From Candidatus Rhodoblastus alkanivorans (lineage in GTDB: Bacteria; Pseudomonadota; Alphaproteobacteria; Rhizobiales; Beijerinckiaceae), in assembly GCF_022760755.1 (NCBI RefSeq), contig NZ_JAIVFP010000001.1, positions 1,344,001 to 1,408,000 of the forward strand: a stretch of DNA of 64,000 bases, written 5' to 3'. The notes under the pieces are model-generated. The model had not been told where the DNA came from. It made no database searches and saw only the letters and a list, made by a program, of their open reading frames with translations. Shown here piece by piece: positions 1 to 64,000 of this stretch (its first letter is position 1; each line of letters opens with the position of its first letter). Position numbers and translations under genes: made by a program.

Positions 1-472
1 CGCCGAGGTCGGGATCGTCCCAGGCAAGACCGAAATCGTTCGCCGCCGAATAATAACTGGTCACCTTGTACATTACCTCGGTATCGGGATCGAGCGTCAC
101 GAAACCATGGGCGAAACCGATCGGCACGAGCAATTGCCGCCAGTTTTCGGCCGACAATTCCACCGCGACATGCTGTCCGAAAGTCGGCGATCTTTTCCTG
201 ATATCCACCGCGACGTCGAGGATGCGGCCGCGCGGGACGCGCACCAGCTTGTCCTGGGCGAAGGGCGCCGATTGGAAATGCAGGCCGCGCAAGGTGCCGA
301 CATGGGCGGAAAGGGAATGATTGTCCTGGACGAAATCCAGCGCGATTCCGCCCTCCTCGAAGGCCTTTCGATTGTAGACTTCGGAGAAGAAGCCCCGGTG
401 ATCGCCGAATTTCTTCGGCGTGATGATCTTGACGTCGGGAATGGCGGTCGCCTCGACCGTGATCGCGCTCAT
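1..472 (-). CDS. rmlC: dTDP-4-dehydrorhamnose 3,5-epimerase, partial (C-terminus beyond window)
   Basis: Epimerase of dTDP-L-rhamnose synthesis for surface polysaccharide. Reading the minus strand from the ATG at 472 gives MSAITVEATAIPDVKIITPK and an open frame of about 157 codons to the window edge; the family is about 185 residues, so only the C-terminus is missing. The RGFFSEVYN segment, the QDNHS...GTLRGLHFQ cupin segment with its conserved histidine, and a later PIGFAHGF segment are typical. It lies 26 bp downstream of rmlB on the same strand, as expected for an rml operon. Confident. Confidence 0.93.
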   Translation of the reverse strand, partial: MSAITVEATAIPDVKIITPKKFGDHRGFFSEVYNRKAFEEGGIALDFVQDNHSLSAHVGTLRGLHFQSAPFAQDKLVRVPRGRILDVAVDIRKRSPTFGQHVAVELSAENWRQLLVPIGFAHGFVTLDPDTEVMYKVTSYYSAANDFGLAWDDPDLG

Positions 473-498
473 GAGGGGCTTCCTTTGGAGGGCTTACT

Positions 499-1566
499 TC
501 AACTGGCCAGGGAGCCGAGCCTTTCGCCGCGATAGCGGCCGGAGCGGATGTCGCCCCACCAGGCCTGGTTGTCGAGATACCATTGCACCGTCTTGCGCAG
601 GCCGGTCTCAAAAGTTTCGCGGGGCCGCCAGCCGAGTTCGCGCCCGATCTTGGCGCAGTCGATGGCGTAGCGCAGGTCGTGGCCGGGACGGTCCTGGACG
701 AAGGCGATGAGCTTTCGGCGCGGCCCGACGCTCTTGTCGGGCGCCAGTTCGTCCATCAGGTCGCAAATGGCGTGAACGACGTCGATATTCTTCCGCTCGT
801 TGACGCCGCCGATATTGTAGCTTTCGCCGACGCGGCCATGCTCGACCACGGTAAGCAAGGCTTCAGCATGGTCCTCGACGAAGAGCCAGTCGCGGATGTT
901 CTCGCCCGCGCCATAGACGGGCAGGGGCTTGCCTTCCAGCGCGTTGAGGATCATCAGCGGAATCAGCTTTTCGGGGAAGTGATAGGGCCCGTAATTGTTC
1001 GAGCAATTGGTCGCGACCGTCGGCAGGCCATAGGTATGGGTCCAGGCGCGCACCAGATGGTCGGAGCCGGCCTTGGAGGCCGAATAGGGCGAATTCGGCG
1101 CGTAGGGCGTGTCTTCGTGGAACAGGCCGTCGTCGCCAAGCGTGCCGAAAACCTCATCGGTCGAAATGTGATGGAAACGGAAATTCTTCGCGGCGTCGCC
1201 CTTGAGGCCGCGCCAGTAATGCAGCGCTTCCTGCAGCATGACATAGGTCCCGACCAGATTGGTCTGGATGAATTCGCCCGGGCCGTCGATCGAGCGATCG
1301 ACATGGCTTTCGGCGGCGAGATGCATCACCCAGTCGGGCTGGAAGGAGTCGAAGGCCGCGCGCACCGCCTTGGCGTCGCAAATGTCGCCGCGCGTGAAAT
1401 GGTAGCGCGGGTCGCCGGCGACGGGCGCGAGCGAGGCGAGATTGCCGGCGTAAGTGAGCTTGTCGAACACGAGCAGCGCATGGGGCGTCTGCTGGATGAT
1501 GCGCCGCGCCACCGCCGAACCGATGAAACCCGCGCCGCCAGTGACCAATATACGCTTTGAAGTCAC
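499..1566 (-). CDS. rmlB: dTDP-glucose 4,6-dehydratase
   Basis: Second enzyme of dTDP-rhamnose synthesis: converts dTDP-glucose to dTDP-4-keto-6-deoxyglucose with bound NAD. The 355-residue product is full length for the family. An N-terminal Rossmann motif [13 protein letters not shown] is visible, followed by the substrate-site STDEVFG (Thr-Asp-Glu) and the catalytic [10 protein letters not shown] (Tyr-x3-Lys). It precedes rmlC by 26 bp, so both are probably cotranscribed leftward out of the window; rmlD and rmlA would be expected beyond the left edge. Confidence 0.95.
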
Positions 1567-1644
1567 GAAAACGCCTCTCGATGAACCGCGACAGTCCTAT
1601 AATTTTGCGTCGCGGGAGGAAAGTGGAAATTCGTTCCGGCCGGT

Positions 1645-2289
1645 TCAGGCGTCGGGCCGGAAGGGCGCGCGGCCGCTGGTGAGCGCGTCGTCGAGCAGGT
1701 CCAGGCGGTCCTGGCCCCAGAACAGTTCGCCATCGAGCACATAGGATGGCGAACCGTACACGCCGTCTTCCAGGGCGAGCGCCAGATTGCGCTGGTAGCA
1801 TGTTTCCGCCGCCCCGCTTTCTCCCCGCTGCAGCCAGATCGGCTCATAACCGGATTCTTCGAGAATCTGCGCCAGGGTTCCGGCGTCGGCGAGGTCGCGC
1901 TGGCGCTCGAACACGCCGGCGAAAGCGGCGGCCATGAATTTTGCAGGATCGACTCCGGCAAGCGTCATGGCGCAGACGATGCGGTCGCCGGGGGCGGGGT
2001 CGAATGGCCAGAACTGCGGATGGAGATGGAAATTCAGGCCGCGCTTTTCGCGCCAGCGCTGCAATTCCACGATCCGGTAATTCTGCCGCATCGGGTGCCG
2101 CTTGGCGAGCGGCAGGCCGCCCGATTCGGGAAAGACCTGGGACAGCGCGACCGGCCGATAGTCGAGGCGCAGATCATGTTTGGCGGCCAGTCCCTGCAAT
2201 TCGGCATGGCCGATATAGGCCCACGGACTGAGCAGCGAAAAATAGACGGCAAGGTGGCGGGCCACGGCGTTCTCGCGAAAGGTCGGCAA
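1645..2289 (-). CDS. DsbA-fold 2-hydroxychromene-2-carboxylate isomerase family protein
   Basis: A 214-residue protein of the HCCA isomerase / kappa-class GST family (thioredoxin fold with helical insertion). The N-terminal YFSLLSPWAYIG stretch is the family signature: the serine takes the place of the DsbA CxxC and binds glutathione. The C-terminal YGSPSYVLDGELFWGQDRLD is the usual cis-proline region (GxPxF/Y). These enzymes isomerise a naphthalene-pathway intermediate, but many homologues sit far from such pathways and their substrate is unknown. A GTG about 24 bp downstream would give the usual shorter N-terminus. It is 78 bp upstream of rmlB on the same strand. Confidence 0.8.
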   Translation of the reverse strand: MPTFRENAVARHLAVYFSLLSPWAYIGHAELQGLAAKHDLRLDYRPVALSQVFPESGGLPLAKRHPMRQNYRIVELQRWREKRGLNFHLHPQFWPFDPAPGDRIVCAMTLAGVDPAKFMAAAFAGVFERQRDLADAGTLAQILEESGYEPIWLQRGESGAAETCYQRNLALALEDGVYGSPSYVLDGELFWGQDRLDLLDDALTSGRAPFRPDA

Positions 2290-2738
2290 TTGGCGCTCGG
2301 CGCATGCCCCTTGCTAACACAATCACGACGACAAGGCGCGCGCCTTTTGCCTTTCCGCGCGAGGAGCGAAATTAACCAATAAGATGGGAAGATTGGGGGC
2401 CGCGCCGCTGTGTCTGCGGCGGGGCGACAGGTCGGCGGTTATCCGGACCGGCTCCTGAGGGGCAGATCACGTCCGTCAAGGTGGTGGAAATTAGGGGCGG
2501 TCATGGCGCCTCTTCAGGCGGCGATTTTTGGCGGCGCGGCGGCCTCGTCCGCATGGCGGACATCTTGCCTGGCGCTCGCCTGACAGGCTCCCCCCCAATA
2601 GTGAAGCTCCTGCGAGCGCGAGCCGGGCGTGGCGCGTCAATATTCGATTAAGTTTCGCCATGATTCGGTCGCGTTTTGCCAAGGCGCCAGCCGCGCGGCC
2701 ACAACTCTGGCGAGCAGTCGCCAAAGGTCGCGGCGGGA
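2290..2738. other. Intergenic region without a supported gene
   Basis: About 450 bp between the isomerase start and the MerR stop. Short open frames here look like chance high-GC ORFs. A GC-rich inverted stretch near 2400-2450 could fold, but I could not match it to a known RNA family. Confidence 0.4.
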
Positions 2739-3158
2739 TCAGCCTGCCATGCCGACGAGGCGGCGATGCGTCGCCCGCAATTCGTCGATCGCCTGATCGA
2801 GATCGGCGCGGCGCTCCTCAAGATGGCGAAGCTGGGAAAGCACCATTTTTTCGTCCAGGGCGAAATCGTTGACCGGTTTGGCGGCGCTGCCGTCGGAATC
2901 CAGCAGATCGGCGATTTCGGTAAGCGTGAAGCCGAGATGCTTGCCTTTGAGAATGAGCTGAAGCCGCGCTTTCTGGGTCGAATCGTAGAAGCGCGCGCCG
3001 CCGCGGCGGACCGGCTTGAGGAGTCCGCGCTGCTCGTAAAAGCGGAGGGCCCGGAGGGTGACGCCATAGATGCGCGCGATTTCGCCGATCGTCAGCATTT
3101 CGGCGAGCGACAGATCCGGTTGGGAGGCGGGATCGATGCGTTGGGCGGAGGCTTTCAT
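2739..3158 (-). CDS. MerR-family transcriptional regulator
   Basis: A 139-residue regulator. The winged-helix DNA-binding region is clear around residues 20-50: LTIGEIARIYGVTLRALRFY followed by EQRGLLKPVR. The rest is an extended dimerisation helix (LRHLEERRADLDQAIDELRA). No cysteine cluster for metal sensing is visible, so it belongs to the broad HTH_1 MerR class that senses something other than mercury-like metals. I chose the internal Met at 3158 because the upstream extension has no family similarity. It is divergent from the PodJ-like gene; its target cannot be inferred. Confidence 0.82.
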   Translation of the reverse strand: MKASAQRIDPASQPDLSLAEMLTIGEIARIYGVTLRALRFYEQRGLLKPVRRGGARFYDSTQKARLQLILKGKHLGFTLTEIADLLDSDGSAAKPVNDFALDEKMVLSQLRHLEERRADLDQAIDELRATHRRLVGMAG

Positions 3159-3285
3159 TTTACGAAGGTCCCGAAAAGCAAGAGAGAATCGAAACGCGAC
3201 ACGCGTAAGGGTTGTAACCTGGGTAAGCACAACTTGCAATCGGATTTATGCAACTTTGACGTGTGTGTTTCAAAATCGTCCAGAG

Positions 3286-3320
3286 TTAACGGGTTGTTTA
3301 CCGTAAAACCGGAAAGTTAA
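3286..3320 (+). promoter_or_regulatory. Possible CtrA-type boxes upstream of the PodJ-like gene
   Basis: TTAA at 3286-3289 and TTTA at 3297-3300 are spaced by 7 nt (consensus TTAA-N7-TTAA, one mismatch), and another TTAAC lies at 3317. They sit about 100 bp upstream of a polarity gene of the kind controlled by CtrA in Caulobacter. This is a motif match only. Confidence 0.3.
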
Positions 3321-3418
3321 CGCGAGGCCGCAGCGCTTCGCTGAACGCCTGAGGCTCCGCGGCCCCGGCCGTTCGCAAGGCGAGGGCTTTGAGTGCGCTG
3401 ACGAGGCAGGATCGAAAA

Positions 3419-6400
3419 ATGAGCAAAGCGGCTCCCTGGAGCATCAAGGGCGTGGATTTCGACGTGCGCGACGCCGCCAAGGAAGCCGCGCGGCGGGACG
3501 GGGTTTCGCTCGGGGAATGGATGAACAGGGCGATTGCCGACCGCGCCGCCGAGATTGGCGCCGACGCGCAGGCGTTTGACGCCGACGAGCGGCTCGAGGC
3601 TGTCGCCGCCCAGCTCGCGCGGCTGAGCCGCGAAGCCCGCGAGGACGCGACGCCGCAGCGTCGCCGGGGCGAGGCCGGACGACAAGAAAGCCGGCAAGAG
3701 CATCGCCTGGAACCAAGTCAAGCGGCGCGTCAGGAAACCCGCGCCCCGTCTAGCCGGGGTGGCGAGGGCGCCGCGCCCGAGGCGGACGACGCGGACGGGA
3801 TGGAAGAGACCGCTCGCAATCGGGCGCCGCGACGCCGCGCCGCGCCCGAGCGGCGGGCCGGGCGCGTCCCGTCCGGTGAGGCTTTCCGGCCCCGGGAGGC
3901 GGATGAAATCCGCCCGGGACGGCTGGGCCGCGAAAGCGCCGACGCCGAGGCGCTGCTCGAACAGGCGGTTGCCGCCTTCGAGGAGCAGGCGGGCAGGGTC
4001 GAATCGCGCGCCGCGCGGGCGATTGCCAATGTCGCCCAAATGATCGAGGCTTCCGAGGACGAGCGCGCCGGCGCCCTGGCGCAGGTCGACGCGCGTCTCG
4101 CCGAGATCGAACATTGGCTCAATCGCGGCGACAAGGAAGCGATCAAACCTTTGCGGGGCATGATCGCCTCGGTGCACGACCGCCTCGGCGAAATAGAAAC
4201 GCGGCTGGCGCGCAAGGAGCGCCCTGCCGATGACAAACCCCTGCGCGGCGCGCTGGAGCGGCTGGAGTCGCGAATCGAGGCGATGTCCCGCCAGTCGGAA
4301 GAGAGCGCCGACGATTCCCATTTGCGCCGGCTCGACGGGCGCCTCGGCGCGATTCTCATGCGACTCGACAAGGTCGAGGCGGCCCCTCCCGGCGCGGGGC
4401 GCGACGAGCAATTCACCCGCCTCGAAAAGAGGTTCGACACCCTGATGGCGCGGCTTGACCGCCCGGCGCCGGCTCCCGCCGCGCCGCAAGCGGCCGGGTC
4501 CGCGCTCAAGGGCGGGGTCGCCGGGGCGATCGGCGAAATCGCCGCCCGCCAGCGCGATCTCGAATCGGGCGCGCGGACGACGCGTCCTCCCGCGCCCCAG
4601 CTCGCGACGCTGCTTGACGAGCGCTTCGAGGCTCTGGCGCGCAAATTCGACACCGCCGCCAAAGGTGCGACGCCGTCGCCGGACAAGAACCAAATCGATC
4701 GCCTCCAGAACGGCATCAGCGTCCTCTCCGACCGGATCGAGACGATGCGCCAGGAGTTCGCCGCCTCCGGCGCCCATTCCCGCGCCGAACTGGAGCAATT
4801 CGCCCGCGAATTGTCCCGTCGCGTCGACGTCGCTCTGGCTGCGCCGCAGGCGGCCGGCCTGAACGGTCTGGAGGAACTGCGCCGCGATATTGCGGCCCTG
4901 AGCCGGGACGTCGCCGAAGCGCCGCCGCGCGCCGCGGCAGCGGGGCTTGAAAAGGCGATGCGCGACCTGGCGGATCGGGTGGACGCCTCGCGCGACGCGA
5001 TGATCCAAGCGGCGGAGGCCCGGCGCGACCCCGCGCCCTCCGCCCAGATCGAGGCTTTGACCGCGCAGGTTGCGGCGCTCGGCCGTCAACTTTCGGACGC
5101 CGCGCCGCGCGCCGCCGCAGCCGCGGTGCAGGAGGCGGCGCGCGAATGGACCGCGCGGCTCGAAGAAGCGCGCGACGCCATGGTCCGCGCCGTCGAGACG
5201 CGCGGCGAGCCGGCGCCCTCCGCCCAGATCGAGGCCTTGACCGCGCAGGTCATGGCGATGGGACGCGATCTCGCGGCGGGCGCGCCGCGCGCCGCCGCCG
5301 CCGCGATCGAACAAGCGACGCGCGAACTGGCCGCGCGGGTGGATGAGGCGCGCGACGCGATGATACGCGCCGCCGCGATCCGCCCCGAGCCGACCTCCTC
5401 CGCCGAAATCGACGCCCTGGGCGAACAGGTCTCGGCGATGAGCCGGGCGCTCGCCGATCTCGCGCCGCGCAGCCAGGTGGCTTCGCTCGAAAATGCGGTG
5501 CGGGCGCTCACCGGACGCATCGAACGCTCGCGCGAAGAAGGCATCCGCGAGGCGGTGCTGGCGCCGATCGAATCGCTCGCCGCCGACGTGCGGCGGGCGC
5601 TGACCGAAGCCGGCGCCTCGGCCAATTTCGACGGCGTCTCCCGCCAGTTGCGCGAGGTCGAGGACAAGATCGAAAATTTGCGCCACGACGGCGGCGCCGA
5701 CCGCGCCGATTTTCTCCAGGTCTATGACCAGTCGGAGCAGATCCGCGCGATGCTTGCGGAGGCGATCGACAAGATCGCGCCGATCGAGCGGCTGGAGAAT
5801 CAGGTCGGCGCGCTGGGCGTGCGGCTGGAAGAAGTCGCGCGCCAGACCCGGGAGGCCGGCGCCGCTCAGGTTGCGCTGCCCTGGGGTGAAATCGAGTCGC
5901 GCCTGAACGATCTCGCCATGCGCATCGACCGCGCCGGTTTCGATCGCGCGCAGCCGCAAACGCCGGTTGACGACGCGCGCTTCGACGATCTGGCCCGTCG
6001 CCTCGATTTCCTGCAGGAAACCCTGGCGGCGCGGCTCGACGACGCCCAAAACGCGCCGCTCGACCAGGCGCCGGCGCAATCGCTGGAGCCTTTGTTGCGC
6101 TCGCTGTCCGAAAAGCTGAGCGCCGAGCCCGCGCCGCAAATTGGCCCCGGCGCGATGGAGGCCCTCGAATGCCGGATCGCCGAAATTTCGCATCGGCTGG
6201 AGCAGGGCGATTCCGAAGCGGAGCGCCGTCTCCATCGCGCGATCGAGGAATTGTCCGACCGCCTGGACTCGCTGCGCGACCCCGAGCGTGAGGATCGCAA
6301 CGCCCGCGAGATCACCGACCTGCGCGAAAAGACCGAAGCGTCGGATCGGCGCGCCCAGCAGACGCTTTCCGCGGTCCATGAGACGCTCGAAAAGGTGGTC

Positions 6401-7915
6401 GATCGCCTCGCCATGCTCGAGGAGGACGTGATCGACGCCCGCGGCGCCGCCGAGGCTGCCGCGCGCGCGCCGGCCGCCGCGGACGTCGAAAGGGTCGCCG
6501 TCGATCCCGACGACTTCCTGATGGAGCCGGGCGCGGGCCGTCCGGGCGAGGCCAAGGCCGGGCGGGCCGCGCAGCTCCCGCGCGCGGCGGAAATGGACGA
6601 CCACGAGCCCGACCTCGGCCTCGATGAGCCAAGGTCGGCAAACAGGCCGGATGCGAAGTCGGGGCAATCGAGCTATATCGACATCGCCCGCCGCGCGCTC
6701 GCCGCGCGCGTGGCCGCCGAATCGGCTGAAAACCAGGAAAAGGACACGAGAAGGCGTCTCGCCGCCGCCACGCCGCCGAAGGCCTCCACCATGCCGCCGA
6801 AGGCCGCCGCAACAGCGCCGAAGGCCGCCGCCAGAGCTCGTTTCGTTCGCCCGCTCGCGGCGGGCGAGAAAGCCGCGAGCCGCCGCCTGCCGGCGGTGCT
6901 GCTCACCGCGGTTTCCGTGCTTTCGCTCGGCGCCTATGAGGCTTATCGCCTGTTCGACACGCCCGCGCCGCCCATGCAGGCGGTCTCGGCGGCTGGCGCC
7001 GAAAAGACGCATGACGCCGGTCGCGCGCCGGCGCCGGTCCCTCCGGCCGAAAAAACGGGCGAAGCCGCGCCCGCCGCACCGGCGTCTCCGGCGGCCCCGG
7101 CGGCCTCGCCAACGGCGCCGCTCAATAGCGCTCCGGTTCTGCCTGGCAATGTCGTCGCGCCGAAATCCGAAAACGGCGCGAGCCTCCCCGATCCGCTCGC
7201 GACCGGCTCCATCGGCTCGGGCCCCAATACGATCGCCGCCGTCGAGGCCGGCGCGCGGGCTCTCGCCCAGAAAGAGCGCGCCGAGAAGGGCGACGCGGCC
7301 GCGCAATATGATTTCGCGATCCGCCTCGCCGAAGGCCGCGGCGTTCAACAGGATCAGGCCGCCGCCGTCGGCTGGTTCGAGAAGGCGGCGGCAAAAGGCC
7401 TGCCGCAGGCGCAATATCGCCTGGGCGCCATTTACGAGAAAGGCATAGCCGCGGCCCGCGACCCGAAAAAGGCCGCCTTCTATTACGAAAAGGCCGCGAA
7501 CCAGGGCCATGTTCGCGCCATGCACAATCTTGGCGTCGTGCTCGCCGAGGGAGTGGACGGCAAGCCCGATTACGCCGCCGCGGCGCAATGGTTCCGCCGC
7601 GCCGCCGAATATGGCGTGCGCGACAGTCAGTTCAACCTCGCCATTCTTTATGCGCGCGGCATGGGCGTGCCGCAGGATCTCGGCCAGAGCTACGTATGGT
7701 TCGCCATCGCGGCCATGCAGGGCGACCAGGGCGCGGCCAAAAAGCGCGACGAGCTCGGCGAGCGGCTGAACGCCGCCGCGCTGCAACAGGCCAAGAAGCA
7801 GGTCGCCTCCTTCCATGCCAAGACGCCGTCGGCCGCGGTGAACAACCCGCCCGCCGCCGCGCCGGACGCGTCGGCTTCGGCGTCCCGCAAATCCTCGGCG
7901 GTGCGCCGGATCTGA
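3419..7915 (+). CDS. PodJ-like polar organising protein: coiled coil, transmembrane segment, Sel1 repeats
   Basis: A 1,498-residue protein. The N-terminal 60 residues (APWSIKGVDFDVRDAAKEAA) match the start of alphaproteobacterial PodJ/SEL1-type localisation factors. A long Ala/Arg/Glu-rich coiled coil occupies roughly residues 150-1050 and contains an internal 60-residue tandem repeat. One hydrophobic span near residues 1157-1178 (LPAVLLTAVSVLSLGAY) is the membrane anchor, then a Pro/Ala-rich linker, then about four Sel1 repeats (AAAVGWFEKAAAKGLPQAQY, KKAAFYYEKAANQGHVRAMH and two more) in the presumed periplasm. The start at 3419 has a GAGGCAGG ribosome site; a start 30 bp upstream is weaker. 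Expected role is marking a cell pole in an asymmetrically dividing alphaproteobacterium. Confidence 0.82.
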   Translation: MSKAAPWSIKGVDFDVRDAAKEAARRDGVSLGEWMNRAIADRAAEIGADAQAFDADERLEAVAAQLARLSREAREDATPQRRRGEAGRQESRQEHRLEPSQAARQETRAPSSRGGEGAAPEADDADGMEETARNRAPRRRAAPERRAGRVPSGEAFRPREADEIRPGRLGRESADAEALLEQAVAAFEEQAGRVESRAARAIANVAQMIEASEDERAGALAQVDARLAEIEHWLNRGDKEAIKPLRGMIASVHDRLGEIETRLARKERPADDKPLRGALERLESRIEAMSRQSEESADDSHLRRLDGRLGAILMRLDKVEAAPPGAGRDEQFTRLEKRFDTLMARLDRPAPAPAAPQAAGSALKGGVAGAIGEIAARQRDLESGARTTRPPAPQLATLLDERFEALARKFDTAAKGATPSPDKNQIDRLQNGISVLSDRIETMRQEFAASGAHSRAELEQFARELSRRVDVALAAPQAAGLNGLEELRRDIAALSRDVAEAPPRAAAAGLEKAMRDLADRVDASRDAMIQAAEARRDPAPSAQIEALTAQVAALGRQLSDAAPRAAAAAVQEAAREWTARLEEARDAMVRAVETRGEPAPSAQIEALTAQVMAMGRDLAAGAPRAAAAAIEQATRELAARVDEARDAMIRAAAIRPEPTSSAEIDALGEQVSAMSRALADLAPRSQVASLENAVRALTGRIERSREEGIREAVLAPIESLAADVRRALTEAGASANFDGVSRQLREVEDKIENLRHDGGADRADFLQVYDQSEQIRAMLAEAIDKIAPIERLENQVGALGVRLEEVARQTREAGAAQVALPWGEIESRLNDLAMRIDRAGFDRAQPQTPVDDARFDDLARRLDFLQETLAARLDDAQNAPLDQAPAQSLEPLLRSLSEKLSAEPAPQIGPGAMEALECRIAEISHRLEQGDSEAERRLHRAIEELSDRLDSLRDPEREDRNAREITDLREKTEASDRRAQQTLSAVHETLEKVVDRLAMLEEDVIDARGAAEAAARAPAAADVERVAVDPDDFLMEPGAGRPGEAKAGRAAQLPRAAEMDDHEPDLGLDEPRSANRPDAKSGQSSYIDIARRALAARVAAESAENQEKDTRRRLAAATPPKASTMPPKAAATAPKAAARARFVRPLAAGEKAASRRLPAVLLTAVSVLSLGAYEAYRLFDTPAPPMQAVSAAGAEKTHDAGRAPAPVPPAEKTGEAAPAAPASPAAPAASPTAPLNSAPVLPGNVVAPKSENGASLPDPLATGSIGSGPNTIAAVEAGARALAQKERAEKGDAAAQYDFAIRLAEGRGVQQDQAAAVGWFEKAAAKGLPQAQYRLGAIYEKGIAAARDPKKAAFYYEKAANQGHVRAMHNLGVVLAEGVDGKPDYAAAAQWFRRAAEYGVRDSQFNLAILYARGMGVPQDLGQSYVWFAIAAMQGDQGAAKKRDELGERLNAAALQQAKKQVASFHAKTPSAAVNNPPAAAPDASASASRKSSAVRRI
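4919..5460 (+). repeat. Three tandem 180-bp units inside the PodJ-like gene
   Basis: The segment GCGCCGCGCGCCGC recurs at almost exactly 180-bp steps (about 4920, 5100, 5280, with a decayed fourth start at 5460). Each unit encodes 60 residues built as APRAAAAxxExAxRxxxxR, xxxRDAMIxAxxxR and SAQIEALTAQV. Units differ by many substitutions, so the duplication is old. Confidence 0.75.
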
Positions 7916-7940
7916 TTCGTGACGGCATGCCGTCACGAAT
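7915..7940 (+). terminator. 26-bp perfect palindrome at the PodJ-like stop codon
   Basis: The arms ATTCGTGACGGCA and TGCCGTCACGAAT are exact reverse complements with no loop, and the last base of the stop codon begins the palindrome. It can form a strong hairpin or cruciform; only a short T-rich tail (TTCCTTGTTTG) follows. Confidence 0.65.
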
Positions 7941-7964
7941 TCCTTGTTTGAGCGATGAGGCTTT

Positions 7965-7989
7965 CCGAAAGGCGGTTTCCGCCTTTCGG
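7965..7989. terminator. Bidirectional terminator hairpin between podJ-like and murA
   Basis: An 11-bp perfect stem CCGAAAGGCGG / CCGCCTTTCGG closes a TTT loop. It lies between two convergent genes and probably ends both transcripts. Confidence 0.7.
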
Positions 7990-8011
7990 GATCATGCGCT
8001 CGCGGCGGGCG

Positions 8012-9307
8012 TCAGCCGCCCGAGGAAATGCGGGTGATGTCGGCGCCGCAGCGGCTCAATTTGCGCTCCAGCGCCTCAAAGCCGCGGTCGAGATGATAGA
8101 CGCGCTGGATCATGCTCTCGCCCTCGGCGGCCAGGGCCGCGATGACCAGCGAGACCGAGGCGCGCAGATCGGTCGCCATCACCGGCGCCCCCTTCAGCGC
8201 CGGCACGCCCTCGACGATCGCCGTATCGCCTTCGAGCCGGATATGCGCGCCCAGGCGCGCCAGTTCCTGCACATGCATGAATCGGTTTTCGAAAATCGTT
8301 TCGGTGATGCGCGAGACGCCGCTGGCGTGGGTCATCAGAGCCATGAACTGCGCCTGAAGGTCGGTCGGGAAGCCCGGGAATGGCGCGGTCGCGATATCGA
8401 CCGCCTGCAACCCATTGCCGTTGCGCGAAACGCGCAAACCCTGGGGCGTGTCCTCGACATGGGCGCCCGCCTCGATCAGGGCGTCGAGCGCGGCCTGGAG
8501 ATGCTCGGCGCGGGCGCCCTCGAGCAAGACGTCGCCGCCGGTCATGGCGGTCGCCATGGCGTAAGTGCCGGCCTCGATGCGGTCCGGCAGCACGCGATGC
8601 TTGGCGCCGCCGAGCCGGGCCACGCCTTCCACCTCGATGACCGGGGAGCCGGCGCCCTTGACCTTGGCGCCCATTTTCACCAGCAGGTCGGCGAGATCGC
8701 CAACTTCCGGCTCGCGCGCCGCGTTATGGATGACCGTCGTTCCCCGGGCGAGGGAAGCGGCCATCAGGGCGATATGGGTGCCGCCGACCGTGACCTTCGG
8801 AAAGACGATTTCGGCGCCGCGCAGGCCGCCGGGCGCCCTGGCGACGACATAGCCGGCGTCGATGTCGATTTCGGCGCCAAGGCGCTCCATCGCCATCAGC
8901 AGGAGATCGACCGGGCGGGTGCCGATGGCGCAGCCGCCGGGGAGCGACACCCGCGCCTGGCCGCAGCGCGCAAGCAACGGCGCCAGCACCCAGAAACTCG
9001 CGCGCATGCGCGACACCAGCTCGTAGGGCGCGGTGGTGTCCACGATCTCGCGCGCCGTCATATGGACCGTCTGGCCGGAGTCCGGGTCCTCGCCGTGTCG
9101 GCGGCCGTCGATGGAATAATCGACGCCATGGTTCGACAGGATGCGGACGAGCAGGCTCACGTCGGCCAGGCGCGGCAGATTTTCGAGCGTGACCGTGCGA
9201 TCCGTCAGCAGCGAGGCGATCATCAGCGGCAGCGCCGCATTCTTGGCCCCGGAAATCGGAATGACGCCATTCAGCGGATTGCCGCCGACGATTCTGATGC
9301 GATCCAT
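8012..9307 (-). CDS. murA: UDP-N-acetylglucosamine 1-carboxyvinyltransferase
   Basis: First committed step of peptidoglycan synthesis: transfers enolpyruvate from PEP to UDP-GlcNAc in the cytoplasm. The 431-residue length is normal. The start [20 protein letters not shown] includes the substrate-binding [10 protein letters not shown], and the flexible catalytic loop [14 protein letters not shown] contains the cysteine that forms the PEP adduct and is the fosfomycin target. It is convergent with the PodJ-like gene, and a small basic protein gene lies just upstream on the same strand, an arrangement I recall from other Rhizobiales. Confidence 0.97.
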
Positions 9308-9351
9308 TGCTCCTCGCTGTGGCGCGGCGAAAGCCGGCTTTGGTCCCTGGT

Positions 9352-9555
9352 CTATGAGTCGCGCGACCCGGCGTCATCATTGGCGCCGGTCCTGCGCTGG
9401 CGGGTCTGCTCCTTGCGCCGCCGCAGATTCGCGCGCAAGGCCTCGGCAAGCCGCTGCTTTTCCGCGAGCTTGGCCGAGGAAGGCGCGGGAGGAGCCTCTT
9501 GCGGCGCGCTCCCGGACCCAGCCTTGTCTTCCCGTTCCGTGGACTTGTCCTGCAT
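9352..9555 (-). CDS. Small basic hypothetical protein next to murA
   Basis: 67 residues, strongly charged and low complexity. The C-terminal half ([20 protein letters not shown]) is a basic helix resembling short conserved proteins found beside murA in Rhizobiales. No catalytic motif, signal peptide or membrane segment is visible. The gene ends 44 bp before murA and may be cotranscribed with it. Function unknown. Confidence 0.55.
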
Positions 9556-9671
9556 GTCGGGCGGTTCTAAGCGCGAACGGCGCGGCGAACAAGCCTTCTC
9601 GACGGATTTGCGACAAAATGCGCTCCCGGCCGCAATCTGGCGCTTGCCATGGCGGTTGGGCTATGGCAGAA

Positions 9672-9693
9672 ACCGCCCGCTTGGTCGGGCGGT
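9672..9693. terminator. GC-rich hairpin upstream of tRNA-Thr
   Basis: ACCGCCCG and CGGGCGGT form an 8-bp perfect stem with a CTTGGT loop. It lies 20 bp before the tRNA, where it could insulate the tRNA promoter region from neighbouring transcription. There is no T-tract. Confidence 0.4.
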
Positions 9694-9712
9694 CGCGCCG
9701 GCATGCAAATCA

Positions 9713-9787
<75 letters not shown>

Positions 9788-9966
9788 GCTACACGATTGA
9801 AATCTGTAAAAGCCCAAGATATGCGGTCGTTTGCGCTCGCTTCGGCGTCACAAACGGCGTTACAAAGCTCGGAACGGTTTCCCGTCCAAAATAAGCGTTG
9901 AGACGCAGCATGAAAGGGCGTCATCATGGCGGGCAAGGATCGAGGGCATCAATACCGCGATGGGCG

Positions 9967-9995
9967 GTGTTCCCCGCATACGCGGGGCTGAACGT
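9967..9995 (+). CRISPR. Solitary type I-E-like CRISPR repeat (relic, no array)
   Basis: The 29 bases starting GTGTTCCCCGCATACGCGGG match the type I-E repeat form (CCCCGC/GCGGGG hairpin followed by xTGAACxx) with differences only in the 3' part (CTGAACGT instead of ATGAACCG). No second copy occurs about 61 bp on either side, and no cas gene is in the window. It is a single relic or a chance match, not an array. Confidence 0.45.
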
Positions 9996-10068
9996 CGTGC
10001 TGCGGCCACAGGAATGGTTAAAGATTGGAATCACGCAGCGCCGGATATCGCCGATCGCGGCGCTCCGT

Positions 10069-11811
10069 TCAATTTTTCGATCGGGCTTTGCCGGCGGTCT
10101 GCGATTCTCGCGCGATGCAAATCCCGTTCGCCTTGATGCGATAATCGAGCTGCGCGCGGGAAAGGCCAAGCATTCGCGCCGCTGCGGCGACATTGCCTCG
10201 GGATTTCGTCAGGGATCTCTCGATCAGGGTTTTCTCCAGCGCATCCAGGCTTTTCATTTGCGTTAAAGCGATGTCGACGCAATCTCCATCGGACGCCGCG
10301 GCCTCGCATAGAAGGCCATCCTGATCGAATATGGCGTCGCGATGCGAGGTCGCCGGCGTCAGGCCAAGATGTTCGACGCCGATCTCTCCTCCCTCCGGCG
10401 CGAGGAGAACGCCGCGTTCGATCAGGTTTTCAAGTTCGCGCACATTGCCTGGCCAGTCATGGCCGACAAGCGAATTGGCGGCCATGTCGGACAGGCCCGA
10501 AACCGATTTTCCGTGTTTCGCCTGCGCCTTGGCCAGGAAGAAATCGACCAGCGGCAGGATGTCCGCGCGCCGCTCGCGCAACGGCGCGACATGGACCGGA
10601 AAAGTGTTCAGCCGATAGAAGAGGTCCGAACGGAAGCGGCGTTCGGCGACGGCCTCCTGAAGATTCGCGTTGGTCGCCGCGATGATTCTGACGTCCACGA
10701 GGCGAGTCTTGACGCCGCCGAGCCTTTCGACTTCGCCGGTCTGCAGGACGCGAAGCAGCTTGACCTGGGCGGCTGGAGACAATTCGCCCAATTCGTCGAG
10801 CAGAATCGTGCCGCCGTCGGCGCGCTCGAACCGGCCAGGCCTGGCGGTTTTCGACCCCGTATAGGCGCCGGCCTCGGCGCCAAACAATTCCGATTCAAGA
10901 AGCTCTTCAGGAATCGCGCCGCAATTGACCGCGACAAACGGACCTTTGGCGCGGCTGCTGTTGGTGTGAACCCAGCGCGCGAAAGCCTCTTTGCCGACGC
11001 CCGTTTCCCCCGTGAGCAGAATGGTGACGGTCGAAGGCGCGGCCTTGGCCAGGAGCCGAAGCGTGTCGCAGAATTTTTTCGAGGCCCCGATCAATTCGCC
11101 TTGCTCGCGCCGGACATTCAACTGCTTCGAAAGCTCCGCGACCTGTTCGCGAAGCTCGATCAGTTCCGCGCCGACATTGTGCGGCTCCAGCAGTTTTACG
11201 AAGGGGTCGTCTTCCCCCCAGGCCGCCGCGGGCCGTCCGACGATGCGGCAGACCGGCGCGCCGCAGCTCATGCAGGCGATTTCCTTGAAGACGATCAGCT
11301 CGCCAAGCAGCGCCGTGGCGTAGCCGGATGCATAACCCGTCTGGCTGAAGCAGGCGCTTTCGAACGTCTCGCCGAATTGTTCGAGCTGGCTTTCGCTTTC
11401 CCAACTCTTTCGCCAGGAGCCGTCGCAGAAAAAATGCCCCTTCGCGACGTCGAATTCGATCTTGTCGACGCTGCCGACGACGACGCCCTGCAGCCCGTGC
11501 ATTTCCGGTCCGAGATGAAGCAGCGTCTCGATATCCGCCTCCGGCAGCAAGCTGCGGACGAGGGCGGCGTCGGACCTTCCCGAGGCGAAACCCATACGGA
11601 ACAGAATGCCTTGCGTGCGCCTGGAGCCAAGCGTCGCGATCAATTCGGCGCGCAGCCCGCGCAAATGCTCGGCGTGCAGCAAAACCATGCGATGCTCGCC
11701 CAGCCAGATCTGGCCTTCGTCCTGCCGGAACCGCAAAAGGCGACGGAGTTGCTGAACAGCCGAAGCCGTGCGCGCGGGACGCCAGGAATTGTTCTTTTCA
11801 GCATTGTGCAA
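10069..11811 (-). CDS. Sigma54-dependent aromatic-responsive activator (DmpR/XylR family)
   Basis: 580 residues with the DmpR/XylR layout: an N-terminal effector-binding domain (IWLGEHRMVLLHAEHLRGLR, then a V4R-like segment with the cysteines of CMSCGAPVC), a linker, the AAA+ domain (Walker A GETGVGKE near residue 268, Walker B GTILLDELGE, arginine-finger region FYRLNTFPV) and a C-terminal Fis-type helix-turn-helix (GNVAAAARMLGLSRAQLDYR). The sigma54-contact motif is GAYTGS rather than GAFTGA. The start is a TTG with GGGGAGG seven bases upstream; no in-frame ATG precedes residue 42. It is divergent from a sigma54 promoter, which it likely controls on binding an aromatic effector. Confidence 0.9.
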   Translation of the reverse strand: MHNAEKNNSWRPARTASAVQQLRRLLRFRQDEGQIWLGEHRMVLLHAEHLRGLRAELIATLGSRRTQGILFRMGFASGRSDAALVRSLLPEADIETLLHLGPEMHGLQGVVVGSVDKIEFDVAKGHFFCDGSWRKSWESESQLEQFGETFESACFSQTGYASGYATALLGELIVFKEIACMSCGAPVCRIVGRPAAAWGEDDPFVKLLEPHNVGAELIELREQVAELSKQLNVRREQGELIGASKKFCDTLRLLAKAAPSTVTILLTGETGVGKEAFARWVHTNSSRAKGPFVAVNCGAIPEELLESELFGAEAGAYTGSKTARPGRFERADGGTILLDELGELSPAAQVKLLRVLQTGEVERLGGVKTRLVDVRIIAATNANLQEAVAERRFRSDLFYRLNTFPVHVAPLRERRADILPLVDFFLAKAQAKHGKSVSGLSDMAANSLVGHDWPGNVRELENLIERGVLLAPEGGEIGVEHLGLTPATSHRDAIFDQDGLLCEAAASDGDCVDIALTQMKSLDALEKTLIERSLTKSRGNVAAAARMLGLSRAQLDYRIKANGICIARESQTAGKARSKN

Positions 11812-11837
11812 CGCACAACCTCCCCGGATTTCTTCTT

Positions 11838-11853
11838 TTTATGAATTGATAAT
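11838..11853 (+). promoter_or_regulatory. Candidate DmpR/XylR upstream activating site
   Basis: TTTATGAATTGATAAT matches the XylR/DmpR site form TTGATCAATTGATCAA at 12 of 16 positions. It lies about 70 bp upstream of the -24/-12 promoter and next to the activator gene. Confidence 0.45.
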
Positions 11854-11909
11854 TTTCGCGTGGCCGAGAGTCGAGCCTGATTTCATTGCGATTTCGCTGT
11901 TTTCTCTCC

Positions 11910-11925
11910 TGGCACGACGTTTGCG
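11910..11925 (+). promoter_or_regulatory. Sigma54 -24/-12 promoter reading rightward
   Basis: TGGCACGACGTTTGCG is a full match to TGGCACG-N4-TTGC, with the required 10 bases between the GG and GC pairs. Predicted transcription starts near 11937, about 60 bp before the strong ribosome site of a 59-codon ORF and about 400 bp before the vanB-like gene. Confidence 0.85.
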
Positions 11926-11998
11926 CTTCCAATCCGGCGCGCGGCGGCGCTCGAGAAACAAGAATGCGTCTTAAACCGCCCGGCGACGCAGGGAGGCT

Positions 11999-12178
11999 AT
12001 GAGCGATCGAGTCATTTGGAGGCGGGGGTTCGCGGTCGGCGCAAGCGTCGATGGCGTTCTCTGTCGCGTCCGGCACTGCTATTGGCGGAAGGCTAAACGT
12101 ATTTTACGTCCCAGGCAATACGTAATTCGAAGGCGGACTTCGCTTTCGAAGGGTTTTTCTATGAAAAAATACGCATAA
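11999..12178 (+). CDS. Short ORF behind the sigma54 promoter, unrecognised
   Basis: A 59-codon frame beginning MSDRVIWRRGFAVGASVDGV, with GGGAGG two bases before the ATG. The product is Arg/Lys-rich and matches no family I know. It could be a translated leader, the remnant of a lost gene, or chance. It is the first ORF after the -24/-12 promoter. Confidence 0.3.
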   Translation: MSDRVIWRRGFAVGASVDGVLCRVRHCYWRKAKRILRPRQYVIRRRTSLSKGFSMKKYA

Positions 12179-12338
12179 TAGCGCAAAGGTATCGCGTTTA
12201 TATGTAAAAAGTACTTTTTTATTCATATGAACATCTTATCTTGCTTCGACAATACAAAATCGCATTGACCCGCTCGCGGTGAGCGGAAGTCGCGAAACAG
12301 AATGATCGCGCACAAAGACGCGAAATCGGGAGGATCGG
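12179..12338. other. AT-rich leader upstream of the vanB-like gene
   Basis: This 160-bp stretch is AT-rich against its neighbours, with runs such as AAAAAGTACTTTTTT near 12207 (a perfect inverted repeat) and AT-rich sequence that could bind IHF or act as a further promoter. Nothing coding is seen. Confidence 0.35.
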
Positions 12339-13319
12339 ATGGAACGTGTCGGTGGCGCGCCGGAGGCTTGGCTTTTTGTCGAAGTGGCCGAGCGTCATGC
12401 GGCGGCGCAGGACATCGCTCATTTCGTTTTTAAGGAAGCGTCGGGACGGGATTTGCCGCCATTTTCCGCCGGGGCCCATATCGAAATCGAGTTGCCGAAC
12501 GGAATGCAGCGCTGCTATTCGCTCTGCAACGCGCCGGGGCAGGGCGCGGCTTATGAAATCGCCATTCTGCGAGAGGCGAGCGGCCGGGGCGGGTCCCTGT
12601 GCGCCCACGCCGATTTGCATCTGGGCGCGCGTCTGCGCATTCGTCCGCCGCGCAATTATTTCCCGCTCCACGACGAGCCTCATGCGCTGCTTGTCGCTGG
12701 CGGCGTCGGCGTCACGCCCCTCCTCGCGATGGCCGAGCAATTGCGCGCGGAAGGCCGCGGCTTCGAGTTTCATTTTTGCGCACGTTCCCCGTCGCGCGCC
12801 GCTTTTCTCGACCGCCTTCGGCGCGCGCCTTACGGGGCGAGCGTTCGGCTTCACTTCGACGACGGCGCGCCCGACCAGATTTTCAACGCGCGAGAGATCT
12901 TCGAGAGGGCGCCCGCCGGCGCCGGACTCTATGTGTGCGGACCGAATGGATTCATGGATTACGTGCTGTCGGCGGCGCGGTCGGCGGGGTGGAGCGAAGG
13001 CCGTCTGCATTACGAATATTTCGCGGCCGTTGCGGCGCCGACCGAAGGCGACAGGCCCTTTTCAATTCTGCTTGCGCGCAGCGGGAAGCGCGTTTTCGTG
13101 CCCGCGGGCAAGACGGCGGCCGAGGCGATGATCGACGCGGGAGTCGAGTTCCCGATGAGCTGCGAGCAGGGCGTCTGCGGAACTTGCGCCTTGCCTGTGC
13201 TGAAGGGCGCGCCCGACCACCGCGATCATTTCCAGACCAAGGCCGAGCGCGAGGCCAACACCCTTTTCATGCCCTGTTGTTCGCGGGCGCTGACTGAGGA
13301 GCTGGTGCTGGATTTCTAG
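12339..13319 (+). CDS. Rieske oxygenase reductase, VanB/phthalate dioxygenase reductase type
   Basis: A 326-residue single-chain reductase that passes electrons from NAD(P)H through a flavin to a C-terminal 2Fe-2S centre and on to a Rieske oxygenase. The flavin-binding RCYSLCNAP is near residue 53, the nucleotide-binding GGVGVTPLLAM near residue 117, and the plant-type ferredoxin cysteines in CEQGVCGTC with a later MPCCS occupy the last 60 residues. This FAD/FMN-NAD-FeS order defines the PDR/VanB class. A Rieske oxygenase gene follows 68 bp later. The aromatic substrate is unknown. Confidence 0.88.
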   Translation: MERVGGAPEAWLFVEVAERHAAAQDIAHFVFKEASGRDLPPFSAGAHIEIELPNGMQRCYSLCNAPGQGAAYEIAILREASGRGGSLCAHADLHLGARLRIRPPRNYFPLHDEPHALLVAGGVGVTPLLAMAEQLRAEGRGFEFHFCARSPSRAAFLDRLRRAPYGASVRLHFDDGAPDQIFNAREIFERAPAGAGLYVCGPNGFMDYVLSAARSAGWSEGRLHYEYFAAVAAPTEGDRPFSILLARSGKRVFVPAGKTAAEAMIDAGVEFPMSCEQGVCGTCALPVLKGAPDHRDHFQTKAEREANTLFMPCCSRALTEELVLDF

Positions 13320-13387
13320 AATTCGGGCGCGACGAGTCCGATGCGCGAAAGGCGTTCGAAAACGCCGTTTCAAACGAGGAGGAATTG

Positions 13388-14464
13388 ATGAACACCCATG
13401 TGAAGGACATGCCGCAGACGAAGGCGAAAAGCCACTTCATGAAGCGCGCCTGGTACGTGGCGGCGCTTTCCGCCGACGTGGGGCCGGAGGCCTTGTTTCA
13501 CCGCCGGCTTCTCGATATCCCCGTGCTGCTGTACCGCAAGCAGGATGGCGCGCCTGTCGCGCTGCACGACCGTTGCCCGCATCGCTTCGTGCAACTGAGC
13601 GCCGGCAAGCGCAACGGCGACGACATCGTCTGCCCCTATCATGCGCTGGAATTCAACGCTGCGGGCAAATGCACGCGCAGCCCGCACGGGACGGGCGCCA
13701 TTCCCAGGGCGGCGCAGGTTCGCTCTTTTCCGCTGGTGGAAAAACACGGTTTCATCTGGATCTGGTTGGCGGACGAGGAGCCCGACCATTCTCTGCTGTT
13801 GGACTACGGCCCGCTTGAAGCCGGTCCGCCCACAGGCGTCGGCTACACCTACATGTATCTGAAAGCCCATTACGAAATGATCATCGACAATGTGATGGAC
13901 CTGAGTCACGTCGACCATGTGCATGGCGAGATCATCACGACGCGCGGCCAGCTTTCGCCTCTCATTCCGCAATTGAAAGAGGGCGACGACACAATTGGCG
14001 CGCGCTGGGAATGGAAACAGACGCCGCCGATCGGCATTCTCGCCAATTTTCTGCCCGAGCCGGACGTCGAAGCGCGGCATTTCGTCGAGGTCAACTGGTC
14101 GCGGCCGGCCAATATCCAGCTCACGATTGGCGCGACGCAGGATGACGTCCCGCTCGGTCTCGATCATTGCGTGGGACAATACGACTTGCATGTCACGACG
14201 CCGGAAACCGAAACCGCGACTCATTACTGGTTTGCGACCCGACGCAACCATCTCGAACATGACGCCGAATTCAACGCCTTCAAAATCAAGGCGATGCACG
14301 ACGCCTTCGTCAACGAGGATTTTCCGCTGATCGAGGCGGCCGGTCAGGCGATGGAGACCAGCGATTTTCTGAGCCTCAATCCGGTGCTCATTTCCAGCGA
14401 CGCGGCCCCCGTCAAGGTCCGGCGAATCGTGAAGAAGCTGATCGCGGAGGAAAACGCGGACTGA
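13388..14464 (+). CDS. Rieske non-heme iron oxygenase, vanillate O-demethylase-like
   Basis: 358 residues. The Rieske centre is CPH near residue 60 and CPYH near residue 81; the mononuclear iron site is DLSHVDHVH near residue 170. Length and pattern fit the VanA subgroup, homo-oligomers that demethylate methoxy-aromatics or hydroxylate related acids. The reductase gene is directly upstream. GAGGAGG lies 5-6 bases before the ATG. Vanillate is a reasonable guess but other O-aryl or aromatic substrates fit equally. Demethylation would supply formaldehyde as well as a catechol. Confidence 0.85.
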   Translation: MNTHVKDMPQTKAKSHFMKRAWYVAALSADVGPEALFHRRLLDIPVLLYRKQDGAPVALHDRCPHRFVQLSAGKRNGDDIVCPYHALEFNAAGKCTRSPHGTGAIPRAAQVRSFPLVEKHGFIWIWLADEEPDHSLLLDYGPLEAGPPTGVGYTYMYLKAHYEMIIDNVMDLSHVDHVHGEIITTRGQLSPLIPQLKEGDDTIGARWEWKQTPPIGILANFLPEPDVEARHFVEVNWSRPANIQLTIGATQDDVPLGLDHCVGQYDLHVTTPETETATHYWFATRRNHLEHDAEFNAFKIKAMHDAFVNEDFPLIEAAGQAMETSDFLSLNPVLISSDAAPVKVRRIVKKLIAEENAD

Positions 14465-14493
14465 GCCTTGGCGTTGCGCGACGTGCGGCGCTC

Positions 14494-14520
14494 CCGAGCG
14501 GGGCCGCGCGCCCCGCTCGG
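14494..14520 (+). terminator. Hairpin after the VanAB-like pair
   Basis: A 10-bp perfect stem CCGAGCGGGG / CCCCGCTCGG with a 7-base loop, 30 bp after the oxygenase stop. No T-run follows. Confidence 0.55.
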
Positions 14521-14726
14521 CCATGCCGCGGCGCACGACCGATGTGACAAATTCACAACAGCTCTAGGCAATTGCTTGGGCGACCTAATTTGGGCGCTGC
14601 AACCCAAAAACACCGCGACGCCTTTGTTACCCATCGCACATAGCGCCGCGGCGGCCATCGCGCCGGTCCGACACTCACGGCAAATGCCGATCGAGGCGCC
14701 CAAATATCAAATTCTGGAGGGGGAGA

Positions 14727-15599
14727 ATGTCTTTGAAGAAAAGCTTGGCGGCGATGGCGTGCGGTTGCCTTTCGCTTTGCGCGGCGACGACGGCGTCCTT
14801 CGCGAATTCGGGTATCCAGCCCGGCATTACGACCGGCATTCCGCTCGGCGCGGCGCCGCCGGAAGGCGTCTATATCGTCCAGCTCCCGAACTATGGCTAC
14901 CGCGACGCGAATCCCGGGCAGAATGTCGGCGCGATCGTCCCGGCATGGCTCATCTGGTCGACGCCCTGGACAATTCTCGGCGCCCATATCGTGCTCGACG
15001 CAGCCTCGCCGATGGCCAATGTCAATGTCCACAACGTCCTGAACCGGGGCGGTTTCGCCAATCCGATCGTCGACGTTCAGTTTAAATGGAATCTCGGCAA
15101 CGGCTTTTTCGGCGGCTTTCAGACCGGCGTTTATCTGCCGGTGAAAGACGAACTAAGCATACTTGGCATTCCGCGCGATTTCGCCATGTTCCAGGCCCTT
15201 GGCGCGCTGAGCTATCTGAAGGACGGCTGGGATCTTTCGGCGACAGCGATTTACGGCACTGGCCGGTCCGGCGACATCTACAGTGAGCCCGGTTCCTATG
15301 CTCCCAACTGGTTCAACCTCGACCTCACGGCGACGAAGACATTCGGCAAATTCGAGGTCGGTTTCGTCGGCTTCGGTTCGGCGGACCTCGACGCGCCGGT
15401 TCCCGGCTATGCGAAGCAGAGCCAGATCGCGCTCGGCGGCCTTGTCGGCTACAATTTCGGTGTCCTGAACTTCCAGTTCAAATTGACGCGCGACGTCATG
15501 GAGCAAAATTACGGCGGCTACGATACCCGGGGATGGGCCAATATCACCATCCCGCTTTGGGTCGCCGCGCCGCCGGCCCCGGTTGTCGCCAAATATTGA
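14727..15599 (+). CDS. MetA-pathway outer-membrane transporter, paralogue 1
   Basis: 290 residues with a Sec signal peptide ([20 protein letters not shown], cleavage near TTASFA-NS). The mature part is rich in alternating aromatic strands ([49 protein letters not shown]) ending in an aromatic residue after [13 protein letters not shown], typical of the phenol meta-pathway porin-like family thought to carry hydrophobic aromatics across the outer membrane. Two paralogues of exactly the same length occur at 40545 and 48425. GGAGGGGGAGA precedes the start. It leads the dmpF-dmpG pair. Confidence 0.82.
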
Positions 15600-15610
15600 A
15601 TCGATTGAAC

Positions 15611-15642
15611 GAGAACGGCGCGGCTCCATCCGCGCCGTTCTC
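15611..15642 (+). terminator. Strong hairpin after porin 1
   Basis: A 13-bp perfect stem GAGAACGGCGCGG / CCGCGCCGTTCTC with a CTCCAT loop, 11 bp after the porin stop. It separates the porin transcript from the dmpFG promoter. Confidence 0.75.
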
Positions 15643-15688
15643 CGTTTGGGCGCCCTGGCGACGGCGAATGGACCTCCAGAATTCCGAA

Positions 15689-15703
15689 ATACCCGGCAGG
15701 TAT
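15689..15703 (+). promoter_or_regulatory. LysR-type box ATAC-N7-GTAT upstream of dmpF
   Basis: ATACCCGGCAGGTAT is an inverted repeat of the CatR/ClcR class, about 105 bp upstream of dmpF. Near-identical boxes lie at 18805 and 24605. The likely binder is the LysR protein encoded at 17820-18719. Confidence 0.65.
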
Positions 15704-15807
15704 CGAAAGGTTCGTCAAACGGTATTGGATGGCTGTCCGCCGTTTCAATAATTTCGCCGCTCGCTCCTCTGGTGCGGATCGAGGAAACGTTTCGAGGTAC
15801 GGGCGTC

Positions 15808-16722
15808 ATGAACAAAGTCAAATGCGCGCTGATCGGCTCCGGCAATATCGGGACCGATCTGATCTATAAATTGCGTCGCAGCTCGGTGCTTGAACCGGTG
15901 TGGATGGTCGGCGTCGACCCCGCTTCGGAGGGTCTCGCGCGCGCGCGCGATCTCGGACTGAAGACGACCGCCGAGGGCGTCGACGGCCTGCTGCCTCATG
16001 TCGCCGAAGATGGCGTGCAGATCGCCTTCGACGCCACCAGCGCCTATGTCCATGCGGAAAACAGCCGCAAGCTCAACGAGCTGGGCGTGCTGATGATCGA
16101 TCTGACGCCGGCCGCGATCGGGCCTTTGTGCGTGCCGCCGGTCAATCTGGCGGAGCACGCCGCCAAGCTCGAAATGAACGTCAACATGATCTCCTGCGCC
16201 GGACAGGCAACCATTCCGATCGTCAACGCCGTTTCGCGCGTTCAGGCCGTCGAATATGCCGAGATCATCGCCAGCCTGTCGTCGAAATCCGTGGGCCCAG
16301 GCACGCGCGCCAATCTCGACGAATTCACCTACACGACCTCGGGCGCCATCGAACGCATCGGCGGCGCGCGCAAGGGCAAGGCGATCGCCATCATCAATCC
16401 GGCCGAGCCGCCGATGATCATGCGCAACACCATCTATTGCCTCACGGACGAAGCGCCGAAACAGGCGGAGCTGACGGACTCCATTCTCGCCATGATCGGC
16501 GAAGTGCAGAAATATGTCCCGGGCTATCGCCTGGTGAACGGCCCGATCTATGACGGCCATCGCGTTGCGGTGTTCATGGAGGTCGCGGGCCTTGGCGATT
16601 ATCTGCCGAAATACGCCGGCAATCTCGACATCATGACTGCGGCCGCGACCCGCACCGCCGAAATGTTCGCCGAGGAAATCCTCTCCGGCAAGATCCGTCT
16701 CGAACCGAAGAGGGCCGCATGA
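15808..16722 (+). CDS. dmpF: Acetaldehyde dehydrogenase (acylating)
   Basis: 304 residues. Converts acetaldehyde or propanal, NAD and CoA to acyl-CoA at the end of the meta-cleavage pathway, receiving the aldehyde from the partner aldolase through a channel. The N-terminal nucleotide site is GSGNIGTDL and the catalytic cysteine lies in [24 protein letters not shown] is also family-typical. Its stop overlaps the dmpG start (ATGA), consistent with the obligate DmpFG complex. Cluster 2 has a clearly diverged paralogue at 51988. Confidence 0.95.
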
Positions 16723-17777
16723 TGAGCCACGAAAATTCCCTCAAGGGACGCAAGATCGTCGTTCACGACATGACTTTGCGCGACGGCATGCACGCCAAGC
16801 GCGAGCAGATCAGCGTCGCGCAGATGGCGGCGGTCGCGACCGGGCTCGACGCCGCGGGCGTGCCGCTCCTTCAGGTCACGCATGGCGCGGGCCTTGGCGG
16901 AAATTCGTTGCAGCACGGCCGCGCGCCGCACAGCAATGAAGACTATATTTCCGCGGTCGCGCCGAAGCTGAAACAGGCCAAAGTGTCGGTGCTGCTCATT
17001 CCCGGCCTCGGCACGATGCAGGAATTGCAATCAGCTTATGATTGCGGCGCGCGGGCGGTCCATTGCGCCACCCATTGCACCGAGGCCGACACGGCGCGCC
17101 AGCATATCGCCTTTGGCCGCAAGCTCGGGATGGACACCGCCGGCTTCCTGATGATGTCGCACCTCAACACGCCGGAGGGCATCGTCGAGCAGGGCCTTTT
17201 GATGGAATCCTATGGCGCCAATATCGTCTATGTCACGGATTCCGCCGGCTACATGCTGCCCGAAGACGTGCGCGCGCGCATCGCCCGGCTGCGCGACGCG
17301 CTGAAGCCCGAGACCGAAATCGGCTTCCATGGTCATCATAATCTCGGCATGGGGATCGCCAATTCGCTCGCCGCCGTCGAAATGGGCGCGACGCGGATCG
17401 ACGTTTCCTCCGCGGGACTCGGCGCGGGCGCCGGCAACACGCCGCTGGAAGTTTTCGTCGCCGTCTGCGACCGAATGGGGATCGAGACGGGATGCGATCT
17501 TTTCCGGTTGATGGATGTGGCCGAGGATATCGTCGTCCCGATGATGGATCATCAGGTGCGGATCGATCGCGATTCTCTCACGCTCGGGTTCGCCGGCGTC
17601 TATTCGACCTTCCTGCTGCACGCCAAGCGGGCGGCGGAGCGCACCGGGGTTCCCGCGCGCGACATTCTGGTCGAGCTTGGACGCAAGAAGATGATTGGCG
17701 GCCAGGAGGACATGATCGAGGACACCGCCTTGACCATGGCGAAAGAGCGCGGCGCGGCGTCGAAGAACGCCGCGTGA
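16719..17777 (+). CDS. dmpG: 4-hydroxy-2-oxovalerate aldolase
   Basis: 352 residues; cleaves 4-hydroxy-2-oxovalerate to pyruvate and acetaldehyde with a divalent metal. The HMGL-like TIM-barrel start [16 protein letters not shown] carries the metal-binding Asp and catalytic Arg, and [14 protein letters not shown] supplies the metal-binding histidines; the C-terminal segment is the DmpG communication domain. The start overlaps the dmpF stop by four bases; a second Met follows immediately. The gene ends at a strong hairpin shared with the convergent LysR gene. Confidence 0.95.
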
Positions 17778-17784
17778 GGCGCGC

Positions 17785-17821
17785 GAGGGCGCCGGGGCGC
17801 TCACTTCGTCCCGGCGCCCTC
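17785..17821. terminator. Bidirectional hairpin between dmpG and lysR
   Basis: A 12-bp perfect stem GAGGGCGCCGGG / CCCGGCGCCCTC with a 13-base loop; its right arm reaches the first bases of the LysR stop codon. It probably ends both convergent transcripts. Confidence 0.7.
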
Positions 17822-18719
17822 ACTTCGTCGCGGAGCCCTCCCGGAATTCCGCGATGATCTGCAGGAGTTCGCGCAGAATGACGGAATCGTCGTATTCGCG
17901 ATAAAGACAGCTGACGTCCAGCATGAGCGGCGGCGATTCCTCAAGCGGCAGAAAGACAACCCCGGAAGCCTGAAAAGCCAAGACCGATTCCGGCACGATG
18001 CAGGTGCCGAAGCCGGACGCGACCAGCGCCACGCCTGTGACAGCGTCGCCGACGATCTGTTCGACCCGCGGCGTAAAGCCGTGCTTCTGGCATTGATTGA
18101 CGATGAAATCGCTGAAATTCGGCCTGGCGACGCTCGGAAACAGCACGAAGGACTGATCCGCCAGCTCGCGCAGGGCCAAGGCCTTGCGGCCCGCCAGCGG
18201 ATTGGATTCGTGGAGCCCGACCATCAGCCGCTCCCACATGACCACCTGTGACGCTACGCCGGGATATTTCGGCACGACGCGGTTGAACCCGATCGTGATC
18301 CGCCGTTCGCGCAGCGCCTCGACCTGCTCCAATTTGTCCAGCGTGTGCAGCACGATATTCACGTCGGGAAAGGACTGACGGAAGCGCAGCAGAACGCGTG
18401 GGACGACATCGAACATCCCTGAACCGAAAATGCCGACGTCGAGGCGGCCAATGAGACCTTGCGCGGCGCGGCGCGCGCGTTCGGAAGCGAGTTCGACGAG
18501 CGCCAGGATATTCTTCGCCTCAGCATAGAACGTGCGGCCGGCGTCGGTGAGCTCCATCCCTTTGACCGAACGCTTGAACAATTGCGCGCCGAGGTCGTCT
18601 TCGAGCTGCTGGATCTGGCGGGTGAGCGGCGGTTGCGAAATGTTGAGCGTCGCCGCGGCCCTTCCGATATTCAGCTCTTTTGCGACCGCGCAGAAATAGC
18701 GCAGATGGCGTAATTCCAT
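17820..18719 (-). CDS. LysR-family regulator of cluster 1
   Basis: 299 residues: an N-terminal winged helix (MELRHLRYFCAVAKELNIGR, then AAATLNISQPPLTRQIQQLE) and a periplasmic-binding-protein-like effector domain, closest in style to the CatR/BenM/ClcR group that answers to aromatic pathway intermediates. It is divergent from the ferredoxin-dioxygenase operon, with an ATAC-N7-GTAT box between them, and two more such boxes precede dmpF and dmpK. This layout suggests it activates all three transcription units. The start at 18719 is at the usual family position. Confidence 0.9.
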   Translation of the reverse strand: MELRHLRYFCAVAKELNIGRAAATLNISQPPLTRQIQQLEDDLGAQLFKRSVKGMELTDAGRTFYAEAKNILALVELASERARRAAQGLIGRLDVGIFGSGMFDVVPRVLLRFRQSFPDVNIVLHTLDKLEQVEALRERRITIGFNRVVPKYPGVASQVVMWERLMVGLHESNPLAGRKALALRELADQSFVLFPSVARPNFSDFIVNQCQKHGFTPRVEQIVGDAVTGVALVASGFGTCIVPESVLAFQASGVVFLPLEESPPLMLDVSCLYREYDDSVILRELLQIIAEFREGSATK

Positions 18720-18804
18720 CCTTTCCTCCCGCAGCGTTTTTCTTGAAGGCAACGGAGCGCAAATGGTGGACCTTGGCAAGAGGCCTCCCGCAAATCCGCC
18801 AGTC

Positions 18805-18819
18805 ATACGATTTGGGTAT
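18805..18819 (+). promoter_or_regulatory. LysR-type box in the lysR/ferredoxin divergent promoter
   Basis: ATACGATTTGGGTAT conforms to ATAC-N7-GTAT, about 85 bp from the lysR start and 90 bp from the ferredoxin start, the usual place for autoregulation plus divergent activation. Confidence 0.65.
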
Positions 18820-18906
18820 CGTGTTGCGACTGGAAAAGTATTTTTTTTCAGCGCGGGAATGGTCCATCCTCCAACCTAACGAATGCCAAAATGGCCGAGG
18901 GGAAGG

Positions 18907-19290
18907 ATGGAGACGAACGGGGAGCGCGGCGCCCGCGACGCCGCAAACGGCAGCGCGTCCGTGTCGGTGACGATTGCCGAGACGGGCGAAACATTTCTCA
19001 ACGATTCGCGTCACAGCATTCTTGAAAGCATGCGCCGCCTCGGCAAGCGTGGCGTCCCCGTGGGCTGCCGCAGCGGCGGCTGCTCGGTCTGCAAGATCGA
19101 GATCCTACAAGGATCGTGGCGGCAATGCCGGCCGATGAGCCGCGAATATGTCTCCGACGATGATCTTGACGCGGGCCGCGTGCTCGCCTGCTGCATCGCG
19201 CCGACGGAGAACATGATCTTGCGGGTTCTTGGCAAGATGCGCAAAGCGCTTGAACGGCCGTCGCCAGCCAAGACGGAACATCAACAATAG
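18907..19290 (+). CDS. dmpQ: Plant-type 2Fe-2S ferredoxin, DmpQ/XylT family
   Basis: 127 residues. Proteins of this family re-reduce the iron of catechol 2,3-dioxygenase after oxidative inactivation by substituted catechols. The cluster ligands are in CRSGGCSVC and the later ACCIAP. The N-terminal 20 residues are an Ala/Gly-rich extension. GGAAGG sits just before the start, and the dioxygenase begins 10 bp after the stop, the normal dmpQB order. The cluster 2 counterpart (56741) has a different N-terminus and moderate similarity. Confidence 0.88.
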   Translation: METNGERGARDAANGSASVSVTIAETGETFLNDSRHSILESMRRLGKRGVPVGCRSGGCSVCKIEILQGSWRQCRPMSREYVSDDDLDAGRVLACCIAPTENMILRVLGKMRKALERPSPAKTEHQQ

Positions 19291-19300
19291 GGAGTGAACA

Positions 19301-20230
19301 ATGGCTATCAACGGCGTTTTGCGGCCTGGACACGCGCAGTTGCGCGCGCTGAATCTCGAAGAGGACGTCAAGTTCTATCGCGACGTGCTTGGTCTCGTCG
19401 AAATGGGGCGCGACTCTTACGGCCGGGTTTATTTCAAGGCCTGGGACGAACGCGATCACCATAGCCTCGTCCTGCGTCAGGCCGATCGCGCCGGCATCGA
19501 TCTTTTCGCCTTCAAGGTCGACAGCCTGGCGACGCTCGACAAGCTCGAAAAGGATCTCAACGCCTATGGCGTCGCTACCAATAGAATCCCGGCGGGCGAG
19601 ATGCTCAACACCGGCGAGCGCGTAAGCTTCGAGATTCCGAACGGTCATATGATCGAACTTTTTGCCGAGAAAAAGGATGTCGGCAACGGCCTCGGCTACA
19701 GCAATCCGGCGCCCTGGAACAAACAGGCGGAAACAGGCATCGCCCCGACCCGGATGGATCACGCCTTGCTGGGCGGGATCGATCTCGACGGCGCGCGCGA
19801 CATTTTCGTCAATGTGCTGGGCTTCTATCTGACCGAAGACGTCATTGCCGAAGACGGCAAGACCCAGATCGCGGTTTGGCTGTCCTGCTCCAACAAAACC
19901 CATGACATCGCCTTCGTGCGCGCGCCGGAAAACGGCAAGCTGCACCATGTCTCCTATTGGATCGAGACTTGGGAAAAGGTGCTGCGCGCGGCCGACATCA
20001 TGTCGATGAACGACGTGCCCGTCGATATCGGTCCGACCCGCCACGGCATCACGCGCGGCGCGACGATCTACGCCTTCGACCGTTCCGGCAACCGCTTCGA
20101 GACTTTCGCCGGCGGCTATATCTCCTATCCCGACATGCATCCGCTGACCTGGCCGATCCAACATCTGCCGGAAGGCCTCGATTATGCGCAGCGTAAGCTG
20201 CACGAATCCTTCCTCACGGTTTTCAGCTGA
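19301..20230 (+). CDS. dmpB: Catechol 2,3-dioxygenase (extradiol)
   Basis: 309 residues; ring-opens catechol or methylcatechol to 2-hydroxymuconic semialdehyde using Fe(II). Two vicinal-oxygen-chelate halves are visible. The iron ligands sit in MDHALLGG, HHVSYWIE and the final glutamate of NRFETFAGGY; RHGITRGATIYAFD is the family signature. GGAGTG lies 7 bases before the ATG. Cluster 2 encodes a diverged 306-residue version, so the host may have two enzymes with different ring-substituent tolerance. Confidence 0.95.
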   Translation: MAINGVLRPGHAQLRALNLEEDVKFYRDVLGLVEMGRDSYGRVYFKAWDERDHHSLVLRQADRAGIDLFAFKVDSLATLDKLEKDLNAYGVATNRIPAGEMLNTGERVSFEIPNGHMIELFAEKKDVGNGLGYSNPAPWNKQAETGIAPTRMDHALLGGIDLDGARDIFVNVLGFYLTEDVIAEDGKTQIAVWLSCSNKTHDIAFVRAPENGKLHHVSYWIETWEKVLRAADIMSMNDVPVDIGPTRHGITRGATIYAFDRSGNRFETFAGGYISYPDMHPLTWPIQHLPEGLDYAQRKLHESFLTVFS

Positions 20231-20277
20231 TTTCGCTCCCGGAATTCGCCTCCCACGGATCCGGGCTTTGTGCGAAA

Positions 20278-20303
20278 GCGTCCGGCGCTCATGCGCCGGA
20301 CGC
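20278..20303 (+). terminator. Hairpin inside the operon between dmpB and dmpC
   Basis: An 11-bp perfect stem GCGTCCGGCGC / GCGCCGGACGC with a TCAT loop, followed by CATCCTTCTTGTTT. It could cause partial termination or protect the upstream mRNA end so that the dioxygenase is made in excess. Confidence 0.6.
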
Positions 20304-20341
20304 CATCCTTCTTGTTTCCCGTAGAGCAAAGCTTTCCGTCA

Positions 20342-21799
20342 ATGCTGCAGATCAGGAATTTCATCGACGGCGCATTCGTCGATGGCGCCGAAGGGAAAAC
20401 CTTCGCGAAGCGCTCCCCATTGGACAATCGCGTGATCGGCGAGGTCGCCGAAGCCGGCCGCGCGGATGTGGACCGGGCGGTCGCGGCCGGTCGGCGCGCC
20501 GTGAAAGGGCCATGGAAAAAACTCAAGCTCGAAGATCGTGTCGATCTGCTCTATGCGCTCGCCGATGAAATGACGCGGCGCTTCGATGATTTCGTCGCCG
20601 CGGAAAGTTCGGATACCGGCATGCCGCTCGCCACCGCGCGTCACATGTGCGCGCGTGGCGCCGCCAATTTCAAGATTTTCGCCGACGTCGTCAAAAATGT
20701 CCCGAGCGAGTTCTTCGAAATGGCGACGCCGGACGGCGCCGGCGCGATCAATTATGCGCTGCGCCGTCCCGTCGGCGTCGTCGGCGTCGTCTGTCCGTGG
20801 AACGCGCCGCTGCTGTTGATGACCTGGAAGGTCGGCCCCGCACTGGCCTGCGGCGACGCCGTCGTCGTGAAGCCGTCGGAAGAAACGCCGCAAACCGCCG
20901 CCTTGCTTGGCGAGGCGATGAACACGGTCGGCATTCCGGCGGGCGTCTACAATGTGGTGCACGGCTTCGGTCCGGGTTCAGCGGGCGAATTCGTCACCAC
21001 CCACCCGGGAATTTCCGCCATCACCTTCACCGGCGAAACGCGCACCGGCGCGGCGATCATGAAGGCCGCGGCGGACGGCGCCCGTCCGGTCTCGCTGGAA
21101 ATGGGCGGCAAGAACACCGCGATCATTTTCGCCGACGCCGATCTCGACAAGGCGGTCGAAGGAACGATGCGGTCGTGCTTCCTGAACACCGGCCAGGTCT
21201 GCCTGGGCACGGAGCGCGTCCTCGTCGAGCGCCCGTTCTTCGATACTTTTGTCGCCGCCCTGAAGGACGCGGTCGGCAAGCTGAAGATCGGCCCGCCGGA
21301 CGACCCCGGGGCGGCCATGGGCCCGCTGATTTCCCTGGAACATCGTGAAAAGGTTCTGTCCTATTACCGCAAGGCGGTCGAAGAGGGCGCCAATGTCGTG
21401 ATCGGCGGGCGCGCGCTGGAAATGCCGGGAGAGCTGAACAAGGGCGCCTGGGTCCAGCCGACCATCTGGACCGGCCTGCCCGACACGGCCTCAGTCTGGA
21501 ACGACGAAATCTTTGGCCCGTGCTGCCACATATCGCCTTTCGACACGGAGGAAGAGGCGATTGAACGCGCCAACGCCACGCAATACGGCCTCTCCAGCGC
21601 CATCTGGACGCGCGATCTCGCCCGCGCGCACCGCGTCGCGGCGGAAGTCGAGGCCGGCGTCGTCTGGGTCAATTCCTGGTTCCTGCGCGATCTGCGCACG
21701 GCCTTCGGCGGCATGAAAAATTCCGGAATCGGCCGCGAGGGCGGGGTCCATTCTCTCGAATTCTACACCGAGCTGAAAAATGTCTGTGTCAAACTCTGA
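20342..21799 (+). CDS. dmpC: 2-Hydroxymuconic semialdehyde dehydrogenase
   Basis: 485 residues, standard length. Oxidises 2-hydroxymuconic semialdehyde to 4-oxalocrotonate with NAD, the entry to the dehydrogenative branch. ALDH motifs are complete: the LEMGGKN glutamate and the catalytic cysteine in NTGQVCLGTERV. I chose MLQIRNFIDGAFVDG as the start, since upstream codons run into the hairpin. The end overlaps dmpE by 20 bp. The cluster 2 paralogue at 53734 has an N-terminal extension. Confidence 0.95.
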   Translation: MLQIRNFIDGAFVDGAEGKTFAKRSPLDNRVIGEVAEAGRADVDRAVAAGRRAVKGPWKKLKLEDRVDLLYALADEMTRRFDDFVAAESSDTGMPLATARHMCARGAANFKIFADVVKNVPSEFFEMATPDGAGAINYALRRPVGVVGVVCPWNAPLLLMTWKVGPALACGDAVVVKPSEETPQTAALLGEAMNTVGIPAGVYNVVHGFGPGSAGEFVTTHPGISAITFTGETRTGAAIMKAAADGARPVSLEMGGKNTAIIFADADLDKAVEGTMRSCFLNTGQVCLGTERVLVERPFFDTFVAALKDAVGKLKIGPPDDPGAAMGPLISLEHREKVLSYYRKAVEEGANVVIGGRALEMPGELNKGAWVQPTIWTGLPDTASVWNDEIFGPCCHISPFDTEEEAIERANATQYGLSSAIWTRDLARAHRVAAEVEAGVVWVNSWFLRDLRTAFGGMKNSGIGREGGVHSLEFYTELKNVCVKL

Positions 21800-22571
21800 T
21801 CTCATCGCGGCGCTCGGCGACGAACTGCACCAGGCGCTCGTGGCGCGCCGAACCATTGCGCCGCTTTCGGGGCGCGGCCACGGCCTGACGATCGAACACG
21901 CCTATCGCATTCAGGAACGTATGCTGTCGCATCGCATCGCCGCCGGCCAGAAAGTCGTAGGCAAGAAAGTCGGCGCGACCTCGGCGGCGGTTCAGAACCT
22001 CCTCAAGGTCGATCAGCCGGATTTCGGTCTTCTGCTCTCCGACATGATCTATAACGAGGGCGAGACGATTCCGATGAGCCGGCTGATCCAGCCCAAGGCC
22101 GAAGGCGAAATCGCCTTCATGCTGAAGCGCGATCTGCGCGGGCCAGGCGTGACAATGGCTGACGTCATCGCCGCGACCGAATGCGTCATGCCGTGTTTCG
22201 AGATCGTCGACAGCCGCATCGACGACTGGAAGATCGGGATTGTCGACACCGTCGCGGACAACGCCTCCTGTGGGGTGTTCGCGCTTGGCGGAACGGCGCG
22301 CGATCCGAAAAAGGTCGATCTCGAATTGTGCGGGATGGTCCTTGAAAGGAACGGCGATGTGGCCGCGACCGGCGCCGGCGCCGCGGCCCTCGGCCATCCG
22401 GCCAGCGCGGTCGCCTGGCTCGCCAATACACTTGGCCGTTTGGGCATTCCGCTGCTGGCGGGCGAGGTCATCCTGTCCGGCTCGCTGGCGACGCTTGTTT
22501 CCGTTTCCGCTGGCGATCATTTGCGCGTTTCCATCGGGGGCCTGGGCGAGTGCTCGGTCCGTTTCACGTGA
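21780..22571 (+). CDS. dmpE: 2-Oxopent-4-enoate hydratase
   Basis: 263 residues; hydrates 2-hydroxypenta-2,4-dienoate to 4-hydroxy-2-oxovalerate with a divalent metal. Family features include KVVGKKVGATSAAVQ, the metal-binding EGEIAFMLKRDL and EIVDSRIDDWKI. It starts 20 bp inside dmpC, suggesting translational coupling. It is a paralogue of the neighbouring dmpH, which has EPEIAFVLDK at the same place; the order E then H is typical. Confidence 0.93.
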   Translation: MSVSNSDLIAALGDELHQALVARRTIAPLSGRGHGLTIEHAYRIQERMLSHRIAAGQKVVGKKVGATSAAVQNLLKVDQPDFGLLLSDMIYNEGETIPMSRLIQPKAEGEIAFMLKRDLRGPGVTMADVIAATECVMPCFEIVDSRIDDWKIGIVDTVADNASCGVFALGGTARDPKKVDLELCGMVLERNGDVAATGAGAAALGHPASAVAWLANTLGRLGIPLLAGEVILSGSLATLVSVSAGDHLRVSIGGLGECSVRFT

Positions 22572-22580
22572 GGTTCGGCC

Positions 22581-23369
22581 ATGGCTCTTGATAAGGATGC
22601 GGTCGGCGCCCTCGCGGAATATCTCGAAACGGCTGAGCTGGACGCGCGCGCCGTGCCGCAGATTTCCCTGCAACATCCCGGAATCACGGAAGACGACGGC
22701 TATGCGATCCAGCACGCGATTCGTCGGCGCAAGGAAGCGCGCGGCGTCAGGATCGTCGGGATCAAGGCCGGCCTGACTTCCCGGGCGAAGATGAAGCAGG
22801 TCGGCGTCGATCGGCCCTCGTATGGCTTTCTTGCTGATTATTTCGCGGTCAACGACGGCGCGCGGATTCCGATCGAGCAATTGATCCATCCGCGCGTCGA
22901 GCCCGAGATCGCTTTCGTGCTCGACAAGCCGCTCGAAGGCCCGGGTTGCCACATTGGCGCGGTTTTGGCCGCGACCGATTTCGTCCTGCCGGCGCTGGAA
23001 GTGATCGACAGCCGTTATGAGAATTTCAAATTCGATTTCCCGAGCGTGGTCGCCGATAATTCCTCGTCCTCACGCTTTGTGCTCGGCGGCCGATGCCGGC
23101 CGCTCGAAGACCTCGACCTTCGCACGATCGGGCTCGTCCTGGAAAAGAACGGCGCGCCTTTCGCGTTTGGCGCCGGCGCGGCGGTGCTCGGTCATCCGGC
23201 GGCGGCCGTCGCAATGGTCGTCAATCTGCTCGCCCGGCGCGGCGAGGGCCTGCCGGCGGGCGCCCTGGTTATGACGGGCGGCGCGACGGAAGCGGTATCC
23301 GTCGCGGCGGGCGATTTCGTTCAATTGCGCGCCCAGAATCTGGGCTCGGTTTCCGTGGGTTTCGCTTGA
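22581..23369 (+). CDS. dmpH: 4-Oxalocrotonate decarboxylase
   Basis: 262 residues; decarboxylates 2-oxo-3-hexenedioate to 2-hydroxypentadienoate, working in complex with the hydratase. Distinguishing features against DmpE are [30 protein letters not shown] and EVIDSRYENFKFDFPSVVAD. It is 9 bp after dmpE. The cluster 2 homologue at 50184 is diverged but shows the same [10 protein letters not shown] and [16 protein letters not shown] segments. Confidence 0.92.
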   Translation: MALDKDAVGALAEYLETAELDARAVPQISLQHPGITEDDGYAIQHAIRRRKEARGVRIVGIKAGLTSRAKMKQVGVDRPSYGFLADYFAVNDGARIPIEQLIHPRVEPEIAFVLDKPLEGPGCHIGAVLAATDFVLPALEVIDSRYENFKFDFPSVVADNSSSSRFVLGGRCRPLEDLDLRTIGLVLEKNGAPFAFGAGAAVLGHPAAAVAMVVNLLARRGEGLPAGALVMTGGATEAVSVAAGDFVQLRAQNLGSVSVGFA

Positions 23370-23370
23370 T

Positions 23371-24132
23371 ATGACGACGCGCTTCGACGACGAACTGGCG
23401 GTGGTGACCGGCGCGAGCGGCGGTTTCGGCAAGGTCATTGTCGCAAGCCTTGCGGCGCGCGGCCTGACCGTGATCGCCATAGGACGGCGGCTCGAAGAAC
23501 TGGAGATGGTGGCGCACGACATCGCCAACGTCCGGCCCTGCGCCGCCGACATCGGCCTCGACAGCTCCATCGCGACGATCGCGGCGGCGCTGGACGGGCC
23601 GGTTCGCGCGATTGTCCACGCTCCCGGCCTTCCTTTCGCGGGCGGCGTTCTCGACGCCGCTCCCGGCGCGCTCGCCGAAGCGGTGAACATCAAGGCGGGC
23701 GGCTTCCTTCGCCTGGCCCGGGCGGCCGATGCCCGGCTGGCCGGCGGCGCGCGTCTGATCGGAATTGGCGGCCATTATGGTCTCGAACCGACCGCTTATG
23801 CGACCTCGGCGAGCGTCGGCAACGCAGCTTTGATCGCCCTGTCCCGCCAGTTGAGTCTGGCCTATGGACCGCGCCGCGTGACGAGCCATGTCATCGCGCC
23901 GGGGCCCGCGGACACGGAGCGTCTGCGCAAGGTGGCGGCGCCCCGGGCGGAAAAGGCCGGCCGAACCGTGGACGACGTGCTCGCCGACATGCAGGCCGAA
24001 TCCTCGCTCGGCGCCTTCACCACGCCAGAGCAGGTCGCCTGGGCGGTGACCATGCTCCTTGATCCGGAAGCGGACGCAATGACCGGTTCGACGCTGATGC
24101 TCGATTCCGGCCGACGCCGCGGCTTGCCATAG
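23371..24132 (+). CDS. SDR-fold protein lacking the catalytic lysine
   Basis: 253 residues with a short-chain dehydrogenase N-terminus (VVTGASGGFGKVIVASLAARG) and a Rossmann layout throughout. The active-site region reads RLIGIGGHYGLEPTAYATSA: the Tyr is present but the Lys four residues on (YxxxK) is Ala, and the usual serine before it is not obvious. It may therefore not be a standard oxidoreductase. It begins 1 bp after dmpH and is followed by the fused tautomerase, so it is clearly an operon member. An SDR in a classical dmp operon is unusual; its role is unknown. Confidence 0.78.
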   Translation: MTTRFDDELAVVTGASGGFGKVIVASLAARGLTVIAIGRRLEELEMVAHDIANVRPCAADIGLDSSIATIAAALDGPVRAIVHAPGLPFAGGVLDAAPGALAEAVNIKAGGFLRLARAADARLAGGARLIGIGGHYGLEPTAYATSASVGNAALIALSRQLSLAYGPRRVTSHVIAPGPADTERLRKVAAPRAEKAGRTVDDVLADMQAESSLGAFTTPEQVAWAVTMLLDPEADAMTGSTLMLDSGRRRGLP

Positions 24133-24155
24133 CATTTGCACAACAGGGGGTTTCG

Positions 24156-24593
24156 ATGCCGGTTGCTCACATTCATCTGCTGAAAGGTCACAGCCGCGTC
24201 GTGCTGCGTACAATCATCGCCAAGGTCACCGAGGCGATGAGCCGGGTCCTCAACGCTCCAAAAGAAAGATTCATGGTCTGGGTCACCGAGATCGATCCGG
24301 AGCTCTGGGGCATCGAAGGCCGTCCGGCGAGCGAGGCCCTCACCGCCCAGGATCGCAACTCGGTCGAAATGCCCTTCGTCGAAATGGTTTTGATGGAAGG
24401 CCGACCGCTCGCGCAATATCACGCCGTGATCGAGGAGGTCAGCGCCGCAATCGCCGAGGCGCTGCAATCGGACAGGTCGCGCGTCCGCGTCCATCTGGTC
24501 CAGGCGCAGCCGGATTATTGGGGCATTGGCGGCGTTCCTTACAGCATCCTGCGGGCGGACGAAATCGCCGCGCGTTTGCGGGCCACGGCCTGA
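24156..24593 (+). CDS. Fused double-domain 4-oxalocrotonate tautomerase-like protein
   Basis: 145 residues made of two 4-OT-like units where the normal enzyme has one of about 62. Unit 1 begins MPVAHIHLLKGHS, so it keeps the catalytic Pro1 after Met removal, but aligned position 11 is His and position 39 is Met. Unit 2 begins at internal Met72-Pro73 (MPFVEMVLMEGR) and has both arginines (Arg83 and Arg111, equivalent to Arg11 and Arg39), but its proline cannot be a free N-terminus. Both keep a WGI-G motif near the hydrophobic active-site wall. It stands where dmpI is expected, so it probably interconverts 2-hydroxymuconate and 4-oxalocrotonate. Cluster 2 has a normal 65-residue 4-OT. Confidence 0.88.
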   Translation: MPVAHIHLLKGHSRVVLRTIIAKVTEAMSRVLNAPKERFMVWVTEIDPELWGIEGRPASEALTAQDRNSVEMPFVEMVLMEGRPLAQYHAVIEEVSAAIAEALQSDRSRVRVHLVQAQPDYWGIGGVPYSILRADEIAARLRATA

Positions 24594-24604
24594 CCGGCGG
24601 AATG

Positions 24605-24619
24605 ATACCAGCGAGGTAT
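24605..24619 (+). promoter_or_regulatory. LysR-type box upstream of dmpK (copy 1)
   Basis: ATACCAGCGAGGTAT conforms to ATAC-N7-GTAT and starts 12 bp after the tautomerase stop, about 90 bp before dmpK. It suggests a separate LysR-controlled promoter for phenol hydroxylase. Confidence 0.65.
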
Positions 24620-24702
24620 GAAAGAGCCTCCAAGATAGTATTTTTCACGTTGGAAGAGGCGATCTAACGTCTTTTCCATAATAATAATCGGGGACGGAAG
24701 TC

Positions 24703-25008
24703 ATGGCGGCTCCAGACGCCGGCGCGGGCGCGCCGGGGCGCGAGTCTTTCTGCGGGCGAAAGACGCAAGGCGGGGCCTTTGCGCGGATCCTTGGCGTCCG
24801 GCTCGGCCGCTTCGTCGAATTCGAGTTCTTTCTGGACGACGGCCTTCTCTCCGTCGAACTGATCCTGCCGCTGGACGCCTTTCACGAATTCTGTCGCGAG
24901 CAAATGGCGGAGATCCTGCCGCCGTCAGACGTGCAAACAGCATCGGACATCGAACGTCTGGCATGGCGGGAAAAACAGCCCGGATTGCTCCGTCCAAGGC
25001 AAGAATAA
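24703..25008 (+). CDS. dmpK: Phenol hydroxylase assembly protein (P0), copy 1
   Basis: 101 residues, DmpK/PoxA-like. In the Pseudomonas system this small protein binds the oxygenase and helps load iron but is not part of the turnover complex. The core RLGRFVEFEFFLDDGLLSVE then LILPLDAFHEFC and the C-terminal AWREKQPGLLRPRQE match the family. The N-terminal 28 residues are extra and variable. Unlike dmpL and dmpM, this gene is strongly diverged from its cluster 2 partner, and the near-identical tract starts after its stop. Confidence 0.85.
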   Translation: MAAPDAGAGAPGRESFCGRKTQGGAFARILGVRLGRFVEFEFFLDDGLLSVELILPLDAFHEFCREQMAEILPPSDVQTASDIERLAWREKQPGLLRPRQE

Positions 25009-25032
25009 AACAAGGACTTAGGGAGGAATGCA

Positions 25033-26025
25033 ATGACGGTTCAGATCAAGACGATAGACATGGAGCCGAAGCGTCAGACGTTTGGCCATGTCGCCCGGCG
25101 GCTGGGCGCCGACAAGCCGGCGACGCGCTATCAGGAGGCGACGCTCGACGTTCAGGCGACCGCGAATTTTCATTACAAGCCTTTGTGGGAGCCGGAATAT
25201 TGGGTTTACGACACGCGCAAGACCGCGGTCGTCATGGAGGACTGGTACAAGCCGCTCGATCCTAGGCAGTTCTATTACGCCACCTATAATATTTCGCGCG
25301 CCAATATGAACCAGTCGGCCGAGCGCGCCTTCGTCTTCGCCGAGGAGCGCGGCCTCATCGAGAAGATTTCGCCCGAGGCGCGCAAGCAGATCGAGACTTT
25401 TCTCCTGCCTTTGCGCCACCTGCATTGGGGCGCCAATATGAACATGACCGAGATCGCCCAGCGCGGCTATGGCGCGGCGGTGACCGCGCCCTGCATTTTC
25501 TCCGCCGGCGATCATCTCGGCATGGCCCAGATCGTCAGCCGCATCGGCCTCCTGCTCGACGGCCAGACCGGCGTGAGCCTCGACATGGCCAAGGAAGTCT
25601 GGATCAACGATCCCGCCTGGCAGGGCGTGCGCAAGCTGATCGAGGACTCGCTTGTCGAGCGCGATTTCTTCCAGCTCTTCGTCGCCCAGACCCTCGCGAT
25701 CAACGGCGTCGTCTTCGACCTCGTCTACAAAATGTCCGACGCCGCCTGGAAGGACGCGCCGATCACGGTCGCCATGCTGACCGAATTCATGAGCGACTGG
25801 CGCGCCGACGAAAGCAAGTGGAGCGACAGCGTCATCAAGACGGTCGCCGCCGAAAGCCCGGAGAACAAGGCGCTGGTTTCGCAATGGGCGGCGGAGTGGA
25901 TTTCGCGCGCGGTCGAGGCGGCCAAGCCGCTTTCGGCGGCGATGCTCGGCGACAATGGCGCGCTTGCCGAAGCGGCCGGCGACGCCGTCAAGGCGCGCGC
26001 GAAAAACCTCGGCCTGACGCTCTGA
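25033..26025 (+). CDS. dmpL: Phenol hydroxylase beta subunit (P1), copy 1
   Basis: 330 residues; structural beta subunit of the (alpha-beta-gamma)2 hydroxylase, ferritin-like without a diiron site. The conserved N-terminal RQTFGHVARRLGADKPATRY, the YWVYDTRKTAVVMEDWYKPL block and the WGANMNMTEIAQRGYGAAVT region identify it. GGGAGG lies 7 bases before the ATG. The product is identical to that of the cluster 2 copy. Confidence 0.95.
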   Translation: MTVQIKTIDMEPKRQTFGHVARRLGADKPATRYQEATLDVQATANFHYKPLWEPEYWVYDTRKTAVVMEDWYKPLDPRQFYYATYNISRANMNQSAERAFVFAEERGLIEKISPEARKQIETFLLPLRHLHWGANMNMTEIAQRGYGAAVTAPCIFSAGDHLGMAQIVSRIGLLLDGQTGVSLDMAKEVWINDPAWQGVRKLIEDSLVERDFFQLFVAQTLAINGVVFDLVYKMSDAAWKDAPITVAMLTEFMSDWRADESKWSDSVIKTVAAESPENKALVSQWAAEWISRAVEAAKPLSAAMLGDNGALAEAAGDAVKARAKNLGLTL

Positions 26026-26039
26026 GAGGAAGAAGAACA

Positions 26040-26312
26040 ATGTCGCAACTCGCGTCTCTCACCCTTTACCACAATGACGAAGCCCGCCCGATCATCGAGG
26101 CGATCATCGCCGACAATCCCGGCGTGCGCGTCCTCAACATGCCCGGCGCCGTGAAGCTCGACTGCGAGGGCGCGCTCGTCGTCAAGCGCGCCTCGGTCGA
26201 GGAGCGCCTCGGGCGCGAATGGGACCCGCAGGAAATCCACCTCGTGCTCATCTCGATGGCCGGCCATCTCGACGAGGACGACGACCAATTTTCCGTGAGC
26301 TGGAAACACTGA
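26040..26312 (+). CDS. dmpM: Phenol hydroxylase regulatory/coupling protein (P2), copy 1
   Basis: 90 residues; the cofactor-free effector protein that docks over the diiron site and tunes oxygen activation (MmoB/T4moD family). The sequence starts MSQLASLTLYHNDEARPIIE and ends in an acidic tail (MAGHLDEDDDQFSVSWKH). AGAGGAAGAAG precedes the start, 14 bp after dmpL. It is identical in both operons. Confidence 0.93.
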   Translation: MSQLASLTLYHNDEARPIIEAIIADNPGVRVLNMPGAVKLDCEGALVVKRASVEERLGREWDPQEIHLVLISMAGHLDEDDDQFSVSWKH

Positions 26313-26326
26313 TCCGGGAGGAAACG

Positions 26327-27844
26327 ATGACCGCCAAAAAACTCGGCCTCAAGCAGCGCTACGCCCATATGACGCGCGGGCTGGACTGGGAAACCAGCTA
26401 CCAGCCGATCGACAAGGTTTTCCCCTACGACCAGTTCGAGGGCATCAAGATCAAGGACTGGTCGGCCTGGGAAGACCCGTTCCGTCTGACCATGGACGCC
26501 TATTGGAAATTCCAGGCGGAGAAAGAGCGCAAGCTCTATGCGGTGCTCGACGCCTTCGCCCAGAACAACGGCCAGACCGGCATTTCCGATGGGCGTTATA
26601 TGAACGTCCTGAAACTCTTCCTCACCGGCATTTCGCCGGAGGAATATCAGTCGCATCGCGGCTTCGCCTTTATTGGCCGTCATTTGCGCGGCGTCGGCCC
26701 GCGCGTCGCGGCGCAGCAGCAATCGCTCGATGAGCTGCGCCATGTCCAGACGCAGATCCACACCATCAGCCATTACAACAAGTTTTTCAATGGCATGTCG
26801 GAATTTCCGACGATGCATGACCGCGTCTTCTATCTGTCGGTGCCGAAGAGCTTCTTCGACGACGCCCGGTCGGCGGGTCCGTTCGAATATATGATCGCGA
26901 TCGGCTTCGCCTTCGAATATGTGCTGACCAATCTTCTGTTCGTGCCCTTCATGTCGGGCGCGGCCTATAATGGCGACATGTCCACGGTGACCTTCGGCTT
27001 CTCGGCGCAGTCCGACGAAAGCCGTCACATGACGCTCGGCATCGAAGTCATCAAGTTCCTGCTCGAACAGCACCCTGACAATCTGCCGATCGTGCAGAAA
27101 TGGGTCGACAAATGGTTCTGGCGCGGCTTCCGGCTGCTGGGCCTCGTCGCCATGATGATGGACTATATGCTGCCCAAGCCGGTGATGTCCTGGAAGGAAG
27201 CCTGGGAAATCTATTTCACCGAAGCCGGCGGCGCCCTGTTCCAGGATCTCGCCCGCTATGGCCTGAAAATGCCGAAATATCATGAGGTGGCGACCGAAGC
27301 CGCTGAACATGTCGGTCATCAGCTCTATGGCCTGCTTTACCAGCTTTGCCACGTCGCCGGCCTTCACGCATGGATGCCGGACGCCAAGCATATGGACTGG
27401 CTGTCGGAGAAATATCCCAACACTTTCGACAAATATTACCGGCCGCGCTTCGAAATGTGGGCGCAGATGGAAAAAGAGGGCAAGCGCTTCTATTACAATG
27501 GCCTGCTCCAACTTTGCCACACCTGCCAGCTGCCCATGACTTTCACCGAGCCGGGCGACCCCACGACGCGCTGCTTCCGTGAAACGCAGTTCAAGGGCAA
27601 CCGCTATCATTTCTGCTCGGACGGCTGCAAAGACATCTTCGACAACGAGCCGGAGAAATATGTTCAGGCCTGGCTCCCGATCCAGCAGATCTTCCAGGGC
27701 AATTGCGGCGGCCCGACGGTGCCGGACGTCCTGAACTGGTACCAGATCAAGGTTGGGGTCGATAACGCCGAATATGTCGGCTCGGAAGATCACAAGCTTT
27801 GGGAATCCTGGAAACAGGACACGGCGGTCAGCAAGGCCGGCTAA
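26327..27844 (+). CDS. dmpN: Phenol hydroxylase alpha (diiron) subunit (P3), copy 1
   Basis: 505 residues; catalytic subunit that hydroxylates phenol or cresol to catechols. Diiron ligands are visible: Glu106, Glu136 and His139 (DELRH), then Glu197, Glu231 and His234 (DESRH). The C-terminal half has Cys-rich segments (CHTCQLPM, CSDGCKDIF) characteristic of DmpN. GGGAGGAAACG precedes the start. Against copy 2 the gene is a mosaic: codons 1-94 are identical, about 95-174 diverge (including the first half-site), 175-267 are nearly identical, and residues about 310-345 diverge strongly. Confidence 0.95.
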   Translation: MTAKKLGLKQRYAHMTRGLDWETSYQPIDKVFPYDQFEGIKIKDWSAWEDPFRLTMDAYWKFQAEKERKLYAVLDAFAQNNGQTGISDGRYMNVLKLFLTGISPEEYQSHRGFAFIGRHLRGVGPRVAAQQQSLDELRHVQTQIHTISHYNKFFNGMSEFPTMHDRVFYLSVPKSFFDDARSAGPFEYMIAIGFAFEYVLTNLLFVPFMSGAAYNGDMSTVTFGFSAQSDESRHMTLGIEVIKFLLEQHPDNLPIVQKWVDKWFWRGFRLLGLVAMMMDYMLPKPVMSWKEAWEIYFTEAGGALFQDLARYGLKMPKYHEVATEAAEHVGHQLYGLLYQLCHVAGLHAWMPDAKHMDWLSEKYPNTFDKYYRPRFEMWAQMEKEGKRFYYNGLLQLCHTCQLPMTFTEPGDPTTRCFRETQFKGNRYHFCSDGCKDIFDNEPEKYVQAWLPIQQIFQGNCGGPTVPDVLNWYQIKVGVDNAEYVGSEDHKLWESWKQDTAVSKAG

Positions 27845-27906
27845 GGGGATATATGGGGCGGCGACCGGTCTTGCGGCGGACGTCGCCCGGCGCTCGGGAG
27901 GAAACA

Positions 27907-28272
27907 ATGGCTTTGAAAGCAATCACGCCCGATTATGAGAAATATACCGAAAACCGGGACCTGCCGGAGCTCTATCACGGCAATCTGATGATCTATGTCC
28001 ATTGGGAGCATCATATATCATTCGTCGCCGCGATCGCATTGCCGCTTCCGCCGCAGACGCCCTTCGGCGCCATCAAGGAAGCTATCGGCGGCGTCTACGG
28101 ACCGCATCCGGATTGGGCGAAGATCGATTGGTCGCACGCGATCTGGAAAATCGACGGCAAAAATGCGACGCCCGATTTCGACAAGTCCATCGCCGACCAC
28201 GGCATGGGACACAAGTCGCTGGTGCGCTTCTGGACGCCCGGCCTGGACGGCTATCATGGCAGTCTGAACTAA
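27907..28272 (+). CDS. dmpO: Phenol hydroxylase gamma subunit (P4), copy 1
   Basis: 121 residues; small gamma subunit of the hydroxylase. ITPDYEKYTENRDLPELYHG, LPLPPQTPF and HKSLVRFWTPGLDGYHG are family-typical. CGGGAGGAAACA precedes the start. Only about half of the residues match the cluster 2 copy, unlike the flanking dmpP gene, so this gene has escaped homogenisation or was replaced. Confidence 0.9.
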   Translation: MALKAITPDYEKYTENRDLPELYHGNLMIYVHWEHHISFVAAIALPLPPQTPFGAIKEAIGGVYGPHPDWAKIDWSHAIWKIDGKNATPDFDKSIADHGMGHKSLVRFWTPGLDGYHGSLN

Positions 28273-28290
28273 GGCCTTTGGCGTCGAGCG

Positions 28291-29355
28291 ATGATTGTCC
28301 GCCAACTCACCATCGAACCCATCGGCGACGAGATCGAGGTCGCGGAAGGGCAGACCATACTGGACGCCTGTCTGCGTGCGGGCGTCTATCTCCCGCACGC
28401 CTGCGGACATGGCCTGTGCGGCACCTGCAAGACCCAGGTGCTCGACGGCGAGATCGATCACGGCGAAGCCTCGCCCTTCGCCTTGATGGATTTCGAGCGC
28501 GACGAGGGCTTCGTCCTCGCCTGCACCGCGACGCTGAAAAGCGATGTCGCCATCGAGGCCGATGTCGAGGACGATCCCGACGCCCGCAGGATTCCGGTGC
28601 GCGATTTCGTCGGCGAAGTGGTCGCGCTGGACGACCTCACCCATGACGTGAAAGGCGTGCGCCTCGCCTTGCGGGACGGCCCGATCGATTTCCAGGCCGG
28701 GCAATATGTCAATGTCTTCCTGCCGGGGATCGAGGCCTCGCGCGCCTTTTCCATCGCCAATCCCCCCTCCGACAGCGGCCATGTCGAATTGCAGATCCGC
28801 CGCGTGCCGGGGGGCGAGGCGACGGGCTATGTCCACGAGAGATTGCAGCTTGGCGACAAGCTGAAGATCACCGGGCCGCAGGGCCGTTTCATCGTGCGCA
28901 AATCGCGCGGCGGGCCGCTGCTGTTCCTGGCCGGCGGCACCGGCGTCTCCAGCCCGCGATCGATGATCCTCGACCTGCTCGAAGAGGGCTATGCCGAGCC
29001 GATCACGCTCGTCCACGGCGTGCGCGCGCAAGCCGATCTTTATGGCCGCGACGAGTTCGAGGCGCTGGCGCGAAGCCACGACAATTTCCACTATGCGCCG
29101 GCTTTGTCGCATGAGCCCGAACCGAGCGAATGGCGCGGCGACCGCGGCTTTGTGCACGATGTCGCCAAGAGGATTTTCGGCGGCGTGTTCGAAGGTTCGA
29201 CCGCCTATCTCTGCGGCCCGCCGCCGATGATCGAGGCATGCATCGCGACCCTGATGCAGGGCCGCCTGTTTGAAAAGCACATTTTCACCGAGCGCTTCTT
29301 CACCGCCAAGGATTGCGCGGAGAAGCCCAAAAGCCCCGTGTTCAAGAGGCTGTGA
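28291..29355 (+). CDS. dmpP: Phenol hydroxylase NADH reductase (P5), copy 1
   Basis: 354 residues; passes electrons from NADH via FAD and an N-terminal 2Fe-2S cluster to the hydroxylase. Ferredoxin cysteines are CGHGLCGTC and LACTA, FAD binding is RAFSIANPP, and the nucleotide domain has FLAGGTGVSSPRSM and the terminal YLCGPPPMIEAC. The protein matches the cluster 2 copy except for a few residues at the N-terminus (MIVRQ against MSVHQ). Confidence 0.95.
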   Translation: MIVRQLTIEPIGDEIEVAEGQTILDACLRAGVYLPHACGHGLCGTCKTQVLDGEIDHGEASPFALMDFERDEGFVLACTATLKSDVAIEADVEDDPDARRIPVRDFVGEVVALDDLTHDVKGVRLALRDGPIDFQAGQYVNVFLPGIEASRAFSIANPPSDSGHVELQIRRVPGGEATGYVHERLQLGDKLKITGPQGRFIVRKSRGGPLLFLAGGTGVSSPRSMILDLLEEGYAEPITLVHGVRAQADLYGRDEFEALARSHDNFHYAPALSHEPEPSEWRGDRGFVHDVAKRIFGGVFEGSTAYLCGPPPMIEACIATLMQGRLFEKHIFTERFFTAKDCAEKPKSPVFKRL

Positions 29356-29365
29356 CATGGCGGAG
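28302..29365 (+). repeat. Inverted-repeat tract C, left copy (matches 57083-58146)
   Basis: 1,064 bp covering nearly all of dmpP plus the first nine bases of the next gene (ATGGCGGAG). I saw only a few single-base differences, several of them in the first 130 bp (for example GGGCAG against GGCCAG). The match stops exactly after GAG. Confidence 0.85.
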
Positions 29366-29761
29366 GCCGGGAAAATGATTTCGTCGGATCCCAAATTACT
29401 TATGCGGCAGACGCGCGACGCGATTTCAGCGTCGCCTCCGCGGGCGGGTGTCCTGTTGGCGGACGTGGATAAATTTCTCCGCCGGGTCGAAAATGTTGAA
29501 CGGAAATTTGATCTTGCGGCGGATGAATTGTTGATCCTTCTGACGCTCGGTCGTCTGGGCCTGAGTGTTTCGATGATCGGCGTCGCCGTACGGCCGGTGA
29601 GATGCATAGAGGTCGCAAAGCGGTTGAAGGCGCCGAAAGAGACGGTGCGTCGCAAATTAACGCGATTGATCGACCTCGGATTTGCGACGATGACCAAGCG
29701 TGGGGTCGTGCTGGATAATATCGACGATTGGGTCAAAGTCGCGTTTTCAATCGTATCCTGA
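29357..29761 (+). CDS. Small winged-helix regulator-like protein, paralogue 1
   Basis: 134 residues, no family recognised with certainty. The middle holds a winged helix: LAADELLILLTLGRLGLS, then a recognition helix in LKAPKETVRRKLTRLIDLGF and a wing (TKRGVVLDN). A paralogue at 49580 shares the PKETVRRK core and the whole layout. It starts 1 bp after dmpP, so it is in the operon. Its first three codons (Met-Ala-Glu) lie inside the tract shared with the other operon, where they begin a ferredoxin, so the native start may instead be the internal Met7 (MISSDPKLLMR). Probably DNA binding; target unknown. Confidence 0.72.
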   Translation: MAEAGKMISSDPKLLMRQTRDAISASPPRAGVLLADVDKFLRRVENVERKFDLAADELLILLTLGRLGLSVSMIGVAVRPVRCIEVAKRLKAPKETVRRKLTRLIDLGFATMTKRGVVLDNIDDWVKVAFSIVS

Positions 29762-29973
29762 CCCTTTGGCGGCGCGCCTCATGCGAGCTTGGCAGATCAT
29801 TGCGTAATGTTTGAAGAAATCATGGCCGGCCATGCTCGCGAGATGGAAGCCAGAAGCGTCATTCCAGGATGCGAATATGCCGGATAAGGCGAAGCAAATG
29901 GGAGCTGATTTGGTCGATCGGGCTCAGGAATTCGAGGACGGCGCGCGGCTGACGGCGTCGAGAACGTTTCTTT
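29762..29973. other. Intergenic region between cluster 1 and the esterase gene
   Basis: About 210 bp after the winged-helix gene. A 60-codon frame at 29811 has no family look and poor support. Nothing else is seen. Confidence 0.4.
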
Positions 29974-30858
29974 TCAAATATGGCGGGCGATGAAGCCGCC
30001 GGCGTTGATCAGAGCCGCGCGGCCAGGTTGCAGATGAGCGTTCCAGATGGGCCATGCGTGGATCATATGCGGCCAAATTTCGAGCGTCGTCGAAACGTTG
30101 GCGGCGCCGGCCGCGGCCGCGAAGCGCGTGGCGTCGTCGAGGAGGGTTTCGGCCGCTCCGACCTGGATGAGCACCGGCGGGAAGCCCCTCAAATCGGCGT
30201 AAAGAGGCGAAACGCGCGGGTCCTTCGGATCCACGGAGCCGGCGAGATAGGCTGTGGCAAGCTCGCGGAGATAGTCTTTGTGGATAAGAGGATCCACGGC
30301 GTCCTTGGTTTCGAGCGTCGCGCCGGACATGGTGAGATCGGTCCAGGGCGAAACGAGCCAGGCGCAGGCAGGCGGCTCCTCGCCGGCGCCGCGCAAATGG
30401 TTGATGAGCGCGACCGTCAGTCCGCCGCCGGCACTGTCCCCGCCGACGGCGATCCGATCCGCGTCGATTCCCTGATCGCGCAGATAGCGCCAGGCCTTCA
30501 GTCCATCTTCGAGGGCGGCCGGGAATGGATACTCGGGCGCCAGCCGGTAGCCCACGGCAAGGGTGCGCGCCCGGGCGGCCCGTCCCGCCTCGGTGACCAT
30601 CCGCCGATGGCTCACAATGGAGCCGGAACAATAGCCGCCGCCGTGAAAGAACAGCAGCACGCGCGAAGCGTCGCTACCCGGCGCGATCGACCATTCGCCG
30701 GGCGCGCCGTTCATATCGGCGGGCTCAAAGGCGATGTCGCTTGCGGGCGCCCAGAGCGAGCCCACTTCATCAAGCCGCTCGCGCCGCGCCGCCCAGCCGA
30801 CAGGCCTCGGCTTGGAACTCAACAAGGCCCGAATGGCGTCTATTTCGTTTGGCGCCAT
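29974..30858 (-). CDS. HSL-type alpha/beta hydrolase (esterase)
   Basis: 294 residues of the hormone-sensitive-lipase (acetyl esterase) family. The oxyanion motif FFHGGGYCSG is near residue 70, the nucleophile motif GGDSAGGG near residue 138, and the acid and histidine are in ETLLDDA and HMIHAW. Cytoplasmic, no signal peptide. It is encoded opposite to both flanking operons and divergent from tmoABCDEF. A role in hydrolysing aryl or alkyl esters fits the setting but is inferred. The longer start at 30906 lacks similarity, so I used MAPNEIDAIRALL. Confidence 0.85.
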   Translation of the reverse strand: MAPNEIDAIRALLSSKPRPVGWAARRERLDEVGSLWAPASDIAFEPADMNGAPGEWSIAPGSDASRVLLFFHGGGYCSGSIVSHRRMVTEAGRAARARTLAVGYRLAPEYPFPAALEDGLKAWRYLRDQGIDADRIAVGGDSAGGGLTVALINHLRGAGEEPPACAWLVSPWTDLTMSGATLETKDAVDPLIHKDYLRELATAYLAGSVDPKDPRVSPLYADLRGFPPVLIQVGAAETLLDDATRFAAAAGAANVSTTLEIWPHMIHAWPIWNAHLQPGRAALINAGGFIARHI

Positions 30859-31016
30859 CGCCGCTTCTCCCGCAATCTGCAAACTGCTCCGCCAGCAGAA
30901 GCACAACAGACAATGGCGGCGATGGTTCCCGGGCGTTGCGTTCCATCAAAGAAAACGCGCCTTGGCCTGCAGCGGCGCGAGGCGTTTTGACAAATCGGCG
31001 GCGCGACTTCTTTGAC

Positions 31017-31032
31017 CTGATCATTTGATCAA
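31017..31032 (+). promoter_or_regulatory. DmpR/XylR upstream activating site for tmo
   Basis: CTGATCATTTGATCAA matches TTGATCAATTGATCAA at 14 of 16 positions. It lies about 165 bp upstream of the -24/-12 promoter, a normal enhancer distance for this family. Confidence 0.7.
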
Positions 31033-31194
31033 ATCCGTCATCGAGCCGAGCCGGTTTCGATTCATCATAGCGTCGAGGCAAAGGTCGTCAGCGTTCTTTC
31101 GCGCTGCAAGAAGAAAATATTTTCGTGCTTCAACTGATAGAAATAACGCCAGATTTTCTTTGTGCGCCGCAATATTTCCCATCGGCGAAGCGCG

Positions 31195-31210
31195 TGGCGC
31201 CGGGATTGCG
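31195..31210 (+). promoter_or_regulatory. Sigma54 -24/-12 promoter of tmoABCDEF
   Basis: TGGCGCCGGGATTGCG has the GG and GC pairs exactly 10 bases apart and the TGGC...TTGC cores. The predicted start near 31222 leaves a leader of about 55 nt before tmoA. Confidence 0.75.
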
Positions 31211-31276
31211 ACCGGTAGCGGGCGAACCGCGCGAAAAAGCGCGCGTCGCTAAGCACAATCGTTACAGGGAAACGCC

Positions 31277-32776
31277 ATGGCTTTGCTTGAGCGCCACGAA
31301 TGGTACGACATTGCCCGGTCCACCAACTGGACGCCCCAATATGTGTCCGAGGCCGAGCTCTTTCCGGACGTCATGACCGGCGCGCAGGGCGTGCCGATGG
31401 ACAAGTGGGAGGTCTATGACGAGCCCTACAAGACCTCCTATCCCGAATATGTGCGCATTCAACGCGAGAAGGACGCCGGCGCCTATTCGGTCAAGGCGGC
31501 GCTGGAGCGCAGCCGCATCTACGAGAACGCCGATCCGGGCTGGCGCTCCATTCTCAAATCGCATTACGGCGCCATCGCGCTCGGCGAATATGCCGCGATG
31601 AGCGCGGAGGCGCGCATGTGCCGCTTCGGCCGCGCGCCGGGCATGCGCAACATGGCGACGTTCGGCATGCTGGACGAGAACCGCCACGCCCAGATCCAGC
31701 TCTATTTCCCGCATGAATATTGCCCGAAGGACCGCCAGTTCGACTGGGCGCACAAGGCCTATCATTCCAATGAATGGGCGGCGATCGCGGCGCGGCATGC
31801 GTTCGACGACCTGTTCATGGCGCGCGGCGCCACCGAAATCGCGGTGATGCTGACCTTCGCCTTCGAGACCGGCTTCACCAATATGCAGTTCCTCGGTCTC
31901 GCGGCCGACGCCGCCGAAGCCGGCGATTTCACTTTCGCCAGCCTGATCTCCTCGATCCAGACCGACGAATCGCGCCACGCCCAGATCGGCGGGCCCGCGC
32001 TTCAAGTCCTGATCGCCAATGGCCGCAAGGCCGAGGCGCAGAAACTGGTGGACATCGCCATCGCCCGCGCCTGGCGCATCTTCTGCATCCTGACCGGCCC
32101 GTCGATGGACTACAACACGCCGCTCGAACACCGGAAGCAGTCGTTCAAGGAGTTCATGCAGGAGTGGATCGTCGGCCAGTTCGAGCGCTCACTGATCGAC
32201 CTCGGCCTCGATCTGCCCTGGTATTGGGACAAGATGATCGCCGAATTCGACTACCAGCATCACGCCTATCAGATGGGCCTGTGGTTCTGGCGTCCGACCC
32301 TGTGGTGGAACCCCGCCGCCGGCGTCACGCCGGAATGCCGCGAATGGCTGGAGGAGAAATATCCCGGCTGGAACGCCAGCTTCGGCAAGGCCTGGGACGT
32401 CATCACCGAAAATCTGCTCAACGGCAAACCCGAACTGACCATGCCGGAGACGCTGCCGATCGTCTGCAACATGAGCCAGATTCCGATCTGCGCCATTCCC
32501 GGCGACGGCTGGAGCGTGAAGGATTATCCGCTCGAATATGAGGGGCGGCTCTATCACTTCAATTCCGAGATCGACCGCTGGATCTTCGAACAGGACCCGG
32601 TCCGCTATCGCGGCCATATGACTCTGGTCGATCGCTTCCTCGCCGGAAAGATCCAGCCGCCCGACCTGATGGGCGCGTTGATGTACATGAATCTCGCTCC
32701 TGGCGAGATCGGCGACGACGCGCATAATTACGCCTGGGTCGAGGCCTTCCGCCAGCACAAGCAGGCCGCGGAATAA
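31277..32776 (+). CDS. tmoA: Toluene/alkene monooxygenase alpha (diiron) subunit, TmoA-like
   Basis: 499 residues. Numbering matches toluene 4-monooxygenase exactly: iron ligands Glu104, Glu134, His137 (DENRH), Glu197, Glu231, His234 (DESRH), with active-site Ile100, Gly103, Ala107, Thr201 and Phe205 also in place. Four-component enzymes of this group hydroxylate benzene and toluene (to phenol or cresol), and close relatives epoxidise isoprene and other alkenes. The gene heads a complete A-F operon behind a sigma54 promoter, and phenol hydroxylase clusters lie on both sides, favouring an aromatic hydrocarbon role. Confidence 0.93.
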   Translation: MALLERHEWYDIARSTNWTPQYVSEAELFPDVMTGAQGVPMDKWEVYDEPYKTSYPEYVRIQREKDAGAYSVKAALERSRIYENADPGWRSILKSHYGAIALGEYAAMSAEARMCRFGRAPGMRNMATFGMLDENRHAQIQLYFPHEYCPKDRQFDWAHKAYHSNEWAAIAARHAFDDLFMARGATEIAVMLTFAFETGFTNMQFLGLAADAAEAGDFTFASLISSIQTDESRHAQIGGPALQVLIANGRKAEAQKLVDIAIARAWRIFCILTGPSMDYNTPLEHRKQSFKEFMQEWIVGQFERSLIDLGLDLPWYWDKMIAEFDYQHHAYQMGLWFWRPTLWWNPAAGVTPECREWLEEKYPGWNASFGKAWDVITENLLNGKPELTMPETLPIVCNMSQIPICAIPGDGWSVKDYPLEYEGRLYHFNSEIDRWIFEQDPVRYRGHMTLVDRFLAGKIQPPDLMGALMYMNLAPGEIGDDAHNYAWVEAFRQHKQAAE

Positions 32777-32818
32777 GATCGACTCCAGAAATCGTTATCT
32801 CCGTCAGAGGAGCCGTTC

Positions 32819-33079
32819 ATGGCCCTGTTCCCCATTGTTTCCAATTTCCAGCACGACTTCGTCCTGCTGCTGGTTCCAGTCGACACCGAAAACACGATGG
32901 ATGAAGTCGCGGCCGCCGCGGCCCATCATTCCATAAACCGGCGCGTGGCCCCGCGGCCCGACAAGGTGGTCCGCGTGCGCCGCCAAGGCGCCGAGAGCTT
33001 TTATCCGCGCGAGGCCCGTCTGCATGAGACGGACATCAAGCCGATGGAAACGCTCGAATTCATCTTCGCCGACGCGTGA
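32819..33079 (+). CDS. tmoB: Toluene monooxygenase gamma subunit
   Basis: 86 residues; small ubiquitin-like gamma subunit of the hydroxylase. It starts MALFPIVSNFQHDFVLLLVP and ends PMETLEFIFADA, matching TmoB/IsoB proteins in length and pattern (DTMDEVA-type helix, then RVRRQGAE). AGAGGAG precedes the start. It lies between tmoA and the Rieske gene as in all such operons. Confidence 0.9.
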   Translation: MALFPIVSNFQHDFVLLLVPVDTENTMDEVAAAAAHHSINRRVAPRPDKVVRVRRQGAESFYPREARLHETDIKPMETLEFIFADA

Positions 33080-33097
33080 GCCGCCAAAGAGCCGAAC

Positions 33098-33433
33098 ATG
33101 AGCTTTCAGAAAGCCTGCACACTGGACGAGCTCTGGGAAGGCGACATGACGGAAGTCGATGTCGCGGGCCGGGTCATTCTTCTGGTCTGGCCCGAGGGCG
33201 GCGACATTCGCGCCTTCCAGGGCATTTGCCCGCATCAGGACATTCCGCTGTCCGAGGGCAAGTTCGACGGCCGGGTCATCATGTGCCGCGCCCATCAATG
33301 GACCTTCGACGCCAGGACCGGCGCCGGGGTCAACCCTTCGGACTGTCGTCTCGCCGAATATCCGGTGAAGATCGAGGGCGACGACATATTGCTCGAAATC
33401 GAGGGCGTCACGCCCCTGTTCGCGCACACATAA
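33098..33433 (+). CDS. tmoC: Toluene monooxygenase Rieske ferredoxin
   Basis: 111 residues; shuttles electrons from TmoF to the diiron hydroxylase. Rieske ligands are Cys44-His46 (CPHQ) and Cys63-His66 (CRAHQW). Four-component monooxygenases are distinguished from phenol hydroxylases by exactly this protein. It follows tmoB by 18 bp. Confidence 0.93.
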
Positions 33434-33449
33434 TTCTGGGAGGAAATCC

Positions 33450-33764
33450 ATGAGCAACGTCAAGGTGGCTGACGGCTACCGCAACAATCGCGTCGGCCCG
33501 ATCCTGCGCGCCAGCCCCATTACGGCAGGCGTGATCGAGGCCGCGGAAGAGGACAATCCGGGCAAGGAAATCCGCGTCGACGACAAGATCGCCTATGTGC
33601 GCATCGACACGGAGAACGAATTGATTCTGCGCCGTGAAACGTTGGAGCGCGCGCTCGGGCGGCCGTTCAAGATGGCCGAGCTCGAAGTCAATCTCGGCTC
33701 CTTCGCCGGCCGCATCGAGACGACCGACGACCACGTCCGCTTCTATTACGAAAAAACGCTTTGA
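33450..33764 (+). CDS. tmoD: Toluene monooxygenase effector protein
   Basis: 104 residues; cofactor-free coupling protein of the MmoB/DmpM superfamily. It begins [20 protein letters not shown] and contains [16 protein letters not shown], as in T4moD. GGGAGGAAATCC precedes the start. A 105-bp gap with three hairpins separates it from tmoE. Confidence 0.9.
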
Positions 33765-33771
33765 TTTCGAT

Positions 33772-33842
33772 GCCTCTGCTCCCCAAGCAGAGGCGCCGCC
33801 GCGCCCGTCGGCGCGGACGCCATGGGCTTCGCCCCTGGCGTC
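33772..33842 (+). other. Three consecutive stem-loops between tmoD and tmoE
   Basis: Stem 1 (33772-33794) is GCCTCTGCT/AGCAGAGGC with a CCCCA loop. Stem 2 (33799-33816) is CCGCGCC/GGCGCGG with a CGTC loop. Stem 3 (33816-33842) is GACGCCA...TGGCGTC with an inner GGGC-TTC-GCCC. No T-run follows, so these more likely set mRNA processing or stability than end transcription. Confidence 0.65.
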
Positions 33843-33869
33843 TGGATCTTATAAATCAGGGGAGTGAAA

Positions 33870-34856
33870 ATGAACCAGCCTGCCGTTCTCCAGCCGTTGA
33901 AGACCTGGAGCCATCTCGCCGCACGGCGCCGCAAGCCGAGCGAATATGAAATCGTCTCGACCAACCTCCATTACACCACCGACAATCCGGACGCGCCTTT
34001 CGAGCTCGATCCGAATTTCAACATGGCGCAATGGTTCAAGGCCAACCGCAACGCCAGCCCTTTGAAACACGCCGACTGGAACGCCTTCCGCGATCCGGAC
34101 GAGATCATCTATCGCACCTACAACATGCTGCAGGACGGCCAGGAAAATTACGTCTTCGGCCTGTTCGACCAGTTTTCCGCGCGCGGCCACGACGCCATGC
34201 TCGACCATGGCTGGGCGTCGCAACTGGCGCGGCTCTATGCGCCGGGCCGCTATCTGTTCCATGCCTTGCAGATGGGCTCCGCCTATCTGTGCCAGATGGC
34301 TCCGGCGTCGACCATTTCTAATTGCGCGACCTACCAGACCGCCGACACCTTGCGCTGGCTCACGCACACGGCCTATCGCACCAGGGAGCTGGCGAAGAGT
34401 TTTGACGACCTCGGCTTCGGCGCGAACGAGCGCGCCATTTGGGAAAACGATCCGGCCTGGCAGGGTTTTCGCGAGCTGATCGAGAAGGCGCTCGTCGCCT
34501 ATGACTGGGGCGAAAGTTTCGTTGCGCTCAATCTCATCGCTCGCCCGGCCGTCGAGGAGGCGGTGCTGCGCGCGCTCGGCCAGGCGGGCCGGCACAATGG
34601 CGACACGCTGCTCGGCCTTCTCACCGACGCCCAGCTGGTTGACGCCGACCGCCACCGGCGCTGGACCGGCGCACTGGTCAAGATGGCCTTGCAGACCGAA
34701 GGCAATGCCGAGGTTCTTGCCAATTGGGTCGCGAAATGGGCGCCGCTCGGCGACGCCGCGATCGACGCTTATTGCGCGCAACTGCCCGACTCGCCCGGCG
34801 CGGCCCAGGCCGCCAAAGAGGCCTGCGCGGAGCTGCGGCGCAGCTATGGCCTGTGA
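33870..34856 (+). CDS. tmoE: Toluene monooxygenase beta subunit
   Basis: 328 residues; ferritin-like beta subunit without iron. It opens MNQPAVLQPLKTWSHLAARR and contains YEIVSTNLHYTTDNPDAPFE, then a helical body typical of TmoE/TouE. The ATG at 33870 has GGGGAG at good spacing; a GTG two codons earlier is less likely. It ends 13 bp before tmoF. Confidence 0.92.
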   Translation: MNQPAVLQPLKTWSHLAARRRKPSEYEIVSTNLHYTTDNPDAPFELDPNFNMAQWFKANRNASPLKHADWNAFRDPDEIIYRTYNMLQDGQENYVFGLFDQFSARGHDAMLDHGWASQLARLYAPGRYLFHALQMGSAYLCQMAPASTISNCATYQTADTLRWLTHTAYRTRELAKSFDDLGFGANERAIWENDPAWQGFRELIEKALVAYDWGESFVALNLIARPAVEEAVLRALGQAGRHNGDTLLGLLTDAQLVDADRHRRWTGALVKMALQTEGNAEVLANWVAKWAPLGDAAIDAYCAQLPDSPGAAQAAKEACAELRRSYGL

Positions 34857-34869
34857 CGGTCCACGGCCG

Positions 34870-35865
34870 ATGAAATATAAAATCGCGATCGAAGGCGGCG
34901 ACACATTTGATGTCGCCGCCGACGAAGACTCCCTCCTGCGCGGCGCCTTGCGCGCCGGCGCAGGCTTTCCCTACGAATGCGGAGTCGGCGGCTGCGGAAG
35001 CTGCCGGTTCGAACTGACCTCCGGCGATATGCGGACGCTCTGGCCTGAGGCGCCAGGACTGTCCGAGCGCGAACGCAAACGCGGCCGGCGTCTCGCCTGC
35101 CAATCCCAGGCTTTGTCGGATTGCGTGATCCGGGTGCGCTGCGCCGATGAATATCGTCCGCCCGTCGCGACGCGTCGTCATGAGGCGCGGTTAGCGCGGC
35201 GCCGGGAGATTGCGCCCGGCATGGCGGAATTTCTGTTCGAGACGGAAGCGCCCGCCGACTTCCTGCCAGGGCAATACGCCATTTTCCACCCGCCCGGCGT
35301 CGAAGGTCCGCGCGCTTTTTCCATGTCGAATCTTCCCAATGCGCAGGGCGAATGGCGCTTCGTCATTCGCAGGGTCTCAGGCGGAGCGGGCAGCAACGCC
35401 ATGTTCGACGCCCTGCGCGAGGGCGACGCCCTCATGCTCGACGCGCCCTATGGCGGCGCATTTTTCCGGCCCGACAATGATCGTGAAATCATCTGCGTCG
35501 GCGGCGGCTCCGGCATTGGGCCGGTCGTCTCCGTCGCGCGCGCCGCTCTCAAACATGGCGGCAAGAAAGCCCTCCTGTTCGAAGGCGCGCGAACGCGCGG
35601 CGACCTCTGCGGCCCGGCGCTATTCAAGGCCGAGGAACTGGCCGCGCTCTCCTACGCGCCGGTTTTGTCGTCCGAGCCGGCTGACAGCGGCTGGAACGGG
35701 GCGCGCGGCTTCGTGCATCAGGCGGTTGAAACAGTCGGCGCGGCCCCGGAAAAATACGATTTCTATTTCGCTGGTCCGCCGCCGATGATCGACGCCATGC
35801 AAGACCTTCTGGTCATGCGCTGGAAGGTCCCTCACGCGCAGATTCACTACGACAAATTCCTCTGA
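34870..35865 (+). CDS. tmoF: Toluene monooxygenase NADH reductase
   Basis: 331 residues; N-terminal 2Fe-2S ferredoxin domain (CGVGGCGSC and LACQ), FAD domain (RAFSMSNLP) and NAD domain (CVGGGSGIGPVVS, ending YFAGPPPMIDAM). It passes electrons to the Rieske protein TmoC. It lies in the normal final position of the operon and is followed by a terminator. Confidence 0.92.
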   Translation: MKYKIAIEGGDTFDVAADEDSLLRGALRAGAGFPYECGVGGCGSCRFELTSGDMRTLWPEAPGLSERERKRGRRLACQSQALSDCVIRVRCADEYRPPVATRRHEARLARRREIAPGMAEFLFETEAPADFLPGQYAIFHPPGVEGPRAFSMSNLPNAQGEWRFVIRRVSGGAGSNAMFDALREGDALMLDAPYGGAFFRPDNDREIICVGGGSGIGPVVSVARAALKHGGKKALLFEGARTRGDLCGPALFKAEELAALSYAPVLSSEPADSGWNGARGFVHQAVETVGAAPEKYDFYFAGPPPMIDAMQDLLVMRWKVPHAQIHYDKFL

Positions 35866-35887
35866 GCTCCAATCACTGCTGGAGCAG

Positions 35888-35915
35888 CCGGCGTGCGGCG
35901 ACGCGCGCCGGTTTT
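35888..35915 (+). terminator. Rho-independent terminator of tmoABCDEF
   Basis: CCGGCGTGCG / CGCGCGCCGG pair over 10 positions (one G-T) around a GCGA loop, followed by TTTT. It lies 22 bp after tmoF. Confidence 0.8.
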
Positions 35916-36181
35916 GGTCGTTTTGCAGGCATTACACGCATCAAAATCGGCAATATAGTATAATATCGACATTCTCTTGCCAGCGTTCCGTGCGGATGCT
36001 AAAAAGAAAAAAAAATGCTGCGCGAGAAAAAAAATCCGCCGGCGGGGAAGCGAAACAAGAATTCTTGCATCGAGGCGCAATCCGTGACTGACGGGCGCCG
36101 CCGGGTGGCGGCGCGCGGGCGGGACGGGTTTGACAAAGCCGCAAACGGCCGCCGCGAATGCGCTCATGGGGAGGATGTCGG
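35916..36181. other. Promoter region of the second sigma54 activator
   Basis: A 266-bp gap. TATAGTATAATATCG near 35955 is a plausible extended -10 region. A/G-rich runs (AAAAAGAAAAAAAAATG, GAGAAAAAAAATCC) follow near 36000-36040. No gene is supported. Confidence 0.4.
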
Positions 36182-37948
36182 GTGCAAACCATTCCTTCGC
36201 CTGTCAAACGCGTGGCGGCGAAAACGACGCCGCGTCTGGTCGGGACCGGAAGCGGCGCGGAAATCTGCGAATTCCGGGTGCCGGAAATTCGCGACCTCGC
36301 CAATCGTCTGCGCTTCGCGCCGCAACAGGGCCGCATCTGGCTTGACGACCAGCGCATGATGCTGATGCATGTGAGTTCGCTCGGCGCCTTGCGCCAGGAA
36401 CTGATCGAAAGCCTCGGCGCGGAAACCGCGCGCGGCATCGTTACCCGCATCGGCTATCAGGCCGGCGCGTGCGACGCCGAGATGGCGAAAAAGCTGCGTT
36501 CGTCTTGCGGCTCCTACAACCATTTTCTCGCCGGGCCGCAACTTGTTTCGCTCGAAGGCATCGTCCATTGCGAGCCGTTGGCGCTCGAAATCGACGTCGG
36601 CAGCGGTCATTATTTCGGCGATTTCGCCCTCATCGATTGCGCCGAGGCGGAGGCCCATGTCGCCCGTTACGGCATAGGCGAGGAGCCCTCGTGCTGGATG
36701 CTGGTGGGCTATGCCTGCGGCTACACCAGCCGGTTCATGGGACGTCCCATTCTGTGGCGCGAGATCGAATGCAAGGCCATGGGCCACGACCGTTGCCGCG
36801 TGGTCGGCCGCCCGGTCGAGGAATGGGGCGATGACGCCCGCGAAGACCTGCGCTTCCTCCAGATCGGCGATTTCGTCAAATGGACGCCGGCGCCGCCGAA
36901 TTGTCCCGCGCCCCATGCCCGGGTCGCGGCACGCGCCGCCGCCAGCCAGGAGAACACATTCGGGATGGTCGGCATTTCGGGCGGGTTCAACACCGTCTGC
37001 CATCTCGTGAAAAAGGTCGCGCCGACCGATGCGACGGTGCTTTTCCTCGGCGAGAGCGGCGTCGGCAAGGAGATTTTCTCGCAGAATTTGCACCGCCTCA
37101 GCAAAAGAGCCAAGGCGCCCTTCATCGCGGTCAATTGCGCCGCGATCCCCGAACAACTGGTCGAATCTGAATTGTTCGGCGTCGAGAAAGGCGGCTATAC
37201 CGGCGCTGTCGCCTCGCGCCCCGGACGGCTTGAGCGCGCCGATGGCGGCACGCTCTTCCTCGACGAAATCGGGACGCTGAGCTACACCGCGCAGGGCAAA
37301 TTGCTGCGCGCCCTCCAGGAAGGCGAGATCGAACGCGTCGGCGACACGCGCGTGCGCAAGGTCGATGTCCGAATCGTCGCCGCGACCAATGTCAATCTGT
37401 GCGAGGCGGTGAAAGAGGGGACCTTCCGCGAGGATCTCTATTACCGGCTGAACGTCTTCCCGATTCGCGTCCCGCCTTTGCGCGACCGGCGCGACGACAT
37501 TCCGCTGCTGATGAACTGGTTCATGCAGCGCACCGCGAAGAAGCACGGCAAGACCGTCACCGGCTTCCGCGAGCGCGCGGTCGATGCGATGATCAATTAT
37601 TCCTGGCCCGGCAATGTCCGCGAAATGGAGAATATCATCGAGCGGGCGGTGATCCTCGCCGATGACGGCGGCGCCCTCGACATTTCCCACCTCTTCACCA
37701 ATGGCGAGGATTTCCACTCCAACACCTTCGTCATGCGCCGCAATGGCGGGCTGCTGCCTGCGGCCGAGGCGCACCTTCCCGGAGAGGCGCCGGAAGGCGG
37801 CCTGCCCGCTTTGGCCGACACCGAAGCGCGGATGTTGCGGCTCGCTCTGGCCGAGGCGAAAGGCAATCTTTCGCTCGCCGCGCGCCTGTTGAGCATCAGC
37901 CGGCCGACGCTCGCCTATCGGCTGCGCAAGCACAAGATCGAGGCCTAG
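36182..37948 (+). CDS. Sigma54-dependent aromatic-responsive activator, paralogue 2 (DmpR/TbuT-like)
   Basis: 588 residues from a GTG start preceded by GGGGAGGA; an ATG 24 bp upstream is possible. The effector domain has RIWLDDQRMMLMHVSSLGAL and a V4R-type WMLVGYACGYTSRFMGRPIL segment. The AAA+ domain has GESGVGKE, GTLFLDEIGTL and a sigma54-contact loop GGYTGA (canonical GAFTGA). The C-terminal Fis-like helix is GNLSLAARLLSISRPTLAYR. Placed directly after tmoF, it is the likely activator of the tmo promoter, as TbuT is for toluene monooxygenase. Confidence 0.9.
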   Translation: MQTIPSPVKRVAAKTTPRLVGTGSGAEICEFRVPEIRDLANRLRFAPQQGRIWLDDQRMMLMHVSSLGALRQELIESLGAETARGIVTRIGYQAGACDAEMAKKLRSSCGSYNHFLAGPQLVSLEGIVHCEPLALEIDVGSGHYFGDFALIDCAEAEAHVARYGIGEEPSCWMLVGYACGYTSRFMGRPILWREIECKAMGHDRCRVVGRPVEEWGDDAREDLRFLQIGDFVKWTPAPPNCPAPHARVAARAAASQENTFGMVGISGGFNTVCHLVKKVAPTDATVLFLGESGVGKEIFSQNLHRLSKRAKAPFIAVNCAAIPEQLVESELFGVEKGGYTGAVASRPGRLERADGGTLFLDEIGTLSYTAQGKLLRALQEGEIERVGDTRVRKVDVRIVAATNVNLCEAVKEGTFREDLYYRLNVFPIRVPPLRDRRDDIPLLMNWFMQRTAKKHGKTVTGFRERAVDAMINYSWPGNVREMENIIERAVILADDGGALDISHLFTNGEDFHSNTFVMRRNGGLLPAAEAHLPGEAPEGGLPALADTEARMLRLALAEAKGNLSLAARLLSISRPTLAYRLRKHKIEA

Positions 37949-38436
37949 AGGATTGCTCGCGGCGCCGACGCGATTGAGCGCTCGGCGGGACATAACGAAA
38001 GCAGCATCGAAAGATCGAAGAACAGGGCGGCCGTCACCGCCTTCTGGATCGAGGCCAGAGTCCCGGGCGTCCAGCGGTAGGTCTCGACAAGATAGGTCGT
38101 CAGCGCCCGCGCCAGTTCATTGTAGACCGCGGTGATCGCCGGAGTGTCGAGCGCTGCTTTCTGGAAGCCGAAATGCATGGCGAGGACGCCATCGACATAA
38201 TCGTCGTCGATGCGCCAGGACAGCAGGCGTGCGAAATGCCGCGACTGGACTCTCTTCAGCCGCTCGAAATCGCATTGGCCGTCGCCGTTTCCGGCCGCCA
38301 TATTTCTCGTGAATTTCTGGAGTTGGGCGACGATCGTCGGCAGGCGGGGCTCGACGACCGGCCAGAAGGTCAGGAGGCGCTCTTCGACCGAGCGATCGCG
38401 CGCCAGCAGATCCATGTGACGTTTCAGGTCGTTCAT
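37945..38436 (-). CDS. Single-domain protoglobin / globin-coupled-sensor globin
   Basis: 163 residues of helical globin-sensor type. The signature QSRHFARLLSWRIDDDYVDG leads to VLAMHFGFQ, whose His88 fits the proximal heme ligand. No kinase, cyclase or methyl-accepting domain follows, so it is a stand-alone oxygen-binding or sensing unit. It is convergent with the activator gene, overlapping it by 4 bp. In an oxygenase island an oxygen sensor or carrier would make sense, but that is inference. Confidence 0.75.
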   Translation of the reverse strand: MNDLKRHMDLLARDRSVEERLLTFWPVVEPRLPTIVAQLQKFTRNMAAGNGDGQCDFERLKRVQSRHFARLLSWRIDDDYVDGVLAMHFGFQKAALDTPAITAVYNELARALTTYLVETYRWTPGTLASIQKAVTAALFFDLSMLLSLCPAERSIASAPRAIL

Positions 38437-38465
38437 TGTCCGGCGTTTCCGCGCAGCAGGCCGAA

Positions 38466-38494
38466 GGGTCGGGCGCGCTTTGCGCGCCCGACCC
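38466..38494. terminator. Strong hairpin downstream of the BVMO gene
   Basis: A 13-bp perfect stem GGGTCGGGCGCGC / GCGCGCCCGACCC with a TTT loop, between the BVMO end (minus strand) and the protoglobin start. Confidence 0.7.
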
Positions 38495-38548
38495 AATTGG
38501 CGACCGGGAGGAACGTTCGGAGGGCGTCGGGGCCCCCTCCGAGCGACT

Positions 38549-40177
38549 TCACGCGGTCATCGCGAAGCCTTCATAGCCGCTCTCGGCGACCTCGTTGCAT
38601 TTCTGGCGATAGGTTCCCACGCCGCCGGTATAGGACAAGACGCGGCGCGGCTTGCCCGGCACGTTGGAGCCGACATACCAGGAATTGGTCTTGGAGATGA
38701 GATTGGCGTTGGCCGTTTCGTCATGGTGCCGCACCCAGCGCTCTTCGACCTCCGCCGTCGGCTCGATCACCGCCACGCCCTTGTCGCGCATGTAGCGAAT
38801 GCAGTCGGCGATCCATTCGGTCTGCTGCTGCAGGCAGGTGGTCATGTTGCAGAGCGCGGCCGAAGGCGCGAGCGGCGCGCCGGTCATGAACAGGTTGGGA
38901 TAGCCGTGGACCTGCATGCCGTAAGCGGTGCGGATGTCCTTGCCCCAATCCTCTTTCAGCGTGTGTCCGCCGCGACCGCGAATGTCGATGCGGGTGAGCG
39001 CGCCGGAGCCCGCGTCGAAGCCGGTGGCCATAACGATCATATCCAGCTCGTGCACCGTCCCGTCCGCCAGCTTAAGGCCCTCCGGGACGATCTCGACGAT
39101 CGGATTGTCCTTCACGCTGACGGCTTTGACATTCGGCCGGTGATAGACTTCGAGGTAATTGGTCTCCAGCGGCACGCGATGGGTTCCGAAGCCGTAATCC
39201 TTGGGGATCAGCAGGTCGCACAGCTTGGGATCCTTGAGCCGCGCCCGCATCTTGTCGCGCACGAATTCCGAGATTTCCTCGCTCACCTCGGGATCGAAGA
39301 ACATTTCGGCGAAAGAGGCGAGCCAGAGTTTCAGCGAGCCGTTCTGGTAGATTTCCTCCATGACGTCCCGGCGCCGCGCCGGCGTCAGGTCGGCCCATTT
39401 GTACATGAAGTCATATTCGAAGCCGGTGAAAGTGTGGGGCAGGGTGTTCTTCAATTCGTCGAAGCGCTCCTTGTAGGCCTTGACGTCCGCCTCGCCGAAT
39501 TTCGGATTCTTCATCGGCAGCACATATTGCGGCGTGCGCACAAAGACGGTCAGCTCCCCCACCTTGGACGCGATGGTCTGGATGACCTGGATGCCGGTGG
39601 CGCCGATGCCGATCACGCCGACCTTCTTGCCTTCCAGTTCGATCGGCTCATGCGGCCAGCGAGCGGTGTGGAAGATGCGGCCCTTGAAACTGCTCTGCCC
39701 CGGGAACAGCTCGCTCAGCGGCGCCGAGAGCATGCCGCAACAGGTGATCAGGAACTGGGCGTCGATGGTTTCGCCATCCTCGGTGCGGATGATCCAGCGG
39801 CGCGTGTCTTCATTGTAATGGGCGCTGACGATACGCGCGTCGAACTGGATGTCCTTGCGCAGATCGAGGCTGTCAGTGACCTAGTGCATCCAGCGTTCGA
39901 TTTCCGGCTGGCCGGGGAACCGTTCGCTCCAGCTCCAGCCCTTGTAGAGATCTTCCGAGAAAAGATATTGATAGATATAGGCTTCGGAATCGAAGCGCGC
40001 GCCAGGATAGCGGTTCCAGTACCAGGTGCCGCCGACGTCGGACGCCGCCTCAAAGGCGCGGACTTTCATCCCCATGTTGCGCAATTGATAGATCTGGTAG
40101 AGCCCGGCGACGCCGGCGCCGATGATCGCCGCGTCGAGCTTTGTCGCCCCGTCGATATTCCGAACCGCTTCATTCAT
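38549..40177 (-). pseudogene. Baeyer-Villiger/flavin-containing monooxygenase split by one amber codon
   Basis: The frame encodes a 542-residue FAD monooxygenase but has a TAG at 39881-39883 after codon 98. Before it: MNEAVRNIDG, the FAD motif IIGAGVAGLYQIYQL and the BVMO-type VGGTWYWNRYPGARFD. After it the same frame continues (VTDSLDLRKDIQFDARIVSA), with the NADPH motif GVIGIGATGIQVIQ, the FKGRIFHTARWPH fingerprint, ATGFDAGSGALTRIDI and a normal C-terminus. In relatives the position is usually aromatic (RWxxYVxDxxDLR), so TAC or TAT to TAG is the simplest explanation. No frameshift is present. It could be a recent knock-out, a sequencing error, or be read through. Confidence 0.85.
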
Positions 40178-40544
40178 AATTTCAATTCCTCCAGCTGAAC
40201 GCCGCGGCGCGTCATTTTTCGATCTCTTGGTTCAATCTTTTGGCGGGGCGCGCGGCGGCTTCGCTTTGATTGATTGGACCCGCGTCGGGAAAATTAGGCG
40301 GAGCGCCGGCGGCGGTATTGAACGGCGCGGACAATTCTTTGAACGATCCTGCGGCGGCGGTCTGAGCGAGGGCTCCCGCAAGCTTTTGCCTTCGCGCGCA
40401 AAATCTGCCGATCCGGGACATTGTCCGCCGTTCGCGGGCGGCGGGCGGCCGCCGGCGATGATTCACTTATGCCCCGCCTTGAACGACGCGACATCCTCGG
40501 AGGGATAATCGAACGACGCGTCGCCGGCGGCAGGGGAGGAAAAA
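40178..40544. promoter_or_regulatory. Divergent promoter region between BVMO and porin 2
   Basis: 367 bp with no gene. It holds the 12-bp imperfect palindrome GGACATTGTCC at 40418-40428 within TGCCGATCCGGGACATTGTC, a motif repeated upstream of the MetX-like gene at 42655. GGGGAGG precedes the porin GTG start. Confidence 0.5.
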
Positions 40545-41417
40545 GTGAAGATCAGACGAGCGTCCACGGCCGCCTTGGCGTCCACATTGCTATCAGCCCT
40601 CGCGGCCATGCCGGCCCGGGCAGGTTCGGAACTGCAACCGGGAACGACCACGGGCCTGGCGATTGGCGCCCCTCTGCCGGAAGGGGTCTATGACATGACG
40701 CTGCCCAATTGGGGCGCGCGCGCCACCCATCCCGCCACCGATGTCGGCGTCCTCACCCCGGCCTGGATCGTGTGGTCCACGCCCTGGACCATTTTCGGCG
40801 GCCGGCTCGGCTTCGACGCCGCGACGCCGGTCGCCCAGGTCGCCGTCGACGGTCCCTTCGGCTTGAACAAGGCCGGCTGGGCCAATCCGCTCGTCGAGAT
40901 GAGCCTGAAATGGGACCTTGGCGGCCATTTCTTTTTCGGCGTCCACGAGGGCGTGCATCTGCCGGTCAACGGCCCGCTGCAGGAGATCGGCGTCGCCTAT
41001 GATTTCGCGTCCTTCATGCAGGCCGTGGCCTTTTCCTATCTCAACGAGGGCTGGAATCTCTCCGCGACCTTCATCTACGGCACGGGCCGGAACGGGACGA
41101 CGGTCGGCTCCTATGCGCCGTCCTGGTTCAACTACGACCTGACCGCGACCAGGACTTTCGGCAAATGGGAGATCGGCGCCGTCGGTTTCGGCTCGACCGA
41201 TCTGTCGAGCCCCTATGCCGGCTATGCCCGCCAGAGCCAGTTCGCGATGGGCGGGCTGGTCGGCTATAATTTCGGGCCGGTCGATCTTCAGCTGAAGCTG
41301 ACCACCGATCTCACCGAGTGCAATTACGGCGGCAAGGATACGCGGCTGTGGGCGAATATCATCGTTCCGATCTGGGTCGCCACTGCGCCCAAGCAGCAGA
41401 TCGCCGCAAAATATTGA
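40545..41417 (+). CDS. MetA-pathway outer-membrane transporter, paralogue 2
   Basis: 290 residues from a GTG start with GGGGAGGAAAAA upstream. Signal peptide MKIRRASTAALASTLLSALA, cleavage near MPARA-GS. It shares with paralogues 1 and 3 the SELQPG/ISTG-like start, WSTPWTIFGG, WDLGGHFFFGVHEGVHLPV and the LVGYNFGPVDLQLKLTTDL strand. Presumed outer-membrane channel for a hydrophobic substrate, here linked to a BVMO and a hydrolase rather than to catechol genes. Confidence 0.82.
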   Translation: MKIRRASTAALASTLLSALAAMPARAGSELQPGTTTGLAIGAPLPEGVYDMTLPNWGARATHPATDVGVLTPAWIVWSTPWTIFGGRLGFDAATPVAQVAVDGPFGLNKAGWANPLVEMSLKWDLGGHFFFGVHEGVHLPVNGPLQEIGVAYDFASFMQAVAFSYLNEGWNLSATFIYGTGRNGTTVGSYAPSWFNYDLTATRTFGKWEIGAVGFGSTDLSSPYAGYARQSQFAMGGLVGYNFGPVDLQLKLTTDLTECNYGGKDTRLWANIIVPIWVATAPKQQIAAKY

Positions 41418-41455
41418 TTTGCGGCGCGTCGGCGAGGCGATGACCGCCTCGGGCG

Positions 41456-41489
41456 GTCGCGGGCGCGGCTTGTCATCCGCGCCCGCGAC
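41456..41489 (+). terminator. Strong hairpin after porin 2
   Basis: A 13-bp perfect stem GTCGCGGGCGCGG / CCGCGCCCGCGAC with an 8-base loop, about 40 bp after the porin stop. Confidence 0.7.
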
Positions 41490-41565
41490 GCATATCAAAT
41501 TCGTTTGGCGGCCTGGTCCGGCCACGAAACAACAACGTCCGGGCGACCAGGCAGGCAAGCCAATC

Positions 41566-42630
41566 ATGACGCCGAAGAACGTCAGCGGCTGCGCCATGGG
41601 GAGATGGTTGATGCTGGCGTTGAACCGCGCTTTGCTTCTTGACGCCCAGGGAAGGGCGATCACGAAGCATTGCAAGACGAGTTCCGACGATTGGGAGGAA
41701 GTCCAGGACTTCGCCAATCGCTTCTATATGCCTTATAGCTGCACGCCGATCGGGAAAAACGTGCGCCCGAAATCGGTCATGTACGCCGCCAATATCAACC
41801 GGATCGTGGTGACGCGGTTCAGCTATGGCGTGCCGATCTATCTCGACAAATTCGATCCCGCCCAAGGCAAGATTCTCGTCCTGACGACTTTGCGCGGCCA
41901 TTTGAAACATTCGGTCGGCGCGACCGATAGCGAGATCACGGCGTGCGGCGAGAGTTTCGTCGCCGATTGCAGCCGCACCGACTATTGGCTCGAAGGCGAC
42001 GGCGGCCATTTGCAGATCAATCTCACCATTCCCCATGACGTGGTGGCGGAAATCGCGCTGAGCTGGTTCGACGCCGCGCCTGACGACCGCCTTTGGCGGG
42101 AGAAGGTGAAGTTCGGCGGCGCCTCTTCGAGCTGGATCGCACTGCTGGAATATGCGGCGCGGCTGATGTCGGAGGCGCCGGAAAAGGTCGAAAGCGGGCG
42201 GATCGGCGCGCATCTGGAAGAAGCGATCTGCGTCGAACTTCTTCGCAATTGGGCTGGCCACGCCAATGTCCTGCTGACGCGCGAGCCCTGCGGCGCCGCG
42301 CCGCGCCATGTCAAATGGGCCGAGAATTTCATCCGCGCCGAAGCCGCCAGGGCGCCGACCATCGCCGAAATCGCCAGGGAGGCGGGGGTGAGCGTGCGGG
42401 CCTTGTCAGACGCCTTCCGGCGCTTCCGCGACACTACGCCCGGCGCCTTCCTGCGCGAGCAGAGACTCCAGGGCGTGCGCAACGCTTTGCTCGCCGCCGG
42501 CCCGGGCGATACGGTCGCCTCGATCGCCTCGTCCTGGGGCTATGTCAATTTCGGCATGTTCGCCCGCGCCTACCAGCGGCGGTTCGGCGAATTGCCCTCG
42601 AAAACGCTCGGCCGGGCGCGCCAGCGCTAA
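41566..42630 (+). CDS. AraC-family regulator 1 (AraC-binding-like N-domain)
   Basis: About 354 residues from the Met at 41566 (an inner Met 11 codons on is possible). The N-terminal part resembles the NahR-unrelated XylS/FeaR-type domain (VVTRFSYGVPIYLDKFDPAQ, then LTTLRGHLKHSVG). The C-terminal double helix-turn-helix is APTIAEIAREAGVSVRALSD and VASIASSWGYVNFGMFARAY, the second being the classic AraC signature. It lies between the porin and a MetX-like hydrolase and probably controls one or both, or the divergent BVMO. Confidence 0.85.
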   Translation: MTPKNVSGCAMGRWLMLALNRALLLDAQGRAITKHCKTSSDDWEEVQDFANRFYMPYSCTPIGKNVRPKSVMYAANINRIVVTRFSYGVPIYLDKFDPAQGKILVLTTLRGHLKHSVGATDSEITACGESFVADCSRTDYWLEGDGGHLQINLTIPHDVVAEIALSWFDAAPDDRLWREKVKFGGASSSWIALLEYAARLMSEAPEKVESGRIGAHLEEAICVELLRNWAGHANVLLTREPCGAAPRHVKWAENFIRAEAARAPTIAEIAREAGVSVRALSDAFRRFRDTTPGAFLREQRLQGVRNALLAAGPGDTVASIASSWGYVNFGMFARAYQRRFGELPSKTLGRARQR

Positions 42631-42653
42631 GCTTCCGCAAACTTATGCCGAAT

Positions 42654-42668
42654 TGGGACATTTTCCGC
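42654..42668 (+). promoter_or_regulatory. Shared motif upstream of the MetX-like gene
   Basis: TGCCGAATTGGGACATTTTC reproduces the motif at 40408-40431 (TGCCGA-N3-GGGACATT-N-TCCGCCG) with one variable base in the core. It lies about 145 bp before the GTG start. Candidate operator of one of the AraC proteins. Confidence 0.45.
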
Positions 42669-42813
42669 CGCGGCGAGGCGGCGGCCCTTTTCCGGGAATG
42701 CTGACTTCTTGCTTGCGGCTCGCGATCCGCCAGCCCCGCGTAAACAGGGCTTTGGGGACCGCCGGGGAAAAGGCGCGATCAAGCGCGCCGCGCACGAAGA
42801 CCGGGAGGAAAGA

Positions 42814-43866
42814 GTGATCGTCAATTCCTATTACAGCCAGGATGTCCACGGCCCCTACGAGCTTTACGACATCGGCGATTTCGCCCTGGAAGAGGGCGAA
42901 ACGATCAAGAACTGCAAACTGGCTGTCGCGACCTATGGGACGCTCAACGCCGCCAAGGACAATGCGATCCTGATTACCACCTGGTATTCCGGGACGTCGA
43001 AAATCATGAGCGACGTCTATGTCGGCCAGGGCCGCGCGCTCGACCCGGACAAATATTTCATCATCATCGTCAACCAGATCGGCAACGGCCTGTCGACCTC
43101 TCCGCACAATACCGATGGCCCTCAAAGCATGGCCAATTTCCCCAAGGTGCGGATCGCCGACGACGTCCGCGCCCAGCACAGGCTGCTGACCGAGAAATTC
43201 GGCATCTCCAGTCTCGTTCTGGTCACCGGCGGCTCGATGGGGGCGCAGCAGACCTATGAATGGGCGGTGGCTTTCCCCGATATGGTGCGCCGCGCCGCGC
43301 CGATCGCGGGCACAGCCAGGACGACCGACCATGATTTCCTGTTCGCCGACGCTGTCCGCGACACCATGCTGTCCGACCCCAAATTCAATGGCGGCGATTA
43401 TTCCGCGTCGTCGGACGTCGCGGCCGGCCTGCGCAACCAGGCCAAATTATGGGCCGTCATGGGCTGGAGTACGGAATTCTACGTTCAGCAGCGCCCCAAG
43501 GCACTCGGTTTCGATACGATCGACGCTTTCGTCGATGGCTTCATGAACGGCTATTTCGGCCCGATGGACCCGAACGACCTGCTGTGCCTGGCGTGGAAAT
43601 GGCAGCGCGCCGACGTGTCGCGCCACACCGGCGGCGATCTCGCCGCCGCCCTGAAGCGGATCAAGGCCAAGACCTTCGTCATGCCGATCCTGTCCGACAT
43701 GTTCTTTCCGCCGGCGGATTGCGCCCGCGAGGCGGACCTCATTCCGGGCGCCGAACTGCGGGTGCTGAAGACGATCGACGGCCATCTCGGGCTGTTCGGC
43801 ACGGACGCGGAATATGTGCGTCAGGTCGACGCCCATCTGGCGGAACTGCTCTCGACGCCGGCCTGA
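42814..43866 (+). CDS. MetX-like alpha/beta hydrolase (homoserine acetyltransferase fold)
   Basis: 350 residues from a GTG with GGGAGGAAAGA upstream. The fold is that of homoserine O-acetyltransferases: nucleophile Ser in VTGGSMGAQQTYEWAVAFPD, Asp in PILSDMFFPPADC and His in DGHLGLFG. Length and the QIGNGLSTSPHN segment (instead of the biosynthetic NxLGGC-type loop) suggest a catabolic hydrolase rather than true MetX. Beside a BVMO it could cleave the ester made from a ketone. This pairing is inference. Confidence 0.75.
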   Translation: MIVNSYYSQDVHGPYELYDIGDFALEEGETIKNCKLAVATYGTLNAAKDNAILITTWYSGTSKIMSDVYVGQGRALDPDKYFIIIVNQIGNGLSTSPHNTDGPQSMANFPKVRIADDVRAQHRLLTEKFGISSLVLVTGGSMGAQQTYEWAVAFPDMVRRAAPIAGTARTTDHDFLFADAVRDTMLSDPKFNGGDYSASSDVAAGLRNQAKLWAVMGWSTEFYVQQRPKALGFDTIDAFVDGFMNGYFGPMDPNDLLCLAWKWQRADVSRHTGGDLAAALKRIKAKTFVMPILSDMFFPPADCAREADLIPGAELRVLKTIDGHLGLFGTDAEYVRQVDAHLAELLSTPA

Positions 43867-43889
43867 GCGATCGCGCGAATTTGACATTC

Positions 43890-43907
43890 GGCTCGCATAT
43901 GCGAGCC
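43890..43907. promoter_or_regulatory. 18-bp perfect palindrome between MetX-like and AraC 2
   Basis: GGCTCGCATATGCGAGCC is fully self-complementary, 24 bp after the hydrolase stop and about 80 bp before the AraC start. It may be a short terminator or an operator. Confidence 0.45.
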
Positions 43908-43987
43908 TCGTTCCGGTGCGACGGCGCAAAAGCCGCCGCATCGCCATAAGCCTGAAAAGTCGAAAACGACCAGGGCGCAGGGAGGAT

Positions 43988-44899
43988 ATGACCGTGGGTA
44001 CGCTCGTGCCGCCGGAAGACTTGCCCGATTGGGTTCCCGGAGACGTGCTTTGCGCCAGCGATGGTCTGGGCTGGAAAAACGTCTATCTCCGCACCTATCA
44101 CTATCTTGGCCAGGACGTGATCGTGCCGGCCATGCGCGATTTCATGATCGTCGGCTATCGCCTCGGCGCCACGCCGATGCAGCGGCGTTTCGACGGCCAA
44201 TGGTCCCACGCCACATGCGCTCCGGGCGCCGTTTCGCTGCTCACCCGCGCCGAGCAGTCGCACTGGTTCTGGAGCGAGACCATCGACGTCACCCACGTCT
44301 ATTTTTCGCAGGAGCTCGTGGTTGAGGTGGCGAGCGAGGTCATGGAGCGCCCGATCGCCGAAGTGACGCTCGCCGATGTGCTGCTTCTCGAAGACCCGGC
44401 CATCACTTTCGCGCTTCAGGCGATCGCCGCCGAAGCGCAGGCGCAGGGTCTCGGCGGCCCGCTCTATGTCGAGACCATGGCGCGCTGCATGATCGTGCAT
44501 CTGCTGCGCAAATTCGCTTCGATCAAGCCCGAGCGCGGCTGTCCCGGCGGTCGCCTCAACCTTCTGCAACGGCGTCGGATCGACGAATTCATCGACGCCC
44601 ATCTCGACGAGGCGATCGATCTGAAGTCCCTGGCCGATCTCGCGAATCTGACGCCGTGCAATTTCGCCCGGCAATTCAAGCGCGCGATGGGCAAGGCGCC
44701 CCATGCCTATGTGATCGAGCGCCGGCTCGAGCGCGCGCAAAGGCTGCTGACTCTCACCTCATTGCCGATCAAGGAAATTTCGGCGAGCTGCGGCTTTGCC
44801 GATCAGGCGCATTTGACCCGTCTGTTCCTGCGCAGCCGCGACCGGACGCCCGCCGCCTTCCGCAAGGAATTCGGCGGCGGCGGAATGAGCGCCGGCTGA
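43988..44899 (+). CDS. AraC-family regulator 2
   Basis: 303 residues with GGGAGGAT before the ATG. The C-terminal 100 residues carry both AraC helix-turn-helix units: DLKSLADLANLTPCNFARQF and IKEISASCGFADQAHLTRLF. The N-terminal part (cupin-like, GYRLGATPMQRRFDGQWSHA) resembles sensing domains of general catabolic AraC proteins. Its target is not evident; the palindrome just upstream suggests autoregulation. Confidence 0.85.
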   Translation: MTVGTLVPPEDLPDWVPGDVLCASDGLGWKNVYLRTYHYLGQDVIVPAMRDFMIVGYRLGATPMQRRFDGQWSHATCAPGAVSLLTRAEQSHWFWSETIDVTHVYFSQELVVEVASEVMERPIAEVTLADVLLLEDPAITFALQAIAAEAQAQGLGGPLYVETMARCMIVHLLRKFASIKPERGCPGGRLNLLQRRRIDEFIDAHLDEAIDLKSLADLANLTPCNFARQFKRAMGKAPHAYVIERRLERAQRLLTLTSLPIKEISASCGFADQAHLTRLFLRSRDRTPAAFRKEFGGGGMSAG

Positions 44900-44947
44900 A
44901 GATCCGCTCGAGCGAGGCGCGGCCCTGCAAGCGCATGGTCTCGAAGC

Positions 44948-45751
44948 TCAGTAGGGCGACGCGCCGCCCGTCGCCGGGCCGCCCTTGAACCGGCGGGCGA
45001 GATCCTGCGTCGCCTTCACCAGCAGGAGCGCGTCCACGCCCACGGCGACGAAACGCGCGCCCTGTTTGAGATAGGCGGCGGCGACGGCTTCGTCGGTCGC
45101 CAGCAGGCCGGGCGCCTTGCCATGCGCGAGGATCGTCCGGATCGCCTTCTCCATCGCGGCGACGACTTCCGGATGCTGGGGCTGACCGATATGGCCAAGC
45201 GACGCGGAGAGGTCGGCGGCGCCGAGAAAGACGCCGTCCACGCCTTCGATGGCGGCGATGGCTTCGAGATTTTCCAGACCCGTGCGTGTCTCGACCTGCA
45301 ACAGCAGGCAGACCTCGTCATTGGCGCGATCGAGATAATGTTCGAGCCGCCCCCAGCGCGCGGCGCGCGCAATGCCCGCGCCGACGCCGCGAAAGCCCCG
45401 AGGCGGATAGCGCGTGGCGCGCACCAGCATCTCCGCCTGTTTCGGCGTCTCCACCATAGGAATCAGCAAGCTCTGCGCGCCGATGTCCAGCATCTGCTTG
45501 ATCAGCACCGGATCGCCGGTCGGCGGACGCACGACCGCATGGGTGGGATAGGGTGCGAGTGATTGCAATTGCGCCAGCATGGTCCGCAGGTCGAGCGGCG
45601 AATGTTCGCCGTCGAGCAGCAGCCAGTCGAAGCCCGAACCGGCGCAGATCTCGGCCGAATAGGGATCGGCCATGGCCAGCCACAGGCCGATCTGGGTCGC
45701 GCCTTTTTGCAGGGCGGATTTGAATGGATTGGCGAGGATTTCCTCTGTCAT
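44948..45751 (-). CDS. HpcH/HpaI-family aldolase
   Basis: 267 residues; class II pyruvate aldolase (TIM barrel) of the type that cleaves 4-hydroxy-2-oxo acids. Motifs are [15 protein letters not shown], the metal-binding Glu in [11 protein letters not shown] and [18 protein letters not shown]. It is divergent from dmpD, with a GntR-type palindrome between them, so it belongs to cluster 2. It may supplement DmpG or handle a substituted hydroxy-oxo acid. Confidence 0.87.
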
Positions 45752-45795
45752 CGGACGATTCCAAGGGCTGATTTTACGGCAAAGTCAGGCTTGCA

Positions 45796-45811
45796 AAAAT
45801 ATCGATATTTT
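45796..45811. promoter_or_regulatory. GntR-type operator between the aldolase and dmpD
   Basis: AAAATATCGATATTTT is a perfect 16-bp palindrome; a second half-site GTCGATAAAAT follows at 45820. The same TATCGATA core occurs at 55324-55358 and 61875-61886, the latter beside the gntR gene. Confidence 0.7.
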
Positions 45812-45868
45812 ATGTTGTGTCGATAAAATTATGGGCTAGGCTTGGGAAAAAAAAACGGAGCGAACGCC

Positions 45869-46702
45869 ATGAATAGCGCCAATCCCGAGATCGCCTCTTC
45901 GATCAAAGCGGCAGGCATAACCACCAATTATCACGATCTCGGCGCCGGTTTCCCGGTGCTGTTTATCCACGGCTCCGGCCCGGGCGTGAGCGCCTGGGCG
46001 AACTGGCGCCTCGCCTTGCCGGAACTCGCCAAAAATTATCGGGTGATCGCGCCCGACATGGTCGGCTTCGGCTTCAGCGAAAGGCCGGCCGGAATCACTT
46101 ATGACATCGCGACCTGGGTCAAGCAGACAATCGGACTGCTCGACGCCCTGGGCCTGGAAAAGGCGCATATCGTCGGCAATTCCTTCGGCGGCGCCATTGC
46201 GTTGGCCTTGGCGATCCAGCATCCAGATCGCGTCGCGCGACTGGTGCTGATGGGCAGCGTCGGCGTGCCGTTCCCGATCAGCGCCGGCCTTGACGCGGTC
46301 TGGGGCTATGAGCCCTCGCTCGACAATATGAAAAAGCTGCTCGACATTTTCGCCTATAGCCGGGAACTGGTGAACGACGAATTGGCGGAGCTGCGCTACC
46401 GCGCCAGCATCAGGCCCGGCTTCCAGGAAAGCTTTTCGGCCATGTTTCCCGCGCCGCGCCAGCGCTGGGTCGACGCGATGACGAGCCGCGAGGCGGATAT
46501 TCGCGCCGTGCCGCACGAAACGCTGATCATCCACGGTCGCGACGACAAGGTGATTCCGCTGTCCAATTCCTTGACCTTGCTGGAATGGATCGATCGTTCG
46601 CAACTTCACGTGTTCAGCTGTTGCGGCCATTGGGTTCAGATCGAACATGCGGCGCGCTTCGCGCAGCTGCTCGACAATTTCTTTGCCGAAGCCAGGGCCT
46701 GA
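45869..46702 (+). CDS. dmpD: 2-Hydroxymuconic semialdehyde hydrolase
   Basis: 277 residues; hydrolytic branch of meta cleavage, for products of 3-methylcatechol and other ring-fission ketones. Alpha/beta hydrolase motifs: oxyanion HGSGPGVSAWANW, nucleophile GNSFGGAIALALA, Asp in HGRDDKVIPLSN and His in CGHWVQIEHA. This is the only dmpD in the window; cluster 1 lacks one. It is followed 15 bp later by an SDR gene. Confidence 0.93.
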   Translation: MNSANPEIASSIKAAGITTNYHDLGAGFPVLFIHGSGPGVSAWANWRLALPELAKNYRVIAPDMVGFGFSERPAGITYDIATWVKQTIGLLDALGLEKAHIVGNSFGGAIALALAIQHPDRVARLVLMGSVGVPFPISAGLDAVWGYEPSLDNMKKLLDIFAYSRELVNDELAELRYRASIRPGFQESFSAMFPAPRQRWVDAMTSREADIRAVPHETLIIHGRDDKVIPLSNSLTLLEWIDRSQLHVFSCCGHWVQIEHAARFAQLLDNFFAEARA

Positions 46703-46717
46703 GCTAGGAGAAACGAC

Positions 46718-47512
46718 ATGAAGATTGATCTGCACGGCAAGACCGCCATCGTCACCGGCTCGACGTCCGGCATCGGCTACGCCATCGCCAAAGGGCTGGC
46801 GCAGGCCGGCGCGCGCGTGATCGTCAACGGCCGCGCCGCCGCCCGGGTCGAAGAGGCGTTGAAGAAGTTGCGCGCGGACGTTCCCGGCGCCGAGGCGAGC
46901 GGCGTCGCCGCCGATCTGGTGACAGCCGAAGGCGTCGAATCCCTCGGCTCGCAGGTCGAAGACGCCGATATTCTGGTCAACAATCTCGGCATTTTCGAGC
47001 CCAAGCCCTTTCTCGAAATTCCCGATTCCGACTGGCTGCGCTTCTTCGAGGCCAATGTGCTCAGCGGTGTGCGCATGTCGCGGCGCTATCTGCCGAAAAT
47101 GCTGGAAAAGAACTGGGGCCGCATCGTTTTCATCTCGAGCGAATCCGGGCTCAACACGCCGGCGGAAATGGTCCATTACGGCATGACCAAGACCGCGCAG
47201 CTCGCGGTGTCGCGCGGCGTCGCGGAACTGACCGCCGGGACGGGCGTCACCGTCAATTCCGTTCTGCCGGGGCCGACGCGGTCCGAGGGTGTCAGCGAAT
47301 TCTTCGGCAAGATGGCGGCCGAGGCGGGCGTTTCCCAGCCGGAAATGGAGGCGCGCTTCATCGCCGAGCACCGGCCGACGTCGTTGCTGCGCCGGCTGGC
47401 CGATGTCGAGGAAGTCGCCAATATGGTCGTCTATGTCTGCTCTCCGCAGGCCTCCGCCACCAATGGCGCGGCTTTGCGCGTCGATGGCGGCGTCGTCAAA
47501 TTCATCGCCTGA
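46718..47512 (+). CDS. SDR-family oxidoreductase
   Basis: 264 residues with a complete active site: TGSTSGIGYAIAKGLAQAGA for NAD(P), NNLGIFE, FISSES and YGMTK (Tyr-x3-Lys). Typical classical SDR. It is cotranscribed with dmpD behind the GntR operator. It may oxidise a dihydrodiol or aromatic alcohol, but the substrate is not determined by sequence. Confidence 0.85.
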   Translation: MKIDLHGKTAIVTGSTSGIGYAIAKGLAQAGARVIVNGRAAARVEEALKKLRADVPGAEASGVAADLVTAEGVESLGSQVEDADILVNNLGIFEPKPFLEIPDSDWLRFFEANVLSGVRMSRRYLPKMLEKNWGRIVFISSESGLNTPAEMVHYGMTKTAQLAVSRGVAELTAGTGVTVNSVLPGPTRSEGVSEFFGKMAAEAGVSQPEMEARFIAEHRPTSLLRRLADVEEVANMVVYVCSPQASATNGAALRVDGGVVKFIA

Positions 47513-47536
47513 GTCAGAGCATGATATCGCCGGCGT

Positions 47537-47944
47537 TCAGCCCGGCATTCTGGCGAAGCGGGCGAGGCCTTCGGGAAGCGGCGTCCATTGCTGTTTGGAG
47601 TCGCAGAAAATCTCCAGCGTCGGCTTGATCCAGCCGGCGTCATCGAAGCCGCCGGCCTTGACGATAGCCACATCGGGCATGGCCTCGGCCTCGGTCCAGA
47701 TGGGCGAGCCGCATTCCGAACAGAACCAGCGCCTGAGCGGCTTGCCGCTCTCGCCGACGTCGTCGAATTTCTTCAGCGGACCCGAAACGCTGAAACGCGC
47801 GCGCGGCGAAAGCACATTGACGGAAAAGGCCGAACCGCTCGATTTCTGACAATGCGTGCAATGGCAGAGCGCCACCGTCGGGGCGTCGTCGGTCAATGTG
47901 AAAGTCGTCTTGCCGCAAAGGCAGCTTCCTTTATGCTCGCTCAT
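47537..47944 (-). CDS. GFA-family (glutathione-dependent formaldehyde-activating-like) zinc protein
   Basis: 135 residues. Zinc-binding cysteines are GSCLCGKTTF, CHCTHCQKSSGSAF and WFCSECGSPIW, the Mss4/GFA fold. Such proteins bind zinc and sometimes glutathione-aldehyde adducts; most have no proven activity. It is convergent with the SDR gene. Confidence 0.85.
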   Translation of the reverse strand: MSEHKGSCLCGKTTFTLTDDAPTVALCHCTHCQKSSGSAFSVNVLSPRARFSVSGPLKKFDDVGESGKPLRRWFCSECGSPIWTEAEAMPDVAIVKAGGFDDAGWIKPTLEIFCDSKQQWTPLPEGLARFARMPG

Positions 47945-48110
47945 GTTCCGCCTCTCGTTTCATCTTTTTCTTCATCGGTTGGCGCGCCAATCGCCGCCAT
48001 CATGTGTTGGCGGCGGCGGACGCGTCCTGCCAATCTCCCACTGGGCTTCCCGCAATTTGCGGCCGGCGTGACGCCGAAAAGATTTCGCCGGCGCCCAGGC
48101 GCCGCAACAG

Positions 48111-48382
48111 TCACCAGATTCCGCGCGGTTCGGTCAGCATGACGGCGATTGAAAGAATGCGGCGCCGAGAATCGGCCTTTCCAGGCTGCCGAACGAAGCG
48201 CCGATGCCGCCGATCACCACGATGAAAATAATGTAGATTGTCCACTCGGTCATGCCGAACGAAGGGTCGGGCGAGATACGCAATTTTTGCAGGGTCGCGA
48301 GAGCGCCGGCAAGGCCGAGGAACGGCGCCGTCCACAGGACGCAGAGAATTCGGCCGCGCGCCAGACGGCTTGCGCGTTGCAA
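48111..48382 (-). pseudogene. Remnant of a LivM-type branched-chain/aromatic ABC permease
   Basis: On the minus strand GALATLQKLRISPDPSFGMT then EWTIYIIFIVVIGGIGASFG closely resembles the C-terminal half of LivM permeases. The frame then loses the following transmembrane block and reaches, in another frame, SIAVMLTEPRGIW with a stop, matching the normal C-terminus (AVMLFAPRGLW). So a segment was deleted with a frame change. The N-terminal part and other ABC components are absent. Confidence 0.65.
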
Positions 48383-48391
48383 ATCAAAGGG

Positions 48392-48410
48392 CGGCGCTGG
48401 GCCAGCGCCG
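48392..48410 (-). terminator. Hairpin after porin 3
   Basis: CGGCGCT/AGCGCCG stem with GGGCC loop, about 15 bp after the porin stop on the minus strand. Confidence 0.6.
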
Positions 48411-48424
48411 TCCCCGATGTTCGA

Positions 48425-49297
48425 TCAATATTTGGCGACGACCGGCTTCGGCGGCGCGGCGACCCAGAGCGGGATGATGATATTGGCCCAACCGCGGGTG
48501 TCGTAGCCGCCGTAATTCACTTCCATGACGTCGCGGGTGAATTTTAGCTGCAGATTCAACGTTCCGAAGTCATAGCCAACGAGGCCGCCGAGCGCGATCT
48601 GGCTTTGCTTGGCGTATCCGGGGACGGGCGCGTCGAGGTCGGCGGAGGCAAAGCCGACGAGGCCGAACTCGAACTTGCCGAATTTCTTGGTCGCCGTGAC
48701 GTCGAGGTTGTACCAGGTCGTTCCGTAGGAGCCGGGCGCGGAGAAGATATCGCCGGATTGTCCGGTGCCGAAAATGTTGGTGGCGGAGATGTTCCAGCCA
48801 TCCTTCAGATAGCTGAAAGCCACGACGCCCTGGAACGACGCGAAATTGCGGGCGATGCCAATCTGTGTCAGCTCATTGTCGACCGGGAGATAGACGCCGC
48901 CCTGAATGCCGCCGAAGAAACCGTTGCCGAGATCCCATTTGATCTGGGCGTCGATGAAGGGGTTCATGAAACCGCCGCGGTTGAGGACGCCGTGCACATT
49001 GGCGTTCACCATCGGCGAGACGGTGTCAAACATGACATGGCCGCCAAGCAGGGTCCAGGGCGTCGACCAGATGATCCAGGCCGGCACCAGGGCGCCGACA
49101 TTCGTGCCGGGCGTCGTGTCGCGGTAGCCGTAGTTCGGCATGGTGATGACAAACACGCCTTCCGGCAGCGGCGCGCCGAGCGGGATACCGGTGCTGATGC
49201 CCGGCTGCAGCTCCGAACCCGCGAATGACGTCGTAGCCGTCGCGCAAAGGGAAAGGCATCCCATGGCCGCCGCGACGATTTTATTTCTGAAAGACAT
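48425..49297 (-). CDS. MetA-pathway outer-membrane transporter, paralogue 3
   Basis: 290 residues with a signal peptide (MSFRNKIVAAAMGCLSLCAT, cleavage near TTSFA-GS). It is much closer to paralogue 1 than to 2: [55 protein letters not shown] and WVAAPPKPVVAKY. GGAGGGGAGC precedes the ATG. Presumably the uptake channel of cluster 2. Confidence 0.83.
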   Translation of the reverse strand: MSFRNKIVAAAMGCLSLCATATTSFAGSELQPGISTGIPLGAPLPEGVFVITMPNYGYRDTTPGTNVGALVPAWIIWSTPWTLLGGHVMFDTVSPMVNANVHGVLNRGGFMNPFIDAQIKWDLGNGFFGGIQGGVYLPVDNELTQIGIARNFASFQGVVAFSYLKDGWNISATNIFGTGQSGDIFSAPGSYGTTWYNLDVTATKKFGKFEFGLVGFASADLDAPVPGYAKQSQIALGGLVGYDFGTLNLQLKFTRDVMEVNYGGYDTRGWANIIIPLWVAAPPKPVVAKY

Positions 49298-49579
49298 GCT
49301 CCCCTCCACGTGGATATTTGCTCGTTTCTTCGGCTGGGCGCTTCGAGGCGTCCCTGAGCCGTAGAGTCGCAATCATTCGACAGCAACAGGCCGATGCGCT
49401 CGACTTAAGCGCTAACCTTGCTGGCGAATTCATGAATAATTCTAGCAAAATATCGGCATTAAGTTCGGGTTATAAAACCTATATTGGGTTTAGTTGCGAT
49501 AAAAATATTGAAGTTGTTTTTTTATCACAATTTCATATTTAAAAATACACGGAATATAGCCACGGGGAGACGCGGAGAT
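49298..49579. promoter_or_regulatory. AT-rich promoter region of porin 3
   Basis: About 280 bp, AT-rich between 49430 and 49555. AAAATATCGGCATT at 49447-49460 resembles a GntR half-operator, and AAACCTATATTGGGTTT near 49477 is an imperfect inverted repeat. No gene is seen. Confidence 0.45.
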
Positions 49580-49957
49580 CTAATAAGGGGCTTGTCCTGC
49601 GATCGCTTCCGCGAGGCGACGCCATTCGTCCTGATTCTTGATCAGGACGCCGCGTGTCGTTGCTTCGGCAAGCTGCATATCGGCCAGTCGGGCGACCTTG
49701 CGACGCACGGTTTCCTTCGGAATGTGCAGCATTTCCGCAAGGTCGAGGCAGGTGACCGGCCGAATCACGACGCCGCGACTATTGGCCGTCAGACCCAGAT
49801 GGCCCAGCGCGAGGAAAATCAGGACCTCGTCCGAGGTCATATGATCGGCGACGCGCGCCAGGCCGAAAGCCCGCAGCACCCGGCCCGTGCATTGCGACAG
49901 GGCGCCGATTTCGCAGGGCGTCGTGCTGGTCATTGCCTGGGCGGAGGATTGCGACAT
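49580..49957 (-). CDS. Small winged-helix regulator-like protein, paralogue 2
   Basis: 125 residues, paralogous to the 29357 product. The shared body is MTSDEVLIFLALGHLGLTAN, a helix-turn-helix in EMLHIPKETVRRKVARLADM and a wing TTRGVLIKNQDEW. No recognised effector domain. It is the last gene of the cluster 2 meta operon, 25 bp after the 4-OT gene, matching the end-of-operon position of paralogue 1. Probably a DNA-binding regulator. Confidence 0.72.
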   Translation of the reverse strand: MSQSSAQAMTSTTPCEIGALSQCTGRVLRAFGLARVADHMTSDEVLIFLALGHLGLTANSRGVVIRPVTCLDLAEMLHIPKETVRRKVARLADMQLAEATTRGVLIKNQDEWRRLAEAIAGQAPY

Positions 49958-49982
49958 GGTTGGCGCGCGGCGGTTCGGTGGA

Positions 49983-50180
49983 TCAGGTCTTGGCGGCAGT
50001 CTTGCTCTTGGCGACGCCCCCGACGCTGAAATGAGCGCCCGGGACTTCGCGAAGGATGACGCGAATCGATTCGATCGGCGCGTCGAGCGCTTCATGAACC
50101 GCCTGGGCGACCTTGGCGTGGAGGCGCTCCTTGGCGGCGTTGGAGCGGCCTTCGATGAGCGTGATTTCGACAACGGGCAT
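49983..50180 (-). CDS. dmpI: 4-Oxalocrotonate tautomerase
   Basis: 65 residues, normal single-domain enzyme. After Met removal Pro1 is the catalytic base, with Arg11 (IEGRS) and Arg39 (ESIRVI) present and the HFSVGG loop near the hydrophobic wall. It tautomerises 2-hydroxymuconate to 2-oxo-3-hexenedioate. It follows dmpH. Compare the fused version at 24156. Confidence 0.93.
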   Translation of the reverse strand: MPVVEITLIEGRSNAAKERLHAKVAQAVHEALDAPIESIRVILREVPGAHFSVGGVAKSKTAAKT

Positions 50181-50183
50181 GGA

Positions 50184-50948
50184 TTACTCCGCAACGCGAA
50201 TGGAGACGGAACCGAGCTTTTGCATGGTAGTGCGGACATGCTCGCCGACACTCAGGGGATGGGCGGCGGTGGCGCCGCCGGCCAGCACGATCCAGCCCGG
50301 TTTCAGGCCGCCGATGGACGAGGCGGCGCGCGCCGCGGCGACCAGCGAGCGGATCGGATGGCCGAGTATCGCCGCGGTTGAACCGATCTGAACCGCGCGT
50401 CCGTTCACTTCCACAACAATGCCGAGATTGGAGAAGTCCTGATCGGGTTTGCTCCAACCGCCGACAATGAATCCCGACGACGACGAGTTGTCAGCGATGA
50501 CGTCCGGCAGGGCGAATTTGAAATCGCGATAGCGCGAGTCGATGACTTCCATCGCTGGCGCGATCGCCTCGACCGCGCTGAGCGCTTCAGCCGGTGAAAC
50601 TTCACCGACGAGTTCGCGCTTCATCAGGAAAGCGAGCTCCGGTTCGATGCGCGGGTGGACGTAACGCTTCTTCGAAAGCGCGCCGCCTTCCTCCAGCCGC
50701 ATGGTGTCGGTGAGCCGGCCCCAGATCACTTCACTGACGCCGACCTGCGCCATTTTCGCGCGCGAGGTCAGGCCCATTTTCACGCCGACGAGTTTCTCGC
50801 CGCGCGCGAAACGGCGCTCCATCGACAAGGCCTGAATCGCATAGGCCTCCTCGACGCCAAGCGGCTCGCGCTCGGTGAATTGGGGAATGGCGCCCGCGCT
50901 GCGGGCGGCCTCGTCGACGATCTGGGCGTATTGGGCCAGCTTGCTCAT
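50184..50948 (-). CDS. dmpH: 4-Oxalocrotonate decarboxylase, cluster 2
   Basis: 254 residues. Diagnostic segments are [20 protein letters not shown], the metal-binding [12 protein letters not shown] and [20 protein letters not shown]. It overlaps dmpG by 4 bp and precedes dmpI by 3 bp, tight coupling. Moderately similar to the cluster 1 enzyme. Confidence 0.9.
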
Positions 50949-51988
50949 TGCGCCGCGACCTCCGCTTCACGTGTTTTCAGAATGTCGAGCGCGACGTCGA
51001 CGATCATGTCCTCCTGGCCGCCGACCATGCGGCGCTTGCCCAGTTCGGCGAGAATGTCGCGCGCGTCCACGCCATAGATTTTGGCGGCGTTTTCGGCATG
51101 GCGCAGGAAGCTCGAATAGACCCCGGCATAGCCGAGCGACAGCGACTCGCGATCGACTCGCACTGGGCGATCCTGCAGCGGCCGCACCAGATCGTCGGCG
51201 GCGTCCATGAGCATGTGGAGGTCGCAGCCCGTCTCAACGCCCATGCGGTCGAGCACCGCAATGAGCGCTTCGAGCGGGGCGTTGCCCGCGCCCGCGCCCA
51301 TGCCGGCGAGCGAGGCGTCGACGCGCACCGCGCCGGCTTCGATTCCGGCCACGGCATTGGCGACGCCGAGCGTCAGATTGTGATGGGTGTGCACGCCGAT
51401 TTCCGTCTCCGGCTTCAGCGCGTCGCGCACCGCCTTCACCCGTTCGGCATATTGGTTCGGCAGAAGCGCGCCGGCTGAATCCGTCACATAGACGCATTCC
51501 GCGCCATAGCTCTCCATCAGCTTCGCCTGCTCGACCAGTTTCGCCGGCTCGATCATATGGGCCATCATCAGGAAGCCGACCGTGTCCATGCCAAGCTTGC
51601 GGCCCGCTTCGATATGCTGGCGCGAGACGTCGGCCTCGGTGCAATGGGTGGCGACGCGCACGCTGCGCGCGCCGGCCTCATAGGCGTGTTTGAGGTCATG
51701 CACGGTGCCGATGCCCGGCAGCAGCAGGATGGTGACGCGCGAGAACTTGCATTCGTCGGCGACCGCCGCGATCCACTCGACGTCGTCATGGGCGCCGAAG
51801 CCGTAATTGAAGGTCGAGCCGGTGAGGCCGTCGCCATGGGTGATCTCGATGGCGTCGACATGCGCCCGGTCGAGCGCGCGGGCGATGGCGCGCACGACAT
51901 CCAGGCTGTAGGAGTGACGGATGGAATGCATCCCGTCGCGCAGCGTCACATCCTGGATATAGAGCTTGTTGGGGTTGATACGGGCCAT
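50945..51988 (-). CDS. dmpG: 4-Hydroxy-2-oxovalerate aldolase, cluster 2
   Basis: 347 residues: start [20 protein letters not shown], metal site in [17 protein letters not shown] and a DmpG-type C-terminal domain. The start overlaps the dmpF stop. Not in a recently homogenised tract: it is clearly diverged from the 16719 copy. Confidence 0.94.
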
Positions 51989-52929
51989 CACGCGGCCTCC
52001 TTCCGAAGTTGCTTGGCAGCCCAATGGTCGGCGGTGGTCAGGGCCGCCGAGGTCATGATGTCGAGATTGCCGGCATAGGCCGGAAGGTAATGGGCCGCGC
52101 CTTCCACTTCGAGGAAGATCGTGGTCTTGAGGCCGGAGCACAGGCCAACGCCGGGAATGCGGACCGGCGCGTTGTCGCCGATGTTCTCGAACTGCACCTT
52201 CTGTTTCAGGCGATAGCCGGGGACGTATTTCTGGACCGCCGCGACCATGTCGAGAACCGACTTCTCGATCGCCTCGCGCGAGCCGCCCTGCGACAGCGTG
52301 AACACCGTGTCGCGCATGATGAGCGGCGGTTCGGCGGGGTTGAGAATGATGATCGCCTTACCATTCTCGGCGCCGCCGAGTTTTTTGATCGCGCTCGACG
52401 TCGTTTCGGTGAATTCGTCGATGTTCGCGCGGGTGCCGGGGCCGGCGGATTTCGACGAGATCGAGGCGACGATCTCGCCCCAGATCACGCGGTCGGTGGC
52501 GCGGCGCACCGCATGGACCATCGGAATGGTGGCCTGGCCGCCGCAGGTGACCATATTGACATTGGGCTCGTCGATATTGGCGTCGCCATTGATGACCGGA
52601 ATGGTGAAGGGGCCGATGGCCGCCGGCGTCAGGTCGATGACCTTCTTGCCGTCCTTCTGCAACAGCTCGTTGTTGCGAATATGCGCGCTAGCGGAGGTCG
52701 CGTCGAACACGACCCGGATGTCCTTGTAATTGGGCAACTTGCGCAACCCGTTGATCCCTTCGTGCGTCACCGGGACGCCGAGGCGCGCCGCGCGGGCGAG
52801 ACCGTCGGATTTGGGATCAATCCCGACCATCGCGCCCATCTCGAGATTGTCGGAATTGCGCATGATCTTGATCATCAGATCGGTGCCGATATTGCCCGAA
52901 CCGATGATCGCGCAGGGAATCTTCGCCAT
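51988..52929 (-). CDS. dmpF: Acetaldehyde dehydrogenase (acylating), cluster 2
   Basis: 313 residues: [17 protein letters not shown], catalytic Cys in [15 protein letters not shown] and [14 protein letters not shown]. It forms the channelled complex with the following dmpG. Slightly longer than the cluster 1 enzyme because of an insert near the C-terminus ([20 protein letters not shown]). Confidence 0.94.
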
Positions 52930-52932
52930 CCT

Positions 52933-53721
52933 TCACTCCTTCGCGAATGCCGCGCGCACGGAGCCGAGGCCCTCGATCCGCGCTTCGAAAACATCGCCCC
53001 ATTTCACCGCCGCCATCGGGCCGAGCGCGCCCGACAGAACGGTGTCGCCCGCCTTGAGCGGACGCCCGACTCGGGCCATGGTTTTCGCCAGCCACAACAT
53101 CGCCGTGAGGGGATCGCCGAGGCAGGCGGCGCCAGCGCCGACCGAGACCGGCTCGCCCGCGCTTTCCATCACCATGCCGGCGCCGCGCAAATCCAGCGCC
53201 TCGAGTTTTTTCGGCGTCGCGCCGAGGACATAGAGGCCGGAGGAGGCGTTGTCGGCGATGGTGTCGAGAATGCCGATCTTCCAATCAGCGATGCGCGAAT
53301 CCACTACTTCGATCGCTGGCAGAGCGAAGGCCACGGCGCGGAGCACGTCCGTCATCGTGAGGCGCTCCTGGTCGAGATCGCGGTCGAGCACGAAGGCGAC
53401 TTCCGCTTCGACCTTGGGCTGGATCAGCTGCTTGCGGGAAATCTCCCAGCCGTCGGGAACGGCCATGTCGTCGAACAGCATGCCATAATCGGGCTGATCG
53501 ACGCCCAGCTGTTTCTGCACCGCGAGCGACGTCAGGCCGATCTTGCGGCCGACGAGACGTCGGCCCTTTTCAAGCCCGCGCCTGGTGTTGATCTCCTGCG
53601 CCGCATAGGCGAGATCGAGCGCGCCTTCCGGCAACAAATCCCGAATGGGCGCGCAGGGCGAGCCCAATCGGCCGGCGTCGAACAACAGGTCCGCGACCTT
53701 GACGACCGCTGCTTCCGTCAC
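52933..53721 (-). CDS. dmpE: 2-Oxopent-4-enoate hydratase, cluster 2
   Basis: 262 residues from a GTG start with GGAG six bases upstream. [32 protein letters not shown] and [20 protein letters not shown] mark the hydratase. It precedes dmpF by 3 bp and follows dmpC by 12 bp. Confidence 0.92.
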
Positions 53722-53733
53722 TGAATTCTCCGA

Positions 53734-55245
53734 TCACAATTTGACACAGACATTGGTGAGTTCGGTATAGAACTCAAGCGAATGAACGCCGCCCTCGCGG
53801 CCGATGCCCGACTGTTTGGCGCCGCCGAAAGCGGTGCGCAGGTCGCGCAGGAACCAGGAATTGACCCAGCAGATGCCGACGTCGAGTTTCGCGGCGACGC
53901 GATGGGCGCGCGAGACATTTTCCGTCCACACCGCCGCCGCCAGGCCATAGGGCGTGGAATTGGCGAGCTTTACCGCTTCTTCTTCCGTATCGAACGGACG
54001 GATGTGGCAGCAGGGGCCGAAGATTTCTTCATTGACGACGCGGGCGTCGTCCTTGAGGCCGGTCCAGATGGTCGGCTGCACCCAGGCGCCATCCTTAAGT
54101 TCGCCGGGCATGTCGGGGACGCCGCCGCCGGTGACGAGCGTCGCGCCTTCGTCCATCGCGAGCTTGTAATAGGAGAGCACCTTGCTGCGATGCTCCTGGC
54201 TGATCAGGGGCCCAAGATTGGTGCAGCTGTCCTCGGGCCGGCCAAGGGTCAGCGCCTCGGCCGCCGCCTTCAAACGCGCGACGAAAGCGTCGAAAATCGG
54301 CCGTTCGACATAGACGCGCTCGGTGCCCAGACAGACCTGGCCGCAATTGGCGAAGGCCGAGCGCATCGTGCCTTCGACCGCCTTGTCGAGGTCGCAATCG
54401 GCGAAGACCAGCGCCGGATTCTTGCCGCCGAGTTCGAACGACACCTGACGGACGCCGAGCGCCGCCTGTTTCATGATCGCTTCGCCGGTGCGGGTCTCGC
54501 CGGTGAAGGTGATGCCGTTGATCAAAGGATGCTGGGTGAGGAATTCGCCGGCGGAATTGGGCCCGAGGCCATGGACGACATTATAGACGCCCTTCGGCAC
54601 GCCGACCTTGTTCATCACCTCGCCGAGCAGCGTCGCGGTCAGCGGCGTCTCTTCGGAGGGCTTCACCACCACCGTATTGCCGCAGGCGAGCGCCGGGCCG
54701 ACCTTCCAGGTCATCAGCAGCAGCGGCAGGTTCCATGGCGAAATGACGGCGATCACGCCCTTGGGCCGGCGCAGCCCGTAATTGACGGCGTTCTTGCCGT
54801 CCGGCGTTTCGAGGATGAAGGTCTCGGTCGAGATGTTCTTGACCGTTTCCGCGAACATCTTGAAATTGGCGGCGCCGCGCGGAATGTCGATATGCGAGGC
54901 GAGGCCGTAGGGCTTGCCGGTGTCGAGGCATTCCGCGGCCAGAAAATCGTCGAAACGGTTGTTGATCTCATCCGCCACCGCCGCGAGCAGGTCGGTGCGC
55001 TGCGGAATCGTCAGGTTGCCCCAGGGGCCTTCGAGCGCCGCTTTGGCGGCGCGCACCGCCGCGTCGATTTCGGCCTTGCCGCCTTCCGGCACGCGGCCGA
55101 TCAGGCTGTTGTCGAGAGGCGAACGGTTTTCCCAGCTCTTGCCCGTCGAACCTTGGGTGAACGCGCCATTGATGAAATGAGCCGCGTCCCGCCGCGCCGA
55201 GTCGACGCCTATCTGCGCCTGTTTGTGGAGTGCTTGAACCGACAT
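53734..55245 (-). CDS. dmpC: 2-Hydroxymuconic semialdehyde dehydrogenase, cluster 2
   Basis: 503 residues, about 18 longer than usual at the N-terminus (MSVQALHKQAQIGVDSARRD before AAHFINGAFTQG). ALDH motifs LGGKNPALVF and NCGQVCLGTERV are complete. GAGGAGAGG lies 6-7 bases before the ATG at 55245. First gene of the operon behind two TATCGATA boxes. Confidence 0.94.
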   Translation of the reverse strand: MSVQALHKQAQIGVDSARRDAAHFINGAFTQGSTGKSWENRSPLDNSLIGRVPEGGKAEIDAAVRAAKAALEGPWGNLTIPQRTDLLAAVADEINNRFDDFLAAECLDTGKPYGLASHIDIPRGAANFKMFAETVKNISTETFILETPDGKNAVNYGLRRPKGVIAVISPWNLPLLLMTWKVGPALACGNTVVVKPSEETPLTATLLGEVMNKVGVPKGVYNVVHGLGPNSAGEFLTQHPLINGITFTGETRTGEAIMKQAALGVRQVSFELGGKNPALVFADCDLDKAVEGTMRSAFANCGQVCLGTERVYVERPIFDAFVARLKAAAEALTLGRPEDSCTNLGPLISQEHRSKVLSYYKLAMDEGATLVTGGGVPDMPGELKDGAWVQPTIWTGLKDDARVVNEEIFGPCCHIRPFDTEEEAVKLANSTPYGLAAAVWTENVSRAHRVAAKLDVGICWVNSWFLRDLRTAFGGAKQSGIGREGGVHSLEFYTELTNVCVKL

Positions 55246-55323
55246 GCGTCCTCTCCTCGAACCGCTCAACCGACCGTCTCCGACGCTGGCCGGCGCGTGA
55301 GCCGCCTCTTCCTGCCACAAAAA

Positions 55324-55358
55324 TTATCGATAAAAAATAAAATTATCGATATTATATC
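55324..55358. promoter_or_regulatory. Tandem GntR-type operators upstream of dmpC (cluster 2)
   Basis: TTATCGATAA at 55324-55333 and TTATCGATAT at 55343-55352, with a further ATATCGA at 55355. They share the TATCGATA core of the sites at 45796 and 61875. They lie 80-110 bp before the dmpC start. Confidence 0.68.
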
Positions 55359-55372
55359 GAGGGCGATCGGCC

Positions 55373-55804
55373 TCAAGCGAGGCCGAGGCTCGCCAGCCCG
55401 GCGCGCGCGCAGGCGCGGTCGTCCTCTTCTGTCCCGCCTGAAACGCCAATTCCGCCAATGACTTCTCCGTTCACAATGATCGGCAGTCCCCCGGCGAAGA
55501 GAATGACCCCTGGGCGCTGGCCTATGCCCTGATGCAAGGTCGGGTTTGCGATCAAGGCGTTGCTCAGGTCGTCGGTCGCGAGGCCGAACACCGCGGCCGT
55601 ATAGGCCTTGTCCTGGGCGATGCCGATCGAGGCTTTGAAGGCCCCGTCGGCGCGCAGCAGGGCGACGAGATCGCCGCTCGCGTCCACGACGGCGGCGACC
55701 GCGGCCTTGTCAAGGAGGCGGCCGTTGGCGACCGCCCCCCCCACCGCGGCATAAGCCGCGGCGGCGGAAATCGATTTGCGGGAGATTGTGAGTTCCACCC
55801 GCAA
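55373..55804 (-). CDS. GlcG/HbpS-family protein
   Basis: 143 residues of the DUF336 family: AYAAVGGAVANGRLLDKAAV, VVDASGDLVALLRADGA and GGLPIIVNGEVIGGIGVSGG. Members bind heme or act with redox enzymes; in aromatic operons their role is undefined. It starts 4 bp after the C23O stop and ends the dmpK-to-dmpB transcript, just before the GntR boxes. Confidence 0.85.
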   Translation of the reverse strand: MRVELTISRKSISAAAAYAAVGGAVANGRLLDKAAVAAVVDASGDLVALLRADGAFKASIGIAQDKAYTAAVFGLATDDLSNALIANPTLHQGIGQRPGVILFAGGLPIIVNGEVIGGIGVSGGTEEDDRACARAGLASLGLA

Positions 55805-55808
55805 GCCC

Positions 55809-56729
55809 TCAGGTCACGACCGACAGGAAGGCGTCGTTCATCTTCCGCTCGTAGTAGAAGATGCCCTTGCCGACTTCGGTCTCGTCCCAGGTGCGGGTCG
55901 GGCTGTCGGGATAATAGGTATAGCCGCCGGCGAACACCTCGTTCCGGTTGCCCGACGGATCGAAGAAATAGATCGTCTGGCCGCGGGTGATGCCGTGGCG
56001 GGTCGGGCCGATGTCGATCGAAATGTCGTAATGCGTGATGATGTCCGCCGCATTGCCGACGGCCTGCCAATTCTCCAGTTCGAAGGAAATATGGTGCAGC
56101 TTACCCGGCTCCGGATATTTCACGAAGGCGATGTCATGTGCCTTCATGCCGCAGGTGAGCCAAACCGCGAGAAGGCCGTCGGGCATGTCCACGCGCTCGG
56201 CGAGGCGGAAATCCAGAACCTTGACGAAAAAGTCGGTGACCTGATCGATGTTGGGCCCATAGAGCAGGGCGTGGTCGAAACGCCGGGCCGCCATGCCATG
56301 CGGCTCGACCGACCAGACATGCGGGTTATGCGAATAGGGTTTCGGATCGGACTGGTCGGCATGGGCGTAAAGTTCGATGCGATGTCCCGACGGAATGGTG
56401 AAGCCGATGCGACGGCCGACGCCGGGCTGTTCGCCTGCCGGGACGTGATCGACGGCGATTCCATATTCGACGATCCGCTTCTCATATTGGTCGAGATCGG
56501 CGTCATCGAGGCATTTGAAGGACATGAGGTCGACGCCAGCATGTTCCGCGCGACGCAGGACGATCGAATGGTGATCGAATTCGTCGGCCGCCTTCAGATA
56601 GACCCGGCCGTCCGGGCCTTCGCAGACCTGATGCAGGCCGACGCGCTTGGTGTAATATTCAACTGCCGCGGGCATATCCAGAACGCGGATCTGGACGAAC
56701 CCCGGACGCAAGATTCCGGAAATAGCCAT
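55809..56729 (-). CDS. dmpB: Catechol 2,3-dioxygenase, cluster 2
   Basis: 306 residues. Iron-site segments: FDHALLYGPNID, HHISFELENW and the final NEVFAGGYTY, with RHGITRGQTIYFFDPSGNR. Clearly diverged from the 19301 enzyme. The start follows ferredoxin dmpQ by 11 bp. Confidence 0.94.
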   Translation of the reverse strand: MAISGILRPGFVQIRVLDMPAAVEYYTKRVGLHQVCEGPDGRVYLKAADEFDHHSIVLRRAEHAGVDLMSFKCLDDADLDQYEKRIVEYGIAVDHVPAGEQPGVGRRIGFTIPSGHRIELYAHADQSDPKPYSHNPHVWSVEPHGMAARRFDHALLYGPNIDQVTDFFVKVLDFRLAERVDMPDGLLAVWLTCGMKAHDIAFVKYPEPGKLHHISFELENWQAVGNAADIITHYDISIDIGPTRHGITRGQTIYFFDPSGNRNEVFAGGYTYYPDSPTRTWDETEVGKGIFYYERKMNDAFLSVVT

Positions 56730-56740
56730 GATAGTCCTCC

Positions 56741-57091
56741 TTACGCTTCCTGCCTGGCCGTTCGGCCTTTGTCTTTGACCGCGACCGCAGGTTCGAGCCG
56801 CAGAGAAAGTTCCGACAGCGGGTAGATGCAGCAGGAGAGGACCAACCCCTCCTTTTCATCTTCCGCCGAAATATGCGCGCGGCTCATCTTGTCGGCGCGA
56901 TATTCGCCGTCGATGACGCGGATTCGGCAGATTCCGCAGCCCCCTCGCCGGCAGCCGACCGGCAGTTTGCACGGCATATTCTTGAGCTGGCCGAAGCCCT
57001 GCGCGCGCTCGAGCGAAACAAGCACGCGCTCATGGGCGTAGCCCGAGGCGTTGCCGCTGCCTTCGACATGAATGGGAAAGCGCTCCGCCAT
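56741..57091 (-). CDS. dmpQ: DmpQ/XylT-type 2Fe-2S ferredoxin, cluster 2
   Basis: 116 residues; cysteines CRRGGCGIC and LSCCIYP. It reactivates catechol 2,3-dioxygenase. The start MAERFPIHVEGSG lies 1 bp after the dmpP stop. Its first nine bases (ATGGCGGAG) are the same as those of the unrelated winged-helix gene at 29357 because they lie inside the shared tract. Confidence 0.88.
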   Translation of the reverse strand: MAERFPIHVEGSGNASGYAHERVLVSLERAQGFGQLKNMPCKLPVGCRRGGCGICRIRVIDGEYRADKMSRAHISAEDEKEGLVLSCCIYPLSELSLRLEPAVAVKDKGRTARQEA

Positions 57092-58146
57092 GTCACAGCC
57101 TCTTGAACACGGGGCTTTTGGGCTTCTCCGCGCAATCCTTGGCGGTGAAGAAGCGCTCGGTGAAAATGTGCTTTTCAAACAGGCGGCCCTGCATCAGGGT
57201 CGCGATGCATGCCTCGATCATCGGCGGCGGGCCGCAGAGATAGGCGGTCGAACCTTCGAACACGCCGCCGAAAATCCTCTTGGCGACATCGTGGACGAAG
57301 CCGCGGTCGCCGCGCCATTCGCTCGGTTCGGGCTCATGCGACAAAGCCGGCGCATAATGGAAATTGTCGTGGCTTCGCGCCAGCGCCTCGAACTCGTCGC
57401 GGCCATAAAGATCGGCTTGCGCGCGCACGCCGTGGACGAGCGTGATCGGCTCGGCATAGCCCTCTTCGAGCAGGTCGAGGATCATCGACCGCGGGCTGGA
57501 GACGCCGGTGCCGCCGGCCAGGAACAGCAGCGGCCCGCCGCGCGATTTGCGCACGATGAAACGGCCCTGCGGCCCGGTGATCTTCAGCTTGTCGCCAAGC
57601 TGCAATCTCTCGTGGACATAGCCCGTCGCCTCGCCCCCCGGCACGCGGCGGATCTGCAATTCGACATGGCCGCTGTCGGAGGGGGGATTGGCGATGGAAA
57701 AGGCGCGCGAGGCCTCGATCCCCGGCAGGAAGACATTGACATATTGCCCGGCCTGGAAATCGATCGGGCCGTCCCGCAAGGCGAGGCGCACGCCTTTCAC
57801 GTCATGGGTGAGGTCGTCCAGCGCGACCACTTCGCCGACGAAATCGCGCACCGGAATCCTGCGGGCGTCGGGATCGTCCTCGACATCGGCCTCGATGGCG
57901 ACATCGCTTTTCAGCGTCGCGGTGCAGGCGAGGACGAAGCCCTCGTCGCGCTCGAAATCCATCAAGGCGAAGGGCGAGGCTTCGCCGTGATCGATCTCGC
58001 CGTCGAGCACCTGGGTCTTGCAGGTGCCGCACAGGCCATGGCCGCAGGCGTGCGGGAGATAGACGCCCGCGCGCAGACAGGCGTCCAGTATGGTCTGGCC
58101 TTCCGCGACCTCGATCTCGTCGCCGATGGGTTCGATGGTGAGTTGG
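57083..58146 (-). repeat. Inverted-repeat tract C, right copy (matches 28302-29365)
   Basis: 1,064 bp with only a few single-base differences from the left copy, ending nine bases into dmpQ. Confidence 0.85.
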
Positions 58147-58157
58147 TGGACCGACAT
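57093..58157 (-). CDS. dmpP: Phenol hydroxylase NADH reductase (P5), copy 2
   Basis: 354 residues; same domains as copy 1 and identical apart from the first residues. I chose MSVHQLTIEP as start by comparison with copy 1 (MIVRQLTIEP); an upstream Met is less likely. AGAGAGGCG precedes it. Confidence 0.95.
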   Translation of the reverse strand: MSVHQLTIEPIGDEIEVAEGQTILDACLRAGVYLPHACGHGLCGTCKTQVLDGEIDHGEASPFALMDFERDEGFVLACTATLKSDVAIEADVEDDPDARRIPVRDFVGEVVALDDLTHDVKGVRLALRDGPIDFQAGQYVNVFLPGIEASRAFSIANPPSDSGHVELQIRRVPGGEATGYVHERLQLGDKLKITGPQGRFIVRKSRGGPLLFLAGGTGVSSPRSMILDLLEEGYAEPITLVHGVRAQADLYGRDEFEALARSHDNFHYAPALSHEPEPSEWRGDRGFVHDVAKRIFGGVFEGSTAYLCGPPPMIEACIATLMQGRLFEKHIFTERFFTAKDCAEKPKSPVFKRL

Positions 58158-58193
58158 GACGCCTCTCTCCCGCATTCTTTCCGTCTATGGAGA

Positions 58194-58562
58194 TCAGCTC
58201 GCGGAGCCCTTGTAGCCTTCGAGGCCCGGCGTCCAGAAGCGCACGAGCGACTTGTGTTTCACGCCGTTCTCTTCGAGCGACTTGTCCATGTCCGGCGTTT
58301 TCTTTTCATCGTCGATCATCCAGACGACCTGCGACCAGTCGATGCGCTGGAAATCGGGATGGGCGGCGTAATGCGGCTTGACGATGGCCTCGACGAAGGC
58401 GGCGAAAGGCATAGACGGCGGCAGCGGAAACGCGATAGCCGAGCAGAAGGAGAGGTGTTGCTCCCAATGCAGATAGACGACGCGATTGCCGTGAAAATTC
58501 TTTTCCAGATCGCGGAATTCGATGTGCTTCTCATAGTCCGGCGTGAGGGCGACGACCGACAT
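58194..58562 (-). CDS. dmpO: Phenol hydroxylase gamma subunit (P4), copy 2
   Basis: 122 residues; LTPDYEKHIEFRDLEKNFHG, LPLPPSMPFAAF and HKSLVRFWTPGLEGYKG. About half identical to copy 1, in contrast to the flanking dmpP. GGGAGA precedes the start. Confidence 0.9.
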   Translation of the reverse strand: MSVVALTPDYEKHIEFRDLEKNFHGNRVVYLHWEQHLSFCSAIAFPLPPSMPFAAFVEAIVKPHYAAHPDFQRIDWSQVVWMIDDEKKTPDMDKSLEENGVKHKSLVRFWTPGLEGYKGSAS

Positions 58563-58623
58563 TTTTCTCTCCCGGTTTTTGCCGGCGCGGCATTGTCGCC
58601 GCGCCTGTTTTTCTTGCGCTTTT

Positions 58624-60138
58624 TCAGACCGCAGTCTTGATCTTGTCGGCCTGCCATTCGTTCCAGAGTTTTTCGTCGGGCGAGCCGACGTAATCCATAT
58701 TGTCGGCGCCGACATTCATCCGGTAATAGGCGAGCACGTCGGGGATGGTCGCGCCGCCACAATTGCCCTGGAAGATCTGGTGCACCGGCAGCCACGCCTG
58801 AACATATTTCTCCGGCTCGTTGTCGAAGATGTCTTTGCAGCCGTCCGAGCAGAAGTGGTAGGTCTCGCCGCGGAACTGCGTCCTGCGGAAGCAGATCGTG
58901 GTCGGATCGCCCGGCTCGGTATAGCCCATCGGAATCTGGCAGGTCTGGCAGAGCTGCGGCAGCGCCATGTTGTAGAAACGCTTGCCCTCCTTCGCCATCT
59001 GGCCCCACATTTCGAAACGCGGCCGATAATATTTGTCGAAGGTGTTGGGATATTTCTCCGACAGCCAATCCATGTGCTTCGCGTCCGGCAGCCAGGTGTG
59101 GAACGCCGCCGCATGGGTGTATTGGTAGAAGATCGCCCAGTTCTGATGCGAAATATGCTCGGCCTCGGCGGTGGCGATGTCGGCATATTTCGGCGGGCGC
59201 AGGCCGTAGCGGGCGAGGTCCTGGAACAGGGCGCCGCCGGCTTCGGTGAAATAGATTTCCCAGGCTTCCTTCCAGGACATCACCGGCTTGGGCAGCATAT
59301 AGTCCATCATCATGGCGACGAGGCCGAGGACCCGGTGGCCGCGCCAGAACCATTTGTCGACCCATTTCTGCACGATCGGCAGATTGTCAGGGTGCTGTTC
59401 GAGCAGGAACTTGATGACTTCGATGCCGAGCGTCATGTGACGGCTTTCGTCGGACTGCGCCGAGAAGCCGAAGGTCACCGTGGACATGTCGCCATTGTAG
59501 GCCGCGCCCGACATGAAGGGCACGAACAGAAGATTCGTCAGCACATATTCGAAGGCGAAGCCGATCGCGATCATATATTCGAACGGACCCGCCGACCGGG
59601 CGTCGTCGAAGAAGCTTTTCGGGACCGAGAGATACCACACGCGGTCATGCATATGCTGGAACTCGCCGATGCCGTCGAAAAATTTGTTGTAGTGGCTGAT
59701 GGTGTGGATCTGCGTCTGGACATGGCGCAGCTCGTCGAGCGACTGCATCTGGGCCGCGACGCGCGGACCGACGCCGCGCAGATGGCGGCCGGCGTAAGCG
59801 AAGCCACGGTGCGCCTGATATTCCAACGGCGAGACGCCGGTGAGGAACAATTTGACGACGTTCATATAACGCCCATCGGAAATGCCGGTCTGGCCGTTGT
59901 TCTGGGCGAAGGCGTCGAGCACCGCATAGAGCTTGCGCTCTTTCTCCGCCTGGAATTTCCAATAGGCGTCCATGGTCAGACGGAACGGGTCTTCCCAGGC
60001 CGACCAGTCCTTGATCTTGATGCCCTCGAACTGGTCGTAGGGGAAAACCTTGTCGATCGGCTGGTAGCTGGTTTCCCAGTCCAGCCCGCGCGTCATATGG
60101 GCGTAGCGCTGCTTGAGGCCGAGTTTTTTGGCGGTCAT
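58624..60138 (-). CDS. dmpN: Phenol hydroxylase alpha (diiron) subunit (P3), copy 2
   Basis: 504 residues; diiron ligands as in copy 1 (Glu106 in SPLEYQ, DELRH, Glu197, DESRH). Codons 1-94 are identical to copy 1; then VKLFLTGVSPLEYQAHRG differs, as do the EFQHMHDRVW stretch and the C-terminal block PPKYADIATAEAEHISHQNW. The active-site-bearing stretch and a C-terminal helix pair thus differ, which may give the two hydroxylases different substrate ranges. Confidence 0.95.
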   Translation of the reverse strand: MTAKKLGLKQRYAHMTRGLDWETSYQPIDKVFPYDQFEGIKIKDWSAWEDPFRLTMDAYWKFQAEKERKLYAVLDAFAQNNGQTGISDGRYMNVVKLFLTGVSPLEYQAHRGFAYAGRHLRGVGPRVAAQMQSLDELRHVQTQIHTISHYNKFFDGIGEFQHMHDRVWYLSVPKSFFDDARSAGPFEYMIAIGFAFEYVLTNLLFVPFMSGAAYNGDMSTVTFGFSAQSDESRHMTLGIEVIKFLLEQHPDNLPIVQKWVDKWFWRGHRVLGLVAMMMDYMLPKPVMSWKEAWEIYFTEAGGALFQDLARYGLRPPKYADIATAEAEHISHQNWAIFYQYTHAAAFHTWLPDAKHMDWLSEKYPNTFDKYYRPRFEMWGQMAKEGKRFYNMALPQLCQTCQIPMGYTEPGDPTTICFRRTQFRGETYHFCSDGCKDIFDNEPEKYVQAWLPVHQIFQGNCGGATIPDVLAYYRMNVGADNMDYVGSPDEKLWNEWQADKIKTAV

Positions 60139-60152
60139 CGTTTCCTCCCGGA

Positions 60153-60425
60153 TCAGTGTTTCCAGCTCACGGAAAATTGGTCGTCGTCCTCGTCGAGATG
60201 GCCGGCCATCGAGATGAGCACGAGGTGGATTTCCTGCGGGTCCCATTCGCGCCCGAGGCGCTCCTCGACCGAGGCGCGCTTGACGACGAGCGCGCCCTCG
60301 CAGTCGAGCTTCACGGCGCCGGGCATGTTGAGGACGCGCACGCCGGGATTGTCGGCGATGATCGCCTCGATGATCGGGCGGGCTTCGTCATTGTGGTAAA
60401 GGGTGAGAGACGCGAGTTGCGACAT
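60153..60425 (-). CDS. dmpM: Phenol hydroxylase regulatory protein (P2), copy 2
   Basis: 90 residues, identical to the 26040 product. Because the coupling proteins are identical, each must serve two different alpha/gamma subunit sets. Confidence 0.93.
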   Translation of the reverse strand: MSQLASLTLYHNDEARPIIEAIIADNPGVRVLNMPGAVKLDCEGALVVKRASVEERLGREWDPQEIHLVLISMAGHLDEDDDQFSVSWKH

Positions 60426-60439
60426 TGTTCTTCTTCCTC

Positions 60440-61432
60440 TCAGAGCGTCAGGCCGAGGTTTTTCGCGCGCGCCTTGACGGCGTCGCCGGCCGCTTCGGCA
60501 AGCGCGCCATTGTCGCCGAGCATCGCCGCCGAAAGCGGCTTGGCCGCCTCGACCGCGCGCGAAATCCACTCCGCCGCCCATTGCGAAACCAGCGCCTTGT
60601 TCTCCGGGCTTTCGGCGGCGACCGTCTTGATGACGCTGTCGCTCCACTTGCTTTCGTCGGCGCGCCAGTCGCTCATGAATTCGGTCAGCATGGCGACCGT
60701 GATCGGCGCGTCCTTCCAGGCGGCGTCGGACATTTTGTAGACGAGGTCGAAGACGACGCCGTTGATCGCGAGGGTCTGGGCGACGAAGAGCTGGAAGAAA
60801 TCGCGCTCGACAAGCGAGTCCTCGATCAGCTTGCGCACGCCCTGCCAGGCGGGATCGTTGATCCAGACTTCCTTGGCCATGTCGAGGCTCACGCCGGTCT
60901 GGCCGTCGAGCAGGAGGCCGATGCGGCTGACGATCTGGGCCATGCCGAGATGATCGCCGGCGGAGAAAATGCAGGGCGCGGTCACCGCCGCGCCATAGCC
61001 GCGCTGGGCGATCTCGGTCATGTTCATATTGGCGCCCCAATGCAGGTGGCGCAAAGGCAGGAGAAAAGTCTCGATCTGCTTGCGCGCCTCGGGCGAAATC
61101 TTCTCGATGAGGCCGCGCTCCTCGGCGAAGACGAAGGCGCGCTCGGCCGACTGGTTCATATTGGCGCGCGAAATATTATAGGTGGCGTAATAGAACTGCC
61201 TAGGATCGAGCGGCTTGTACCAGTCCTCCATGACGACCGCGGTCTTGCGCGTGTCGTAAACCCAATATTCCGGCTCCCACAAAGGCTTGTAATGAAAATT
61301 CGCGGTCGCCTGAACGTCGAGCGTCGCCTCCTGATAGCGCGTCGCCGGCTTGTCGGCGCCCAGCCGCCGGGCGACATGGCCAAACGTCTGACGCTTCGGC
61401 TCCATGTCTATCGTCTTGATCTGAACCGTCAT
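60440..61432 (-). CDS. dmpL: Phenol hydroxylase beta subunit (P1), copy 2
   Basis: 330 residues, identical in protein and DNA to the 25033 gene. It follows dmpK by 22 bp, with GGGAGG before the start. Confidence 0.95.
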   Translation of the reverse strand: MTVQIKTIDMEPKRQTFGHVARRLGADKPATRYQEATLDVQATANFHYKPLWEPEYWVYDTRKTAVVMEDWYKPLDPRQFYYATYNISRANMNQSAERAFVFAEERGLIEKISPEARKQIETFLLPLRHLHWGANMNMTEIAQRGYGAAVTAPCIFSAGDHLGMAQIVSRIGLLLDGQTGVSLDMAKEVWINDPAWQGVRKLIEDSLVERDFFQLFVAQTLAINGVVFDLVYKMSDAAWKDAPITVAMLTEFMSDWRADESKWSDSVIKTVAAESPENKALVSQWAAEWISRAVEAAKPLSAAMLGDNGALAEAAGDAVKARAKNLGLTL

Positions 61433-61454
61433 TGCATTCCTCCCAGGATCGGTT

Positions 61455-61763
61455 TCAGTTTTCGGATTCGCCCGCGTCTTTCACCCGCCGCAGCAGTCCG
61501 GGCTGGCGCGCGCGCCAGGCCTGTCGCTCAAGCTCGTCGGCGACGGCGGGCTCTGGAGGCAGAACCACGGCGTTCTGCAGCTCGCAAAAATCGTCGAAGG
61601 CGCTGAAGGGCAGGATCAGCTCGACCGCGAGGTCCTGATCGTTCACGGAGAATTCGAACTCGACATAGCGGCCGAGTCGCGAGCCGATGATGCGGACGAA
61701 TTTGCGCATTGGCGCATCTGGGCGCGCCGCTCCTGGCGCGCCGCCAGAATCCCGGCGACCCAT
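61455..61763 (-). CDS. dmpK: Phenol hydroxylase assembly protein (P0), copy 2
   Basis: 102 residues; core RIIGSRLGRYVEFEFSVNDQ and LAVELILPFSAFDDFC, C-terminus AWRARQPGLLRRVKDAG. It shares only about half its residues with copy 1 and has an unrelated N-terminus. It leads the cluster 2 operon, divergent from gntR; GGGAGG precedes the ATG. Confidence 0.85.
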   Translation of the reverse strand: MGRRDSGGAPGAARPDAPMRKFVRIIGSRLGRYVEFEFSVNDQDLAVELILPFSAFDDFCELQNAVVLPPEPAVADELERQAWRARQPGLLRRVKDAGESEN

Positions 61764-61874
61764 GTCCGCTTCCTCCCTGTGACGTTTCCCGTCGCGTCGA
61801 AAGGGGGCTCTTCGATTGGCCGCCTCTCTCGATTGATGATTTTTTTAGGTTGGCAGAAATCGAGAGTCAACAGG

Positions 61875-61904
61875 AATATCGATATTTTTCTTTTTGCCGA
61901 TATC
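61875..61904. promoter_or_regulatory. GntR-type operators in the dmpK2/gntR divergent promoter
   Basis: AATATCGATATT (61875-61886) is a perfect palindrome; GATATC follows at 61899-61904. Positioned about 110-130 bp from both divergent genes, it would let the GntR protein control the operon and itself. Confidence 0.7.
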
Positions 61905-62019
61905 ATTTTTTTTGTCGAGAATCATTTTGGCGGCTAGAATTAGTCGGAGCAATCCACGAAATGGGTTTTGAGGCGCGGCGGCAAACGAGAGCCGGGTCGG
62001 CGGGCGTTGAGGGGGCAAA

Positions 62020-62775
62020 ATGGAAGCGGCGAGCGACAGGGCGGTTGGAGAGTTCGACATTCCTTCCAAGGCGAGCAAGACGCTTGTCGAAGGCGCCTAT
62101 GCGACCCTGCGTCGAGAAATCCTCGACGGAGCTTTCGAACCGGGCGCCAAACTGCGCACGGAGGAATTGCGCACCCGCTACAATGTCAGCGGCTCGACCA
62201 TGCGCGAGGCGCTCACCCGCCTGCTCGGCGAGGCTCTGGTCACTTCCGAGGGCCAGCGCGGCTTCCGTGTCGCTCCGGCCTCGATCGAGGATTTCCGCGA
62301 TCTGACGGAAGTGCGCAAGCTGATCGAGACGGAGGCCCTGCGCCAGGCCATATCCTGTGGCGACGAAGAGTGGGAAAGCCAGATCGTGGCGACCTTCTAT
62401 CGGCTCTCCAAGGTCGAGGAGCGTCTGGCCGAAGATCCCGTCAGCGCCATAAGCGAGTTCGAGGAGCGCAACCGCGAATTCCACCGCGCCCTGATCGCGG
62501 CCTGCCCATCCCGCTGGTTGCATCATTTCATCGGCCTGCTGTTCCAGCAGTCGGAGCGCTATCGCCGCATGTCGATGGCGAAGCGCACCATCCCCCGGGA
62601 CGTCCATGCCGAGCACAAGGCCATCTTCGACGCCGTGATGGCGCGCGACGCCGATCTGGCCAGCAAGCTGACCGCCGACCACATCGAACGCACGCTCACC
62701 GTGCTGCGCGTCGCGCTCGAACCCGGCGAAAAGTCGCGCTGTAACGCCAAAAAGGACGCGCAAGACCGCCCATAG
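62020..62775 (+). CDS. GntR/FadR-family regulator (FCD domain) of cluster 2
   Basis: 251 residues: winged helix (ASKTLVEGAYATLRREILDG, then EELRTRYNVSGSTMREALTR) and a helical FCD effector domain (DLTEVRKLIETEALRQAI and a C-terminal DADLASKLTADHIERTL). FCD regulators usually bind carboxylic acids and act as repressors. TATCGATA operators lie in its own promoter and in two other cluster 2 promoters. GAGGGGGC precedes the start. Confidence 0.9.
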   Translation: MEAASDRAVGEFDIPSKASKTLVEGAYATLRREILDGAFEPGAKLRTEELRTRYNVSGSTMREALTRLLGEALVTSEGQRGFRVAPASIEDFRDLTEVRKLIETEALRQAISCGDEEWESQIVATFYRLSKVEERLAEDPVSAISEFEERNREFHRALIAACPSRWLHHFIGLLFQQSERYRRMSMAKRTIPRDVHAEHKAIFDAVMARDADLASKLTADHIERTLTVLRVALEPGEKSRCNAKKDAQDRP

Positions 62776-63334
62776 GTCGTTTCACGCGCATGGAGCCGTA
62801 GCGCCCCGCTCGATCATGCGCGGCGACCCCGATCCACGGGAGACCGAGATGGTCGATGACATTTGCACGGGGGCGGCGGGGATAATTTCCGGTCGGACCC
62901 GCTGAACTGGAGACCGGGCGGAACGCCCGATGTGGACGACAATGCGACGATCGCCCCAACCCTGAATGTCGCGGTCGGGGCCTGATTTGCGAAGCAGAGA
63001 TCGCGGGCCGAAAACTTTGCATTGACTTGGATGGCGCTTATCCCAAATATTGGTCGAAAGATGAGCGGGACAATGCTTTCAGCGGGGCGTCGCTGCGCAT
63101 CGCATAAGCCCCATTCATCAGGCACAGGAAGTTCAAGTCGCTGAAACAGCGAGTGAAAATTCCTGTTCTTTTCCTGCAAAGCAGGGAAAGCGCGAAACCG
63201 GACCGGCAGCGTCCGGGGAACGCCTGCTTCGAGCCGTCCGCGCTCGTTGCATTTTCGCGGCGAGCTTCATCGCCTTGTCGTCATTTCGGCCCAGGATTTG
63301 CAAAAGGTCCTGATCGGTCGCGGGGGATCATGTC
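62776..63334. other. Gene-poor region with a possible autotransporter-passenger remnant
   Basis: About 560 bp at the right edge of the catabolic region. From about 62858 one frame reads GGGGDNFRSDPLNWRPGGTP and then DVDDNATIAPTLNVAVGA before a stop, resembling the NW-spGG-P-DxA repeat of large passenger proteins. Nothing flanks it in frame, so it is a fragment at best. Confidence 0.35.
63173..63185 (+). terminator. Small hairpins in the right intergenic region
   Basis: CCTGC-AAA-GCAGG, flanked by TTT and GAAA, with a second TCGCTG-AAA-CAGCGA hairpin at 63138-63152. They may end transcription from the left. Confidence 0.4.
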
Positions 63335-63757
63335 ATGAAGAAAGTCGTTTTCTACTTAAAGCCAGGCGCGGCGAACGATATCGAGCATAAAGCCCTGCTC
63401 GCCGCCGCCGGTTATGAGGTCGATGCGCGCGATCTGACCGCGGAACATTGGACGTCGGCGGGATTGCGCGCCTTTTTTGGCGAAAGGCCGATCGAGGAAT
63501 GGTTCGATCCGGCCGCGCCGAAGGTGGTGTCGGGCGAAATCAATCCGGCGCGGCTGAATGCCCAGGAGGCGCTGGTGACGCTCGCGCTCGATCCGAGCCT
63601 CATCAATGGTCCGCTCGTCCGCTATAACGGCCGTTGCGCGTCCGGTCTGGACGCGGACGAGCTTCGTGATTTTGTGGACATTCACGCGCGAAACGGCAAG
63701 CCGGCCTCGGTCAAGCAGCCGCCGACAAGCTGGGGCGCAACCGGGATGGGCGAGTGA
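63335..63757 (+). CDS. ArsC-like nitrogenase-associated protein
   Basis: 140 residues, thioredoxin-like ArsC/Spx superfamily. The start MKKVVFYLKPGAANDIEHKA matches the nitrogenase-associated family, where the segment reads YxKPGCxNNxxQKALL; here the cysteine is Ala. Later FFGERPIEEWFDPAAPKVVS and LIDGPLxR-like LINGPLVRYNGR also fit. In other diazotrophs it lies in nif regions; here it neighbours fpr. Without the cysteine it cannot do ArsC chemistry. Confidence 0.75.
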   Translation: MKKVVFYLKPGAANDIEHKALLAAAGYEVDARDLTAEHWTSAGLRAFFGERPIEEWFDPAAPKVVSGEINPARLNAQEALVTLALDPSLINGPLVRYNGRCASGLDADELRDFVDIHARNGKPASVKQPPTSWGATGMGE

Positions 63758-63760
63758 ACG

Positions 63761-63780
63761 CGTCGAGCTATTGCTCGACG
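63761..63780. terminator. Hairpin between the nitrogenase-associated gene and fpr
   Basis: CGTCGAGC-TATT-GCTCGACG, an 8-bp perfect stem that covers the fpr stop codon. Probably a two-way terminator for the convergent genes. Confidence 0.6.
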
Positions 63781-64000
63781 AACGCCTTTTCGATGACATA
63801 GGTGGCGGGATCGCCGCCCGATCCCTCGCGGAAGCCGCGATCCTGGAGCAGTTTGACCAGATCGCGCAACAGGCCGGGGCTGCCGCAGAGCATGACGCGA
63901 TCTTCGGCGGGATTGAGCGGCGGCTGGCCGATGTCCTCGAACAACTTGCCCGATTCGATCAGCTCGGTGGCGCGGCCCTGGTGGACATAGGCCTCGCGCG
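63768..64000 (-). CDS. fpr: Ferredoxin--NADP reductase, C-terminal part
   Basis: The minus strand from the right edge to the TAG at 63768-63770 is open for about 77 codons. It reads REAYVHQGRATELIESGKLF, then EDRVMLCGSPGLLRDLVQLL and ends YVIEKAFVEQ. The CGSP motif and the C-terminal tail match bacterial Fpr. It supplies reduced ferredoxin or controls NADPH redox balance. The N-terminus lies outside the window. Confidence 0.9.
   Translation of the reverse strand, partial: REAYVHQGRATELIESGKLFEDIGQPPLNPAEDRVMLCGSPGLLRDLVKLLQDRGFREGSGGDPATYVIEKAFVEQ

What the first reader, a model, noticed from the sequence alone, without database searches (positions are those of the whole stretch)
24156..24593. 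Fused tautomerase with catalytic residues split between its two halves
The protein is two 4-OT units in one chain. Unit 1 keeps the free N-terminal Pro1 but has His at position 11 and Met at 39. Unit 2 keeps Arg11 (Arg83) and Arg39 (Arg111), but its proline (Pro73) is internal. Neither half alone looks competent, yet together they hold one full set, resembling heterohexameric tautomerases such as CaaD where Pro1 and the arginines come from different subunits. It replaces dmpI in cluster 1, while cluster 2 has a normal enzyme.
Basis: partly seen in the sequence, partly recalled or inferred. Interest (0 to 1): 0.78.

Follow-up and report, generated by a model that had tools for sequence, protein, structure and literature searches.

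The report
Two-unit tautomerase in phenol breakdown
The gene makes a doubled form of a small, well-known enzyme of phenol breakdown; its catalytic parts are divided between the two halves as in other doubled enzymes of this family, and the less ordinary part is its usual partner, a dehydrogenase-like protein that has lost the usual catalytic residues.

Summary
In detail: 24156-24593 encodes two 4-OT-type units in one chain, with Pro1, His11, Met39 in unit 1 and an internal Pro, Arg11, Arg39 in unit 2. 'One complete set across two halves' is right but is the normal design of fused tautomerases: in published Linker 2 both arginines come from the second unit, and fused 4-OTs 6BLM, 6VVM and 6VVN also have His11 in unit 1. 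In 27 loci Pro1 and unit-2 Arg11/Arg39 never vary, while unit 1 drifts. Less ordinary: in 23 of 27 loci the gene lies directly beside an intact SDR-like gene whose catalytic Lys is replaced by Asn (26 of 26 readable rows). A short 4-OT is also present in 15 of 18 loci outside the window's clade and 0 of 8 within it; in 3 of 7 genomes of the clade no other Arg11/Arg39 tautomerase was found. Best reading: a one-site-per-chain 2-hydroxymuconate tautomerase that took over from DmpI in this clade. Trimer and activity are untested. New member of a known kind; the SDR link is the interesting part.

The parts
24156..24593 (+). fused tautomerase, 145 aa (P0001)
24159..24161 (+). Pro1 codon (P2 with Met), N-terminal if Met is removed
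   Evidence: 27 of 27 rows; Met removal inferred
24189..24191 (+). His11 of unit 1 (H12)
   Evidence: His also at this place in 6BLM, 6VVM, 6VVN
24273..24275 (+). Met39 of unit 1 (M40); Met or Gln in the window's clade (8 rows), Arg in the other 19
24372..24374 (+). internal proline of unit 2 (P73)
   Evidence: 27 of 27
24402..24404 (+). Arg11 of unit 2 (R83)
   Evidence: 27 of 27; aligned with the unit-2 Arg of 6BLM; taken as equivalent to Arg-71 of Linker 2 (PMC5818174)
24486..24488 (+). Arg39 of unit 2 (R111)
   Evidence: 27 of 27; aligned with the unit-2 Arg of 6BLM; taken as equivalent to Arg-99' of Linker 2 (PMC5818174)
24519..24521 (+). aromatic at position 50 of unit 2 (W122)
   Evidence: W 26, F 1 of 27
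24552..24575 (+). C-terminal RADEIAAR tail; R133 invariant, the rest partly conserved
   Evidence: R133 27 of 27, E136 22 of 27
23371..24132 (+). SDR-like partner, 253 aa, lacking the SDR catalytic Ser, Tyr and Lys
23821..23823 (+). Asn151 of the SDR-like protein, in the column of the SDR catalytic Lys
   Evidence: Asn in 26 of 26 readable rows (27 given); column from PDB alignments
18883..19290 (+). ferredoxin (DmpQ-like)
19301..20230 (+). catechol 2,3-dioxygenase
20270..21799 (+). 2-hydroxymuconic semialdehyde dehydrogenase
21780..22571 (+). 2-oxopent-4-enoate hydratase (DmpE)
22581..23369 (+). 2-oxo-3-hexenedioate decarboxylase (DmpH)
15583..16722 (+). acetaldehyde dehydrogenase (DmpF); the profile match begins at residue 76, so the true start is probably later
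16719..17777 (+). 4-hydroxy-2-oxovalerate aldolase (DmpG)
24703..29355 (+). phenol hydroxylase genes (DmpK 24703, DmpL 25033, DmpN 26219, DmpP 28291; DmpM- and DmpO-like ORFs between them)
49983..50180 (-). ordinary short 4-OT of cluster 2 (DmpI-like)
50184..56729 (-). rest of cluster 2: DmpH-like 50184, DmpG 50945, DmpF 51988, DmpE-like 52933, HMSD 53734, C23O 55809 (the DmpH- and DmpE-like genes stay below their equivalog cut-offs)

Best explanation
The protein is a fused 4-OT-type tautomerase that works as a homotrimer with one complete active site per chain: Pro1 (unit 1) is the base, Arg83 (unit 2, same chain) and Arg111 (unit 2 of a neighbouring chain) hold the two carboxylates, and Trp122 lines the pocket; the second, pseudo-symmetric site around Pro73 is dead because that proline is inside the chain and its would-be arginines are His12 and Met40. 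In cluster 1 it most likely converts 2-hydroxymuconate to 2-oxo-3-hexenedioate, the DmpI step, feeding DmpH, whose gene lies two genes upstream. It belongs to an SDR-linked lineage; in the window's clade the short DmpI is missing from the cluster and the fused enzyme has taken over. Shown here: two units, invariance of the set, genomic setting, no other Arg11/Arg39 tautomerase found in some genomes of the clade. Taken from the literature: which residues face each other. Inferred: trimer, activity, substrate, direction of the replacement.
For: Pro1 and unit-2 Arg11/Arg39 kept in 27 of 27 loci while unit 1 drifts. The fold model (pLDDT 81, pTM 0.74) matches fused 4-OTs best: 7puo, then 9hzi, 6blm, 6vvn, 6vvm, 6vvr. 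Published geometry and activity of Linker 2 and Fused 4-OT (PMC5818174). The gene lies in a phenol to acetyl-CoA cluster that is complete but for a short 4-OT. In the window's clade 0 of 8 loci hold a short 4-OT, against 15 of 18 outside it. Of the 7 genomes of this clade, all searched with PF01361 at E 0.001, three (G1482, G1424, G1405) show no other tautomerase with Arg11 and Arg39, although their clusters carry C23O, HMSD, DmpE, H, F and G.
Against: Four of the 7 genomes of the clade, the window's own among them, do hold another short 4-OT with Arg11 and Arg39, so the fused enzyme need not do the step there. Absence of the short gene and loss of unit-1 Arg39 each need one change on the tree and mark the same clade (22 of 26 rows were given a state for the first, 26 for the second; the tree was built with the trait columns in): one event, not a repeated correlation. 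In 15 of 18 loci outside the clade DmpI coexists with the fused gene, so another job may be ancestral. The invariant Arg37 of unit 1 (27 of 27) could also reach the site. On the ibuprofen plasmid pIBU218 a transposon mutant in the dioxygenase gene, which by gene order lies upstream of the pair, was restored by the dioxygenase alone (PMC9195938), so the pair may be dispensable there; a short 4-OT is present on that plasmid. Nothing about activity or trimer was measured.
Confidence: 0.6

Rival explanations
1. The fused tautomerase and its SDR-like neighbour form a two-step unit with a job of their own (for example isomerising a 2-oxo-3-enoate or a substituted 2-hydroxymuconate, then handling its conjugated double bond), while the cluster 2 DmpI supplies the ordinary 4-OT step.
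For: The pair is directly adjacent and in one piece in 23 of 27 loci. In two searches of 385 genomes of the class (apparently the same draw), a close SDR (E 7.9e-87 or better) occurs in all 4 genomes with a full-length fused gene of this lineage (E 4.9e-37 or better) and in 1 other (only the best 7-10 candidates per genome are scored). DmpI is also present in 15 of the 26 loci scanned. [quoted passage not shown]
Against: No substrate is known; the conserved arginines are those of a 2-hydroxymuconate tautomerase; three genomes of the clade show no other candidate for the 4-OT step. AerF is not singled out: it is second in the profile search and third by Foldseek at 23% identity, behind ordinary SDRs, and the best sequence match, 9fe6, has the Tyr and Lys. 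The SDR model is weak just around the site (mean pLDDT 75; residues 87-96 and 136-139 below 50). G439 has the SDR without a two-unit tautomerase.
Confidence: 0.28
2. The protein is a decaying duplicate or a binding protein without catalytic activity.
For: Unit 1 lacks Arg11 and Arg39; the genome keeps a normal short 4-OT.
Against: Purifying selection, dN/dS 0.03-0.39 in seven of eight pairs, the eighth saturated (none of the seven includes the window's own gene); the full set is invariant in 27 of 27 loci.
Confidence: 0.05
3. It is a CaaD- or cis-CaaD-like dehalogenase or hydratase.
For: In cis-CaaD, too, Pro1 and the arginines lie in different units (PMC5818174).
Against: By plain counting the place of cis-CaaD His-28 is Ser and the place of Glu-114 (13 columns after that of Arg-39 in the published alignment) is Ile124; Arg39 is kept as in 4-OT; the genes around it are for phenol and catechol.
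Confidence: 0.02

Closest known systems
Fused 4-OT (PDB 6BLM) and the fused 4-OTs 6VVM, 6VVN, 6VVR
   Same: two beta-alpha-beta units in one chain; Pro1 in unit 1; Arg11 and Arg39 equivalents in unit 2; in 6BLM, 6VVM and 6VVN also His at position 11 of unit 1 (6VVR was not printed)
   Different: 19-26% identity by Foldseek; 6BLM, 6VVM and 6VVN keep Arg39 in unit 1 where the window has Met; these chains (123-127 residues) end before the C-terminal RxxEIxAR-type tail of this lineage; their gene neighbourhoods were not examined
Fused tautomerase 8T9Q
   Same: two-unit chain of 149 residues, second-best match of the profile (E 1.4e-19)
   Different: Tyr at position 11 and Arg at 39 in unit 1; its paper was not seen
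Linker 2 (Pt0534, PDB 5UNQ)
   Same: both substrate-binding arginines come from the second unit; efficient with 2-hydroxymuconate (PMC5818174)
   Different: keeps Arg-39 in unit 1, lining the site; 20% identity
Short 4-OT / DmpI (for example 1BJP, 1OTF)
   Same: same fold, Pro1, Arg11, Arg39; presumably the same step of the meta-cleavage pathway
   Different: one unit per chain and hexameric; the window protein scores 53.2 bits against the DmpI equivalog cut-off of 70
CaaD heterohexamer
   Same: Pro1 and arginines from different units (recalled, and the finding's own comparison)
   Different: two separate chains; different reaction; in the profile search only its beta subunit is listed, weakly (E 5e-4), below the subunits of other heterohexamers (8T9O, 8T9P)
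Laboratory-made tandem fused 4-OT F11 (7PUO, 9HZI)
   Same: best structural match; also His at position 11 of unit 1
   Different: engineered and evolved for Michael additions (PMC9400869, passages)

Membership tests
Tautomerase superfamily | beta-alpha-beta unit of PF01361 | tested here: met
   two stretches, E 1.5e-20; model matches TSF structures
Tautomerase superfamily | proline directly after the start Met | tested here: met
   P2, 27 of 27 rows
Fused 4-OT | two 4-OT units in one chain | tested here: met
Fused 4-OT | Arg11 and Arg39 equivalents in the second unit | tested here: met
   R83 and R111, alignment to 6BLM, 27 of 27
Fused 4-OT | homotrimer | not testable with these tools
   single-chain modelling only
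Fused 4-OT | 2-hydroxymuconate tautomerase activity | not testable with these tools
   needs an assay
Short 4-OT / DmpI equivalog | single unit of about 60 residues | tested here: not met
   145 aa, two units
Short 4-OT / DmpI equivalog | NCBIfam NF041920 cut-off of 70 bits | tested here: not met
   53.2 bits; it does pass NF002524, TIGR00013 and NF002571. The test discriminates little: the ordinary short 4-OT of cluster 2 reaches only the NF002571 cut-off and does not list NF041920 at E 1e-12
CaaD | two separate subunits | tested here: not met
   one chain
Classical SDR (partner gene) | Gly-rich cofactor motif near the N-terminus | tested here: met
   G14, G17, G20 invariant in 9 of 9 rows
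Classical SDR (partner gene) | catalytic Tyr-x-x-x-Lys | tested here: not met
   Lys column Asn in 26 of 26 readable rows; Tyr column Ala 19, Pro 7 (columns)
AerF-type ene-reductase (partner gene) | GxEP...NAAL stretch with Asn in the Lys column, as in AerF 6JH7 (my own criterion from one alignment) | tested here: met
   residue alignment; Foldseek rank 3
AerF-type ene-reductase (partner gene) | NADPH-dependent reduction of a conjugated double bond | not testable with these tools
   needs an assay

The most novel reading that the evidence does not exclude
The fused tautomerase and an SDR protein without the SDR catalytic residues form a conserved two-enzyme unit of catechol meta-cleavage: the tautomerase sets up a conjugated 2-oxo-3-enoate and the SDR, working like AerF without Tyr/Lys acid catalysis, reduces or otherwise disposes of it (metabolite repair or a reductive branch), an unrecognised step in a textbook pathway. 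In one clade the tautomerase half also absorbed the DmpI job.
Probability: 0.18. Interest if true: 0.68.

Novelty: new member of a known kind. Interest (0 to 1): 0.38.

Why it matters
The split catalytic set is expected for fused tautomerases, so the protein does not change the picture of the family. It does give a natural case in which a fused 4-OT seems to have replaced the short DmpI within one pathway, with a surviving pseudo-site that can be read from sequence; and it exposes a conserved, unassigned SDR-like gene in phenol and catechol operons (also beside the tautomerase on two ibuprofen plasmids) whose role could be tested directly.

Tried and rejected
CaaD as the nearest model: dropped in favour of fused 4-OT trimers. 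'The fused gene arose as a replacement of dmpI': dropped for the lineage, because 15 of the 18 loci outside the window's clade hold a short 4-OT too. The HMM was built from nine short 4-OTs, six of them from the loci scanned, so it favours finding those; the absences in the clade are backed by the PF01361 searches of whole genomes. 'The SDR is an ordinary dehydrogenase': dropped, because the Tyr and Lys columns are lost. The control (an ORF of L110 that looks like a FabI-type Tyr-x6-Lys protein, recalled) was a poor stand-in for classical SDRs; the columns rest on the PDB alignments.

Results against the reading or dropped rows. Five other two-unit tautomerases (L009-L012, L046) have no such SDR in the 1.5 kb held on either side (only these five were checked). 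G439 has the SDR, cut by a contig end, with no tautomerase in the stretch after it (L127) and no profile match at E 1e-15. Hydrogenophaga sp. BPS33 has a frame-broken SDR, and no tautomerase was seen in the stretch read after it. L119 has the tautomerase with only an SDR fragment and none of the reference meta-cleavage genes in its 19 kb but a ferredoxin. L114 has both genes in one cluster but apart, L117 has a transporter gene between them, and L018 has an insertion sequence within the SDR gene; hence 23 of 27 adjacent and intact. L143 carries the same protein as L142 and was not counted. In the tree L051 sits on a long branch and L057 and L111 have odd composition; the place of L051 is unsure.

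Dead ends. In the phylum and family draws G546 and G1237 matched at E 4e-22; G546 proved to be two separate short genes (L058), and G1237, with the same coordinates and score, was taken to be the same and not read. G855 matched over one unit only. All three were left out.

Literature limits. The papers on 6VVM/6VVN/6VVR, 8T9Q, 7PUO and AerF did not come up in my searches and I did not try them by identifier; what is said of them comes from PDB titles, alignments, a review passage or a reference list. Ten paper searches brought up no discussion of this SDR-tautomerase pair. It does seem to appear uncommented in gene lists: Dechloromonas aromatica (144 aa tautomerase beside a 254 aa oxidoreductase; PMC2907700, passages) and Zoogloea oleivorans (SDR, then a second 4-oxalocrotonate tautomerase; PMC7012976, passages). 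Neither sequence was fetched; identity with this lineage is inferred from size and order.

Full report
What is there. The ORF at 24156-24593 (+) encodes 145 aa with two tautomerase units. Counted on the mature chain, unit 1 has Pro1, His11 and Met39; unit 2 has an internal proline (P73 with Met), Arg11 (R83) and Arg39 (R111).

Is the split unusual? No. PMC5818174 (introduction, the subgroup section and the 4-OT/cis-CaaD section read; [quoted passage not shown] Fused 4-OT and Linker 2 are proficient with 2-hydroxymuconate (23-fold and 2-fold below 4-OT in kcat/Km). The profile alignments printed show His at position 11 of unit 1 in 6BLM, 6VVM and 6VVN, with Arg39 kept. The AlphaFold model (two-row alignment; pLDDT 81, pTM 0.74) matches fused 4-OTs best. 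R11, R39 and F50 are named as key active-site residues of 4-OT in PMC11641302 (one passage); W122 stands at the place of F50. So the window protein follows the known design; among the positions named, only Met39 differs from those three.

Relatives. tblastn against plasmids matched 17 records, 5 of them over at least 80% of the protein: Sphaerotilus (49%), three Rhodococcus and one Stutzerimonas. Profile searches of genomes, one named contig (Ideonella livida, 47%) and a search with the SDR brought the set to 27 loci, the window included. In these, Pro1, the unit-2 proline, unit-2 Arg11, unit-2 Arg39 and unit-1 Arg37 are invariant, and position 50 of unit 2 is Trp 26 times and Phe once. Unit-1 position 39 is Arg in 19, Gln in 5 and Met in 3. 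The position-11 column of unit 1 is not reliable outside the window's clade, because most of those rows have an inserted residue beside it. dN/dS is 0.03-0.39 in seven of eight pairs, the eighth being saturated.

Setting. Cluster 1 is a phenol to acetyl-CoA set: ferredoxin, C23O, HMSD, DmpE, DmpH, SDR, fused tautomerase, phenol hydroxylase, with DmpF and DmpG upstream. Cluster 2 on the other strand has its own C23O, HMSD, DmpE-like, F, G, DmpH-like and a short 4-OT. At least part of the same meta-cleavage block lies around the fused gene in 25 of the 26 loci; L119 has none of its main enzymes.

DmpI and the fused gene. A scan of 26 loci for short 4-OTs (L142 not in it) gives 0 of 8 in the window's clade (window, L015, L052, L057, L111, L112, L113, L114) and 15 of 18 elsewhere: 12 on the same strand within the block, and L016, L018 and L051 nearby on the other strand (that of L018 a 39-residue match). 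The three without are L019 (short stretch; one lies about 7 kb upstream), L109 (contig end) and L119 (no meta-cleavage genes). On the tree the clade has support 97/92; absence of the short gene (22 of 26 rows given a state) and loss of unit-1 Arg39 (26 rows) each need one change and mark the same clade. This is one event and cannot show dependence. The seven genomes of the clade were searched with PF01361: G1482 has only the fused gene; G1424 and G1405 have one other protein each, without Arg11 and Arg39 by its sequence; G000, G810, G1057 and Ideonella have another short 4-OT with both. Completeness of G1482, G1424 and G1405 is not stated by the tool, and more distant tautomerases would be missed.

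The neighbour. An SDR-like gene lies directly upstream of the fused gene, in one piece, in 23 of 27 loci. The others are L114 (same cluster, apart), L117 (a transporter between), L018 (an insertion within it) and L119 (a fragment). In the 385 genomes drawn from the class, a close SDR (E 7.9e-87 or better, next best 1.3e-35) occurs in the 4 genomes with a full-length fused gene of this lineage and in G439, which has none at E 1e-15. In alignments with solved SDRs its catalytic Ser is Gly, Tyr is Ala and Lys is Asn; across 26 readable rows of 27 the Ser column is Gly, the Tyr column Ala 19 and Pro 7, and the Lys column Asn. Of the five PDB matches whose alignments are printed, AerF (6JH7) shares the GxEP...NAAL stretch; the best match, 9fe6, has the Tyr and Lys. 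[quoted passage not shown] By fold AerF ranks third, behind ordinary SDRs, at 23% identity, and the SDR model is weak around the site. This is a lead, not an assignment.

Published genetics. On pIBU218 a catechol 2,3-dioxygenase gene is followed by the SDR and the fused gene, and a short 4-OT lies in another cluster. A miniTn5 mutant in the dioxygenase gene ipfL was restored by ipfL alone, and the complementing region extends at most to the locus numbered next to ipfL, which by gene order should be the SDR, leaving the fused gene outside (PMC9195938, results and discussion sections read in part). That the ipfL of the paper is the gene before the SDR, and the match of locus numbers, are my inference from gene order; polarity was not tested there. 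It is weak evidence that the pair is not needed for growth on ibuprofen when a short 4-OT is present.

Verdict. A trimeric, one-site-per-chain fused 4-OT is well supported by family knowledge and conservation (about 0.9, my estimate); that it performs the DmpI step in cluster 1 is likely but unproven (0.6). A separate job together with the SDR is the main rival (0.28). As a finding about split catalytic residues it is ordinary; the conserved SDR-like partner is what deserves follow-up.

Noticed in passing
23371-24132: SDR-like gene without the SDR catalytic Ser, Tyr and Lys, usually next to the fused tautomerase in its relatives; function unassigned.
   Followed up: partly
31277-35865: A second di-iron monooxygenase set (PF02332 hydroxylase at 31277, MmoB/DmpM-like ORF at 33450, ferredoxin/reductase at 34501) lies after the phenol hydroxylase genes.
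   Followed up: no
10069-11811 (-) and 36158-37948 (+): Two XylR/DmpR-type sigma-54 activators lie on either side of the cluster 1 region.
   Followed up: no
12339-15599: A Rieske/VanA-type oxygenase (13385) with a ferredoxin-domain protein (12339), then an ORF of 290 aa (14727) with no NCBIfam or Pfam match at E 1e-5 that has a 47% identical relative beside dmpG in L057.
   Followed up: no
L142 8995-10185 and L143 5944-7134: The SDR-fused tautomerase pair directly follows catechol 2,3-dioxygenase on the plasmids pRW412a and pIBU218.
   Followed up: partly
L144 9001-9573 and L018 7869-9968: The SDR gene is frame-broken on a Hydrogenophaga plasmid and carries an insertion sequence in Rhodococcus pyridinivorans YF3.
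   Followed up: no
PDB 7PUO: A laboratory-evolved tandem fused 4-OT also has His at position 11 of its first unit, like three natural fused 4-OTs.
   Followed up: no
G000:C1:562957-563136 (L004): A further, more distant tautomerase-like protein, apparently of two units, elsewhere in the same genome (sequence).
   Followed up: no
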